A stretch of DNA of 37,479 nt from Elusimicrobiaceae bacterium (GTDB taxonomy: Bacteria; Elusimicrobiota; Elusimicrobia; Elusimicrobiales; Elusimicrobiaceae). The stretch spans positions 1 through 37,479 of the forward strand of contig JAFVWP010000135.1 in the NCBI GenBank assembly GCA_017501565.1, written 5' to 3'. Position 1 is the first letter of the stretch, and every line of letters starts with the position of its first letter. The notes below the pieces were generated by a model. It saw only the letters and a list, made by a program, of their open reading frames with translations. It was not told the DNA's origin and searched no databases. The position numbers and the translations under genes were made by a program. This document shows, in pieces, positions 1-37,479 of the stretch.

Positions 1-2
1 AC

Positions 3-701
3 GGAGAAAAAGACAAATATCCGCAAGTGCCGACCTTGAAAGAAATGACCCAAAAAGCCATTGAGCTTTTAAGCCAAAATGAAAAAGGTTTTATATTGAT
101 GGTAGAAGCGGGAAAAATTGATTGGGCCGCGCACAACAACGAAGCCGGGCCTACTTTGTGGGAAATGCTTAATTTGGACGAAACCTTGGCCTATGTGTGG
201 GATTTTGCCAAAAAAGACGGCAAAACTTTGGTTTATTTAAATGCAGATCATGACACGGGCACTCCGGTTTTTCATTACCGCTCTTTAGACGCCGATAAAG
301 TAAAATTAAAAAATGATGCCGGGGAGCGTTTATATAACGGACGTATGGATTATGTAAATTTCCAATATTATCAAAAAATGCTCAAACACAAAGAAATGTT
401 GTATTTCTCTTACGGCAATTTTAAGGCTTTGCCCGCCAAAGAGCAAACCGCCGAAAAATTACAAGAAATTTGCAATAAAGTTTTGGGCGAAGAGATGGAT
501 TTGAACTTAAACGGAGAAATCCCGGATTATGCGACCCTGATGAAAAAAGTGAATGATGCTTATGGCATGGTTTGGGCCACCACCAACCATTCGGGCGCCG
601 TTTTGTTGGGGGTTGCTTACGGGCCGGGAAGCGGGCTGTTTGAAGGGGTCTATCACAATTCCGATTTAAAAGAAAAATTTGAAAAAGCCTTGGATTTATA
701 A
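3..701 (+). CDS. Alkaline phosphatase, C-terminal part (5' end outside window)
   Basis: The frame is open to the left edge of the window, so this is the C-terminal end of a longer gene; the GTG at 27 is internal. The visible part matches the PhoA-type alkaline phosphatase family, which hydrolyses phosphate monoesters in the periplasm using two zinc ions and a magnesium ion. Metal-binding signatures are present in the family order: an E-x(4)-D-x(3)-H segment in MVEAGKIDWAAH, the DH pair in NADHDTG, and the His of TNHSGA followed by AYGPGS. The catalytic Ser and the expected signal peptide would lie upstream of the window. The gene ends 17 nt before the ftsX-like gene and occupies the place where ftsE often sits. 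Family assignment is secure; the exact substrate cannot be read. Confidence 0.85.
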   Translation, partial: GEKDKYPQVPTLKEMTQKAIELLSQNEKGFILMVEAGKIDWAAHNNEAGPTLWEMLNLDETLAYVWDFAKKDGKTLVYLNADHDTGTPVFHYRSLDADKVKLKNDAGERLYNGRMDYVNFQYYQKMLKHKEMLYFSYGNFKALPAKEQTAEKLQEICNKVLGEEMDLNLNGEIPDYATLMKKVNDAYGMVWATTNHSGAVLLGVAYGPGSGLFEGVYHNSDLKEKFEKALDL

Positions 702-718
702 ACCAAAAAGGAAAGGAT

Positions 719-1504
719 ATGGACGATTTTTTACAAGAAAAACCTAAGAAAAAAAAGGCGGCCGGGGCGGTGTTTCACGGCTACCGCCGATTGTTTGCAT
801 TGGTGTTTGCTATTGCGGTTTTGTGGCAGGCGGTCAGCTTTTTGCAATTGCAGCTGTCCTCTTACCATAAACAGCTGGTGAAGGAATTTAAAGTTGTTTT
901 GGCGGTAAAAGGTGTTTTGAATAATGCAGCCTTGAAAGAATTAGGCGAAAGCTTGAACCAAAAAGAAGATGTTTCTTCGGTAAAATTGTTTGCGCCGCAA
1001 GACGGCCTTGCCGTTTTGAAGAAAAAAAATCCGCGCTTGGCAGAGTCTTTGGTAGCGTTGGGGCATGAACAAATGCCGGCTTATTTTGAATTGACATTGG
1101 CGCATCAGGCGCTTAATAATGTCCGTTCTTTTGCGCAGAATTTATCGGCTGAATATCCACAACTTTCCGTCAAATATTCCGCTATTCAGGCGGAAATGGC
1201 CTTTTTAAGCGGATTGTGTGTGCGTATTTTGAATCTGGCACTTATTTTTGCTTTGGTTTTATTTTTTGCTTTTATGTTTATGGTAGAGGCTTATCCCATG
1301 CGGGGCAAAACTCACGTCGGCGGTGCGGTGGTATCTAGTTTGTTGGCGGGGGGATTGTCTTTTGTATTTTTCCTGGTATTGGCCTATCCTACGGGGTTTT
1401 TGGTGCCGGCTTTACAGCATTTTACGACGATAGAGCGGCAACTTTCTATTTTAATTTTTAGCGGACTTTTGGGTTGGACTTTAGGAAAATGGCAAAAATT
1501 CTAG
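719..1504 (+). CDS. ftsX: FtsX-like cell-division ABC transporter permease
   Basis: The 261-residue product has the FtsX layout: a short basic cytoplasmic N-terminus, TM1 at about 23-46, an extracytoplasmic domain at about 50-160, then three TM segments at about 165-190, 200-230 and 240-258. The extracytoplasmic domain has the family pattern (beta strand VVLAV, helix, EDVSSV strand, a helix with AVLKKKNP, then MPAYFELTL). FtsX works with the ATPase FtsE to activate peptidoglycan hydrolases through EnvC-like proteins, and the next gene is EnvC-like, which supports the call. No FtsE gene is adjacent. The start at 719 follows an AAGGAAAGG ribosome-binding site. The 3' end overlaps the next gene by 16 nt, implying translational coupling. 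Overall identity is weak, as usual for FtsX. Confidence 0.75.
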   Translation: MDDFLQEKPKKKKAAGAVFHGYRRLFALVFAIAVLWQAVSFLQLQLSSYHKQLVKEFKVVLAVKGVLNNAALKELGESLNQKEDVSSVKLFAPQDGLAVLKKKNPRLAESLVALGHEQMPAYFELTLAHQALNNVRSFAQNLSAEYPQLSVKYSAIQAEMAFLSGLCVRILNLALIFALVLFFAFMFMVEAYPMRGKTHVGGAVVSSLLAGGLSFVFFLVLAYPTGFLVPALQHFTTIERQLSILIFSGLLGWTLGKWQKF

Positions 1505-2685
1505 CATTTTGTTTGGTGTGTTTGTTTTCGTGTTCGGCTCTGTATGCACAGGCCGAATCGGAAGCGGCACGCAAACAGGAGCTGGAAAAATTAAAAAAAC
1601 AGACGGCGCAGAAACAAGCGGAATTAAAAAAATACCGCGACCAGGAAAAAGCCATTTCCAAGGAAGTTTCCGCTTTGCAAAACCGAAAAGCACAAGTAAT
1701 CCGTGAAAAAAATAAATTGGAGTCAGACATAGATTATGTGGAAAAAACCATTTTATCTACGGAAGACAAACGCGAAGCCTTAGAGCGCAGTATGCCTATG
1801 TGGCGCGGGGTATTGGCGGAAGAAATTGCCTATTATTATTTGACCGGAAATTGTGGGACTTGCCCGGGGGGCGTGTCTTTGGAAGAAGAAATTTTTGCCG
1901 AACGCGCTTTGATGCAAAAAGCAGCCTTTGCCGTAGCTTTGCAAGAAGAAAACCACGCCGCCAAGCAAAAAATATATGATTTTGAAAAAAGAAATAAAAA
2001 ATTAATGGCGCAAAGTTCGCAGATAGAGCAACGCGAAAAAGTCATTACGACCAATTTTTTAAAAAAACAACAGGATTTAAAATTAACCAAACGCAAAGCC
2101 GATGCCATTCGCAAAGAAATCAACGAATTGAACAAATCCGCCAAAGCGTTGGACGATTTGTTGGCCAAGTTTGAGCGCAAACGTAAAGAAGCGGCCAAAA
2201 AACAAGCCCAAGCCCAGAATAAGGCCAAAAAGGGTGCGGGCGCCAAAGAGACGACGTCTATTGCCAAAATTGATTTGCCGAAAAATTCTTTGCCGTGGCC
2301 GGTGCAAGGCAAGGTCATCAGCAAATTTGGCAAAGAATACCGCCAAGATTTAAATACATGGATTTTCCGCGATGGTATTAAAATTGCGGCCAAAGCCGGC
2401 GAAGACGTAAAAGTGGTGGCGGCAGGTGACGTGATTTATGCCGGGCCTTTCCGCTCTTACGGAAACGTCGTGATTGTGGACCATGGCAAAGGTTTCTTCA
2501 GTATTTACGGATTTTTAAGCGAAATTACCGCTGCTGTCGGTACAAAGCTGACGCAAGGCGCTCCTTTGGGTAAGGCGGGCTTAGATACACAACAAAAATC
2601 CGGCACCGGGCGTTATGCCGTTTATTTTGAAACGCGCCAAGGGGCTACCGCTGTTAACCCGATGAATTGGCTGCAAAAAATTTAA
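1489..2685 (+). CDS. envC: EnvC-like murein hydrolase activator, degenerate LytM/M23 domain
   Basis: The product of about 398 residues has a signal peptide (MAKILAFCLVCLFSCSALYAQ), a long Lys/Glu-rich coiled coil at about 25-255 and a C-terminal LytM (peptidase M23) fold at about 275-395. This is the EnvC arrangement, in which the protein activates periplasmic amidases at the septum under FtsEX control. The zinc ligands of active M23 enzymes are replaced: the first motif reads FRDGIKIA instead of H-x-G-x-D, the second has YGFLS where active enzymes have a His before LS, and the third reads VYFETR instead of LHFE. It is therefore probably an activator and not an enzyme. I chose ATG 1489 over the in-frame TTG at 1474 because it follows AGGAAA and begins the signal peptide directly. 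It overlaps the end of ftsX. Confidence 0.85.
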   Translation: MAKILAFCLVCLFSCSALYAQAESEAARKQELEKLKKQTAQKQAELKKYRDQEKAISKEVSALQNRKAQVIREKNKLESDIDYVEKTILSTEDKREALERSMPMWRGVLAEEIAYYYLTGNCGTCPGGVSLEEEIFAERALMQKAAFAVALQEENHAAKQKIYDFEKRNKKLMAQSSQIEQREKVITTNFLKKQQDLKLTKRKADAIRKEINELNKSAKALDDLLAKFERKRKEAAKKQAQAQNKAKKGAGAKETTSIAKIDLPKNSLPWPVQGKVISKFGKEYRQDLNTWIFRDGIKIAAKAGEDVKVVAAGDVIYAGPFRSYGNVVIVDHGKGFFSIYGFLSEITAAVGTKLTQGAPLGKAGLDTQQKSGTGRYAVYFETRQGATAVNPMNWLQKI

Positions 2686-2715
2686 TATTTTTGTGTTGGA
2701 TAAAGAGGGATATTT

Positions 2716-4062
2716 ATGAAGAAAAATAAATCAACGAAGATAGCCGCTTGGTTTGCGGTTATATTTTTTGTGGGCACTTTATTCCCGTATGCGTATGCCG
2801 CGGTAGATAATGGGCTGAAACAATTGCGCACATTGGTTACGGTGATAGAATATGTTAAAGAAAATTATGTAGAAACGACCGATACCGATAAATTGGTAGA
2901 AGGGGCTATTCGCGGCGTGGTGAATGAGTTGGACGATTTTTCGCAATATTTGGCCCCCAAAGAATACAAGGCTTTGCAAAATGATACACAGGGGCATTTT
3001 GGCGGATTGGGGATTCGTTTGGCTAAGGTGGACGGCTATGTAACCATTATGAGCCCCATGCCCAATACGCCGGCCTACCGGGCTATGGTGATGCCGGGCG
3101 ACCGGGTGCTATTTGTAGATGACCAAGATTTAAAAGGTATGGAATTGGACGAAGCGGTGGAATTGATGCGCGGTCCGGTGGGCAGTAAAGTAAAAGTAAC
3201 GCTGAGCCGCAAAGATGAGAAAACAGGTAAGTACAAGACTTTGCCCGATTTTAATTTCAAGCGCGAAAGAATTGTGCCGGAAGTGGTTTATTACAGAATG
3301 TTACCCGAAAAAGTGGGATACATTTATTTGGTGGATTTCTCAGGCCACAGCACCGAAGAAGTCAAAAAAGCATTGAAAGAATTAAACAAGCAGGGCATGA
3401 AATCTTTGATTTTGGATTTGCGTTTTAATCCGGGCGGCTTGTTAAACGGCGCAGCGGAAATTGCCAAGATTTTTATGGGCGATCATAAGATGATTGTATA
3501 TACCAAAGGCCGCAAACAAGAATATTATCAGGAATTAAAAACAGGGCTCAAGGCCGATTATCCGGACTTGCCTTTGCTGCTGTTGATTAACCAGGGCTCT
3601 GCCAGTGCCAGCGAAATTGTGGCGGGCGCTTTGCAAGATAATAACAGGGCCGTTGTGGTGGGCCAACGCAGCTTTGGCAAAGCCAGCGTACAACAGGTGA
3701 TGCCGTTGGAAGGCGGCGCCGGCTTGCGTTTAACCATTGCCAAATATTACACCCCTAATGGGCGTCTGATTCACCGCGATTACCGCGATAAATCCAAGGC
3801 AGACGAAGGCGGTATCGTGCCGGACGTAGAAGTAAAAGTAGAGCCGAAAGAGGAAGCCAAGGTATTTATGCAGTATAATAATGTAATATACACACCCGGT
3901 CAAGATGCGCCTAAAATGGAATTTACGGAAAAAGACCCGGTGTTGGATAAAGCTTTGGAAATTATCAAAGAAGGACCGGAAAAAATAATGGCTCAAAAAG
4001 CAGCAGCCCAAAAGAACGAAACACAGCAAACTGAAAGCGAAGGTCAAAAAAACGATAAATAA
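2716..4062 (+). CDS. ctpA: Carboxy-terminal processing protease (S41 family)
   Basis: The 448-residue product starts with a signal peptide or anchor at about 8-29, followed by the N-terminal S41 helical segment (YVKENYVETTDTDKL, DDFSQYLAP), a PDZ domain at about 90-170 with GLGIRL and MPGDRV, and the S41 protease core at about 195-355. The catalytic dyad is visible: Ser297 in GSASASEI and Lys322 in RSFGKASVQ, 25 residues apart as in characterised Ctp proteases. The last 60 residues are polar and Gln/Lys-rich. These periplasmic proteases trim C-termini and often control peptidoglycan hydrolases. The gene follows the envC-like gene by 30 nt, the common envC-ctp order, and is 2 nt from tsaD. Catalytic residues are intact. 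Confidence 0.93.
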   Translation: MKKNKSTKIAAWFAVIFFVGTLFPYAYAAVDNGLKQLRTLVTVIEYVKENYVETTDTDKLVEGAIRGVVNELDDFSQYLAPKEYKALQNDTQGHFGGLGIRLAKVDGYVTIMSPMPNTPAYRAMVMPGDRVLFVDDQDLKGMELDEAVELMRGPVGSKVKVTLSRKDEKTGKYKTLPDFNFKRERIVPEVVYYRMLPEKVGYIYLVDFSGHSTEEVKKALKELNKQGMKSLILDLRFNPGGLLNGAAEIAKIFMGDHKMIVYTKGRKQEYYQELKTGLKADYPDLPLLLLINQGSASASEIVAGALQDNNRAVVVGQRSFGKASVQQVMPLEGGAGLRLTIAKYYTPNGRLIHRDYRDKSKADEGGIVPDVEVKVEPKEEAKVFMQYNNVIYTPGQDAPKMEFTEKDPVLDKALEIIKEGPEKIMAQKAAAQKNETQQTESEGQKNDK

Positions 4063-4064
4063 GT

Positions 4065-5087
4065 ATGAAAAAAGATTTTACGATTTTAGGCATTGAAAGC
4101 ACTTGTGATGAAACTTCCGCCGCTTTGTTGGTGGGGGGGAAGAAATTGCTGAGCAATGTGGTCTATTCACAAATTGAAGAACATAAAAAATATCATGGGG
4201 TTGTGCCGGAGTTGGCCAGCCGTGCGCACGCGGCTAAAATTGCGGCTGTCATTGCACAGGCTTTGGACGGAAAACAGATTGATTGTGTGGCATTTGCCCA
4301 TGGGCCCGGTTTGCCGGGCGGGTTGATGGTAGGGCGTGTGGCGGCAGAGACCCTTGCAAATTTTACCAATACCCCTATAATAGGTATTAATCATTTGGAA
4401 GGGCATTTGTTCGCTTGCGAGTTTGAAGACGGCGAAGTGAAAAAGCCGTTATCGTTTCCTCTGGTGGCGTTGATTGTATCCGGCGGGCATACCGAGCTTT
4501 GGTATGTGAAAGGTTACGGCGATTATAAAGTATTAGGCCGCACGCGCGATGATGCCGCCGGGGAAGCTTTTGACAAAGTAGCCAAACTTTTGGGCTTGCC
4601 TTATCCGGGCGGGCCGCAAGTTTCGGCGCAGGCTTTAAAAGGGAAAAGAGATGCTATTGATTTTCCGCGCCCTTTACTGCCGGGAACGTGGGAATTTTCA
4701 TTTAGCGGGATTAAGACGTCGGTCAGTTATTATTTAAAAGACCACCCGAACGTGAACGTACCGGACGTGTGTGCCAGCTTTGAGCAGGCGGTTTGCGAAA
4801 CATTGGTGAAAAAGACGATGTTAGCCGCTGATAAATATAAAGTAAAACATATTGCCGTCGGCGGCGGAGTGGCTGCCAATACGCTCTTACGCGAACTGAT
4901 GAACCAAGCCGCGCAGAAACGCGGGATTACCACGCATTTTGTACCGCGGAATATGTCTTCGGACAATGCGGCCATGATTGCGCTGGCGGCTTGGAAAAAG
5001 TTAGAACACGCCGGGGAAAAAGCCTCGGAAAAAAAGTGGAATATTAATATCAACCCGAACTTAAAAGTAAAAAATTGGGGGAAATGA
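4065..5087 (+). CDS. tsaD: tRNA N6-threonylcarbamoyladenosine transferase TsaD
   Basis: TsaD transfers the threonylcarbamoyl group to A37 of ANN-decoding tRNAs together with TsaB and TsaE in the cytoplasm. The 340-residue length is normal. Signatures in order: GIESTCDETSAAL at the N-terminus (ASKHA nucleotide-binding fold), VPELASRAH, AFAHGPGLPGGLMVG, the metal-binding pair H110 and H114 in NHLEGH, VSGGHTEL, a phosphate loop around DDAAGEAFDKVAKLLGLPYPGG, the AVGGGVAAN loop and a late SSDNAAMIA motif. The start at 4065 lies 2 nt after the ctpA stop. No tsaB or tsaE is visible nearby. This is the most secure housekeeping call in the window. Confidence 0.97.
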   Translation: MKKDFTILGIESTCDETSAALLVGGKKLLSNVVYSQIEEHKKYHGVVPELASRAHAAKIAAVIAQALDGKQIDCVAFAHGPGLPGGLMVGRVAAETLANFTNTPIIGINHLEGHLFACEFEDGEVKKPLSFPLVALIVSGGHTELWYVKGYGDYKVLGRTRDDAAGEAFDKVAKLLGLPYPGGPQVSAQALKGKRDAIDFPRPLLPGTWEFSFSGIKTSVSYYLKDHPNVNVPDVCASFEQAVCETLVKKTMLAADKYKVKHIAVGGGVAANTLLRELMNQAAQKRGITTHFVPRNMSSDNAAMIALAAWKKLEHAGEKASEKKWNININPNLKVKNWGK

Positions 5088-5091
5088 TTAA

Positions 5092-6297
5092 ATGATTTTG
5101 TGGGTAATGCCGGATAGCGGCGCAAAGACCAAAGCCAATTATCAAAAGCTGGTGGAACGATTTCAAAAAGAGTATCCCAAAGCGCAAGTGCAAGTGCAAG
5201 TGTTGACGCGTAACGTTTTGTGGAAAAAAATCTTTATGATGCGCAATCCCGCCGCCGGGGAAACCATACCGGATTTATTGCAAATCCCGCATTATTGGAC
5301 GGCTTTGATGACCCGCGCCGGCGTGGCTGAAAATCTGTCTAAATTAGACCCCGGTCTTTCCCTTTCTTCTACGTTGTATCCGCTTCGTCCGCATTGTTAT
5401 AAACCGGGCACCAAAGATTTATATTCTTATCCCTGGTGGTTTGACATGAGTGCTTTGCACTATCGCGCCGACCACTTAAAATTTGTAACCAAAAATCCGC
5501 AAGAAGAGCTTTCCACTTGGCAAGGATTGTTGGACGTGTGCGAACGTTTAGCCGGGCATTTTAAAGATGTGGAAGGATACTACCCGATGCAAAACGGAGA
5601 TTGGCGCGGTTCTCTGTCCACCCGCAGTACGTTTATGGAAGTGTGGGGCCGCGGAGCGGATTTGTTTACCCCGGATTTGACGGATACGCTTATTCACACG
5701 GCGCCGTTTAAACAGGGCGTGAAAGATTATATTGAGTTAGCATTAAAAGAGTATATGCCCATTTTGCGCGAACGCGGCAGTTTGGGTACGATGTTGACCG
5801 GTAAAGCAAGTATGTTGCTTTCCCGCAAGCAAGGCATCAGCAGTTTTGAAGGGCGCGGCGGTGCCCGCGTAAAAACCTTGCCGGTCCCCCGCACCGGCGA
5901 TCAACCCCAGGCTTATCTTTCAGGTATGAACTTGGTGATTAATGCCGCCGGAAAAGACAAAGAAACCGCCTTGGAATTTATCAAATGGAGCGCAAGGGCA
6001 GATAATCAGGTGCTTTATGCCACGATGATGGACGTGTTCCCCGCGTTTGAAGACAGCTTTGAGCAATTTATTTTTTCTTCTTCGCAACGCTTGCAAACCT
6101 ATTCCGGCATTTTGGCTTCGGCCCGCACCTTACCCAATATTACCATTACGGGGACCGTGATTGAAATTTTAAATAAAATTTTCGCCGTCAGTGCCACCCA
6201 AATTGTGGAAGGGCGTTTTACGCAAGCAAGCTTGGATATAGAGCTAGACAGAGCCGCTAAAGAAGTGCAATATTTGCTCTCGCTCTACGAGGGATAA
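5092..6297 (+). CDS. Extracellular solute-binding protein family 1 fold, but without a signal peptide
   Basis: The 401-residue product looks like a family 1 (sugar-type) ABC solute-binding protein: a first strand ILWVMP, then the helix NYQKLVERFQKEYP, strand VQVQVQVL, PDLLQIPHYW, a hinge region near YSYPWWFDMSALHYRAD, and a late helix EFIKWSARADNQ. The protein starts directly at the first strand, and an in-frame TAA lies immediately before ATG 5092, so no secretion signal can be added upstream. It should therefore be cytoplasmic, unlike normal binding proteins. No permease or ATPase gene is adjacent. The next gene, a GAF-GAF-GGDEF protein, begins 3 nt after the stop, suggesting a joint sensory role (inference). 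The ligand is unknown; aromatic residues in the cleft (PHYW, PWWF) would suit a carbohydrate. Confidence 0.75.
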   Translation: MILWVMPDSGAKTKANYQKLVERFQKEYPKAQVQVQVLTRNVLWKKIFMMRNPAAGETIPDLLQIPHYWTALMTRAGVAENLSKLDPGLSLSSTLYPLRPHCYKPGTKDLYSYPWWFDMSALHYRADHLKFVTKNPQEELSTWQGLLDVCERLAGHFKDVEGYYPMQNGDWRGSLSTRSTFMEVWGRGADLFTPDLTDTLIHTAPFKQGVKDYIELALKEYMPILRERGSLGTMLTGKASMLLSRKQGISSFEGRGGARVKTLPVPRTGDQPQAYLSGMNLVINAAGKDKETALEFIKWSARADNQVLYATMMDVFPAFEDSFEQFIFSSSQRLQTYSGILASARTLPNITITGTVIEILNKIFAVSATQIVEGRFTQASLDIELDRAAKEVQYLLSLYEG

Positions 6298-6300
6298 TAT

Positions 6301-7800
6301 ATGTTTGATAAAGAAGCGTTTACCCTTTTTAAATTTTCTAAAAAATTAAACCAATCTTTCCAAAACCGGCGCGAGCTTTTGGATTGTGCTTTGCCGGCCT
6401 TGCGGGATTTGTTTAAATTGGACCGCGTGTATTTTTTCAATTGGCAGCAGGAGCGCGCACTTCTTTCTTTGAATATGATGTGCAAGAAAGAATATTGTAT
6501 GGATATGCAAGAAGATATATCCGTCTTGAGCGAGCCGGACTTTTTGAAAACTTTATTGCGTGACGGCATTGCCGATTCTACGGACTTAAACTATCCCGCC
6601 GTTTATGTGCTTTTACGTTGGAAAAAACCCAATATGATTTTGGAAGGGGACGAAGTGCGCCACGTGATGAAAAACAGCGTGGGGGTGTTGCGCTTAGAAC
6701 GTTTCCGCAAAAACCGCTTGTTTACGGAAGCGGAAAAGAAAATGATTAAGCGCGTGGCGGAGGAAATCTCTCACAATTTGACCAATACCGAAGTGGACCA
6801 GGCCAAAAACCAACGCTTAAATATTTCTACTGCTTTGAATGATTTGGCCACCATTTTTGCTTCTTCCTTGCGCTTGACGGACGGCTTGGAGCTGATTTTG
6901 AAAGGAGTGCAAAAATATTTCCGCTTTGACCGCGTGCGCCTGTATCAGACCAATTACGACGGCACCAAAATTAAAAGTATTTTAGGTATTGACATTTCCG
7001 GTCAAGTAGCCCGCCAAACCGGTGAAGATTTGCCCGAAGACGAGCGCAGCTTGCTAAAAGAAATTTTTAACAGCGGGGCCACCTATCGTACCATCAATAA
7101 TGTGGTCTATATTCCGTTAAAAGTACAGCGCAATAAAGTGGGTTTTTTAACGTTTGACAATTTACTTTCTCGGCGACGTATTGATTATTTGGACTTTGTT
7201 TCTTTGAAACAATTTTCCAGCCAGATTGCTTTGGCCATAGATAATGCTTCTTTGTTTGAGCGCGTACAGGAATTGTCCAATTACGATGAGCTGACCAAAC
7301 TGCCGGTACGCCGTTTCTTCAGCGAAAAGTTTGCCGAAGAAATTTATCGTTCCAAACGTTTTGATTTGATTTTGTCTATCATTGTGCTGGATATTGACTT
7401 GTTTAAACAAATCAATGATACCTACGGGCACCAAATCGGGGATTGGGCCTTGAAAGAAGTCAGCCGCGTGATCCGCACCAGCTTGCGCCAGACGGATTTC
7501 CCTTGCCGGTACGGGGGGGACGAAATGGTGATTATGTTGCCCCGCACCAATGACGAAGAAGCCAAAATTATTGCCAAACGCTTAAAAGAGCGCATTAATG
7601 ATATTGCCATTCCCAGCCGTTATACCGACGGAGAACGCATTACCTTGAGCATCAGCCAGGGCATTGCTTCCTTTCCGCAAGACGGCGCTAATGCAACGGA
7701 ATTGTTTGAAAAGGCTGATAAAGCTTTGTATTGGGTTAAAGACGGCCGCCGCGGTACTTTTGCCGTTTATCGCGAAGTGGCGGAAGAAGTAGAGCCGTAG
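6301..7800 (+). CDS. GAF-GAF-GGDEF diguanylate cyclase
   Basis: The 499-residue product has no signal peptide or TM segment. Two GAF-like sensory domains occupy about 15-165 and 175-325; each ends with strands typical of GAF (GVLRLERF, VGFLTFDNLL). A GGDEF domain follows at about 335-495. The active-site motif is GGDEM at residues 405-409, with Met for the usual Phe; the metal-binding Asp is retained in VLDIDLFKQINDTYGH. The product-inhibition I-site RQTD lies exactly five residues before the motif. It probably makes cyclic di-GMP from two GTP and is subject to feedback inhibition. It is likely translated with the upstream binding-protein gene. Cyclic di-GMP commonly controls adhesion and pili, which fits the large surface protein and Tad locus downstream (inference). 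Confidence 0.92.
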   Translation: MFDKEAFTLFKFSKKLNQSFQNRRELLDCALPALRDLFKLDRVYFFNWQQERALLSLNMMCKKEYCMDMQEDISVLSEPDFLKTLLRDGIADSTDLNYPAVYVLLRWKKPNMILEGDEVRHVMKNSVGVLRLERFRKNRLFTEAEKKMIKRVAEEISHNLTNTEVDQAKNQRLNISTALNDLATIFASSLRLTDGLELILKGVQKYFRFDRVRLYQTNYDGTKIKSILGIDISGQVARQTGEDLPEDERSLLKEIFNSGATYRTINNVVYIPLKVQRNKVGFLTFDNLLSRRRIDYLDFVSLKQFSSQIALAIDNASLFERVQELSNYDELTKLPVRRFFSEKFAEEIYRSKRFDLILSIIVLDIDLFKQINDTYGHQIGDWALKEVSRVIRTSLRQTDFPCRYGGDEMVIMLPRTNDEEAKIIAKRLKERINDIAIPSRYTDGERITLSISQGIASFPQDGANATELFEKADKALYWVKDGRRGTFAVYREVAEEVEP

Positions 7801-7885
7801 AGCTTTTTGTATAGAGAAAAAAACATTTTTTCAGATGATTTCTTTTTTAAAATAGTTGTTGACGTAAAAAAAGAATGAAAAAGAG

Positions 7886-7914
7886 TTGACAAGTTGCGCA
7901 AAAGTTGTAAAAAT
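7886..7914 (+). promoter_or_regulatory. Probable sigma-70 type promoter upstream of the giant secreted protein gene
   Basis: A perfect -35 box TTGACA lies at 7886-7891. About 16-17 nt downstream is an A-rich candidate -10 at 7908-7914 (TAAAAAT), preceded by TG. The location, about 115 nt before the start codon at 8031 in a 230-nt gap, is suitable. The -35 is strong and the -10 only partial, so the -10 assignment is tentative. No convincing terminator was seen between 7801 and 7885. Confidence 0.5.
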
Positions 7915-7924
7915 TTAAGAGTAA

Positions 7925-7986
7925 GTACGTCGCGCGCCTTTTTAAAATAATTAAAAATAAAAGGCCCCGGCGGTTTTTAGTCGTAC
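7925..7986 (+). other. Foldable 5' leader of the giant secreted protein gene
   Basis: Nested complementary arms can form one long interrupted hairpin: GTACG 7925-7929 with CGTAC 7982-7986, CGC 7933-7935 with GCG 7970-7972, and GCCTTTT 7936-7942 with AAAAGGC 7959-7965. It lies between the candidate promoter and the start codon and has no terminal T-run, so it is not a normal intrinsic terminator. It matches no riboswitch class that I recognise. Confidence 0.4.
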
Positions 7987-8030
7987 AAAGATTTGCAAAA
8001 TTAAGACGAGAATAGGATATAAAACGAGAT

Positions 8031-11000
8031 ATGACATTTCATCAAATCTTCAAAGTGATCATTGGCAAAGCGGCCCTGGGGGCAGTTTTGCCGTTGTTGT
8101 GTTTGGCGGCTCAGCCCGTCTTTGCCCAATCTGCCGAAGTGCGCTCCATGGGTGTGTATTACGTGGACGGCTCTACGAACATCAATGATGTTTATTGTAA
8201 CTGGGATTTAGCCTCCAAAACCGATACGCAAATTGCCAATGCTTATAAAGGTGGAATCGTCAACGTTGGCGATAAAGAAACGTTAGATCCTTGGCAAACG
8301 TCGGCTTTGATTGAATATGATCAACCTTACCCCGATCCGAAATCTGCCAACAATTACCCGAACCACTGCTTGGGAATGTGTATGGACGTGTATTGTACCA
8401 ACAAGCCCAACGGCGCGGCTACCTATTCTATCTCGTTCCCGATTCAAAATATCCGCTTTGAAATCGCCAAATACTATGGCTCTAAGGATATTAATAATCC
8501 CGACACCGCTCCCGCTGTGCGCACAATTGACATGAGCGTGATGAAAAATAAAATTTATATTGATGGGGCAGCTGTCACTGAAAATGTAGATTTGTCCAAC
8601 TATATGTGCGCGGCCTATTCCTGTTGGGGGTCTGCTTCCCAATTTGTGAATACCCAATCTTGCCCCAACCCGCAATATGAATGTGTATCGAGAGCTTCTT
8701 TGATAAAAAGTGGGTATGATGAAGCAGATCTTTGTAAGGAATTAACTGTTAATCCTGGAAATCTTGATATGTGGGATGCTGAATGGTGGGGACAGATTGT
8801 AGAGCGAATTGATACCGACGCCGACCAAGGCTATTGTTGCCGCCGTTTAGCTGACTCTGAAGGGCAATATAATATTACTCCAAGTGTTTATACTGCATCT
8901 GCGATGTCAAATTCCAAGTTGAAAGGCCAATTAGACGGAAAAAATATTGGAACCGATGGTGCAAAAGAAAATGAAGATTGGGTCTATTGCGGATTTTCCA
9001 CTTCTTGTAAAGAAGACGGCACCAGCGACGATTGTGCCAACGGCCGCGAAAGCTTGTGTATTATCCGCGCTGAAGGCACCGGTAAAGGCTATAATGACCC
9101 CATTCGTTTCTGCGCTCCGTGGGACGGCTCATACGAAATTTTAGGTGAATTTGGCAAAACTAACGGCCAATACGGTGTACGCGGTACCGTGCATACGGAC
9201 TACCCCGGCGACGGCATTGCCGTAGAACAAATCACCATTGACCAAACCTTTACTTATCCGGGCAATAACCAATATCCTATTCAGGTTGACGTAACCAACG
9301 TACATACCGTACGCAGTACGCCCAGTGTGGTGGGCGGTATGGAAGCCGTAGCCGCTTTGCCGTATAATATCCGCTATCGCTTGAGTAAAGATGCGGATGT
9401 CAAAATGCAAATTTTTGACGCTTCTGCCGTCGTACCGACTACTAACCAAGGCGACACCAATATCAGCGATAATGATGCCGAATTGGTCTTGACCCAAGAT
9501 AATGTCGTACGCACTTTGGTGGATTGGAAACCGCGCTTAGGCGAAGGCATCAAAGGCTCCGAAAGCGACAAGCTTATCACCGAAAGCGAAGATTGGGACG
9601 GACGCGATGATTCCGGCCGCTTATTGCCCGCCAACAACTATTTGGTTTCTATTCAAGCCAAGAGCCAAGACGAATGGCCGGGGACCGACTTCTCCCGCGC
9701 TGTAACACGTCAGATTTCTGTGGACCCGTTGAAATTGACGGATATTCAAGTGGAAGGATTGAATAAGCGCTCTACCGCTTATGCTACCATTCACTATGTT
9801 CCTACGGAAAACTCCAATGTTTACTTTAATGTCTATTCCCCGGGAACAACCTTTGAAAGTTTAGATACGCTTGGCTCTGCCCCCACCGGTACGGCTCCGA
9901 CTATTACTAATAATAGCGGCAGCTTGATTTACCAAAGCCAACAACAGCGTTCCCGCGGCTTGAGCTACCCTGATAAATGGGACGGCTTGTGCCACAATGC
10001 AGACGGCTGTGCTATTCCGTATGCCAAAGGGACCAAGTTGCCCTTCTCCGGAGACGTTTTTGACGGAACCGCTGCTTCTTGTACGGCAGGGGAAGGCACC
10101 TTAAGCGGAAACAATTGTGTGGTAACTTATGCCAACGGCGCTCCGTTGCCGGACGGCGATTATGTATATGTATTGTGGGCGGAAATTCCGTACACCGATA
10201 CATACACCAATGCCGCCGGAAAGGTTTACACCGGTGTAAAAACTTTGAAATATAAAATGGGCTTGATCTCTGTGGAACGCGGGTTGGTGGATATTACCAT
10301 TCAGCCGGTCAGCTATTCCACCATCGGCTCCAGCCCGACGGCTTACGGCTTAGATCCTTTCATCTTTAAATATTCTATTGCCCGTGAAGCCAATGTAAAC
10401 GCTTATGTAAAGAACACTGCCGGTGTCATCGTGAAGACTTTGACCGACGAAGGCGGCAATACCAACGTAGCCCAACAAATGAATACTTTGTCTTGGGACG
10501 GACGTGATAATGCCGGACGTATGGTGGGCCCCGGTACCTACATGTTTGTAGTGGAAACCAGAGACCCGATGTTCCCCTTAAGCGTACAAACGCAAGCGAG
10601 CGCTATCTTCCCGGTGGACTTGTACCGCGTGGTGGACGTTACCACTACCGACGTTTACGGCGATAGCGAAGCCCGTGCCACCATCAACTACTATTTATCT
10701 AAGGCGATGAACGTCCAAATTGATGTGTATAATAAGGACGTTGTCATTCCCGCCCAAAATCAAACCGGCACGACCACTACCCAAAATATTACCACCATTC
10801 CGGCTCAGGTAACGGCGGTGGCGGAACTTGCGAACTTGACCGCCTTAAATACGGCTACTACCGGAACCAATACGGCCGGAAATGCCGTGGGCTATAAATA
10901 TGTATATACCCAACCGACGTTAACCGGTGATACTTACAGCTACTACCGCGTGACCAAAAACGTAACTGCTGTGAACGAGACCAACAATACCGAAACCTAT

Positions 11001-12905
11001 CAGGTAACGGAAATCTTGCTCTACAACGTAAAAGTAGTGGCTTGGCCGCCGCGCATCTGCGATAAACAAAGCGATGCTGCTGTATTTACCAACGGCTATG
11101 TTGACCCGGCTAAAAATCCGTCTTGTATTTATGTAAACGATACCACGTTTACCAACTACCCGGCCAATGCGCAAGCGGCTAAATACAACTATACCGAAGG
11201 GGCCCAACAAACCTTAGACGTTCGTTTGCAACCGATCAAAACCTTCAACCGCTCTGCCACCAAAGCCGGAGACGGCGTAAAGATTACCGAAGAATGGGAC
11301 GCGCAATACTTCTACAACCCGACCCCGGTCAGCGTATTGGACGGCGGTAAGAACAGCGTAGAAGCGGTCAACGAGTGTGCCAATCAAACGGATTTGACCC
11401 AATGTCCTTATGAAATGGTACCGGACGGCACCTATCCGTTCTACATTTCTGCTAAAACGGAAGAACCTGTCAACCTGTACTATGACAAACAAACGGCTGT
11501 GCCGAATACGGATGGTGCTGTTGCGCAAACCGGCCTGTATGCTACGGAAAAACCGGTCTACCGCTTAAACGTAACCCGCGGCCCCGTGTATTTCTTGGAC
11601 GGCTCTGTGGCGGTGTACCCCAATGCGCCGCAGTTGTTCAATACTTCTTCCGGCCCGGTTTTTGTACCGCCGTATGAAATCAACTTTGCCATCAGCCGCG
11701 CGGCTACCGTGCAAGTGGCAGTGGTAGCGTTGGAAGACGGCTTATGCACCACGCAAGGCACCACCATGGCTAACGGCACAAACGTATATAGTGCCAAAGC
11801 AGGTGATGTCTGCAAATACTTAAGCACGATGACCATTGTCAATACGCCGAACTTTGACCCTAATATCATTCGCAAAATCTATTGGGACGGCACTGACAAT
11901 AACGGCAAATACGTCCGCAACGGCAATTATGAAGTGCGCTTAACCGCGATTAACTACCCCGATGCCGGATTGTACCAGCCGACCATCAAACAGCTGACTT
12001 TGAACGTAGATTTGTTGAAAGTGTTTGACTTGCCGGAAACGGAATCTTATGCCATCAACGTACGCGGTACGGATATGAAAGTGTCTTACCAAATCTCTGT
12101 ACCGATGAAAGTGGCCATTCAAATCTTCAAACCGGGTACCACCATTTATGACTATCAAAAGGGTACCTTGCGCGATCCGGCCACCGGAAAAGAAGTGCAA
12201 GATATACGTGATGTGTTGGTGAAAACCATTGTCGGTATCCGCCCGTCCACGACCTTGATTGAAGAATTGTGGGACGGCACCGACTATGCCCAACAAGACG
12301 TACCGGACGGCACCTATCCGTTCCGCTTCGTCACGGCGTTGAACACCGCCGATATAGACACCATTACCGGGGAAATTATCCCGGGCGATGATAAGTCCGC
12401 TACCCCTGCGGATTGGAAAATCCAACGGGTGGCCGATACCTATCAATATGTCAACCTGCATAATGCCACGGTGGCTATCGGTGACGGACAATTTGTGTGC
12501 GAAGATTGGGAAAAGACCGTATTCTTCTATCCCAATCCGTTCAAGACCCCGACCGGTACCTTGGAAGTTACCAAACTCCCGGTACCCGGAAAAATGAGCA
12601 TTAAGCTTTATAACTTAGCCGGGGACTTGGTCAGAGAAAAAGGCTTTACCTGTGTAGATGCTAATAATATGAGCGTTGTTATGAACGGCTCCTTAGATTT
12701 GCGCCCCGACAACAGCGTCAGCAACAATGTTTACACCGGCAACATGCCCTCTGTACGCAACGCAGCTTTGAGATGCTTCTGGGATAGAACCAACGACCAT
12801 GGCAAAAAAGTAGCCCGTGGCGTGTACTTTGGATTGGTAGATTTCAGAGCGCAAAACGGCAGACAACACTGCCAAAAGGTCGTAAAAATCTTGATTCCCA
12901 GATAA
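8031..12905 (+). CDS. Giant secreted protein with FlgD-like Ig repeats and a type IX-like C-terminal domain
   Basis: The 1624-residue product has a signal peptide at about 1-33 (ends PVFAQ). The N-terminal region, about 40-370, is Cys-rich (for example CLGMCMDVYC and SYCCRR-type clusters), suggesting disulfides. About seven FlgD-like Ig modules follow, recognised by a W-D-G-x-D-x-x-G core and a later G-x-Y strand, with Trp at residues 522, 650, 822, 1089, 1285, 1414 and 1584. A Thr/Asn-rich linker lies near 900-955. The C-terminus has YPNPF at about 1500, then a YNLAGDLV strand and ARGVYFGLVDF, ending KVVKILIPR, which resembles the C-terminal domains of type IX secretion substrates. The next gene is PorV-like, which supports surface export. 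The likely role is adhesin or surface-layer component, but no enzymatic domain is visible. Start ATG 8031 precedes the signal peptide directly. Confidence 0.85.
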   Translation: MTFHQIFKVIIGKAALGAVLPLLCLAAQPVFAQSAEVRSMGVYYVDGSTNINDVYCNWDLASKTDTQIANAYKGGIVNVGDKETLDPWQTSALIEYDQPYPDPKSANNYPNHCLGMCMDVYCTNKPNGAATYSISFPIQNIRFEIAKYYGSKDINNPDTAPAVRTIDMSVMKNKIYIDGAAVTENVDLSNYMCAAYSCWGSASQFVNTQSCPNPQYECVSRASLIKSGYDEADLCKELTVNPGNLDMWDAEWWGQIVERIDTDADQGYCCRRLADSEGQYNITPSVYTASAMSNSKLKGQLDGKNIGTDGAKENEDWVYCGFSTSCKEDGTSDDCANGRESLCIIRAEGTGKGYNDPIRFCAPWDGSYEILGEFGKTNGQYGVRGTVHTDYPGDGIAVEQITIDQTFTYPGNNQYPIQVDVTNVHTVRSTPSVVGGMEAVAALPYNIRYRLSKDADVKMQIFDASAVVPTTNQGDTNISDNDAELVLTQDNVVRTLVDWKPRLGEGIKGSESDKLITESEDWDGRDDSGRLLPANNYLVSIQAKSQDEWPGTDFSRAVTRQISVDPLKLTDIQVEGLNKRSTAYATIHYVPTENSNVYFNVYSPGTTFESLDTLGSAPTGTAPTITNNSGSLIYQSQQQRSRGLSYPDKWDGLCHNADGCAIPYAKGTKLPFSGDVFDGTAASCTAGEGTLSGNNCVVTYANGAPLPDGDYVYVLWAEIPYTDTYTNAAGKVYTGVKTLKYKMGLISVERGLVDITIQPVSYSTIGSSPTAYGLDPFIFKYSIAREANVNAYVKNTAGVIVKTLTDEGGNTNVAQQMNTLSWDGRDNAGRMVGPGTYMFVVETRDPMFPLSVQTQASAIFPVDLYRVVDVTTTDVYGDSEARATINYYLSKAMNVQIDVYNKDVVIPAQNQTGTTTTQNITTIPAQVTAVAELANLTALNTATTGTNTAGNAVGYKYVYTQPTLTGDTYSYYRVTKNVTAVNETNNTETYQVTEILLYNVKVVAWPPRICDKQSDAAVFTNGYVDPAKNPSCIYVNDTTFTNYPANAQAAKYNYTEGAQQTLDVRLQPIKTFNRSATKAGDGVKITEEWDAQYFYNPTPVSVLDGGKNSVEAVNECANQTDLTQCPYEMVPDGTYPFYISAKTEEPVNLYYDKQTAVPNTDGAVAQTGLYATEKPVYRLNVTRGPVYFLDGSVAVYPNAPQLFNTSSGPVFVPPYEINFAISRAATVQVAVVALEDGLCTTQGTTMANGTNVYSAKAGDVCKYLSTMTIVNTPNFDPNIIRKIYWDGTDNNGKYVRNGNYEVRLTAINYPDAGLYQPTIKQLTLNVDLLKVFDLPETESYAINVRGTDMKVSYQISVPMKVAIQIFKPGTTIYDYQKGTLRDPATGKEVQDIRDVLVKTIVGIRPSTTLIEELWDGTDYAQQDVPDGTYPFRFVTALNTADIDTITGEIIPGDDKSATPADWKIQRVADTYQYVNLHNATVAIGDGQFVCEDWEKTVFFYPNPFKTPTGTLEVTKLPVPGKMSIKLYNLAGDLVREKGFTCVDANNMSVVMNGSLDLRPDNSVSNNVYTGNMPSVRNAALRCFWDRTNDHGKKVARGVYFGLVDFRAQNGRQHCQKVVKILIPR

Positions 12906-12916
12906 ATAGGTAATTT

Positions 12917-13885
12917 ATGAACATCAAATATAGAGTTTTAATAGCTTGTTTAGCCTTGGCTTTGGCGGCTCCTGCCGCCATGGCCTCCACCAATGCCGAT
13001 GCCGGTACCAGCGCCAGCGCATTCTTGAAAATTGACGCCGGTTCCCCGCGTGCCCAAGCATTGGGTAATGCCTACGTATCCGTAGCTGACGGCCCGGAAG
13101 CCTTGTTCTGGAACCCTGCCGGTGCCGCTTCTGCCACCACGCGTGAGATTGAATTTTCCTACTTGGACTATTTGCAAGGTTACAAAGCCCGCACATTGGC
13201 CTACTTGCAACCGATGGGAAAAACCATTATCGGGGTGACGTTCAATTATATGGATATGGACGGCTTTGATTATCGTGACTCTTATGGTCATCAACAACCG
13301 GTAGTAGATAAGCCGGTGCAGAACTTTGTGGGCAGTTTGTCTTTGGCCCGCGGGTTCTTCAACCAAGGTTTACAAATCGGTGCTACGGCTAAATATATCA
13401 ATGAAAAATTGGACACCTATCGCTATACCAACGTAGGTTTTGACGTAGGTGCCAAAGCGCGCCCTTGGCAATGGTTGGGTTTGGGCGGTGCTATTGTAAA
13501 CATCGGTGATAAAGAAGAAATGCCGCGCGGTTGGCGCGTCGGCGGTGATATTAACACCAAATATTGGACCTTGTCCACCGAATATATGAAATATGTAGAT
13601 GACGACGGACGTTTTGGCGTCGGTTTGGAAGTCCATATTCCGGAAGACATCTTGCAAGTGGCCCAATTTGATTTACGTGTGGGTTGGTATGACCGCGAAA
13701 GCACCGGTTACAGCGAGAGCGAAAACTTGAAGAGCTTAGGCTTAGATGCCACTTCCAAAGTATCCTTCGGTTTTGGTATTTACAGCTCTGAATTGTTCGG
13801 TTATGGTGCCAGCATTGACTATGCTGTTACGCCGTTTGGGGCGTTGGGTACTTCCCAACAGATTGCCGTATCGGTACAATTTTAG
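12917..13885 (+). CDS. PorV/PorQ-family outer-membrane beta-barrel protein
   Basis: The 322-residue product has a signal peptide at about 1-23 (ends AAMAS). It then shows the PorV/UPF0164 signature: Gly-Ser-Pro-Arg-Ala-x-Ala-Leu-Gly-Asn-Ala-Tyr, followed by DGPEALFWNPAG. The rest alternates short amphipathic strands and turns as in FadL-like barrels and ends in an aromatic residue (AVSVQF), the typical outer-membrane barrel terminus. In Bacteroidota, PorV is the outer-membrane shuttle of the type IX system and binds C-terminal signals of cargo. Here the gene lies 11 nt after a gene whose product ends in a type IX-like domain, so a cargo-carrier relationship is a reasonable inference. No other type IX component is in the window. 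A Tad pilin gene follows 31 nt later. Confidence 0.85.
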   Translation: MNIKYRVLIACLALALAAPAAMASTNADAGTSASAFLKIDAGSPRAQALGNAYVSVADGPEALFWNPAGAASATTREIEFSYLDYLQGYKARTLAYLQPMGKTIIGVTFNYMDMDGFDYRDSYGHQQPVVDKPVQNFVGSLSLARGFFNQGLQIGATAKYINEKLDTYRYTNVGFDVGAKARPWQWLGLGGAIVNIGDKEEMPRGWRVGGDINTKYWTLSTEYMKYVDDDGRFGVGLEVHIPEDILQVAQFDLRVGWYDRESTGYSESENLKSLGLDATSKVSFGFGIYSSELFGYGASIDYAVTPFGALGTSQQIAVSVQF

Positions 13886-13916
13886 TTATTACAGGGCTTT
13901 AAAGTCCGGGACGTAT

Positions 13917-14105
13917 ATGAGAAAAGAGTCTAAAGTTTATAAGCTCTTAAAAGACCGCAAAGGTCAAACGGCTGTGGAATATATTATCACGGCGTTTATG
14001 TTATTCGGTGCTTTTTTGGCTTTCTATGCTTTATACTCAAACTTGGTTCCCCAGCAGTTTGACCAAGGAGCCAAACTCATTTTGACGGAATACAATGCAA
14101 ATTAG
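13917..14105 (+). CDS. flp: Flp/Fap-type pilin, first copy
   Basis: The 62-residue product has a basic leader (MRKESKVYKLLKDRK), a prepilin processing site after Gly (KG then QTAVEY), the Glu and Tyr at mature positions 5 and 6 typical of Flp pilins, and a hydrophobic helix IITAFMLFGAFLAFYALY. I chose ATG 13917 because the longer frame from 13746 runs inside the porV-like gene and lacks pilin features. Flp pilins are cleaved by a TadV/CpaA peptidase and polymerised by the Tad machine. The C-terminus is longer and more polar than the second copy, so it may be a minor or modified pilin. It sits between porV and the second flp gene. Confidence 0.88.
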   Translation: MRKESKVYKLLKDRKGQTAVEYIITAFMLFGAFLAFYALYSNLVPQQFDQGAKLILTEYNAN

Positions 14106-14128
14106 TTTTTAAAAATTAGGAGGAGTCT

Positions 14129-14356
14129 ATGAAGTTTATTATTGCAATGCAAACCAAATTAAACGCCATGAAAGATGTGGCTTTTAATTGCGTAAGAAAA
14201 AAAGAAGGCCAAAACACCATTGAATACATCATCATGTTGGGTGTAGTAGTAGGTATCGCCTTGTTAGTGGGCGGTTTGGTAAAGAGCATGATGCCTGAAG
14301 TATTCGAAAACGTAAAAGCCAAAATCATTGGCGGTGTAAACAGCACTGCTGAATAA
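14129..14356 (+). CDS. flp: Flp/Fap-type pilin, second copy (probable major pilin)
   Basis: The 75-residue product has a basic leader, a Gly processing site (RKKEG then QNTIEY), the conserved Glu-Tyr, a hydrophobic helix IIMLGVVVGIALLVGGLV and a short amphipathic tail. The ribosome-binding site AGGAGG just upstream is the strongest in the pilin group, which suits a highly made major subunit (inference). The leader of about 26 residues is longer than usual for Flp pilins. It lies 23 nt after the first flp and 20 nt before the tadE gene. Confidence 0.9.
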   Translation: MKFIIAMQTKLNAMKDVAFNCVRKKEGQNTIEYIIMLGVVVGIALLVGGLVKSMMPEVFENVKAKIIGGVNSTAE

Positions 14357-14376
14357 TAGGCCGGAGTTTTGCCGAC

Positions 14377-14865
14377 ATGAAAATCTTTCGTAGGGAGCGT
14401 GACGGGCAGATAACGGTAGAATTGATGCTTATTTTACCGGTATTGATGTTGATGGTGTTCTTTATCTTGGAATACGGCAACATCGCCTATCACACAATTA
14501 TAGCCAATCACGCTTCCTATGAATTTGCCCGAATCGGAGCTTTAGTAGCCGCTACCAAACCCAGCGGAAATTCTAACTCTTCCCGGGCCAAAAACAAAAT
14601 TAATGCCGCTAAGACAAAAGTTTTTGGGGCAGATGCAGGAAGAATTACCGTAGGTGTAAAAATAGAGTCCACCGGACGCGACCCGATGTATTCCCGTCAT
14701 CATCACGACGATGTGGTGGTAACGGTCATTTACCCGGTACGTTTGGTGTTCCCGGGGACGAGCTGGCTCTTGGCCAGTGACCCCAAAAGTGAAGGTATGC
14801 GTAAAATCAAAGCAGTAACCCGTATGCCGGTAGAAAAGATTTACGCAAGTTCGGACCCGAAATAA
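14377..14865 (+). CDS. tadE: TadE-family pseudopilin
   Basis: The 162-residue product has a short basic leader, a prepilin-type site (RDG then QITVEL) with Glu at mature position 5, a hydrophobic helix MLILPVLMLMVFFILEYGN, and a polar extracytoplasmic domain with AFARIGA-type helix and late beta strands. TadE proteins are minor pseudopilins needed for Flp pilus assembly, processed by the same peptidase as Flp. The helix followed by an invariant-looking Glu-Tyr-Gly segment is characteristic. It directly follows the two Flp genes. A second TadE-like gene lies at 30137. Family confidence is high. Confidence 0.88.
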   Translation: MKIFRRERDGQITVELMLILPVLMLMVFFILEYGNIAYHTIIANHASYEFARIGALVAATKPSGNSNSSRAKNKINAAKTKVFGADAGRITVGVKIESTGRDPMYSRHHHDDVVVTVIYPVRLVFPGTSWLLASDPKSEGMRKIKAVTRMPVEKIYASSDPK

Positions 14866-14925
14866 GTGGCCGATACAAATCAAAATTTGCTTTAATTAAA
14901 CTTGGATTTACATTAAGGAGAGATG

Positions 14926-15678
14926 ATGAAAAAAGGAATACTTCTGCCCGTTGTATTTGCTCTGTTGGCAGCGGCGGTATATATGTGGTTGCTCAACGGG
15001 GAACAAAAAAAGATTAAAGATTCCAAAACTACCAAAATGGTTTTGGTGGCCGATCGTGATATTAAAGAACGCGACGTCATTAAACGCGAGTATTTAAAAC
15101 GTGTTGCCATTCCGGCCGCTTATATCCAAAAAGATGCTTTTATTTGGAATTCTGAATCTGATTTTGCCAAAGTGGACAATGCCATTGCCCGCGTACAGAT
15201 TCCTAAAGGAAACCAACTCTCCAAATATGCGATTACATCTCTTTCTCCTGAAGCGGGTTTGTCCAGCAAAATCCCGGTGGATATGAGAGGTTTTATCATT
15301 ACGGTAGACTCCAACGTGGCCAGCATGGTAAAACCCGATGATAACGTAGACGTTTTGCTTACTTTTGAAGCAAATATGAAAAGCGGCGCCCGCCAAAAAG
15401 TAACGGTGACCCTGTTACAAAACGTAAAAGTATTGGGCGTAGGCTCCAACTTGGGACAAGGCTTAGATGCCAAGGCGGCTGCTGCTATGAGAAACGAAGA
15501 AGAAAATGCCTCTGCCTATACCGACACCAGCGCCTTGAGTTTGGCTTTATCTACGCGTGATGCGCAGTATTTGGCTTTGGCCAAAGAAGAAGGCACCTTA
15601 ACCGTAACCTTGCGTTCTCCGGGTGATTTGACGCGGTTTATGATGGACATTGCAACATTTGAAAAATTATTCCAATAA
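14926..15678 (+). CDS. cpaB: CpaB/RcpC Flp pilus assembly protein
   Basis: The product of about 250 residues has an N-terminal TM anchor (ILLPVVFALLAAAVYMWLL) and an SAF domain at about 38-105 (MVLVADRDIKERDVIKREYL, then VQIPKGNQLSKYAI), followed by the RcpC-type domain with GFIITVD, VKPDDNVDVLLTF and VTVTLLQNVKVLGVG, and late ALSTRDAQYLALAKEEGTLTV. CpaB works in the periplasm next to the secretin in Tad pilus biogenesis. Two ATGs occur in tandem at 14923 and 14926. The AAGGAG at 14915-14920 is better spaced for the second, so I chose 14926. It is 15 nt upstream of the secretin gene. Confidence 0.9.
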   Translation: MKKGILLPVVFALLAAAVYMWLLNGEQKKIKDSKTTKMVLVADRDIKERDVIKREYLKRVAIPAAYIQKDAFIWNSESDFAKVDNAIARVQIPKGNQLSKYAITSLSPEAGLSSKIPVDMRGFIITVDSNVASMVKPDDNVDVLLTFEANMKSGARQKVTVTLLQNVKVLGVGSNLGQGLDAKAAAAMRNEEENASAYTDTSALSLALSTRDAQYLALAKEEGTLTVTLRSPGDLTRFMMDIATFEKLFQ

Positions 15679-15693
15679 AGGAACGTAAAAAAT

Positions 15694-16428
15694 ATGAAAT
15701 CTACTGCAAAAATAACTTTATTCGTTTTATTGCTGGCTTTGGCGTGCCCTGCCGCCTTTGCCAAAAAGACGCGCCTGGTGGCCGTCAGTGCCGATGTGGT
15801 GGAAATCGGCGGTACTTTGACCTCTGCCAAGGGGTTTGAGTGGAACCAGATTTTTGACTTTGAAGAAGCCAATATCCCCGGTATTTTATCCTTGGGTGAG
15901 TTTGAACGTAAAACCGCCGTGGTAACCCGCTTGCGCTTGTCTGAAACGGAAGGCCGCGCACAGGTGCTTTCCAACCCGAAGATTGTTACCAGCTCCGGTA
16001 ATGCGGCTAAAATTACGGTAGGCGGTAAAGTACCTATACCGGTGGTGAATAACCAAGGCGTCGGCTCTCAATTGGAAGAATATGGTATTTTGCTTAACGT
16101 TTTGCCTACGATTATTCCGGAAAGAGGCAATATTATTGACTTGCAAGTACAGCTTTCCGTTTCTACGGTGGACTATTCCCGCACGGTATCCGTGGGTACG
16201 GCGACGGCTCCGTCTTTTACCAACCGCGATGTGGAAACCCACGTAGAATTAAACAGCGGTGAAACGTTGGTAATCGGCGGTTTAAAAAGCAGCTATCGCA
16301 ACGTCAGCGAAAACCGCGTTCCTTTCTTGGGCAAATTGCCTTTGATCGGTCTGTTGTTTAAATATAAAGATATTACGGAAGAACAACGCTCTCTCTTCTT
16401 ATTTATTACGGTTGAAGTGGTGGAATAA
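15694..16428 (+). CDS. cpaC: Short CpaC/RcpA-like secretin
   Basis: The 244-residue product has a signal peptide at about 1-22 (ACPAAFA) and the secretin core: VLSNPKIVTSSGNAAKITVGGKVPIPV, GILLNVLPTI, an internal V-E-T-H-V-E-L-N-S-G-E-T strand, VIGGLKS and VPFLGKLPLIGLLF near the end. Secretins form the outer-membrane channel for the pilus. Typical CpaC/RcpA proteins are 400 residues or more, with N-terminal BON or N0/N1 domains; here only about 60 residues precede the secretin core. No frameshift or upstream remnant is visible, so the gene appears naturally short. It sits between cpaB and the ATPase gene. Confidence 0.88.
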   Translation: MKSTAKITLFVLLLALACPAAFAKKTRLVAVSADVVEIGGTLTSAKGFEWNQIFDFEEANIPGILSLGEFERKTAVVTRLRLSETEGRAQVLSNPKIVTSSGNAAKITVGGKVPIPVVNNQGVGSQLEEYGILLNVLPTIIPERGNIIDLQVQLSVSTVDYSRTVSVGTATAPSFTNRDVETHVELNSGETLVIGGLKSSYRNVSENRVPFLGKLPLIGLLFKYKDITEEQRSLFLFITVEVVE

Positions 16429-16437
16429 CGAACTCTT

Positions 16438-18699
16438 ATGGCTGAAATTGAAACCCAAAAAACGGAAGCCAAAATTATTGCGCTTAGCAGCCCCAAAGAA
16501 GGTGCTGGCAAAACGACCCTGACCTTAAACTTGGCCTTGGGTTGGGCCGGTATTCAAAAACGACCGGTGCTGATTGTGCCCTTGGATCCGTTGGCCCGCC
16601 AAGAACACAGCTTTTATTTGGATATTAAAAAACCTGTTAGCGTGGCAGATATTTTGCGCACGTTGGGCAATACCAATATCGCTGTGGTAGGGGGGCTGTT
16701 GCGCGGAAAAATATCCATGTCCCAATGGGGGGTGGGTGTTTTGCCGTTAGGGAATACCCGCGCGCAAGTGGCTTCTATCAGCCCTAAAATTTTAATTCCC
16801 ATTCTGTCCCGTCTTTCCCAAACTTTTGATATTTTCTTAGATGTGGACTCCAGCTTTCCGATGCAAGCCTTTGCCTTTGACTTGGCAGACAAAGTGTTTT
16901 GGGTTTCCAATGCTACCCGCACTCATTTGAACTCTACGGTTCAGTTGTTCAATGATTATAAAGAGCAACGCTACCCGATGGACCGCGTGAGCGTTATTTG
17001 TAACCAATACGATATGCCCGGCTCCATTCCTTACGAAGAAGTGGAGAAATTTTACAGCTCCTTAGGCCGCGATATAGACGTTTTCTTGCCTTGGGACGAA
17101 AGCATTATGGCCACTTCTAACCGCAAAGAAGTGGAGATTATTACCAATCCCCAATCCGAGTGGATTAAAGGGTTGCGTTTGGTATTGGCCAAAATCCGCG
17201 ATTTAACTCCGGCAGCTAAAGATTGGACGGCTTCCGTGAGCGATGAAGAATTTACACAAGCGGCCAAAGAAATTTGGAACCCGATTGTGGGTGCTTCCGG
17301 CGGCGGGCCCGGTGAAGAAAGCCATTTAGCCGTTGTGGAAGAAGAAGGCGAAGCCGGAAAAACGAAACTTTCTTTCTGGGACGATTTAAAACAAAAAGTA
17401 CATAAAGACGTGGTGCGCACCTTGGAAATTGAGCGTATCGTGATTAGCGATGAAAGCTCCGCCAGCGCGCAAACCCGCAAACGTGTGGCCGCTATCGTGG
17501 ACGATATTTTGCAAAAACAACCCAATTTGCAATTCTCCCGCGACCAAAGAACGCGTTTCGCTTCGGAATTATTAGACGAAATTTTAGGTTTGGGGCCTTT
17601 GGAAACATTGATGAGAGACCCCAGCGTTACAGAAATTATGGTCAATGCCTTTGACCGCATCTTTATTGAGCAAAAAGGTAAATTGACCCTGACCAAATAT
17701 AAATTTAGAAATAATGAACAGGTAGTACAGGTGATTAAACGTATCGTTTCTCCGTTGGGCCGTCGTATTGACGAATCTGTGCCCTTGGTGGACGCTCGTT
17801 TGAAAGACGGCTCTCGTGTAAACGCCATTATTGCGCCGTTAGCCGTTTCCGGCCCGACGCTTACCATTCGTCGTTTCTCTCAAAAGCCGTTTGGCCCGGC
17901 GGATTATTTCCGCTTTGGTACTATCAGCCCGGAATGTATGGAGTTTTTGGAAAAGTGCGTCCGCATTCGTAAAAATATTATTGTTTGCGGCGGTACCGGT
18001 ACCGGTAAAACCACCTTTTTAAACGCGCTTTCCAGCTATATTTCCAATAATGAACGTATTATCACGGTGGAAGATACGGCGGAATTGCGGTTGCAACAGC
18101 CGCACTGGGTTTCCTTGGAAAGCCGTCCCCCCAACGTGGAAGGAAAAGGGGAAATAACCATTCAAGATTTGGTAAAAAACTGCTTGCGTATGCGTCCGGA
18201 CCGCATTGTAGTAGGGGAATGCCGCGGCGGCGAAGCATTAGACATGTTGCAAGCGATGAATACCGGCCACGAAGGGTCCTTGACCACTATCCACGCCAAT
18301 ACGCCACGTGATGGTCTGTCCCGCTTGGAAGCGATGTGTATGCAAGCCAGCGCGGAATTGCCGGTGTTTGCTATCCGCGAAATGATTTCTTCGGCGGTGA
18401 ATATGATTGTGCAATTATCCCGTTTTTCCGATGGTTCCAGAAAGGTGACCTATATTACCGAAATGCACGGACAAAAGGATAATAAAATCCAATCTACGGA
18501 CTTGTTCCGCTACGTGCAGACCGGGGTAGATGAAAACGGAAAAGTACAAGGTATTTTTGCGCCGACGGGCAATTTGCCTACTTTCTTTAATGATTTTAAA
18601 GCCAAAGGCGTTCCCGTGCCGGAAGATGTATTTACCAAAGGGGCTGTAAAGTTAGATGAAAACGGAGAGCCCATTTTGGACGGATTTACGGGAGCATAA
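16438..18699 (+). CDS. TadZ/CpaE-TadA/CpaF fusion ATPase
   Basis: The 753-residue product joins two Tad ATPases. Residues about 10-255 are a MinD/ParA-like TadZ (CpaE) domain with a deviant Walker A, PKEGAGKTT (Lys20 and Lys25), and a VDSS segment in place of Walker B. Residues about 290-745 are a CpaF/TadA secretion ATPase with Walker A GGTGTGKT at 518-525, TVEDTAEL (Asp box), RMRPDRIVVGECRGGE (Walker B) and TGHEGSLTTIHANT (His box). TadZ positions the apparatus at the membrane and TadA hydrolyses ATP for pilus assembly; usually they are separate genes. All motifs needed for ATP hydrolysis in the TadA half are present. The reading frame is uninterrupted across the junction, around residues 265-330. 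TadB and TadC follow. Confidence 0.92.
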   Translation: MAEIETQKTEAKIIALSSPKEGAGKTTLTLNLALGWAGIQKRPVLIVPLDPLARQEHSFYLDIKKPVSVADILRTLGNTNIAVVGGLLRGKISMSQWGVGVLPLGNTRAQVASISPKILIPILSRLSQTFDIFLDVDSSFPMQAFAFDLADKVFWVSNATRTHLNSTVQLFNDYKEQRYPMDRVSVICNQYDMPGSIPYEEVEKFYSSLGRDIDVFLPWDESIMATSNRKEVEIITNPQSEWIKGLRLVLAKIRDLTPAAKDWTASVSDEEFTQAAKEIWNPIVGASGGGPGEESHLAVVEEEGEAGKTKLSFWDDLKQKVHKDVVRTLEIERIVISDESSASAQTRKRVAAIVDDILQKQPNLQFSRDQRTRFASELLDEILGLGPLETLMRDPSVTEIMVNAFDRIFIEQKGKLTLTKYKFRNNEQVVQVIKRIVSPLGRRIDESVPLVDARLKDGSRVNAIIAPLAVSGPTLTIRRFSQKPFGPADYFRFGTISPECMEFLEKCVRIRKNIIVCGGTGTGKTTFLNALSSYISNNERIITVEDTAELRLQQPHWVSLESRPPNVEGKGEITIQDLVKNCLRMRPDRIVVGECRGGEALDMLQAMNTGHEGSLTTIHANTPRDGLSRLEAMCMQASAELPVFAIREMISSAVNMIVQLSRFSDGSRKVTYITEMHGQKDNKIQSTDLFRYVQTGVDENGKVQGIFAPTGNLPTFFNDFKAKGVPVPEDVFTKGAVKLDENGEPILDGFTGA

Positions 18700-18722
18700 G
18701 CGTTGTGTTTTAAGGAATGGAT

Positions 18723-20351
18723 ATGAAAAAAACATCATTTTTGATTATGGCTTTTATTTTCTTGTTGGGTCTGATGGCTCCGCAAGCTGTTTTTGCGCGC
18801 GCATTGAACCGCCAAGATAAAGAAAAAATAGAATGCGCCAAATTTAAAATGTATGTTTTATCCAGCTTTTTTGATGTGAACCAATCATGGGAAGATAAAT
18901 CAAAATTCGTTTATCCCCGCCAATGCGGCCCTGCGTTAGAAAATAAAAAAATTAAGGTGCCGGAGTGGCTTCCCAAAGAATTGGAAGAAATGAATAATCT
19001 TAAAGTGGTTTATATTCCCAAAGAAGGCACTTTAAGCGAAGCAACCTTGTGGTACCGCACTTTTGCCAACGTGTATGCCTACTTAGACCGCGCCAATAAC
19101 GCCTTGGACCCGGACCAACCGGTGGTTATGCAGCAGCTTTCCCGCAACTACGTCGGCAACCGCATTGCCTTGGTTTCCAATTTGGACCGCTTGAATAAAG
19201 AATTGGTCCGCGGTACGGAACATTATAATATGAAAGACAGCATGCAAGGCCGTGCGCGTGCGATGTTGGCTACTTTGGAAGTTATCAACCAGGAATTTTT
19301 CAGCACGGTGGAATCTTTTGCCAGCCCGGTGAAGCAAAGAGAAGACAAATATCGCAAATCCGTTATGGCGGTGGTTACATTGTCTAACCAGCTGTGGAAT
19401 GAGTTCCGCGCTGCTCCTTTGCCCAACAAAATGCCCTCTGCCGATAAATATAAAACAACGGAAGGGGAAAGATTGTTCAGTACTCTTTTATTGATGTTGG
19501 GCGCAGGCTTAATCGGTGCGGCTGTATATTTATTTTTGGATCAAAAGAGAGAAGAAGCCTTAGATGCGTGGAACCGCTACCGCGAAAAAAGCGTGGCTTG
19601 GGCCGACGATTTTAACCGCCAATTTTTAACCATTGACGTAAAATACATTGTATTTGGTACTTTGGCGGCCTTTGGGTTGTTTGGGTTGTTTATGGGCTTT
19701 AGTGCCGGCGGATTTACAGGAATATTCCTGTTCATTCTCTTTTTGGCTTTTGGGATTGTCGTTTCTGTGCGTATGCCAAAAGTGGTATTGGAACACTTGA
19801 AAAAGAGCCGCGGCCGCAAAATTAATGCCCAGCTGATGGACTCTTTGATTTTGCTTTCTAACTCCTTGCGCTCCGGTATGGATATTGTGCAAGGTTTTGA
19901 ATTGGTCGCGCACGATTTGCAACCGCCTATTTCGGACGAGTTTGGCTTGGTGGTTAAAAACTATCGCTTGGGTACCCCTTTTGAAAAAGCCTTGGAAGGC
20001 TTGGACGAGCGTGTGGACAGCCGTATGCTTTCTTATACCATCAAGGCTATTGTGATTCAACGTCAGGTGGGGGGTAATTTGACGGTTATTTTCTCCCGCT
20101 TGGTGGAAAATATCCGCGAAGAAAGTAAATTGGAAGAAAAATTAGACGCCATGACCGCCCAACAGAAAATTCAAGCCCGCGTGGTGGGGATTATGCCGAT
20201 TATTATGTTAGGCGTTATGTTTATGTTCCGTCCGGACGAAATGTTGTCTTTCTATTGTTCTCTTTTGGGTATAATCGTACTTTTCTGCTGTGCGATATGG
20301 GTAGGTATCGGTATGATGCTCATTCAAAAGATGGGCGAGGTAAAGGTGTAA
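18723..20351 (+). CDS. tadB: TadB-like pilus platform protein with an exported N-terminal domain
   Basis: The product of about 542 residues begins with a signal peptide (LIMAFIFLLGLMAPQAVFA), followed by a mostly alpha-helical exported region at about 25-245 containing two Cys. TM segments follow at about 248-268 and 305-350, then a T2SSF/TadB domain at about 365-500 with MDSLILLSNSLRSGMDIVQGFE and QRQVGGNLTVIFSRL, and closing TM segments. Typical TadB proteins are near 300 residues and lack the exported part. I chose ATG 18723 over 18717 because AAGGA at 18712-18716 is correctly spaced for it and it starts the signal peptide. The N-terminal region matches no family I recognise. TadB and TadC form the inner-membrane platform of the pilus. 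Confidence 0.87.
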   Translation: MKKTSFLIMAFIFLLGLMAPQAVFARALNRQDKEKIECAKFKMYVLSSFFDVNQSWEDKSKFVYPRQCGPALENKKIKVPEWLPKELEEMNNLKVVYIPKEGTLSEATLWYRTFANVYAYLDRANNALDPDQPVVMQQLSRNYVGNRIALVSNLDRLNKELVRGTEHYNMKDSMQGRARAMLATLEVINQEFFSTVESFASPVKQREDKYRKSVMAVVTLSNQLWNEFRAAPLPNKMPSADKYKTTEGERLFSTLLLMLGAGLIGAAVYLFLDQKREEALDAWNRYREKSVAWADDFNRQFLTIDVKYIVFGTLAAFGLFGLFMGFSAGGFTGIFLFILFLAFGIVVSVRMPKVVLEHLKKSRGRKINAQLMDSLILLSNSLRSGMDIVQGFELVAHDLQPPISDEFGLVVKNYRLGTPFEKALEGLDERVDSRMLSYTIKAIVIQRQVGGNLTVIFSRLVENIREESKLEEKLDAMTAQQKIQARVVGIMPIIMLGVMFMFRPDEMLSFYCSLLGIIVLFCCAIWVGIGMMLIQKMGEVKV

Positions 20352-20354
20352 TTT

Positions 20355-21245
20355 ATGAACCAAATGATAGGCGAACTTGTATTGGCTTTTTGCTTGTTTA
20401 TCGGCGGCATCAGTGTCTTTGTGGCAGTGCTTCATTTGTTTATGCCTAAAAAAGACGAAAACCGCATTGTGGACGTAGCGGCCCAACGTTTCAAGTCTTC
20501 TTCCAGCTTTGCCCGCTTACAACCGGAAACCAAATGGGTGGACCGCTTGGCCGTTTTCTGCTTAAATACGTTTAATTTAGAAAAACCTTTAGAATCTATG
20601 CACATGCAGTTGGGTAGCCCGCAAGAGCCCCAACCGGTGGATATTCTGTATTATAAAGTTATTTTTGCTTTGGTAATCCCGGCCGGCTTGATGTTGATTA
20701 CCCAATCTGTCTTTTGGATTATTACCTTGCCTTTCGGTTTTATTTTGCCGGACCTTGTATTTAAGAGCCGTATTCAAAAAAGACAAGGTGAAATTATGGG
20801 CAATTTCTCCGCAACGGTGGACTTGGCCGCGTTGATTATTGAGTCCGGGTTGGACTATTTAACGGCTTTTGAAAGAATTATCAGCATTGCCAAGCATAAA
20901 ACGATTTTGGAAGAAGAATTAGAAAAAATGCTCAATGAAATCAAATTGGGTTATTCCCGCCGCGAGGCGTTGGAACGCTTTGCCAATCGCACCGGAGTAC
21001 AAGAAGTGCGCTCTTTGGTGGGGTTGATTATCCAATCTGATGAATTGGGTACAAGTTTGGTGGACTTGTTGCGCAATTTCTCTACCGATTTGCGCAGCCG
21101 CCGTATGAGCAAGGCCGAAAAGCTGGCCGCACAGGCATCTACCAAAATGTTGTTTCCTTTGTTTATATTTATTTTCCCGACAATTTTCATTCTCATATTG
21201 TCGCCGATGATCAAAGGGCTGCTTTCGCAGGGGCTCAGTTTTTAG
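20355..21245 (+). CDS. tadC: TadC-like pilus platform protein
   Basis: The 296-residue product has TM segments at about 5-28, 97-135 and 270-292 and a T2SSF domain between about 145 and 265 with GNFSATVDLAALIIESGLDYLTAFERI and VGLIIQSDELGTSLVDLLRNFS. This is the TadC pattern and length. It pairs with TadB in the inner-membrane assembly platform that couples the TadA ATPase to the growing pilus. The gene begins 3 nt after tadB, implying translational coupling. All expected features are present. Confidence 0.92.
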   Translation: MNQMIGELVLAFCLFIGGISVFVAVLHLFMPKKDENRIVDVAAQRFKSSSSFARLQPETKWVDRLAVFCLNTFNLEKPLESMHMQLGSPQEPQPVDILYYKVIFALVIPAGLMLITQSVFWIITLPFGFILPDLVFKSRIQKRQGEIMGNFSATVDLAALIIESGLDYLTAFERIISIAKHKTILEEELEKMLNEIKLGYSRREALERFANRTGVQEVRSLVGLIIQSDELGTSLVDLLRNFSTDLRSRRMSKAEKLAAQASTKMLFPLFIFIFPTIFILILSPMIKGLLSQGLSF

Positions 21246-21260
21246 AGAGGATTATACTAT

Positions 21261-22001
21261 ATGAAAAAATATCTTTTGAGTATACTTGTTTTATCGGTGG
21301 TTTCCGCCGCTACCGCTGCGCCGTTGCGCCAGCCCAACCCCATTCGCCAACACGGCAAAGAAGCGGGCATGATGTTGGATTTAAACAAAGTTTCTTTGGG
21401 TACCTTAAACGATGTGGAAGAAAAGAAACAATATCTTTCCACCGTTCAATTGGAAAAACAACGTATTCAAAACTATATGTTGCGCCAAGTGTATGAGAAT
21501 GCCTATACGCTGTATCGCCGGGGGGATTTTCAACGCGCCCAAGAAATGGCCCAAACCATTTTAAGCATTGACCCGAACTTTACCAAAGCTTCCACGTTGG
21601 CCCAACAGGCCGCCCATATGGGAGCCTATGGCACCATCTCCGAAGATGAAGTGATTGAAGCCAAATTCCAAGAAGCCAATCGTATGTATGATTCGGGCCG
21701 CTTGGTGGAAGCACAAGATAAATTGGACGAAATTTTAACCATTCAGCCGCACAACTCCAAGGCAATGGCTTGGCAAAACCGCATCAACCGCGAGATTGCC
21801 CAAGAATATGCCCGCCGCGGTGATGTGGCCTATGATAAGGTAAATTATCAGGAAGCCTTAGACAATTGGTACAATGCGCTGTTGATTCGCAAAGATGATC
21901 CGTCTTTGGTCAACAAAATTGCCCAAACGGAAAATTTGTTGCGCAAACAACAGGGTAAAAGACGCTATGGAAGAAGCTATGGCCTACTACAACCAAGGTA
22001 A
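21261..22001 (+). CDS. TadD-like TPR protein, 5' fragment (frameshifted)
   Basis: This frame codes for a signal peptide (YLLSILVLSVVSAATA) and then tetratricopeptide-like repeats (YENAYTLYRRGDFQRAQEMAQTIL, ANRMYDSGRLVEAQDKLDEIL, GDVAYDKVNYQEALDNWYNAL). The TPR pattern continues without a break in the next frame from about 21955, while the last 14 residues here (ending LLQPR) look non-native. Removing one A from the AAAA run near 21954-21957 joins the halves into one TPR protein of about 462 residues. TadD-type TPR proteins assist pilus assembly, and the place after tadC supports that role. Whether the indel is real or a sequence error cannot be decided here. Confidence 0.75.
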   Translation: MKKYLLSILVLSVVSAATAAPLRQPNPIRQHGKEAGMMLDLNKVSLGTLNDVEEKKQYLSTVQLEKQRIQNYMLRQVYENAYTLYRRGDFQRAQEMAQTILSIDPNFTKASTLAQQAAHMGAYGTISEDEVIEAKFQEANRMYDSGRLVEAQDKLDEILTIQPHNSKAMAWQNRINREIAQEYARRGDVAYDKVNYQEALDNWYNALLIRKDDPSLVNKIAQTENLLRKQQGKRRYGRSYGLLQPR

Positions 22002-22650
22002 ATTTGTAGAATCTTATGCGGTTTTTGAACGGATTACCAAAATCCAACCGGGCGACCAACGCGTACAAAAGTATATGTATCAGCTCAAAGGGGAAATAGC
22101 CGACGGCTATTATACGGCCGGAAACAAGTCCTTTAAACAAGAAAAATACGATACGGCTATCAGCTATTGGACCAATGCCAAAAAATGGGGCGCTGACGGC
22201 CCTACCATTGACCGCTTGATTAAAAATGCGCGCAATGCCAAAGAAAATGCCATTAAGCGCAAACAAGAAGCCGCCCGTAAAGCTGCCGAAGATGCCAGAC
22301 GCAAAGCGGAAGAAGCCGCCGCAGCGGAAGAAAAAGCTTTAGAAGAAAAAGAAGAAATGGAAACCATTATGGTAGAGAACGGCCCGGCTACATTGACTCC
22401 TGTCGCCGGAGAAACCTTAGGCCCCGATGCCAATAATACAACGTTGGGTATCGGTGAGGCTGCGGGGCGTGTTTCCAAAGAAGCAAGCGAAGCTTCTCAT
22501 CAAAAATACATTGAAGGCTTGGACGCCTACCATCAAAACGATTATCAGCGCGCCCGCGATGCTTGGATTGTGGCCAAGCAGTTAGACCCCGGCAACAACG
22601 ATGCGGCCGCCGGTTTGAAAAAGGTGGAGGAACTGACCGGGCTCCGGTAA
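21967..22650 (+). CDS. TadD-like TPR protein, 3' fragment (frameshifted)
   Basis: This is the continuation of the TPR protein that begins at 21261, in another frame. It has TPR-like helices (AMAYYNQGKFVESYAVFERITKIQP, GNKSFKQEKYDTAISYWTNAKK), a highly charged Ala/Glu/Lys coiled coil at about 22220-22360, a polar linker, and a final TPR (YIEGLDAYHQNDYQRARDAWIVAKQLDP). The frame is open upstream to an ATG at 21895, but the residues before about 21955 do not fit the repeat. ATG 21967 is the first plausible internal start, yet it lacks a well-spaced ribosome-binding site, so independent translation is doubtful. The segment ends 13 nt before the HAMP-sensor gene. Confidence 0.7.
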   Translation: MEEAMAYYNQGKFVESYAVFERITKIQPGDQRVQKYMYQLKGEIADGYYTAGNKSFKQEKYDTAISYWTNAKKWGADGPTIDRLIKNARNAKENAIKRKQEAARKAAEDARRKAEEAAAAEEKALEEKEEMETIMVENGPATLTPVAGETLGPDANNTTLGIGEAAGRVSKEASEASHQKYIEGLDAYHQNDYQRARDAWIVAKQLDPGNNDAAAGLKKVEELTGLR

Positions 22651-22663
22651 GTGAAGGTGGATT

Positions 22664-23287
22664 ATGAAACTGACTTCTAGGTGGATTGTATGGTTTGTGT
22701 TGGTGGCGATGTACGCAGCTGTCATCGGCGGATTGTTCTATTACAACATGTTCCGTTTTGTGTTTGACCAAAAGCTGCAAAATGAAATGATAGAGATGGT
22801 GCGTAACAAAGCAAACACCTTGGTTTCTGATTTGGCTTCCAGCCCGCGTTCGCATGCCCAATTTCCTGAAGTGGACATCATGAAGAGCTGGAAACAAAAT
22901 GATGAACGCATCAGAAGTTTGATTTATTGGAACGATAACTTAACCATTCGTTGGCACGAAGACACGCGATTCTTCATGATGTCTCACACCGATTACAACA
23001 ATGAAGTGGTCTTAGATACCAATGCCATTTACTTGGCCCGCAAGAAAGCCATTCCGCAAATGGTTATGTTTGACGACGGCAACTATTATGATATGGCTAT
23101 TCCCCTTAAAGCTCAAGACGTAGTAGCGGGTGTGGTGCAAGTGGTTGTATCGCGCGAAGGGGTCAAATCTTTGATTCGCCAGGCCATGGTGCGTTACGCC
23201 ATCGGTGCTTTCATCATGATTTTATTGATTGGGGTGGTGTTGTACCTGTTCTTGTTGTTAAAAGTCATTCGCCCTTGGAAACCCTGA
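22664..23287 (+). CDS. Membrane sensor with HAMP domain, 5' fragment (frameshifted)
   Basis: The fragment has a TM segment at about 8-29, an extracytoplasmic sensor region at about 30-175 and a second TM at about 180-202 ending in VIRP, the usual entry into a HAMP domain. The frame then reads WKP and stops, whereas the other frame continues as ETLRDSVDAVSLNHLELNYDSRSDEIGEV, a clear HAMP. Adding one T to the TT at about 23274 restores VIRPLETL. The complete protein would have about 370 residues. It lies between the TPR gene and a small membrane protein gene, within the Tad operon. Confidence 0.75.
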   Translation: MKLTSRWIVWFVLVAMYAAVIGGLFYYNMFRFVFDQKLQNEMIEMVRNKANTLVSDLASSPRSHAQFPEVDIMKSWKQNDERIRSLIYWNDNLTIRWHEDTRFFMMSHTDYNNEVVLDTNAIYLARKKAIPQMVMFDDGNYYDMAIPLKAQDVVAGVVQVVVSREGVKSLIRQAMVRYAIGAFIMILLIGVVLYLFLLLKVIRPWKP

Positions 23288-23775
23288 GAGACAGCGTAGA
23301 TGCCGTATCTTTAAATCATCTGGAGTTGAACTACGATTCGCGCTCTGATGAAATTGGCGAAGTGGCCACGTCCGTCTCTGCCCTGTTGGCCAAAATCAAA
23401 GAAGAAATCAAAGGCATGGAAAATGTAGAGATTATGTCTTTGGAAAAAGAACAAAAATGGTGGAAAACTATTTTGGCCGTAACGGTGCCGCGCGGTTCGC
23501 GTGCATTGGTAATTGATGAAAACAACAATATTCTCTACACCAATTTTGAGTTAAATATCAGTAAAAAAGGCCCGGTCCATTTGTTGGATATTTTTGACGG
23601 CCGCCAACAAAGCATTATTCAAGTAGTGGGCGAAGCGTTGGAAAACCCGACAAAAGTATTGCGGGGTAATGTAGTAAACAAAAACGTCAATTGTGTTGTA
23701 AAAGCAGTGCAATTGCCCGATGATGCCGGTAAAAACAGAGCAATACTTGTCTTAGAGCCGGAAAAAACTTTATAA
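23275..23775 (+). CDS. Membrane sensor with HAMP domain, 3' fragment (frameshifted)
   Basis: This frame carries the HAMP domain (ETLRDSVDAVSL to DEIGEVATSVSALLAKIKEEI), a short helix and a C-terminal PAS-like domain (ALVIDENNNILYTN, then DIFDGRQQSIIQVVGEAL and RAILVLEP). No histidine kinase, GGDEF or methyl-accepting domain follows, so the reconstructed receptor has no output domain of its own. It may signal through a partner such as the kinases at 25126 or 27014 (inference). The ATG at 23275 has no clear ribosome-binding site and falls inside the HAMP domain, so it is likely a chance start after the indel. Confidence 0.7.
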   Translation: METLRDSVDAVSLNHLELNYDSRSDEIGEVATSVSALLAKIKEEIKGMENVEIMSLEKEQKWWKTILAVTVPRGSRALVIDENNNILYTNFELNISKKGPVHLLDIFDGRQQSIIQVVGEALENPTKVLRGNVVNKNVNCVVKAVQLPDDAGKNRAILVLEPEKTL

Positions 23776-23782
23776 TGAATAA

Positions 23783-23801
23783 AAGGGTGTTCCCTTAGGA
23801 G
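23783..23801 (+). other. Small hairpin adjoining a ribosome-binding site
   Basis: AAGGG at 23783-23787 pairs with CCCTT at 23792-23796 around a 4-nt loop. The arm abuts the AGGAG ribosome-binding site (23797-23801) of the next gene. Only 5 bp long and without a T-run, so it is not a terminator; an effect on translation start is possible but unproven. Confidence 0.25.
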
Positions 23802-23807
23802 CGTTAT

Positions 23808-24080
23808 ATGAAAGTAGAAATCAAAAAAATTGGTATTATGGATGTAATTTTTTCCGTATTCCCGGTGGCCGTTTTTGTCATTATGTTGTTGAGCGGTATT
23901 TTGGGAATGTTCAGCCCGGACATTGCTTTTAATCTTTCGTTTTTAATGAATATGATTATGTCCGCCATTTTGAACACTTTGTTGTTCTTGGTGTATACGG
24001 CGGCTTTCTTGTTTGTTTATAACGTTTTGAGCGGCATCGGTATTCGCGGTGTGCGCGTAGAATTGGAAGACAAAGAGTAG
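23808..24080 (+). CDS. Small two-TM membrane protein
   Basis: The 90-residue product starts with a short polar strand (MKVEIKKIGIMDV) and has two hydrophobic segments at about 12-38 and 46-72, then a soluble tail GIRGVRVELEDKE. The layout, with YNVLSGI-x-GVRVEL after the second TM, is reminiscent of the DUF3566 family of small actinobacterial membrane proteins, but the similarity is only in pattern. No function is assigned. It has a good AGGAG site and sits between the HAMP sensor and the thioredoxin-fold gene, so it is probably co-transcribed with the Tad operon. Confidence 0.7.
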   Translation: MKVEIKKIGIMDVIFSVFPVAVFVIMLLSGILGMFSPDIAFNLSFLMNMIMSAILNTLLFLVYTAAFLFVYNVLSGIGIRGVRVELEDKE

Positions 24081-24104
24081 TTTGTTAAAGGAGAGATATA
24101 CCTA

Positions 24105-25052
24105 ATGAAAAAATTATTAGCTGTTGCTATGGCCTTTGTATTGGCCTATCCGGCTTTTGCCGCCAATAAGGCGAAAACTGCCGCTAAAACCCCCGCCAGA
24201 CCCAGCGTAGAATTTATTGTCATTGAGTCTGACGACTATGCCGCCGGTAAAGTGGATATGCCGATGGCCAATGCGGTAGCCAACTTTTTGGGTGGTGATG
24301 CCAACGTAACCCCGGTTTCTTACCAACAAGCCAAACAGAACCCGGCGTATGCAAATATGGATATGAGCTATTTGCCTTTGTATCTTTTGAAATCTACCCC
24401 GCAATACCGCGAAAAATTGACCCAACATATTTCTGTCGGTCAAGTTTTGGAAAGAGGGGAATATTTGGTTTTCCCGCATTTGTCTAATACCGGTGTTTAC
24501 CAAGATAAAGTAGCCAATCCGGGCGTATTGGAAATTTTTGTTATGTCCCAATGTCCGTTTGGCGCGATGGCCGAAAACTTGGTAATTGATGCGATGAAAG
24601 CGGGCAAATTGCCGGCTGACAAAGTTATCAAATTGCGCTACATCGTAAGCTACAACGAACAAAATGGTTTCCAAAGCTTGCATGGTTCCGGCGAATGGGA
24701 AGAAAACGTACGCCAACTTTTGATTGCCAAATACTATCCCGCCAAATTGTGGAAATATTTGGAAATCCGCAACAAAGATTACCGCTCCAGCCGCTGGGAT
24801 AAAGCGATGGAAGAAGCCGGTATCAACGTCAAAAAAATCACGAAAAAATTTGATACCGAAGGTATTGAACTCTTGAAAAAAGAAGCCGCTTACAGCGATG
24901 AATACGGCATTAATGCTTCTCCTTCTTTCTTGTATGAAGGAAAAGAAAAATTGGATTTCGGTTCTGTATCCCAAAAACCGGGATTTGAATTTATGAATCC
25001 TTCCAATGCCAACCGCGGCGGCGGCCAAGCGGCCCCTGTCGGTAGCTGCTAA
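24105..25052 (+). CDS. Exported thioredoxin-fold (DsbA-like) protein with a single active-site Cys
   Basis: The 315-residue product has a signal peptide at about 1-19 (AYPAFA) and a thioredoxin-fold domain from about 140. The strand-helix VLEIFVMSQCPFG-AMAENL resembles SQCP-x-C motifs of DsbA-like proteins, but the second Cys is Gly (CPFG). The cis-Pro loop is visible as ASPSFL near residue 275. The whole protein has only two Cys: this one and the very last residue (PVGSC), which might act as the missing resolving partner. A plausible role is thiol exchange or chaperoning for Cys-rich surface proteins such as the giant protein at 8031 (inference). It is the last gene before the intrinsic terminator at 25078, preceded by AAGGAG. 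Confidence 0.8.
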   Translation: MKKLLAVAMAFVLAYPAFAANKAKTAAKTPARPSVEFIVIESDDYAAGKVDMPMANAVANFLGGDANVTPVSYQQAKQNPAYANMDMSYLPLYLLKSTPQYREKLTQHISVGQVLERGEYLVFPHLSNTGVYQDKVANPGVLEIFVMSQCPFGAMAENLVIDAMKAGKLPADKVIKLRYIVSYNEQNGFQSLHGSGEWEENVRQLLIAKYYPAKLWKYLEIRNKDYRSSRWDKAMEEAGINVKKITKKFDTEGIELLKKEAAYSDEYGINASPSFLYEGKEKLDFGSVSQKPGFEFMNPSNANRGGGQAAPVGSC

Positions 25053-25077
25053 CACCAAAATTTCTACTCAAAACAGG

Positions 25078-25112
25078 GCGGGGGCTAAGAGCAAATCTGG
25101 GCCCCCGCTTTT
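25078..25112 (+). terminator. Rho-independent terminator at the end of the Tad operon
   Basis: GCGGGGGC (25078-25085) pairs perfectly with GCCCCCGC (25101-25108) around a 15-nt loop, followed by TTTT (25109-25112). It lies 25 nt after the stop of the thioredoxin-fold gene and ends 13 nt before the next start codon. The stem is very GC-rich compared with the surroundings; the T-run is short. Confidence 0.85.
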
Positions 25113-25125
25113 AAGAAAAAAATTT

Positions 25126-27009
25126 ATGAAATTAAGAAAGAACGGATTATTCACCCAAGCCTTGCTTGCTTTGACCTTTGTATCACTTGTGCCGGTGCTT
25201 TTAATTGTGTGGCACGTGATGCGGGCGGATAGCCGTGTCTTGCAAAGTGAAATCTTAGACCGCCAGCGCATCATGGCAGACCAAATAGGCAGTATTGTGG
25301 CTGATGTGGTGGAGCGGGAAGTACAATTTTTTTCGGTATTTACGGATTTGCATAACGATTTTACGGACCATCACTATATCAACCAACAGGATATTGAATA
25401 TTTACGTCTTAAAAACCCTTCCATTACCCATATTTCCGTTTTAAATAATAAAGGCCGTCAGCTTTTTCATTCCAGCGATCAAAACAGCCGTTTTACATAC
25501 GCGCCGGAGTTGGCCAATATCTTGAAAACTTGCGTCGGACAAGGCAAAGAATATGTAGGCTCTGTCAGCCGCAACAGAGGCCGCTTATTGGCTTTAATGG
25601 CCTTTCCTATCCGTGAGGCAACAGATCCCCAAAAAGTAAGCGGTGTTTTATTGGCGGAAATGGATTTGGCCCAACTCGGTAAAGATTTAAGCAAAGTTTA
25701 TAATGAAGATTTTTCAGTAGCTATTTTATCCGGCGATAACGGATTGATTTCTTATTCCGGCGTGCCGGGCGGTTTGGCTTTGCAAGATAACAATTTATTA
25801 AAGGCAAAAATAGACGAAATAGAAAAACTTTTAGCGGGTAAAGATAGCGCGATTATTTCTTTGCCCGATCAAGACGAGCTGTTGGTCAGCCGCGTGAAGG
25901 TGCCCTCTTTGGGGTGGTTTGTTTATGTTTATCAGCAAGCCAACACCGGTCATAAGCTGTTTATGGAAAGTACCTTTCATTCCCGTTGGGATATGTTGTG
26001 GATTATGTCAGCGCTGGCGGGGTTTGTTGTTTTGGTGGCCTATTTGGTTATTCGCCCCATCGTGCGTCCGGTACAGCGTTTAACGGAAGTAGCCGTAAAA
26101 TTTGAGCGGGAAAAGGGATATTTGCCTACTGAGTCTGAATTGATTATTCCCAATAATGAAATCGGCGAATTGCAACGGGTGTTTTTGCACATGGCGCGTT
26201 CTTTGGTGGAGCAAAAAAATGAGATTTTAGCCGCACAGAAAGAATTGGGTCTGATGAATAAAGATTTGGAATTGCGCGTGCAAGAACGTACGGCCGAATT
26301 AAAAGCGGCTACGGACGAGTTGGTAAAGTCCGAGCAATTGGCCGCTATCGGTCAAATGGCCTCTATCATCAGCCACGAAATCCGTAATCCGCTTGCGGTT
26401 ATCAGCAATGCCACGCGCCTGATTAAGACCATTACCCCGCCGACCGACCCGAAATTAATCAAGCAATTTTCCATCATTGAAGCGGAAATCAAACAGGCCA
26501 ACAGCATCATCAGTGAAGTGTTGGGCTTTGCCCGTAGCCGCGAACTGATGCTGAGTATGATTGATTTAAACAGCTATGTGCATGACATTGTGGCTTCTTA
26601 TCCTGCCGGCCCCGAAGTGCGCCTGGTGGAAGAATTGGACCAAGAAAGTGTGCGCTTAAAAATTGATGCCGAAGAAATCAAACAAGCCTTGCGCAACTTG
26701 CTGTCCAACGCTTGCGAAGCCACCCCCAGCCACGGCAGTGTGCGGGTGGGAACGTTGGTGGGCAAAAAAGCGGTATGTATTTATATAGAAGACGAAGGCC
26801 CCGGCATTAGCCCTGAAATGAAAGAAAAAATATTCTCTCCATTTTTTACTACCAAAGCCCGCGGTACGGGGCTTGGGTTGGCCGTTGTGCATAAGGCGGT
26901 CAAAAGACATAAAGGCAAAATTTTTATTCATAGCGAAGAAGGCAAAGGCACTTGCTTTGCTATTTATTTAAGAGTTTACAAGAAAACCGGAGATACAAAG
27001 TATGACTGA
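25126..27009 (+). CDS. Membrane sensor histidine kinase (Cache-like sensor, HAMP)
   Basis: The product of about 627 residues has TM1 at about 10-30, an extracytoplasmic Cache-like sensor at about 35-290, TM2 at about 290-315 and a HAMP domain (RPIVRPVQRLTEVAVKF to NEIGELQRVF). A coiled coil precedes the HisKA domain with the phospho-accepting His417 in SHEIRNPLAV. The ATPase domain has the N box NLLSNACEATP, G1 DEGPGISP, F box FSPFFTT and G2 GTGLGLAVV. I chose ATG 25126; the upstream frame from 25006 lies inside the terminator and the previous gene. The ribosome-binding site is weak. It probably phosphorylates the REC domains encoded next. It shares its genomic position with the Tad genes, suggesting control of piliation. 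Confidence 0.92.
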   Translation: MKLRKNGLFTQALLALTFVSLVPVLLIVWHVMRADSRVLQSEILDRQRIMADQIGSIVADVVEREVQFFSVFTDLHNDFTDHHYINQQDIEYLRLKNPSITHISVLNNKGRQLFHSSDQNSRFTYAPELANILKTCVGQGKEYVGSVSRNRGRLLALMAFPIREATDPQKVSGVLLAEMDLAQLGKDLSKVYNEDFSVAILSGDNGLISYSGVPGGLALQDNNLLKAKIDEIEKLLAGKDSAIISLPDQDELLVSRVKVPSLGWFVYVYQQANTGHKLFMESTFHSRWDMLWIMSALAGFVVLVAYLVIRPIVRPVQRLTEVAVKFEREKGYLPTESELIIPNNEIGELQRVFLHMARSLVEQKNEILAAQKELGLMNKDLELRVQERTAELKAATDELVKSEQLAAIGQMASIISHEIRNPLAVISNATRLIKTITPPTDPKLIKQFSIIEAEIKQANSIISEVLGFARSRELMLSMIDLNSYVHDIVASYPAGPEVRLVEELDQESVRLKIDAEEIKQALRNLLSNACEATPSHGSVRVGTLVGKKAVCIYIEDEGPGISPEMKEKIFSPFFTTKARGTGLGLAVVHKAVKRHKGKIFIHSEEGKGTCFAIYLRVYKKTGDTKYD

Positions 27010-27013
27010 GTAA

Positions 27014-28123
27014 GTGAAAATTTTGGTAGTAGATGACGATAATAACCTGCGTGAAACGATGGCGGATTTGTTGGAAATTGAAGGGTACCGCGTTTACCAA
27101 GCCGGCAACGGACAGGAATGTCTGGATTTGGTTTCTACGGAGTTTTTTAATGTTATTTTGATGGATTATAATTTGCCCGATGAAACAGGCTTGGATTTGA
27201 TTCGCAAAATCCGCGGTTTTAACCAAGATTCGCAAATTTTAATGATCACCGCCTACGCTTCTTTAAACTCTATTATGGAAGCGATGAAAGAGTCTGTGTA
27301 TGACTTTTTAATTAAGCCGGTGGATTTTGATTATTTAAAACGCACCATTAACCGCGCTTTGGATAAATATTTCTTGGAACAAAGCAACAAAGCTTTGCTG
27401 GCCCAATTAAAACAAAGAAACGAAGATTTAGACAGACTCAATAATATGAAATCTAAATTTTTCTCCATTGTGTCGCATGACTTGTCTAATTCTTTAATGA
27501 CGCTGAAGATGAGCTTTGATATGTTGAAAAAACGCCTGACCCCGGACGAAGACCAAGCCAAAAAAATGTCTTACATGGACGAAAGTATCGGTCAAATTGA
27601 ACATTTGATTAAAGATTTGGTGGATTGGGCGGCTATTGAAAAAGGAAAATTACGCATTGAAAAGGCGCCGTTTGAATTGACGGCAAGCATGAAGAAAACC
27701 GCCGAAATTTTCAAGGATAAAGCCGGCAAAAGAAATATTGCCGTAACGTTTGAAAGTGTGGGGGAAATCCCTGTATTTGCCGACGAAAAACGTATCCGTC
27801 AGGTTATTTCCAATATTTTAGAAAATGCGGTACGTCATACGCCGGACTACGGAAAAATAGACGTAATCGTGAGCAAACTAGATGAAAAAAATGCTAAAGT
27901 GTCCGTAAAGGACTCTGGAGACGGCATAGATCCCCAGCAGGCCCCTTCTTTGTTCTCCAGCTTTACGCAAGTAGGCGAAAAAGGACGCGTAGGGCGCTTG
28001 GGGTTGGGGTTGTCTATCGCCAAAGATATTGTGACCAATCATGGGGGCCGTATTTGGGCCGAAAGCAAAGGCTTAGGCCAAGGGGCAGCGTTTAATTTTA
28101 CTTTGCCCATCGGCAAAAATTAA
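27014..28123 (+). CDS. REC-histidine kinase hybrid
   Basis: The 369-residue product begins with a receiver domain (KILVVDDDNN, phospho-acceptor Asp51 in LMDYNLP, Thr and Ala of MITAYAS, Lys of LIKPVD), then a coiled linker, a HisKA domain with His155 in VSHDLSNSL, and an ATPase domain (NILENAVRHTP, DSGDGIDP, GRLGLGLSI). It has no membrane segment. REC-first hybrids can relay phosphate from an upstream kinase, here probably the product of 25126. The GTG at 27014 has a poor ribosome-binding site. An in-frame ATG at 27002 with GGAG upstream is cut off by TAA at its fourth codon, so the true start is uncertain. Confidence 0.9.
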   Translation: MKILVVDDDNNLRETMADLLEIEGYRVYQAGNGQECLDLVSTEFFNVILMDYNLPDETGLDLIRKIRGFNQDSQILMITAYASLNSIMEAMKESVYDFLIKPVDFDYLKRTINRALDKYFLEQSNKALLAQLKQRNEDLDRLNNMKSKFFSIVSHDLSNSLMTLKMSFDMLKKRLTPDEDQAKKMSYMDESIGQIEHLIKDLVDWAAIEKGKLRIEKAPFELTASMKKTAEIFKDKAGKRNIAVTFESVGEIPVFADEKRIRQVISNILENAVRHTPDYGKIDVIVSKLDEKNAKVSVKDSGDGIDPQQAPSLFSSFTQVGEKGRVGRLGLGLSIAKDIVTNHGGRIWAESKGLGQGAAFNFTLPIGKN

Positions 28124-28149
28124 TTTGAAATTCTACGGGAGCGAACTAC

Positions 28150-28833
28150 ATGAATAAAAAGAAAAAAGTGAAAGTGCTCATTGCAGATGACCAAACCCTT
28201 TTCCGCGAAGGTATCAAAGACGTATTGACCGGGGAAAAATGGATTGAGGTCGTAGGCGAAGCGGCCGACGGCATGGAAGCGGTGGCTTTGGCTAAAAAAC
28301 TTAAACCGGATGTGGTGCTGATGGATATTAAATTGCCGAAATTGGACGGCATTTCCGCCACGCGCCAAATTCGCCAATTAGCACCGGAAGTAAATGTACT
28401 GATGCTTTCTTCTTTTGAAGACGAAGCACACGTGTTAGATGCTATTCAAGCCGGAGCTAACGGATATTTATCTAAAATGTTACCGGCGGCGGAATTGGTC
28501 AATTCTATTAAAACTTTTACAACGGAAGGGCTGATGATTCCGCAACAGCTGATGGGCAAACTCTTGCACGGGTTGCGCCGTATGGGCGAAGGCGGTATGC
28601 CTACGCAAGCTACCTTAACCAAGACCGAAATTAAGGTCATGGACTTGTTGGGCAAAGGTATGAGCAATAAAGAGTTGGCCAAAGAATTGGGCTGTAGTGT
28701 AAAAACCATTAAAAATCACTTAAACAGCGCCTTTCATAAATTAGGGGTCAGCAGCCGTACCGAAGCGGTAGTAAAAGCTATTGAAAAAGGGCTTATTTCT
28801 TCCGAAGGGACCAAATTTAGCGACGACGAATAA
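28150..28833 (+). CDS. NarL/FixJ-family response regulator (REC-LuxR HTH)
   Basis: The 227-residue product has a receiver domain at about 7-125 (VLIADDQ, phospho-acceptor Asp59 in VVLMDIKLP, Ser and Ser of MLSSFED, Lys of YLSKML) and a LuxR-type DNA-binding domain at about 155-220 (LTKTEIKVMDLLGKGMSNKELAKELGCSVKTIKNHLNSAFHKLGV). It is the only DNA-binding protein recognised in the window, so it is the likely transcriptional output of the two kinases upstream. Candidate targets are the pilus promoters, for example the one at 30696 (inference). It has a GGGAG ribosome-binding site and is followed 7 nt later by a pilin gene. Confidence 0.94.
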   Translation: MNKKKKVKVLIADDQTLFREGIKDVLTGEKWIEVVGEAADGMEAVALAKKLKPDVVLMDIKLPKLDGISATRQIRQLAPEVNVLMLSSFEDEAHVLDAIQAGANGYLSKMLPAAELVNSIKTFTTEGLMIPQQLMGKLLHGLRRMGEGGMPTQATLTKTEIKVMDLLGKGMSNKELAKELGCSVKTIKNHLNSAFHKLGVSSRTEAVVKAIEKGLISSEGTKFSDDE

Positions 28834-28840
28834 ACCGAAT

Positions 28841-29020
28841 ATGCGTAAACTAAAGGCAATATTACGTTTGTATACTAAGCGCACCCAAGGGCAAGTGACG
28901 ATTGAATACGTGCTGATGTTGGGGAGCGTGTTGGTGATTTTGTCTGCTTTTTTGACCACCTTTCATACAGATATTGCCCGTTGGTTTTTTACGTTCATCG
29001 GTTATGCGCTGAGTAAATAA
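28841..29020 (+). CDS. Flp/Fap-type pilin, third copy
   Basis: The 59-residue product has a basic leader, a prepilin site (TQG then QVTIEY), the Glu-Tyr signature and a hydrophobic helix VLMLGSVLVILSAFL. The tail has aromatic residues (RWFFTFIGY) not found in the copies at 13917 and 14129, so it is probably a minor pilin. ATG 28841 lies 7 nt after the response-regulator stop; the longer frame from 28781 runs inside that gene. It begins a second group of pilin-like genes. Confidence 0.85.
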   Translation: MRKLKAILRLYTKRTQGQVTIEYVLMLGSVLVILSAFLTTFHTDIARWFFTFIGYALSK

Positions 29021-29021
29021 A

Positions 29022-30140
29022 ATGCGTCAGACACTTACTTTGATAAAGAAGAGCTTGCATAATAACCGGGCACAAATTTTGCTCCCGGCGGTAATGCTTG
29101 CGCCTATTTTTATCTTGGTGGTGTATTTGTTGTTTGAAACGGCTAAACTTTCCATGGTAAAAGTGGAAAACCAATTCGCCCTGGACAATGGGGCTTATAC
29201 TCAAATGTCTGCTACCAGCGGTTATTTAAATGGTATGGCTCAGGTCAATGCCGTGCTCCCGTACCGCGTAATGAAGACGATGAGTACGGAATTGGTGGCC
29301 AAATCTTCTTATGCCAATAAAGGGGAAAAGGTGACCGTTTTTGACGTGTTTTATACGGCCGGTGCTTTTCCGGCGATGGGCCCTAACCATGAAATGGGGC
29401 CTAACGGCGCCGTGGCCAACCCGCCGCCGGCGGCTGAGTCTACGGATTGGAACTTTCAATATTACAAAGGAATGCGCGCCGATTGGAATAAAGAAGACCC
29501 CAAATTAACCGCCGATAAAGACGGAAAAGTAATTATCACCAGCGAACATATTGCGGATAATTATTTCTTTGGGTTTAATGCTATTGGGCAGGCGGCTTTG
29601 AGAGAATGGGCGACCATTTATATCCGTACGCAATCCATTTATCTGTCTCAAGATTATGTGTATAAAGATATGATAGAAAAGTCCAAAGTATTCCGCGAAA
29701 GTTATTATTTAAACACCAAAGGTTCATGCAAAAAACGTGAATGCGGCCGTCAGGCAGCGGAAACATTGGAGCGTTTTGAATTGGAAACAGAGCCTTTTGA
29801 AATTGATGATATTATTATGAATATTACCAACGATTTCGGTTCTTCCAATAGTCACGCCGGTTATTATGAGTTGCCTATTAAATTGTCCGAAGTTATCAAA
29901 ACCAAATTGTTTCAATTTGCGTATTTAACTCCGCAAAGCCGCACCCGCTTGCGTCGTTTGCAACGCGGCGTATCGTTGAAACAAAAATTTCAAGTGCCGT
30001 CCAACCGCTTTAATATTAATATTACCCAACGCTATAAACCTTATGTTACTAACAGCGTAACTATTTCTTGTCCGCGCAGCAGCAACAACTGCGTATGGCC
30101 CAATCCATTGCCCAAATATAGCGTAAAGGTGGGTTTATGA
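29022..30140 (+). CDS. TadG-like pilus assembly protein
   Basis: The 372-residue product has an N-terminal hydrophobic anchor at about 20-42 (ILLPAVMLAPIFILVVYLLFETA) followed by a helix with KVENQFALDNGAYTQ, similar to the TadE/G-like pattern in which an anchor leads into a helix near 'Q-x-A-x-D'. There is no Glu at position +5 of a Gly-type processing site (NNRAQILLPA), so it is not a cleaved pilin. The long extracytoplasmic part has four Cys (GSC, REC, ISC, NNC), suggesting disulfides. It overlaps the next TadE-like gene by 4 nt (ATGA), indicating tight coupling. TadG-type assignment is by pattern and context. Confidence 0.7.
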   Translation: MRQTLTLIKKSLHNNRAQILLPAVMLAPIFILVVYLLFETAKLSMVKVENQFALDNGAYTQMSATSGYLNGMAQVNAVLPYRVMKTMSTELVAKSSYANKGEKVTVFDVFYTAGAFPAMGPNHEMGPNGAVANPPPAAESTDWNFQYYKGMRADWNKEDPKLTADKDGKVIITSEHIADNYFFGFNAIGQAALREWATIYIRTQSIYLSQDYVYKDMIEKSKVFRESYYLNTKGSCKKRECGRQAAETLERFELETEPFEIDDIIMNITNDFGSSNSHAGYYELPIKLSEVIKTKLFQFAYLTPQSRTRLRRLQRGVSLKQKFQVPSNRFNINITQRYKPYVTNSVTISCPRSSNNCVWPNPLPKYSVKVGL

Positions 30141-30676
30141 GAAATATTTTCTTTTCCCGAAAAGGCCAGGCTACTACGGAAACGGTGTTGCTGTTTCCGA
30201 TTATGGTTATTTTTATTGTTTTTATCATCAAAATTTTCGGGGTCATGGTTTTGGCCCAAAAAATGGAAATTGCCGCTTTTTATGCCGCGCGCCGCTACCA
30301 ATTGCAATCCCACACAACGGCTTATTTGCAACGTTGGGACCGCCGCTATTTGCAGAAAGATATTAAGAAAAAAGTAGAAGATTATGTAGGGTTTAACAAC
30401 CCCGCCATGGTGCGCTTTTTAAGTTTGCGCTCTTTGGATTTAAAAATTTCCCAGCCCGACGATGAAATATGGACGCACGTTACATTGACGGCCAAAACTG
30501 CTCCTCCGCGCATCAATTTTTTATGCAGATACGATAAGATGAAAGTGTGTGAAGATAATGCTGACTGCTTAACAGGGTATAATTTTTTGTGTGAAACCGG
30601 CGGAGAAATTCAAGTCATCAAATATATAGGCCCCAACGAACGTGTGTTGCCCTATATCCGCCCCGAAGGAAAATAA
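30137..30676 (+). CDS. TadE-family pseudopilin, second copy
   Basis: The 179-residue product has a short basic leader, a prepilin-type site (RKG then QATTETVLLFP) with Glu at mature position 5, and a hydrophobic helix VLLFPIMVIFIVFIIKIFGVMVLA, followed by an AAFYAARRYQLQ helix and a polar domain. The C-terminal part has four Cys (FLCRYD, VCEDN, DCLTG, FLCETG). It differs in length and C-terminal domain from the TadE at 14377, so both may be used as different minor subunits. It is the last gene before the strong promoter at 30696. Confidence 0.85.
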   Translation: MRNIFFSRKGQATTETVLLFPIMVIFIVFIIKIFGVMVLAQKMEIAAFYAARRYQLQSHTTAYLQRWDRRYLQKDIKKKVEDYVGFNNPAMVRFLSLRSLDLKISQPDDEIWTHVTLTAKTAPPRINFLCRYDKMKVCEDNADCLTGYNFLCETGGEIQVIKYIGPNERVLPYIRPEGK

Positions 30677-30695
30677 TGGTTTTGTAAAAAAGGGC

Positions 30696-30724
30696 TTGAC
30701 AACACCGCCAAAACCATTTATACT
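30696..30724 (+). promoter_or_regulatory. Near-consensus sigma-70 promoter for the accessory membrane-protein operon
   Basis: TTGACA at 30696-30701 and TATACT at 30719-30724 are separated by exactly 17 nt; together they differ from the consensus at one base. Transcription should start near 30731, giving a leader of about 108 nt before the start codon at 30839. This is the strongest promoter seen in the window. Confidence 0.85.
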
Positions 30725-30731
30725 GATAGTA

Positions 30732-30792
30732 GCGCAAGGTATTGCGCACCATTTTAAACTCTGTGTTTGAGCATAAAAGCCTTGTCTTTTAT
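30732..30792 (+). other. Two hairpins in the 5' leader of the accessory operon
   Basis: Hairpin 1: GCGCAA (30732-30737) with TTGCGC (30742-30747), loop GGTA, located at the predicted transcript 5' end. Hairpin 2: ATAAAAG (30773-30779) with CTTTTAT (30786-30792), loop of 6 nt. Neither is followed by a T-run. Hairpin 1 could protect the RNA 5' end, or its DNA palindrome could be an operator. Confidence 0.5.
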
Positions 30793-30838
30793 GGGTCAGC
30801 AAGAGTGAATTTTTATATATGTATACAGGGAGCGTCTT

Positions 30839-32422
30839 ATGTTAAAAATGTTTAATAAAGGCCCGAAGGTAATTAAGGGCAAAGAGACAAAAGACAACGC
30901 TAAAAAGCCTTTTGCTCTTTTTGGTAAAAATAAATCTGCTTCTGCCGCCAAAAAACAGGCTACGCCGCTGGCGAACATTTTTGATAAGTTTAACAAAATG
31001 GACCGCAAGCAAGCCTATACTTTTGGGGCAATCGGCTTGGCGGTATTTGTGGCTCTTCTTACATTAGGCGGTGCGTTGGCTAGTGCCCCGGAAGAAGACT
31101 TTTCCGATTTTGAAACCCGCGGGTACGATTTGGCCAATATGCCCTTTTCTACCGATGAAGCCGAAAAATATTTGCTGGCTTCCCGCTACCAAGACGTAAA
31201 AGGGAAAGACCAAATCGGTCTTTATTCGCCTGAAGAAAAGGCTGAACGCCAAGCAGAAGATTTAGCCGCGGCCGAAGAAGCCGCCGCCAATACGGATTTT
31301 GGCGGAGCTACTTCCGGCGGTTCTGCCTATGTGCCGGGCCGTTATTATGGCGGTGGCGGGGCAGGCGCCAAAGGAACACCTACGCAAGTAGGCAAATTAA
31401 ACAGCGCCGGTTTGAAAAGTGCCGGCGGCTCCGGTATCAAAAGTACCTTCGGCCCTACGGGAGATTTTTCTCCTTTTAAAGGCCAAGCGAAAGGAAAAGC
31501 GTTACCGCAAACTGCCGGAAAAGGCGACGCCCGCACCGCCTTGCGTCAGACCGCTCAAGGCAGCCGTGCCGCCGCGGGGCTTAAAAATGCCAAGTTGCTC
31601 AATGCCAAAAAAGCCATGATGGGCGGCGATATTAAAGGAAGCGGCGCTTTTATGGACGATAGCGGCGCGGTTAACTTAGACGCGGCCAAAGGTTTGGCAT
31701 TAGATACCAATGCTCCCGTCAGCAGTGCTGATATGAGCGGCTTTAACGATGCCGTCAAAGAGGCCAACGAGGCCGCCAAACAAGAAGCGCAAGCGGAAGA
31801 AGAAGACCAATTTTGGAGAGAATGGTGGGGTAATGTTTTAGAAACAATAGCCAATGCCGCCATACAGATCGGTACTTCTTATGTGCAAAGCAGTATAGAT
31901 GATGCCATCGCCACCCGACAGGCCGAAAATACGCAGTATGCTATTGAGATGAACAATGCACAATCTCAATATAATTATGAGCCTATTACCGAAACACCCA
32001 CTGCCGATCAGGTAGCCGGTAATAAAGACTTGCAAGACGCCTTAGACCTTACCCCGGGGGACGCTAGCAAGGGGCAAAACCCCACATCTTTATACAATAA
32101 AAAAGGGACTGAAGTGGCTACTCAAGGAGCCGACGGAAAAACCAATTGGAGTAAAGGATATGAAGAAGAATATACTTTGGGTAAAAAAGAAGCGGCAGAA
32201 TTAAACAGAAAAAACTTTGATACATGGGCTAAAACGCAAGGCGAAGAAGGGGCAGCGATGCTCAATAATATTGAACGTGCCAAAGCCGAAGGACGGGCCA
32301 ATAATTCTTATGATTCTAGCTCGGGTCGTTTGCCGCCGGCTTCTTCTTTCCAGGATGGGCACCGCCAGTATTATCAAGGGCGCTATTGGGTAGTACAAAA
32401 CGGAAAATGGGTACAAGAATAA
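30839..32422 (+). CDS. Unrecognised membrane-anchored protein, Gly/Ala-rich (accessory protein 1)
   Basis: I do not recognise this 527-residue product. It has a Lys-rich N-terminus (about 1-58), one TM segment at about 59-82 (FGAIGLAVFVALLTLGGALA), a Gly/Ala/Ser-rich low-complexity region at about 140-270 with YYGGGGAG, an acidic helical region (EANEAAKQEAQAEEED) followed by WREWW, and a polar C-terminus ending with aromatic, Gly-rich YYQGRYWVV-x-NGKW. The orientation is most likely cytoplasmic N-terminus with the bulk outside. It is the first gene after the strong promoter, with a GGGAG ribosome-binding site. It shares overall layout with the products of 32447 and 34010. Reading frame and codon use are typical for the window. 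Confidence 0.85.
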   Translation: MLKMFNKGPKVIKGKETKDNAKKPFALFGKNKSASAAKKQATPLANIFDKFNKMDRKQAYTFGAIGLAVFVALLTLGGALASAPEEDFSDFETRGYDLANMPFSTDEAEKYLLASRYQDVKGKDQIGLYSPEEKAERQAEDLAAAEEAAANTDFGGATSGGSAYVPGRYYGGGGAGAKGTPTQVGKLNSAGLKSAGGSGIKSTFGPTGDFSPFKGQAKGKALPQTAGKGDARTALRQTAQGSRAAAGLKNAKLLNAKKAMMGGDIKGSGAFMDDSGAVNLDAAKGLALDTNAPVSSADMSGFNDAVKEANEAAKQEAQAEEEDQFWREWWGNVLETIANAAIQIGTSYVQSSIDDAIATRQAENTQYAIEMNNAQSQYNYEPITETPTADQVAGNKDLQDALDLTPGDASKGQNPTSLYNKKGTEVATQGADGKTNWSKGYEEEYTLGKKEAAELNRKNFDTWAKTQGEEGAAMLNNIERAKAEGRANNSYDSSSGRLPPASSFQDGHRQYYQGRYWVVQNGKWVQE

Positions 32423-32446
32423 TTTTAGTTTTAAAAGGAGAGTTTT

Positions 32447-33931
32447 ATGAAAATGCTTAGAACTATTTTAAACAGCCGGTGGGGCAAGACGTCCGTTTCC
32501 ACCTTGCGCGTAGTAGGCGCCGCCGCTGCCTTGGGTGTGGCGGGCATTGCGGCCTGGCAAATAACGGGCTCTCCCGAAGAAATCAGCCCGGAAATGGCCT
32601 TTTCTTCTTCTGATGCCGATGTGGTCTATGTGGCGGGGAATGCCGGCCGCGGTGCATACAGCGGTGTCAGTTATGGCGAAGGGGGAGAGGTGCAATCTAC
32701 CATTCGTGCCAGACTTTCCCATAGCCAACGCATGATGAATGCCGAATTTGAAAAGAGCCAACTTGCCCAAAGCGAATTAGATGCCGCCGAAGGTAAGATA
32801 CAAGCCTATAAAATGGACGGCGCTTCCGGCGGGTTAGGCGTACAAGGTGCGTCTGCTACTTCCATGGGGGATTTTGGCAATACGGGCTCTTCCGCTGAAA
32901 TACAAGCACAGATGGCCGGATTTCAAGCTAAATTAGCCGAAGCCCAACAAACGGCCCAAGCCGCCGCGGCGGCCGGAGCAAGAGCAGGGGCCGAAGGCGC
33001 TAATGGCGATGCTACTTCCGCGGCCGTAGCCGCTATGCAAAAAGCCCAAGGCGGCAAATGGGCTATGAATGAGGGCATTGTCCGCAGTGGCGGTACGAAC
33101 TTGAATACGCTTGAGTTTGGCGGCACCAATATTAATACCAAAGAAGGTCATTCTGTTTCTCACGCCGAAAAAATGCGCGTGGGCGGTGTTTCTCAGATAG
33201 ATGAAAGAAATCCGCTGTATGCCGGGGGGCGCGATGGGGTATTCGGAAACGGAAAAATGAAAGTGGACACCTTGCAAGCGTATGCTAAAATGTCTGCTGA
33301 TACCACCAGAATGGGGGATAAGGCCACGGACGTATTTATGGCCGGAACAATCCAAAAGAAAGCGGCTTCTATCAATGGCACAAGAGCTACTACGGGTGGT
33401 AATTCCAGCTCTATGGACTTTGGGGAAAACAATTCTATTCCCGCAGATGCTTTTGATGCGGCCATTGACAAAACGGAAGAATTTGAAGCCGATCAACAAG
33501 CCTTGCGCGATGCTTTGAAAACTTTTGTCAATAAATGCGGCTGGTCTTCTTTGATTCCGGGATTAAACTATGTCGGTTATCTTACGATGCTTAAACAAAG
33601 AAATGATTTGTATAAACAGGTAGAACAATTCCAGGAAAAATGGGGTTATAATACTCCGAAAGAAAAAGCGTATTATGCCCAGTATGTAGGTCAAACGATG
33701 AACGTACAAGAAGATCATAACTTTGGTACAGACATTAGAGATATGGCTTATAATGCTTACCGCGCTATTGGTGGTAGCGGTCAACCATGGTATGTGTATA
33801 AACGTATGAAAAAACAGCTGTGGCAAGAAAATGAAGAAGAAGAAAAGAAAAATCAAGGTGGATCTTCTTCCAACAGAGAACCGCAAAATATTCACGGCGG
33901 TAGCAGACACAAAGGTGATTTGAATGTGTAA
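32447..33931 (+). CDS. Unrecognised membrane-anchored protein, Ala/Gly-rich (accessory protein 2)
   Basis: I do not recognise this 494-residue product. A basic N-terminus leads to a TM segment at about 20-40 (VVGAAAALGVAGIAAWQ), then coiled coil (SQRMMNAEFEKSQLAQSELDAAEGKIQ), an Ala-rich helix near 160-190 (AQQTAQAAAAAGARAG), GGTN motifs (SGGTNLNTLEFGGTNINT), an acidic helix (DKTEEFEADQQALRDALK), a moderately hydrophobic segment around GWSSLIPGLNYVGYLTML, and a charged C-terminus. It has an AAAAGGAGAG ribosome-binding site 24 nt after the first accessory gene. The third accessory protein repeats several of these elements, including GGTN. A helical rod or ring-forming structural role is possible but unproven. 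Confidence 0.85.
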   Translation: MKMLRTILNSRWGKTSVSTLRVVGAAAALGVAGIAAWQITGSPEEISPEMAFSSSDADVVYVAGNAGRGAYSGVSYGEGGEVQSTIRARLSHSQRMMNAEFEKSQLAQSELDAAEGKIQAYKMDGASGGLGVQGASATSMGDFGNTGSSAEIQAQMAGFQAKLAEAQQTAQAAAAAGARAGAEGANGDATSAAVAAMQKAQGGKWAMNEGIVRSGGTNLNTLEFGGTNINTKEGHSVSHAEKMRVGGVSQIDERNPLYAGGRDGVFGNGKMKVDTLQAYAKMSADTTRMGDKATDVFMAGTIQKKAASINGTRATTGGNSSSMDFGENNSIPADAFDAAIDKTEEFEADQQALRDALKTFVNKCGWSSLIPGLNYVGYLTMLKQRNDLYKQVEQFQEKWGYNTPKEKAYYAQYVGQTMNVQEDHNFGTDIRDMAYNAYRAIGGSGQPWYVYKRMKKQLWQENEEEEKKNQGGSSSNREPQNIHGGSRHKGDLNV

Positions 33932-33936
33932 TCGTT

Positions 33937-33960
33937 CTTGCGCGGGGACACCCGCGCAAG
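33937..33960 (+). other. Perfect 10-bp stem-loop without a T-run
   Basis: CTTGCGCGGG (33937-33946) pairs perfectly with CCCGCGCAAG (33951-33960) around the tetraloop GACA, 6 nt after the stop codon at 33931. No T-run follows on either strand, so it is not a standard intrinsic terminator. It lies 50 nt before the start of the next gene, whose ribosome-binding site GGAGGG is strong. A role in mRNA stability, processing or differential expression within the operon is possible. Confidence 0.7.
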
Positions 33961-34009
33961 GGCAGAAGAAGGAAAAAGTCGTTTTATTTTACTAAGGTCG
34001 GAGGGACTT

Positions 34010-35608
34010 ATGAAAGTCTGGAACTATTTGAAAAGTTGCACAGGAGCCATCAGCAAAGCCGGCGCGTTGGGTTTAACCGCCACTTTGGGTTTGGTGGGCT
34101 TGAATGTATATAACTTTGTCATGGACAGACCCGCTGTGGAAGAAAAAGCGGTCCGTTCATTAAGCCAAATTATGGCTTCGGGCGGGGATATCCCGGCGGA
34201 ATACACAGGCATTAACATTTCTGCCGACGGCGTGGAATTTGCCACCGCGGAAGAAATTGCCAAACGCGAAGGCACTTTTTTAGACGGCGGCAATGCCGCA
34301 GTAGATGCTATTAATGCCTTTGGCGGCCCCGGTGTGAAGGGGCAGGTGTTTACCGAAGGCGGCGAAGGCTTGGGCCTGGGAGCCAATAAAGCCTTGCGTG
34401 TCAATGCAGACGGCACCCCTGTTGATGGGGGAGCCAATGCAGACCCGGCCGCTGTGGCCGCAGCCGCCAGAGCGGGAGCCGCCGCTACCAAAGCCGGAGC
34501 TGAAAACGGCGCCGAAGGCGGAACCGCGGGAAATGCCGCGAATGGGCCGACTTTGAGCAGAGCCACCATTGCACGCGCCAGCGGTAGCAATTTGGGTAGC
34601 GGTACGATGTTTGGCGGTACGAATACTTCTTCCAACGGCGGTGCGGGTAATAAAGCCAATACCAATGTGGGAGCCAAATCTATCAGCGGTGCAATGCGCG
34701 AAGGAAGCACCTTCTTGCAAGTATCTGATTCTTTAAAGGGTACGACCGCCGCTTCTTATAAGCCGTCTAAATCCGTTCAAAAACCGAAACCGCAAAAAGG
34801 CCGCTTGGTAGATGTGGGGCTCAGCAATGACTTAAGAGGCATTGCCAAAGATATGGGTACGATTAAATTAGCCGCCATGCAAGGACGTACTACCTTGGGT
34901 GGTCCGCAAAAGGTCTATATGAACTCAAAAAATCTTACTTTTGCCGAAGACGGCTTTGCCGATGGGTCTATTGTGCCTACCAAGTCGTCTGGCGAGGGCA
35001 CCCCGGACCCGAGCACCCCGGACGGATTGGACGAAATGGAAGAAGATTTAATGGAAGGAACGGAAGATTTGGGCTTGCAAGAAGCAGAACGTAAAAAAGA
35101 AAGGAACGGGCTGAGAACGGCATTGTTAAGCTTATTAGGTGCTACCTTGGTCTCGATGGTTGCTATTTCCGCTTGTATGCAAAGCCCAGAACCTTGGGGC
35201 AAGGCGGTCGGTTGGGCTTTGGCCGGTGTTATGTATGCGTGCATCGCGGCACTTTTGGTTAGCTCTATTTTGTATGCCGTCAAATGGAAAGCTGCCAATG
35301 ATGGCTGGGTCATCGGCTCTTGGGTCGGTGTAGCGGCTATGATAGCTGGTATTACCTTGGCGGCCGTGGGTCAAGGATTCCAAAAGAAAGTTAATAAAGC
35401 TATTGAAAGCGTTATGGAATGGCTGGAAGGCGGTATTGGCGAAAAAGGAGCCAAAGCGGTTTCTGGCGCAGCCTTGGGGGTAGGCGGTAATCAACTCTTG
35501 AAAGGTGGCAAAGCCGGGGTTAACCAATTTATGGACGTGGTAAACACCACCAGCGACGGCTCTTTAACCAATACCGGCGCCGAAAATGCCGAAAATGCTG
35601 GGAAATAA
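34010..35608 (+). CDS. Unrecognised multi-TM protein, Gly/Ala-rich (accessory protein 3)
   Basis: I do not recognise this 532-residue product. It has an N-terminal TM at about 14-38 (AGALGLTATLGLVGLNVYNFV), a long Gly/Ala/Asn-rich region to about 250 with FGGTNTSSNGG, a basic linker (KPSKSVQKPKPQKG), an acidic helix (EMEEDLMEGTEDLG), then three closely spaced TM segments at about 370-390, 400-425 and 432-457, and a Gly-rich C-terminus. The C-terminal TM group, with a conserved-looking Gly pattern and repeated Trp residues, faintly recalls VirB2-like pilins, but no processing site supports this. I chose ATG 34010 because of the strong GGAGGG upstream; the longer frame from 33938 runs through the stem-loop. 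Confidence 0.85.
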   Translation: MKVWNYLKSCTGAISKAGALGLTATLGLVGLNVYNFVMDRPAVEEKAVRSLSQIMASGGDIPAEYTGINISADGVEFATAEEIAKREGTFLDGGNAAVDAINAFGGPGVKGQVFTEGGEGLGLGANKALRVNADGTPVDGGANADPAAVAAAARAGAAATKAGAENGAEGGTAGNAANGPTLSRATIARASGSNLGSGTMFGGTNTSSNGGAGNKANTNVGAKSISGAMREGSTFLQVSDSLKGTTAASYKPSKSVQKPKPQKGRLVDVGLSNDLRGIAKDMGTIKLAAMQGRTTLGGPQKVYMNSKNLTFAEDGFADGSIVPTKSSGEGTPDPSTPDGLDEMEEDLMEGTEDLGLQEAERKKERNGLRTALLSLLGATLVSMVAISACMQSPEPWGKAVGWALAGVMYACIAALLVSSILYAVKWKAANDGWVIGSWVGVAAMIAGITLAAVGQGFQKKVNKAIESVMEWLEGGIGEKGAKAVSGAALGVGGNQLLKGGKAGVNQFMDVVNTTSDGSLTNTGAENAENAGK

Positions 35609-35620
35609 TGGGACTGACTT

Positions 35621-35881
35621 ATGGCTAAAATAGACAGAACTTTAAGAAAGGTGTTTGCTTGGGCGGTGCTGGTGAGTATAGTGGCGGTGTTCATTGTAGT
35701 AATTGCACATTTTCAAAGTCAGCACCGCCAAGCCCAGCGGGAAGTGATTTACCGCAAGGCTCTAATGCAAGTAAAAAAGGACCGCGAAGCCCGCAAAAAT
35801 GAATACTTGCGCCGTTTAGAGCGCGAACGCGCCGAAAAGGCTTTTCAGGATAGTGCGCTTTTGGTGAAGCAAGAGCCTTAA
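35621..35881 (+). CDS. Small membrane-anchored coiled-coil protein (accessory protein 4)
   Basis: I do not recognise this 86-residue product. It has a short basic N-terminus, one TM segment at about 11-31 (VFAWAVLVSIVAVFIVVIA) and a strongly charged helix at about 33-77 rich in Arg, Lys, Glu and Gln, with heptad-like spacing. This suggests a coiled coil next to the membrane, as in FtsL/DivIC-like or other small adaptor proteins, but no family motif is visible. It lies 12 nt after accessory gene 3 and 20 nt before accessory gene 5, so it is part of the operon. Confidence 0.75.
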   Translation: MAKIDRTLRKVFAWAVLVSIVAVFIVVIAHFQSQHRQAQREVIYRKALMQVKKDREARKNEYLRRLERERAEKAFQDSALLVKQEP

Positions 35882-35901
35882 TCGGACGTAGGGAGTTTGT
35901 G

Positions 35902-37401
35902 ATGAAACAGGAAAAAACAAGTGTCCGGCAAGAGCCACAAGTGCAAGAAGTGAACTTGCGCCACGGCGAAAACCCGGTCCATCAAGAAAAGTCTTTGCAG
36001 AAACGCTTAAAGCAAAAACGCTTTTGGGTAGGATTAACACTTGTTTTTTTCCTGTTTTGCTTTATATTTATAATACCGGTAGGTCGTGTGCCGGGGTTGC
36101 GAAACCTGGCGTGGAAGATAGGCGTTTCGCAAACAGATGCCCAACAGATAAGCACCGGTAGAGTTTTGTGGAGTTGGGTGCGTAGCGGATTTAAACATTT
36201 CGGCTCTGCCGAAGATGAAATTTTGCTCTTTGATAAAATAGACCCGTATGCTGCCCCCCATGCAAAAGGGGAATCTGCCTTGTTTGATTTAAAAGCGCTC
36301 AATGCTTCCCGCCGCAAACGTGGCTTAAAGGCAGAAAATATTGACGGCATTTATAACGGGCCCGAAACGGAAAAGCCTTTGCCGGCATTAAATCATGCGG
36401 TGAAAGGGTGGAGTAAAGAAGCGCTTTCTTTTGCTACCCAGGCACAGAAACAACAGGAAGTGTACTTTTTACAAGATGCTTCTTCTTTAGATGTGGCTGA
36501 ACCTAATCAAGGCTCTTCCGATACGATTGCCCTGTTGCCCAAAGCGGCAATTGTGGGCGTCGTCGGGCCGCAAGATTGGGTGGCGGATTTGGCCTATAAA
36601 GCTGATGAAGCCCAAGGGGTAGAATTGCCGAAAACCGGGAAACAGGCAAGCAAAACGCAAGCCGTCCAACAGATGCTTGCCTACGCGCAAGCTAAAGAAG
36701 ATTTGGCTGAAGCATATTTATTAAGCCGCTCTGCCGAAAAAGCCTTGCACCCGATGCGCAAGCAACAGCTTGCCACTGCGGCTTATTTGGCGGGCAGTAC
36801 TGCACCGAGTGATTATGAAGTAGGGGGCGTTGTAAGCGGGGTTATATTAAGCGGAAAGGAAAAAGTAACTTATCAAGATCCGCAAGCTAAAAAAGATTTA
36901 TCCGATAAGCAGTGTGAAGCATTAAGCAAAAAAGTAAATGCAGAAGTGGCGCATAAGTTGGAGCAATCGCGCTTGATTGTGCAAACCATTTACCAAAGCG
37001 TGCCGAAAAGCTGTAATGACCGATGGGACCTTTGGAAAGGATATTTAGGCAAAGTTACTGCCTATTGCCAAGATATTCAAAAGATCGTACAGCCTATTTC
37101 GGGCCAATGCGGTATGCAGATTTATCGCCCCGGCACTTGTGAGGCGTACCGCTTAAACAGCTACGTTGAGCAATTGGGGCAAGTGTGTGAAAGCCTGGCC
37201 GCGGCGCAAGCAGTACAACCGGCCAAAAAAGAAAAAGTACAGCAGTTGCTTGCAGAGCAAAAAGAAATTGTAGAGCAGTTGACAGAAGGCGAAGTATTTA
37301 ATACCTTTAATTTAGGGGCAGAAGGAGATACTTCTGTCGGCAGTGAGGAGTTCTTCCCGGTTACTGAAGAAAACAAGAGTTGGCTTTTGGATATACGCTG
37401 A
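35902..37401 (+). CDS. Unrecognised membrane-anchored protein with a Cys-rich C-terminal domain (accessory protein 5)
   Basis: I do not recognise this 499-residue product. A polar, charged N-terminus (about 1-38) leads to one TM at about 40-62 (GLTLVFFLFCFIFIIPVG). The rest is predicted outside: helical segments rich in Ala, Gln and Lys, and a C-terminal domain at about 330-440 with six Cys (KQCEAL, KSCND, AYCQD, GQCGM, GTCEA, QVCES) that may form disulfides. Tandem GTG and ATG starts occur at 35899 and 35902; GGGAG at 35891 is better spaced for ATG 35902. It is the last complete gene in the window. No enzyme signature is visible. Confidence 0.8.
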   Translation: MKQEKTSVRQEPQVQEVNLRHGENPVHQEKSLQKRLKQKRFWVGLTLVFFLFCFIFIIPVGRVPGLRNLAWKIGVSQTDAQQISTGRVLWSWVRSGFKHFGSAEDEILLFDKIDPYAAPHAKGESALFDLKALNASRRKRGLKAENIDGIYNGPETEKPLPALNHAVKGWSKEALSFATQAQKQQEVYFLQDASSLDVAEPNQGSSDTIALLPKAAIVGVVGPQDWVADLAYKADEAQGVELPKTGKQASKTQAVQQMLAYAQAKEDLAEAYLLSRSAEKALHPMRKQQLATAAYLAGSTAPSDYEVGGVVSGVILSGKEKVTYQDPQAKKDLSDKQCEALSKKVNAEVAHKLEQSRLIVQTIYQSVPKSCNDRWDLWKGYLGKVTAYCQDIQKIVQPISGQCGMQIYRPGTCEAYRLNSYVEQLGQVCESLAAAQAVQPAKKEKVQQLLAEQKEIVEQLTEGEVFNTFNLGAEGDTSVGSEEFFPVTEENKSWLLDIR

Positions 37402-37479
37402 TAGATTTGTAATGTAGTTAGATGTATCCGGTCTTAATGCGCCCAGGCGGCCGTTAAGGCCTGCAGTACCCGAATTTAT
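37402..37479 (+). other. Tail of window without a recognised gene
   Basis: The 78 nt after the last stop codon hold no ORF of note. A weak self-complementary element (GGCC, 5-nt loop, GGCC, flanked by CAG and CTG) lies near 37446-37466. There is no T-run after it within the window, so termination cannot be claimed. Confidence 0.4.

What the first reader, a model, noticed from the sequence alone, without database searches (positions are those of the whole stretch)
5092..7800. Signal-less solute-binding protein translationally coupled to a GAF-GAF-GGDEF cyclase
The solute-binding fold starts at residue 1 with its first core strand, and an in-frame stop immediately precedes the ATG, so it cannot be exported by a classical signal. 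No transporter genes are adjacent. The cyclase begins 3 nt later. This suggests a binding protein repurposed as a cytoplasmic ligand sensor that feeds cyclic di-GMP output, an arrangement I do not know as a described system.
Basis: partly seen in the sequence, partly recalled or inferred. Interest (0 to 1): 0.72.

Follow-up and report, generated by a model that had tools for sequence, protein, structure and literature searches.

The report
Cytoplasmic sugar-binding protein paired with cyclase
A protein built like the sugar catchers that bacteria normally keep outside the cell membrane is here made without an export signal and encoded directly before an enzyme for the messenger cyclic di-GMP, a pairing kept throughout this group of gut bacteria, which suggests an internal sensor of a kind I found no description of.

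Summary
The 401-aa solute-binding protein (SBP; 5092-6297) starts at its first core strand, has an in-frame stop directly before its ATG, and is followed after 3 nt by an intact GAF-GAF-GGDEF cyclase (DGC; 6301-7800). A homologue occurs in 121 of 125 Elusimicrobiales genomes sampled. In the loci opened, 99 of 103 signal-less SBPs have the DGC as next gene; the other four end at contig ends. SBPs with a signal peptide never do (0 of 7 with room). The signal-less SBPs form one supported group (99/97). The genome lacks another copy of this SBP and any sugar-type permease pair; the DGC is its only canonical GGDEF. Two relatives from another class carry the pair at the end of an ABC sugar-transporter operon. 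The nearest solved proteins bind cellodextrins and beta-glucosides, but two stacking tryptophans are replaced in the whole tsaD-linked branch, window included, so the ligand has probably changed. Most likely: a cytosolic regulatory subunit of the cyclase, an all-cytoplasmic counterpart of NspS-MbaA. Ligand binding and cyclase control are inferred; structure prediction failed and the co-evolution test was mixed.

The parts
4065..5087 (+). tsaD, upstream gene; order tsaD-SBP-DGC conserved in the tsaD-linked branch
   Evidence: Pfam TsaD E 3e-81; neighbour in 92 of 103 signal-less rows
5077..5082 (+). Shine-Dalgarno-like GGGGGA before the SBP
   Evidence: sequence, inference
5089..5091 (+). In-frame TAA stop directly before the SBP start codon
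   Evidence: sequence
5092..6297 (+). Signal-less family-1 solute-binding protein, 401 aa
   Evidence: Pfam SBP_bac_8 and SBP_bac_1; profile match to CbpB and beta-GlyBP
5209..5211 (+). Codon of Arg40, at the position of CbpB stacking Trp90
   Evidence: alignment: R in 58 of 58 f1 rows
5830..5832 (+). Codon of Gln247, at the position of CbpB stacking Trp296
   Evidence: alignment
6289..6294 (+). Shine-Dalgarno-like GAGGGA inside the end of the SBP gene, serving the DGC
   Evidence: sequence, inference
6301..7800 (+). GAF-GAF-GGDEF diguanylate cyclase, 499 aa, no transmembrane helix
   Evidence: Pfam; hydropathy
6886..7245 (+). Second GAF domain
   Evidence: Pfam GAF / GAF_3
7279..7752 (+). GGDEF domain
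   Evidence: Pfam PF00990
7486..7497 (+). RQTD, product-inhibition I-site (RxxD)
   Evidence: sequence; conserved in 120 of 121 DGC rows
7513..7527 (+). GGDEM catalytic signature
   Evidence: sequence; GG[DE]E in 113 of 114 aligned DGC rows

Best explanation
The SBP is a cytosolic regulatory subunit of the downstream cyclase. It descends from a cellodextrin/beta-glucoside-type binding protein that lost its export signal once, early in Elusimicrobiota. It stays in the cytoplasm, opens and closes on an intracellular solute, and contacts the GAF region of the soluble DGC to change c-di-GMP output. In the deepest branches it probably reads the sugar imported by the ABC operon it sits in. In the Elusimicrobiales branch it moved behind tsaD, lost both stacking tryptophans and probably reads a different, perhaps anionic, cytosolic compound. 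Shown: no export signal, one supported group of signal-less SBPs, strict linkage, purifying selection, intact cyclase motifs, the pocket change. Inferred: ligand binding, physical contact, the direction of control, ligand identity.
For: No signal: in-frame stop and ATG at the first strand across the fetched relatives. Linkage: 99 of 103 signal-less rows (102 genomes) have the DGC next on the same strand, the other four lie at contig ends; 0 of 7 testable signal-peptide SBPs (L072, L073, L107, L113 counted by hand). Distribution: SBP in 59 of 61 relatives and DGC in 58 of 61, 43 of 43 good genomes each; 121 of 125 Elusimicrobiales. One group: 99/97. Selection: dN/dS about 0.01-0.05 in five close pairs. 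No use in transport: one family member in the genome, and its two PF00528 permeases read as an Opp/Dpp pair. Only canonical GGDEF of the genome. ABC operons ending in the pair in deep relatives. Same compartment: no transmembrane segment in the DGC.
Against: No direct evidence of contact: both AlphaFold jobs failed (SBP pLDDT 44.8, read-through chain pTM 0.30). The distance-correlation test is top for SBP-DGC over all lineages (partial r 0.69) but third of 15 pairs within f1 (0.34) and negative within f2 (-0.12), so it does not show co-evolution. Loss of both stacking tryptophans could mean loss of ligand binding. GAF domains alone could carry the sensing. The order of the whole ftsX-M23-S41-tsaD-SBP-DGC cluster is conserved, so linkage to the DGC is not unique.
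Confidence: 0.6

Rival explanations
1. Pseudo-receptor: the SBP fold no longer binds a small molecule and serves as a constitutive partner, scaffold or localiser of the cyclase.
For: Both CbpB stacking tryptophans are replaced in the whole tsaD-linked branch; the SBP evolves faster than TsaD or the DGC in the genus (mean distance 0.356 against 0.234 and 0.262, in which the window row was doubled).
Against: Other tryptophans and prolines stay invariant (W4, W44, W69, P114 in 100 of 100 rows; W115 and W185 in 95 of 100), and the replacing residue is itself fixed (R 58 of 58 in f1; R 24 and K 4 of 28 in f2), which reads as changed rather than absent specificity.
Confidence: 0.2
2. Operon neighbour only: the SBP has its own cytosolic role (for example buffering a sugar) and merely shares transcription with tsaD and the DGC.
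For: It sits in a long conserved cluster of unrelated genes; co-evolution within families is weak.
Against: The pair persists when the neighbours differ: without tsaD in f3, f6, f19 and f27; signal-peptide relatives never have the DGC.
Confidence: 0.14
3. Start-site or compartment error: the SBP is exported after all, by an unrecognised start or a non-classical route.
For: The closest solved relatives are exported ABC-transporter SBPs.
Against: In-frame stop directly before the ATG; same start across the order; 11-residue hydropathy above 1.9 upstream of the core in all 9 signal-peptide SBPs, but in only one (L072) of the 14 signal-less rows with room for an extension of 11 or more residues.
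Confidence: 0.03
4. The two proteins are made as one read-through product: a single stop codon separates them in one frame in the window.
For: SBP and DGC are in the same frame with TAA-TAT between them.
Against: The frame relation is not conserved; many close relatives have a 2-nt or 4-nt gap in another frame.
Confidence: 0.01

Closest known systems
NspS-MbaA (Vibrio cholerae, Sinorhizobium meliloti)
   Same: An ABC-type solute-binding protein gene lies directly before, or overlaps, a gene for a c-di-GMP enzyme, and the binding protein acts as sensor (PMC9993111, passages read).
   Different: NspS is periplasmic and PotD-like; MbaA has a periplasmic domain, two transmembrane regions and GGDEF plus EAL. 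Here both proteins lack any export or membrane segment, the SBP is of the SBP_bac_1/8 sugar type and the enzyme is GAF-GAF-GGDEF.
CbpB of Clostridium thermocellum (7x0i) and beta-GlyBP of Thermus thermophilus (7c63)
   Same: Closest solved homologues: profile E 1.1e-74 and 1.8e-74 over nearly the full length.
   Different: They are ABC-transporter SBPs; CbpB W90 and W296 stack on cellodextrin (PMC9601137, section 9 read). Both positions are replaced in the window protein and kept in f6, f19, f27 and partly f3.
PBP-clan sensory domains fused to GGDEF/EAL proteins (for example RmcA, CdgH)
   Same: A periplasmic-binding-protein fold as input to c-di-GMP enzymes (PMC8846402, passages read; PMC5431781, start of abstract in a listing).
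   Different: Those are domains of the enzyme protein itself and face the periplasm; here the input would be a separate cytosolic protein.
LacI/GalR-type repressors (recalled)
   Same: A periplasmic-binding-protein fold reused in the cytosol as sugar sensor.
   Different: Fused to a DNA-binding domain and of another binding-protein type; output is transcription, not a cyclase. The likeness rests on recall and on a passing sentence in PMC8846402.

Membership tests
Family-1 solute-binding proteins (SBP_bac_1 / SBP_bac_8) | Profile match over the curated cut-off | tested here: met
   65.8 bits against cut-off 27, 49.1 against 26
Family-1 solute-binding proteins (SBP_bac_1 / SBP_bac_8) | Export signal or lipobox | tested here: not met
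   In-frame stop at 5089-5091, ATG at first strand
Family-1 solute-binding proteins (SBP_bac_1 / SBP_bac_8) | Cognate permease pair nearby or in the genome | tested here: not met
   None among 28 window genes; only one PF00528 pair in the 91.8% complete genome, read as Opp/Dpp. Met only in relatives L113 and L115
Cellodextrin/beta-glucoside binding proteins (CbpB type) | Stacking tryptophans W90 and W296 | tested here: not met
   R40 and Q247 in the window; kept in L105, L108, L109, L113, L115
Diguanylate cyclases | GG(D/E)EF-type signature, active-site DxDxFKxxND and RxxD I-site | tested here: met
   GGDEM, DIDLFKQIND, RQTD
Diguanylate cyclases | Cyclase activity | not testable with these tools
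   needs an enzyme assay
NspS-MbaA systems | SBP gene directly upstream of a c-di-GMP enzyme gene | tested here: met
   3-nt gap here; conserved
NspS-MbaA systems | Periplasmic SBP and membrane-spanning GGDEF-EAL partner | tested here: not met
   No signal peptide, no transmembrane segment, no EAL in the partner
NspS-MbaA systems | Ligand-dependent interaction of the two proteins | tested here: inconclusive
   Structure prediction failed; distance correlation mixed

The most novel reading that the evidence does not exclude
Elusimicrobiota moved a sugar-binding protein from outside to inside the cell once, in their early history, and made it the detachable receptor of a soluble cyclase. In host-associated Elusimicrobiaceae this two-protein sensor supplies the only canonical diguanylate cyclase of a minimal network (one PilZ receptor) and now reads a non-cellodextrin, probably charged cytosolic compound, possibly tied to envelope growth through its ftsX-M23-S41-tsaD cluster.
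Probability: 0.3. Interest if true: 0.82.

Novelty: new variant of a known kind. Interest (0 to 1): 0.67.

Why it matters
Solute-binding proteins are taken to work outside the cytoplasmic membrane; a free-standing one that stays inside and partners a soluble cyclase would be a new receptor layout for c-di-GMP. The review of c-di-GMP sensing that I read in passages (PMC8846402) says PBP-clan domains are periplasmic and that, of that clan's families, only SBP_bac_3 had been studied in these networks. The pair is nearly universal in an order and appears to be the sole canonical cyclase of this small gut genome, so the whole c-di-GMP output of such cells might hang on one cytosolic ligand. The phylogeny shows deep forms (transporter operon, intact pocket) next to derived forms (new place, changed pocket), which makes the change of compartment and ligand testable with purified proteins.

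Tried and rejected

Distance-correlation (mirror-tree) test: the first versions held the window twice; repeated without it. SBP-DGC is the highest of 15 gene pairs over 49 loci (0.69), third of 15 in f1 (0.34, 29 loci) and 13th of 15 in f2 (-0.12, 19 loci). I treat it as not supporting contact.

Read-through fusion: rejected, frame relation not conserved. Ordinary transport role: rejected for this genome. Start-site error: rejected. The transporter SBP of the L113/L115 operons as direct parent of the signal-less SBP: not supported, it lies far away in the tree.

Whether other phyla have the pair is open. Of about 150 genomes with a hit I opened loci for 110; the rest were not read.

Literature: ten searches. 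Seven concern the arrangement or its parts, three homologues or context; none listed a cytosolic SBP paired with a cyclase. The library is open-access PMC only. One search was meant to check a genome size and gave nothing useful.

Full report
What is there. Window 5092-6297 codes for a 401-aa protein that matches SBP_bac_8 (E 7.1e-18) and SBP_bac_1 (E 1e-12); 6301-7800 codes for a 499-aa protein with GAF and GGDEF (E 1e-43). The SBP's ATG is directly preceded by an in-frame TAA (5089-5091) and its second residue already belongs to the first core strand, so no signal peptide can be encoded. The gap to the cyclase is TAT, with a Shine-Dalgarno-like GAGGGA inside the end of the SBP gene. tsaD ends 4 nt upstream. 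The cyclase has GGDEM, an intact active-site motif and an RxxD I-site and no transmembrane helix: its highest 19-residue hydropathy is 1.33, and the more hydrophobic stretch seen in f2 cyclases is a GAF core strand by alignment.

Where it comes from. The window is a contig of a genome of the Elusimicrobiaceae kind (named relatives: Elusimicrobiaceae, Elusimicrobiales, Candidatus Avelusimicrobium; taxonomy). The genome is 91.8% complete in 141 contigs.

Conservation. The SBP has a homologue in 59 of 61 genomes (own plus relatives) and the DGC in 58 of 61; in good genomes (at least 90% complete) 43 of 43 for each. The misses are G006 and G025 (78% and 72% complete) for both, and G014 for the DGC, whose contig ends 148 nt behind the SBP. 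In a phylum sample of 294 genomes 148 have a match at 1e-8; by my count of that listing 121 of 125 Elusimicrobiales do, the four misses being 78-81% complete. I opened loci from 110 of about 150 genomes with a hit. Among signal-less SBPs (103 rows, 102 genomes) 95 were called adjacent by the script and four more (L072, L073, L107, L113) by hand, because the alignment starts inside a cyclase ORF that abuts the SBP. The remaining four (L056, L122, L130, L137) end at contig ends. Of nine SBP rows with a signal peptide none is followed by the DGC, seven of them with more than 2.6 kb of room. The ATG at the first strand is kept throughout the fetched f1 and f2 rows. Five close pairs give dN/dS of about 0.01 to 0.05, for example dN 0.023 and dS 0.50 for L037-L039, so the gene is under purifying selection.

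History. A maximum-likelihood tree of 37 SBPs puts the 24 signal-less rows on one side of a branch with support 99/97 and all 13 signal-peptide rows on the other; the simplest reading is one loss of the signal. The tree is drawn with a midpoint root and samples outgroups from this phylum only. Inside, the tsaD-linked rows (f1, f2, f8, f10, f13, f14) form a branch with support 100/97. Outside it, f3 and f6 pairs have other neighbours, and two genomes of another class (L113, L115) have lipoprotein-like SBP - permease - permease - signal-less SBP - DGC in a row. In that class 13 of 95 genomes have any match of the signal-less profile at 1e-15; two (G147, G086) carry the signal-less pair. Of the other matches I read six loci (L152, L153, L154, L155, L157, L163), all with signal-like N-termini and none with a GGDEF gene in the stretch held; the rest were not read.

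Pocket. The profile of signal-less SBPs finds CbpB of C. thermocellum (1.1e-74) and beta-GlyBP of T. thermophilus (1.8e-74) first among solved chains. The CbpB paper says W90 and W296 stack on glucose units +2 and +3 (PMC9601137, section 9). Counting along the chain printed, both numbers fit one offset of 48 (my inference). At these positions f6, f19 and f27 keep W and W; f3 keeps W at the first in 2 of 2 and at the second in 1 (the other has a gap). None of the 94 rows of the tsaD-linked families has W at either place: R in 58 of 58 f1; R 24 and K 4 of 28 in f2; P and others in f8, f10, f13, f14; at the second position mainly Q in f1 and one gap in f8. Other tryptophans stay invariant. So the ligand probably changed when the pair moved behind tsaD; a fixed Arg suggests an anionic ligand, which is inference.

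Partners in the cell. The genome has one copy of this SBP at E up to 1e-3. Its two PF00528 hits are one neighbouring pair that I read as Opp/Dpp permeases next to two ATPases. All 25 genomes of the genus in that call have one to three such hits. GGDEF: four hits; the paired DGC is the only one with a canonical signature, the others being two Cache-like GGDEF-EAL proteins with degenerate GGDEF and a REC-like GGDDF protein (the Cache and REC labels are my reading, not library hits). EAL: two in this genome, one looking intact. PilZ: one, with RxxxR and DxSxxG motifs by eye (motifs recalled). The genome is incomplete, so 'only' means in what is held. In f2 there are two to eight GGDEF hits per genome, so the sole-cyclase point does not extend there, and the motif check was made on this genome only.

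Mechanism. The best reading is a cytosolic receptor subunit that controls the cyclase through its GAF region. Shown: compartment by sequence, linkage, selection, history, motifs. Inferred: ligand, contact, direction. The two tests of contact I could make gave nothing: AlphaFold failed, and the distance-correlation test was high over all lineages but not within families.

Known systems. NspS-MbaA (PMC9993111, passages) works the same way in outline, with the binding protein in the periplasm and a membrane enzyme; this pair fails those defining features and is not a member. I found no description of a cytosolic SBP with a cyclase, and the two searches that name Elusimicrobiota with c-di-GMP or diguanylate cyclase listed only papers whose titles concern other matters; those papers were not opened (other searches; listings only except where stated).

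Noticed in passing
L112:2093-4474, L117:3688-5940 (also L110, L114, L119, L120, not run): Proteins of about 750-790 aa that join a signal-peptide SBP to an ABC permease domain (SBP_bac_1 plus BPD_transp_1) in one chain; the other loci of similar length were not run against Pfam.
   Followed up: partly
window 719-7800: The order FtsX-like, M23 peptidase, S41 peptidase, tsaD, SBP, DGC is conserved across the order and part of the class, so a cell-envelope cluster carries the pair.
   Followed up: partly
window 8031-22001: Behind the DGC lie a 1624-aa protein with FlgD_ig/CHU_C matches and a Tad/Flp pilus locus (TadE, CpaB, secretin, an ATPase with a ParA/MinD-like N-terminus, two T2SSF proteins, TPR proteins).
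   Followed up: no
L103:6498-9416: In G274 the paired cyclase is about 970 aa long, with some 480 residues after the GGDEF domain that match nothing in Pfam at 1e-3.
   Followed up: no
L147, L148, L149 (own genome): The other three GGDEF proteins of the genome look degenerate at the signature; L149 also seems to have a degenerate EAL, so it may be a receptor or inactive.
   Followed up: partly
window 6295-6300: SBP and DGC are in one frame separated by TAA-TAT; the same holds in several relatives but not in most.
   Followed up: yes

What the first reader, a model, noticed from the sequence alone, without database searches (positions are those of the whole stretch)
8031..13885. Type IX-like cargo and PorV-like carrier beside a Tad pilus operon
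The 1624-residue protein ends with a YPNPF-type C-terminal domain and seven FlgD-like Ig repeats, and the next gene encodes a PorV-family barrel. The pilin genes start 31 nt after porV, so cargo, carrier and pilus may be one transcript. This links a type IX-like surface protein with Tad pili, perhaps as a pilus-associated adhesin.
Basis: partly seen in the sequence, partly recalled or inferred. Interest (0 to 1): 0.78.

Follow-up and report, generated by a model that had tools for sequence, protein, structure and literature searches.

The report
Type IX-like cargo in Tad operon
In Elusimicrobiota, a bacterial phylum far from the one where type IX secretion was described, a large surface protein and its outer-membrane carrier sit inside the genes for a gripping pilus, which suggests that two unrelated surface machines work together.

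Summary
The 1624-aa ORF (8031-12905) has a signal peptide, FlgD-like Ig repeats and a type-A-like C-terminal domain (CTD); the next ORF (12917-13885) is a PorV-family barrel; Tad genes follow 31 nt later. This order occurs in 29 of 29 Elusimicrobiaceae loci with enough contig and in four more families of the class. The genome also encodes a SprA/Sov translocon homologue: a profile of 22 such proteins from the phylum matches only SprA in the PDB (E=2e-37). A deep PorV profile matches only PorV significantly (6.7e-12). GldL, GldM, GldN and the C25 sortase were not found, with silent controls. In the window's genus the CTD is essentially a one-protein repertoire. Within the class the cargo follows the Tad locus, not SprA: four Tad-less genomes keep SprA and lack the cargo. 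Best reading: a reduced type IX-like route whose main client is a variable surface protein working with the Tad pilus, probably as an adhesin. Export through SprA/PorV is strongly inferred; pilus role, adhesion and energy source are untested.

The parts
7801..8030 (+). Intergenic stretch upstream of the cargo gene; the only long gap between the GGDEF gene and tadC; holds a promoter-like site 7886-7914 (TTGACA-17-AAAAAT, TG before)
   Evidence: sequence; consensus scan, 19 sites found against 22.6 in shuffles, so weak
8031..12905 (+). Cargo: 1624-aa secreted protein with variable N-terminal domain, FlgD-like Ig repeats and CTD
   Evidence: orthologues in 35 loci
8130..9080 (+). N-terminal region of the cargo (residues 34-350), Cys-rich, with the least conserved stretch of the family at residues 201-350
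   Evidence: column conservation; mosaic paralogues
12516..12902 (+). Type-A-like CTD (YPNPF ... GVYF ... KVVKILIP), the best conserved end of the protein, with invariant Lys in the last strand
12917..13885 (+). porV-like gene: 322-aa outer-membrane barrel, terminal Phe, predicted 14 strands
13917..14105 (+). Flp-type pilin (flpA; first of two)
   Evidence: sequence; class III signal E=0.045, weak; position conserved
14129..14356 (+). Flp-type pilin (flpB)
   Evidence: Class_IIIsignal E=0.001, Flp1_like E=0.016, both below cut-off; position conserved
14377..14865 (+). TadE-like minor pilin
   Evidence: PF07811 44.8 bits, above cut-off
14923..15678 (+). RcpC/CpaB
   Evidence: PF16976 69.2 bits
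15694..16428 (+). Short secretin (RcpA-like)
   Evidence: PF00263 142 bits
16438..18699 (+). TadZ-TadA fusion: MinD/ParA-like domain plus T2SSE ATPase
   Evidence: PF01656 33.9 bits and PF00437 213.5 bits in one 753-aa protein
18717..20351 (+). TadB-like (T2SSF)
   Evidence: PF00482 62 bits
20355..21245 (+). TadC-like (T2SSF)
   Evidence: PF00482 59 bits

Best explanation
This is a reduced, type IX-like secretion route tied to a Tad pilus. Sec exports the 1624-aa protein to the periplasm. Its CTD is then recognised by the PorV-like barrel from the next gene, docked on the SprA/Sov-like translocon encoded elsewhere in the genome. The protein passes to the cell surface and stays held by PorV or the outer membrane. 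There it acts with the Tad pilus made from the same operon, most likely as a long, rod-like (Ig-repeat) adhesin with a variable tip that helps grip gut surfaces. Shown here by computation: homology of translocon and carrier to SprA and PorV, the CTD resemblance, the conserved operon, and co-occurrence of cargo with this Tad locus. Inferred: export by SprA/PorV, surface display, functional coupling with the pilus, adhesion, and a source of energy other than GldL/GldM.
For: SprA homologue: TIGR04189 matches in 129 of 149 phylum genomes incl. own (none above the curated cut-off) and in 22 of 22 full-length proteins; a profile of these 22 finds only SprA in the PDB, E=2e-37, three significant stretches in the same order. 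All 22 are 1725-1942 aa and end in Phe. PorV: deep profile finds PorV 6h3i_F at 6.7e-12, next hit E=2; Foldseek's two best matches are T9SS PorV chains. CTD: T9SS models PorZ, TIGR04183 and PorU match it weakly, and 3 of 4 orthologue fragments reach the TIGR04183 cut-off. Operon: 29 of 29 family loci, 18 of 18 usable loci, four more; gaps median 14 and 3 nt, and 4-nt overlaps of cargo and porV in six loci. Co-occurrence: of 70 class genomes in both calls, all 65 with RcpC have a cargo-core match (four of them weak) and 4 of 5 without RcpC have none; those four have SprA. Variable N-terminus and mosaic copies.
Against: GldL 0 of 60, GldM 0 of 99, GldN 0 of 99, C25 0 of 60, though no control rang. 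The window's own CTD is under the curated cut-off, PF18962 found nothing in the genome, and a CTD profile found no solved T9SS CTD in the PDB. The PorV model is of low confidence (pLDDT 56.8) and FadL-type channels align as well by Z. Single-protein PDB searches with the cargo, PorV and SprA-like proteins, and profiles of close relatives only, found no T9SS chain. One class genome with RcpC (G069) has a different Tad locus without the pair (L094). No tool tests pilus binding or adhesion.
Confidence: 0.6

Rival explanations
1. The protein is an ordinary type IX-like surface protein that merely shares a promoter with the Tad genes for co-expression in gut attachment; it does not touch the pilus.
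For: Operon neighbours need not bind each other. SprA occurs in Tad-less genomes, so the export route does not depend on Tad. An unlinked second copy exists near other genes in one genome (L019).
Against: Order and near-zero gaps kept across at least five families while the rest of the cargo diverges; cargo absent from the four class genomes that lack Tad but keep SprA.
Confidence: 0.25
2. The pair is a Tad assembly part, not a secreted cargo: the Ig-repeat protein is a periplasmic scaffold or secretin accessory and the barrel is a FadL-type channel or stabiliser.
For: FlgD-like repeats also occur in an assembly scaffold, FlgD. FadL-type channels align with the barrel as well as PorV does by Z. 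The motor and sortase of the type IX system were not found.
Against: The deep PorV profile finds PorV and no FadL; SprA is present in all 71 class genomes; the CTD matches sorting-domain models; the N-terminus is hypervariable and duplicated as mosaics, which suits exposed proteins better than scaffolds.
Confidence: 0.1
3. The SprA-like protein exports something else and the CTD/PorV pair is a relic or works with another outer-membrane machine, such as BAM.
For: FadL-like subunits of Bacteroidota BAM complexes also align with the barrel (9n2d_B, 9hjm_F, 9hiv_F). The sov gene lies apart from the operon, beside lptF/lptG-like genes.
Against: In Bacteroidota too, T9SS genes can be scattered (four components are set as loners in the model of PMC4793230, passage). 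The CTD is the best kept end of the protein and its last-strand Lys is invariant.
Confidence: 0.05

Closest known systems
Type IX secretion system (SprA/Sov translocon, PorV carrier, type A CTD cargo), Bacteroidota
   Same: Homologues of SprA and PorV; a CTD with YPNP start, GVYF motif and a Lys in the last strand. The passages I read report a conserved functional Lys in type A CTDs (PMC10994853) and in strand beta-7 (PMC11285876).
   Different: Outside the FCB group, where PMC11285876 (passage) states that T9SS genes are absent; no GldL/M/N or C25 protease detected; a nearly single-client repertoire in the window's genus; carrier and client encoded in a pilus operon.
Carrier genes linked to their own type IX client (PorP/SprF with type B substrates, Flavobacterium johnsoniae; PMC12618676, abstract and outline only)
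   Same: A dedicated barrel gene next to its client gene.
   Different: Here the carrier is of the PorV type, the CTD resembles type A, and a whole Tad locus follows.
Tad (Flp, type IVc) pilus locus
   Same: Flp pilins, TadE, RcpC/CpaB, secretin, TadA, TadB, TadC in one run. Tad systems in Elusimicrobia were noted in PMC6668835 (one passage).
   Different: Preceded by a type IX-like client and carrier; TadZ and TadA fused; short secretin.
FlgD Ig-like domain
   Same: Repeats match FlgD_ig (E=1.3e-18).
   Different: 1624-aa secreted repeat protein, not the hook cap; matches cover single repeats only.

Membership tests
Type IX secretion system | SprA/Sov outer-membrane translocon encoded in the genome | tested here: met
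   Own protein 114.4 bits to TIGR04189, below the curated 200; profile of 22 relatives hits SprA at 2e-37 as the only match
Type IX secretion system | PorV-type carrier barrel | tested here: met
   PorV_fam 83.3 bits against cut-off 90; deep profile hits PorV at 6.7e-12; Foldseek top two are PorV
Type IX secretion system | Cargo with type A CTD | tested here: inconclusive
   Window CTD 19.0 bits against 23; orthologue fragments 23.2, 29, 24 (reach it) and 21.2 (does not); PF18962 none in the genome; no solved CTD hit
Type IX secretion system | GldL/PorL-GldM/PorM motor and GldN/PorN ring | tested here: inconclusive
   0 of 60, 0 of 99, 0 of 99 genomes; no control genome rang, so absence is not proven
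Type IX secretion system | PorU C25 sortase | tested here: inconclusive
   C25 0 of 60, silent control. Full PorU model: 65 of 99 genomes match, none above cut-off, own 0; the rows listed lie at model positions 861-1095, the C-terminal part
Type IX secretion system | PorK, PorW/SprE, PorT, PorZ, signalling parts | not tested
   No search made
Tad pilus | Flp pilin(s), TadE, RcpC/CpaB, secretin, TadA, TadB, TadC | tested here: met
   TadE, RcpC, secretin, T2SSE and two T2SSF above cut-off; the two pilins only weakly scored by Pfam and named from position and sequence
Tad pilus | Prepilin peptidase (TadV/CpaA) | not tested
   None seen among the Pfam results for the window ORFs scanned; genome not searched for it
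UPF0164 / FadL-type channels | FadL-like barrel without a type IX role | tested here: inconclusive
   UPF0164 16.9 bits, below 21.4; fold Z about equal for FadL and PorV, sequence profile finds PorV only

The most novel reading that the evidence does not exclude
Elusimicrobiota carry an independent branch of type IX secretion that lacks the GldL/GldM rotary motor and the C25 sortase. In the gut lineage it serves essentially one client, which is exported and displayed in physical cooperation with the Tad machine. Pilus extension or retraction may even supply the pull that releases the PorV-cargo complex from SprA, a step that needs the motor in Flavobacterium.
Probability: 0.2. Interest if true: 0.9.

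Novelty: new variant of a known kind. Interest (0 to 1): 0.7.

Why it matters
Published surveys that I read in part place type IX secretion in Bacteroidota and relatives only (PMC4793230, PMC7323717, PMC11285876). A SprA translocon in 129 of 149 genomes of another phylum means the system is either older or more mobile than stated, and a set without detected motor genes asks what powers it, a question that genetics in a cultured Elusimicrobiaceae could answer. A conserved operon that joins a type IX-like client and carrier to a Tad pilus suggests that two outer-membrane machines with no common origin cooperate.

Tried and rejected
Rejected: (a) 'no type IX parts, hence a false lead': SprA homologue found. 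(b) 'chance neighbours': conserved order. (c) 'SprA belongs to the Tad system': it also occurs in Tad-less genomes. (d) Immediate porV-flp adjacency as a feature of the whole phylum: not seen in 22 of 22 Tad loci examined outside the class (L076-L092, L098-L102); three of them (L078, L080, L083) have a porV homologue about 9-10 kb upstream of rcpC on the same strand. L103 and L104 are further RcpC genes in G084 without the locus.

Led nowhere: cargo N-terminal model (pLDDT 55, pTM 0.44) and its fold search (no match at E<=0.001); single-sequence and shallow-profile PDB searches; CTD profile against the PDB; literature terms for Elusimicrobiota pili and adhesins. PorP-type carriers: 41 of 99 phylum genomes, none above cut-off, own none. 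L074 was a wrong pick from a weak CTD hit and was left out of the counts; the true locus of that genome is L093.

Novelty searches: 'type IX secretion' with 'Elusimicrob' gave 5 papers; passages of all five were read and none links the two. 'Tad pil' with 'type IX secretion' gave 1 paper, a survey tool. One search used a looser term set, and its top 12 held no Elusimicrobia paper. The library is open-access only, so this is not proof.

Full report
What is there. The window is contig 135 of a 1.47 Mb, 141-contig genome, 91.8% complete. The cargo homologues found in named genomes all lie in records titled Elusimicrobium, Elusimicrobiales, Elusimicrobiaceae, Elusimicrobia, Candidatus Avelusimicrobium or uncultured bacterium, many from rumen, colon or rectum. 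That the window is from this group is inferred from this and from the kinship labels. ORF 8031-12905 encodes 1624 aa and ORF 12917-13885 encodes 322 aa. Upstream are genes for an S41 protease, TsaD, a solute-binding protein and a GGDEF protein. Downstream is a Tad locus: two Flp-like pilins, TadE, RcpC, secretin, a TadZ-TadA fusion and two T2SSF proteins.

The carrier. PorV_fam (NCBIfam) 2.3e-23, 83.3 bits against a cut-off of 90. The AlphaFold2 model has 14 strands but is of low confidence (pLDDT 56.8, pTM 0.62). Foldseek ranks the two T9SS PorV chains first, E=4.7e-9 and 1.6e-8. In the second look FadL-type channels and PorV tie (Z about 20-23), with sequence identity 19-20% for PorV and 11-16% for the FadL-type rows. 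Relatives within the family are too alike to reach PorV by sequence profile. A profile of 29 proteins across families finds PorV of Flavobacterium johnsoniae at 6.7e-12 and nothing else significant.

The translocon. TIGR04189 (SprA/Sov) matches 129 of 149 genomes of the phylum, none above the curated cut-off. All 71 genomes of the window's class match (counted from its table). In the window's own genome the gene encodes 1806 aa with a signal peptide and a terminal Phe, divergent from two genes that I read as lptF/lptG. A divergent pair of similar length (about 360-410 aa) flanks it in the five other genomes examined (named by position). A profile of six close relatives found no SprA in the PDB. 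With 22 proteins from many families the profile finds SprA of F. johnsoniae at 2e-37 as the only family matched, with three significant stretches in the same order. All 22 proteins match TIGR04189.

The cargo signal. The C-terminal ~130 residues are the best conserved end of the protein, with YPNP, GVYF and a last strand KVVKILIP; the Lys at alignment position 142 is invariant in 18 of 18 rows. T9SS models match the window CTD weakly: PorZ 1.2e-5, TIGR04183 0.001, PorU 0.001. Three of four orthologue fragments from other families reach the TIGR04183 cut-off. The passages read in PMC10994853 and PMC11285876 report a conserved Lys in this strand of T9SS CTDs. In the window's genus the CTD profile has one match in 19 of 21 genomes and two in the other two, where the matches are cut short. 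Other families of the phylum hold many weaker CTD-like matches, up to 22 in G012.

The operon. In the 35 loci, six end inside the cargo gene (L019, L020, L022, L027, L028, L030); the other 29 all show cargo, porV, flpA, flpB, tadE and rcpC in order on one strand, followed by secretin and tadA where the contig reaches. Gaps: cargo to porV 3-246 nt, median 14; porV to flpA 2-41 nt, median 3. Of 20 regions taken with G handles, 18 show the order, one contig ends after porV (L062), and one was a wrong pick (L074). Of 30 further regions, L093 and L095-L097 show it (small-gene order differs in L097), L105 shows it from porV on, L094 (family f6) does not, L103 and L104 are stray rcpC genes in G084, and none of the 22 outside the class has porV next to flp. 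In six loci (L064, L065, L071, L093, L095, L097) cargo and porV overlap by 4 nt.

Co-occurrence. Seventy class genomes were searched in both. RcpC is found in 65; all 65 have a cargo-core match at 1e-5, though four are weak (G013, G047, G106 and G069; the Tad region of G069 holds no orthologous pair). Of the five without RcpC, G082 has the cargo on a contig that ends after porV; G032, G053, G102 and G124 have none, yet have SprA. So the cargo goes with this Tad locus rather than with SprA. These four genomes come from three families (f3, f4, f9), so independent events are few.

Variation. Residues 201-350 are the least conserved part in the family. Five genomes show more than one N-terminal core: G003, G025, G078, G090, G110. 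In G003 the copies are tandem and identical after about residue 50. In G078 (L019/L020) and G090 (L027/L028), runs of 50/50 identity alternate with strongly diverged blocks; the contig lengths tie these loci to those handles. In G025 three N-terminal copies share identical blocks near contig ends. This mosaic pattern suits an exposed, diversifying surface protein.

What was not found. GldL 0 of 60, GldM 0 of 99, GldN 0 of 99, C25 0 of 60. No control genome rang, so absence is not proven. PorU model: 65 of 99 genomes match, none above cut-off; the rows listed lie in the C-terminal part of the model. PorP family: 41 of 99, none above cut-off, own none.

Mechanism. Shown by computation: homologous translocon and carrier, CTD resemblance, operon, co-occurrence. 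Established elsewhere: in F. johnsoniae the CTD binds PorV loops inside SprA, and release needs energy from the motor (PMC10994853, passages). Inferred: the same route here, with an unknown energy source, and a role with the Tad pilus, most likely adhesion. I give 0.6 to the whole statement, about 0.8 to SprA/PorV export alone.

Known or new. The passages I read place T9SS in Bacteroidota or FCB only (PMC4793230, PMC7323717, PMC11285876). My searches found no paper that joins Elusimicrobiota with T9SS or Tad pili with T9SS cargo, in an open-access library only and judged from listings and passages. I file it as a new variant of a known kind.

Noticed in passing
L066:4764-13210; L019/L020; L027/L028; L122-L124: Some relatives carry extra copies of the cargo gene: tandem and identical (G003), or mosaics of identical and strongly diverged blocks (G078, G090, G025), often at contig ends. 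This looks like gene conversion or variable alleles.
   Followed up: partly
window 16438-18699: TadZ (MinD/ParA-like) and TadA (T2SSE) are fused in one 753-aa protein.
   Followed up: no
window 29022-37401: A second cluster with a TadE-like protein (30137-30676, PF07811 just under cut-off) and several large low-complexity membrane or secreted proteins without convincing Pfam matches.
   Followed up: no
window 25006-28833: Histidine kinase (Cache, HAMP), response regulator-kinase hybrid and LuxR-type regulator between the Tad genes and the second TadE-like cluster; possible control of the pilus locus.
   Followed up: no
L044:6995-14755 (G000:C4): The SprA-like gene is divergent from two LptF/LptG-like genes (read by eye, not scanned); a divergent pair of similar length flanks it in five other genomes of the phylum.
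   Followed up: partly
G130 and G134 (same family): 10 and 17 PorV_fam matches in genomes of 2.2-2.3 Mb, against two in the window's genome: a large carrier expansion.
   Followed up: no
L078, L080 (families f11, f13): Outside the class, a CTD-like protein and a PorV homologue lie about 9-10 kb upstream of rcpC on the same strand; the link with Tad may be older than the class.
   Followed up: partly
window 24105-25052: Secreted protein with no Pfam match that looks thioredoxin-like (MSQCPFGA motif, read by eye).
   Followed up: no

What the first reader, a model, noticed from the sequence alone, without database searches (positions are those of the whole stretch)
30839..37401. Candidate undescribed envelope system: five linked membrane-anchored proteins, three with the same layout
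None of the five products matches a family I know. Proteins 1-3 (30839, 32447, 34010) share an order of elements: short basic N-terminus, TM, Gly/Ala-rich region with GGxx/GGTN motifs, an acidic helix (for example DKTEEFEADQQALRDAL and EMEEDLMEGTEDL) and then an aromatic or hydrophobic segment. This suggests diverged paralogues. Protein 4 is a small coiled-coil anchor and protein 5 has a six-Cys exported domain. A strong promoter drives them right after a Tad locus. They may form an inner-membrane-anchored scaffold for the pilus or another surface machine.
Basis: partly seen in the sequence, partly recalled or inferred. Interest (0 to 1): 0.78.

Follow-up and report, generated by a model that had tools for sequence, protein, structure and literature searches.

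The report
Pilus-linked envelope genes with RNA leader
Gut bacteria of the Elusimicrobiota carry, usually right beside their Tad pilus genes, a fast-changing set of unknown membrane-anchored proteins that is headed by a constant promoter and a previously unlisted folded RNA, which suggests an undescribed surface machine with its own dedicated RNA control.

Summary
The five genes are real, match no known family, and are a conserved set. In the genus (Candidatus Avelusimicrobium) the order tadG-tadE-P1-P2-P3-P4-P5 is kept and continues past the window's end with P6 (~1200 aa, one TM, a predicted Ig-like domain) and P7 (TPR). P2 and P3 are full-length paralogues (hhalign E 2.6e-47). P1 shares only a short motif with them, so 'three paralogues' is half right. 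P1, P4, P5 and P6 have one predicted TM each.

The main new result is upstream of P1. An invariant promoter (TTGACA-N17-TATACT) is followed by a hairpin RNA that is not in Rfam. Eleven of its 16 pairs show compensatory changes. Among 341 Elusimicrobiota genomes it occurs only in genera that carry this set. In the Elusimicrobium-like genus, where the set is split and lies away from tad, it still precedes both P1 and P6; in another genus it precedes each of two P1 copies. So it marks one regulon.

Best reading: a Tad-associated inner-membrane/surface accessory module under leader-RNA control. The Tad link holds in most genera but is broken in one; mechanism and function are inferred. Partly supported, with a substantial unlooked-for find.

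The parts
30696..30724 (+). sigma-70-type promoter TTGACA-N17-TATACT of the P1 operon
   Evidence: best of 15 sites in 8.7 kb, 11 of 12 matches; invariant in 36 of 37 genus leaders while the proteins are 30-45% identical
30758..30806 (+). structured leader RNA (model R1): stem ACUCU/AGAGU, inner UGA/UCA stem with a 1x2 internal loop, variable apical stem
   Evidence: 11 of 16 pairs with compensatory changes, 93.8% of cells paired, covariation score 0.495 against at most 0.147 when slid; found only with this gene set in 341 genomes; no Rfam match
30807..30824 (+). conserved U-rich tract after the hairpin
   Evidence: present in the aligned leaders of genera g1, g12, g15, g16 and also in g13
30839..32422 (+). 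P1: basic cytosolic tail, one TM, conserved RGYDLANMPFxxDEAExYLL segment, Gly-rich linker, helix motif
   Evidence: relatives in four genera
32447..33931 (+). P2: paralogue of P3; one N-terminal TM; C-terminal TMs lost in this clade
34010..35608 (+). P3: paralogue of P2; weak N-terminal TM, Gly/Ala-rich linker, acidic helix, three C-terminal TMs
35621..35881 (+). P4: 86-aa single-TM protein with a charged helix
   Evidence: its position moves between P2 and P3 in the other clade
35899..37401 (+). P5: single TM, exported six-Cys helical bundle
   Evidence: 39 of 41 genus genomes; also found in g12, g15, g16
29022..30140 (+). TadG-like gene (context)
   Evidence: no Pfam match of its own
30137..30676 (+). 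TadE-like pseudopilin (context)
   Evidence: PF07811 E 1.7e-4, just below the cut-off
37402..37479 (+). start of the P5-P6 gap; P6 and P7 continue on contig C129 of the same genome (locus L134, reverse strand, 187-3798 and 3913-5595)

Best explanation
P1-P6 form one co-regulated envelope module of host-associated Elusimicrobiaceae, most likely an accessory assembly of the Tad pilus. P1-P5 are inner-membrane-anchored proteins with exported low-complexity linkers and small folded domains. P6 is a single-TM protein with a large, variable exported part that includes an Ig-like domain, and would be the part that reaches outward. The operon has its own strong promoter and a hairpin leader RNA. The RNA most likely works as a feedback switch on P1 and P6 synthesis, bound by a product of the module (the lysine-rich cytosolic tail of P1 or P6 is the candidate) or by a ligand, through the hairpin, the U-tract and access to the ribosome-binding site. 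Shown: gene set, synteny, paralogy of P2/P3, promoter, RNA structure, regulon membership. Inferred: link to pilus function, outward exposure of P6, the RNA's ligand and its direction of control.
For: Synteny tadG-tadE-P1-P2-P3-P4-P5 in the genus, with P6 and P7 after it where contigs reach that far; the same order with a duplicated P1 in genus g15; P1 next to tadE in g16; leader RNA 77 bp after tadE in g13; a P5 relative (E 1.3e-6) and several look-alike genes after tadE in g14. tadA is present in all 16 family genomes tested. RNA covariation and exclusive association with this set: in g12 two copies, before P1 and before the unlinked P6; in g15 a copy before each of two P1 genes. The promoter is invariant. 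The hairpin is in the minimum-energy fold of 37 of 44 leaders. Single-TM topology. Ig-like domain in P6. The sister family has a Gly-rich one-TM gene with its own conserved promoter and another covarying leader hairpin, next to tadE in some genomes.
Against: In g12 the set is split over three places away from tad. The g14 genome has tad without a recognisable leader RNA, P1 or P6. In the sister family most copies were not seen beside tadE. No protein matches a known Tad component. No expression, binding or localisation data. SD sequestration is only weakly favoured in silico.
Confidence: 0.45

Rival explanations
1. The module is an envelope or surface structure of its own that merely sits beside tad in most genera (shared chromosomal neighbourhood, not shared function).
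For: In g12 P1-P2/3-P4, P6 and P5-P7 are all away from tad yet kept, with the leader RNA before P1 and P6. It has its own promoter, separate from tad. Tad occurs without recognisable P1 or P6 in g13/g14.
Against: Linkage to tadE in g1, g15 and g16, with the RNA (g13) or look-alike genes (g14) after tadE in two more genera and a related gene next to tadE in part of the sister family. In g12 P5 sits directly before P7 and rsmA/ksgA, the downstream end of the linked form, so the split looks secondary.
Confidence: 0.3
2. P5/P6 (and perhaps P1-P3) are Tad cargo or tip proteins, adhesins displayed on the pilus, and the fast divergence reflects host or phage pressure.
For: P1-P5 are 31-45% identical where the histidine kinase and response regulator next door are 90-96%; the neighbours TadG (60%) and TadE (72%) also diverge (G016). 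P6 has an Ig-like domain and a Cys-rich variable exported part. A DsbA-like gene lies in the locus.
Against: No prepilin-type N-terminus is seen in P1-P5; the strongly conserved cytosolic tails of P1 and P6 argue for a fixed inner-membrane role. P2/P3 relatives have multi-TM C-termini.
Confidence: 0.15
3. The conserved hairpin is a DNA operator (an inverted repeat bound by a regulator) or a plain transcription terminator rather than a regulatory RNA.
For: It lies 30-40 bp downstream of the promoter; a U-tract follows; a conserved kinase/response-regulator trio lies upstream in the tad locus.
Against: G-U pairs are common, the internal loops are conserved and asymmetric, and the apical stem keeps pairing with freely changing sequence. 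The U-tract starts about 3-5 nt after the stem, which is poor for a terminator. A terminator this close to a strong promoter would block the operon unless conditional.
Confidence: 0.1

Closest known systems
Tad/Flp (type IVc) pilus loci
   Same: Adjacent to flp-like, cpaB/cpaC-like, tadA, tadB, tadC, TPR, tadG-like and tadE-like genes; membrane-anchored exported proteins
   Different: None of P1-P6 matches a Tad family in Pfam or NCBIfam; own promoter and leader RNA; can sit away from tad (g12)
Riboswitches and autoregulatory (ribosomal-protein-type) mRNA leaders
   Same: Compact covarying hairpin with conserved internal loops in a 5' leader, before the first gene of an operon and duplicated with it
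   Different: No Rfam family matches; tied to one orphan envelope gene set and never seen before metabolic or ribosomal genes here; ligand unknown
OmpA/MotB C-terminal peptidoglycan-binding domain (PF00691)
   Same: Sub-threshold match in P6 of two other genera (g12, g15), including GHTD...LS..R letters in g12
   Different: Below the curated cut-off; not recognised in P6 of this genus

Membership tests
Tad/Flp pilus system | genes lie in a tad locus | tested here: met
   g1, g15, g16 linked; RNA only after tadE in g13; look-alike genes in g14; not linked in g12
Tad/Flp pilus system | proteins belong to Tad component families (TadE/F/G, RcpB/CpaD and the like) | tested here: not met
   no Pfam or NCBIfam match for P1-P5 nor Pfam match for P6 of this genus
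Tad/Flp pilus system | needed for pilus assembly or function | not testable with these tools
   needs mutants
P1-P2-P3 paralogue family | P2 and P3 homologous over their length | tested here: met
   hhalign prob 100, E 2.6e-47, score 373 against at most 70 in controls; iterated HMMs seeded from either protein give the same 51 sequences
P1-P2-P3 paralogue family | P1 homologous to P2/P3 | tested here: inconclusive
   P1-P3 prob 88, E 2.7e-6 over a short motif; P1-P2 at control level
cis-regulatory structured RNA | covariation-supported secondary structure in a 5' leader | tested here: met
   in the fold of 37 of 44 leaders
known Rfam riboswitch or leader families | match to a covariance model | tested here: not met
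   no relevant hit at E up to 1 or 5 on the window and on leaders of three other genera
riboswitch | binds a ligand and switches expression | not testable with these tools
   needs probing and reporters
OmpA-like peptidoglycan-binding protein (P6) | PF00691 match above cut-off | tested here: inconclusive
   18 bits against cut-off 27.2 in two other genera; P6 of this genus not matched
immunoglobulin-like fold (P6 exported part, model residues 440-547) | structural match to Ig domains | tested here: met
   Z about 9, rmsd 2.8-3.0 over 92-95 residues; fold only, no function implied

The most novel reading that the evidence does not exclude
A new class of regulatory RNA, shared in topology across two families of Elusimicrobiales, senses assembly state or a second messenger and controls a previously undescribed, rapidly evolving envelope machine that works with, or has split from, the Tad pilus.
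Probability: 0.3. Interest if true: 0.8.

Novelty: new variant of a known kind. Interest (0 to 1): 0.6.

Why it matters
It gives a concrete handle on the surface biology of a poorly cultivated gut phylum. An orphan gene set too divergent for ordinary annotation is delimited by a conserved RNA, so its members can be found even when they have moved apart. If the RNA proves to be a feedback or second-messenger switch, it would be a rare case of a leader RNA devoted to a surface machine, and it can be tested in vitro without genetics in the host.

Tried and rejected
P1-P3 as three paralogues: rejected for P1 beyond a short motif. P4 and P5 as relatives of P1-P3: at control level. A known RNA family: none (the weak microRNA hits in the sister-family loci are chance). 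Homology of the two leader RNAs (R1 and the sister-family R2): neither model finds the other (the one R2 hit at E 0.11, in L130, does not lie on its leader), so only a similar topology is noted. A PDB relative of the P5 bundle: none below E 0.5, which does not exclude one. A PDB sequence relative of P5 or P6: none significant. A fold for P6 outside 440-547 is hardly tested. The P6 C-terminus of this genus as the OmpA-like domain seen in g12/g15: no profile support. First genome-collection scan with P3: nothing, because the protein diverges too fast. Papers on Elusimicrobiota pili or riboswitches: no paper on this system found.

Full report
What was checked. The five ORFs exist at the stated coordinates, with P3 starting at 34010. 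None reaches the cut-off of a Pfam or NCBIfam model. Hydropathy gives one TM near the N-terminus of P1, P2, P4 and P5; P3 has a weak N-terminal hydrophobic stretch and three clear TMs near its C-terminus. The flanking charges of P1 and P2 favour a cytosolic N-terminus; for P3, P4 and P5 the charge evidence is weaker. P5 has six nearly invariant cysteines at 339-430; AlphaFold2 places them in a confident helical bundle (residues 319-470; pLDDT mostly above 85) with no clear PDB match.

Where it is from. The window is a whole contig (G000:C135) of a 1.47-Mb genome. Genus g12 includes a complete genome of 1,643,562 bases, which from memory is the size of Elusimicrobium minutum Pei191; this identity was not tested.

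The set is conserved and larger than five. In the genus the order tadG-tadE-P1-P2-P3-P4-P5 is kept; P4 sits between P2 and P3 in one clade, and P3 is duplicated in L035. Where contigs reach further it continues with P6 and P7, and in many genomes then with an rsmA/ksgA-like gene. P5 was found in 39 of 41 genomes of the genus. In the window's own genome P6 and P7 are on the next contig, C129. Identity of the window proteins to one relative (G016) runs from 90-96% for the neighbouring histidine kinase and response regulator and 93% for TadA, through 72% for TadE and 60% for TadG, down to 31-45% for P1-P5.

Paralogy. Profiles of P2 and P3 align over 434 columns (probability 100, E 2.6e-47, score 373; reversed and shuffled controls at most 70), and iterated searches seeded from either converge on the same 51 sequences. 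P1 against P3 gives E 2.7e-6, but the reliable part is a motif of about 27 columns after the Gly-rich linker; P1 against P2 is at control level; P1 against P6 is marginal.

Distribution and Tad linkage. Profile searches of 149 genomes of the order and 341 of the phylum find P1 only in four genera of the family: g1, g12, g15, g16. P6 is found in g1, g12 and g15. TadA is present in all 16 family genomes tested. In g15 the order is kinase-regulators-tadG-tadE-P1a-P1b-P3-P4-P5-P6-P7, and in g16 P1 is next to tadE. In g12 the set is split: P1-P2/3-P4 beside rpsB/tsf-like genes, P6 elsewhere, and P5-P7-rsmA at a third place, all away from tad. P5 next to P7-rsmA looks like a remnant of the linked form, so I read the split as secondary (inference). 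In g14 several genes of the same layout and a P5 relative (E 1.3e-6) follow tadE. The sister family f2 has a Gly-rich one-TM gene, sometimes right after tadE, whose profile weakly matches P1 of g12, g15 and g16 (E 2e-4, score 40 against at most 25 in controls).

The leader RNA. Upstream of P1 lies TTGACA-N17-TATACT (30696-30724), the best site in 8.7 kb and invariant in 36 of 37 leaders of the genus. About 30 bases on comes AACUCUGUGUUUGAG-(apical stem)-GGGUCAGCAAGAGU followed by a U-tract. On 38 sequences from four genera, 93.8% of cells pair, 11 of 16 pairs have changes on both sides, and the covariation score is 0.495 against 0.20 for shuffles and at most 0.147 for slid versions; an independent consensus fold agrees. 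The shuffles do not correct for relatedness, but compensations such as A-U to G-C in the outer stem separate genera, and the apical stem has up to six pair types per position. The hairpin is in the minimum-energy fold of 37 of 44 whole leaders. No relevant Rfam family matches.

The RNA defines a regulon. A covariance model searched through 341 genomes hits 62 of 66 genomes of the genus, 3 of 3 of g12, 15 of 18 of g15 and 1 of 1 of g16, and nothing else beyond two marginal matches (E 0.06-0.09). In g12 each genome has two copies, one before P1 and one before the unlinked P6; in g15 several genomes have one before each of two P1 genes. In g13 a degraded but recognisable copy, with its promoter, lies 77 bp after tadE. 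The RNA therefore ties P1 and P6 together where neither gene order nor tad does. This is the strongest evidence that the genes form one system.

Sister family. All 23 matches of a second promoter pattern lie upstream of the Gly-rich gene in f2. The leader there holds a different hairpin (97.9% of cells paired, 6 of 12 pairs with double changes). Its core has the same 1x2 internal loop above a GA/UC step, but neither model finds the other, so common descent is only a possibility.

How it may work. P1 and P6, the two proteins that keep the RNA in g12, also have strongly conserved lysine-rich cytosolic tails. I therefore favour feedback: a module protein, or a ligand reporting assembly, binds the hairpin. 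The 5' strand (CUCU/CUCC) resembles an anti-Shine-Dalgarno sequence and pairs better than shuffles with the downstream ribosome-binding site in 36 of 44 leaders, so a translational switch is plausible but weakly supported. A metabolite riboswitch is less likely because the element never precedes other genes here. P6's exported part models with an Ig-like domain (Z about 9), and P6 of g12 and g15 has sub-threshold OmpA-like matches, which would suit an envelope-anchored, outward-reaching protein.

Verdict. The gene set, promoter, RNA and regulon are well supported. A Tad accessory role is the best single reading (0.45) and an independent envelope structure the main rival (0.3).

Noticed in passing
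window 8031-12905 and 12917-13885: A 1624-aa secreted protein with FlgD-like repeats and an ending that resembles type IX sorting domains, followed by a PorV-like outer-membrane protein, directly upstream of the Tad locus.
   Followed up: no
window 15694-16428: The CpaC-like secretin of this Tad locus is only 244 aa, a bare secretin core.
   Followed up: no
window 24105-28833: A DsbA/thioredoxin-like gene and a kinase, kinase-receiver and NarL-type regulator trio are set inside the Tad locus and are also present in g12, g13 and g15.
   Followed up: partly
window 6301-7800: A GGDEF-type protein (RYGGDEM); cyclic dinucleotide signalling may exist in this genome, a possible ligand class for the leader RNA.
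   Followed up: no
window 37441-37458 and locus L134 (start of the reverse strand): The sequence GCCCAGGCGGCCGTTAAG lies at the window end and, nearly identical, upstream of P6 on the next contig, so a repeat probably caused the assembly break between P5 and P6.
   Followed up: partly
L141, L143, L145, L146, L149; L142, L144, L146, L147, L148: In the sister family the Gly-rich gene after tadE is often followed by an S41-type peptidase gene, and many loci carry an FtsH-like AAA protease gene after tadE.
   Followed up: no
L035 8177-11473 (reverse-strand coordinates): Tandem duplication of P3 in one genome, showing that the P2/P3 family is still expanding.
   Followed up: no
L039 1499-1699, L053 1707-1895: A small pilin-like ORF (ATIEYVLMLATVVV...) between the response regulator and tadG in some relatives, absent from the window.
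   Followed up: no
G002:C79:10253-11791: P6 of one genome contains an in-frame TGA, a broken gene or a sequencing error.
   Followed up: no
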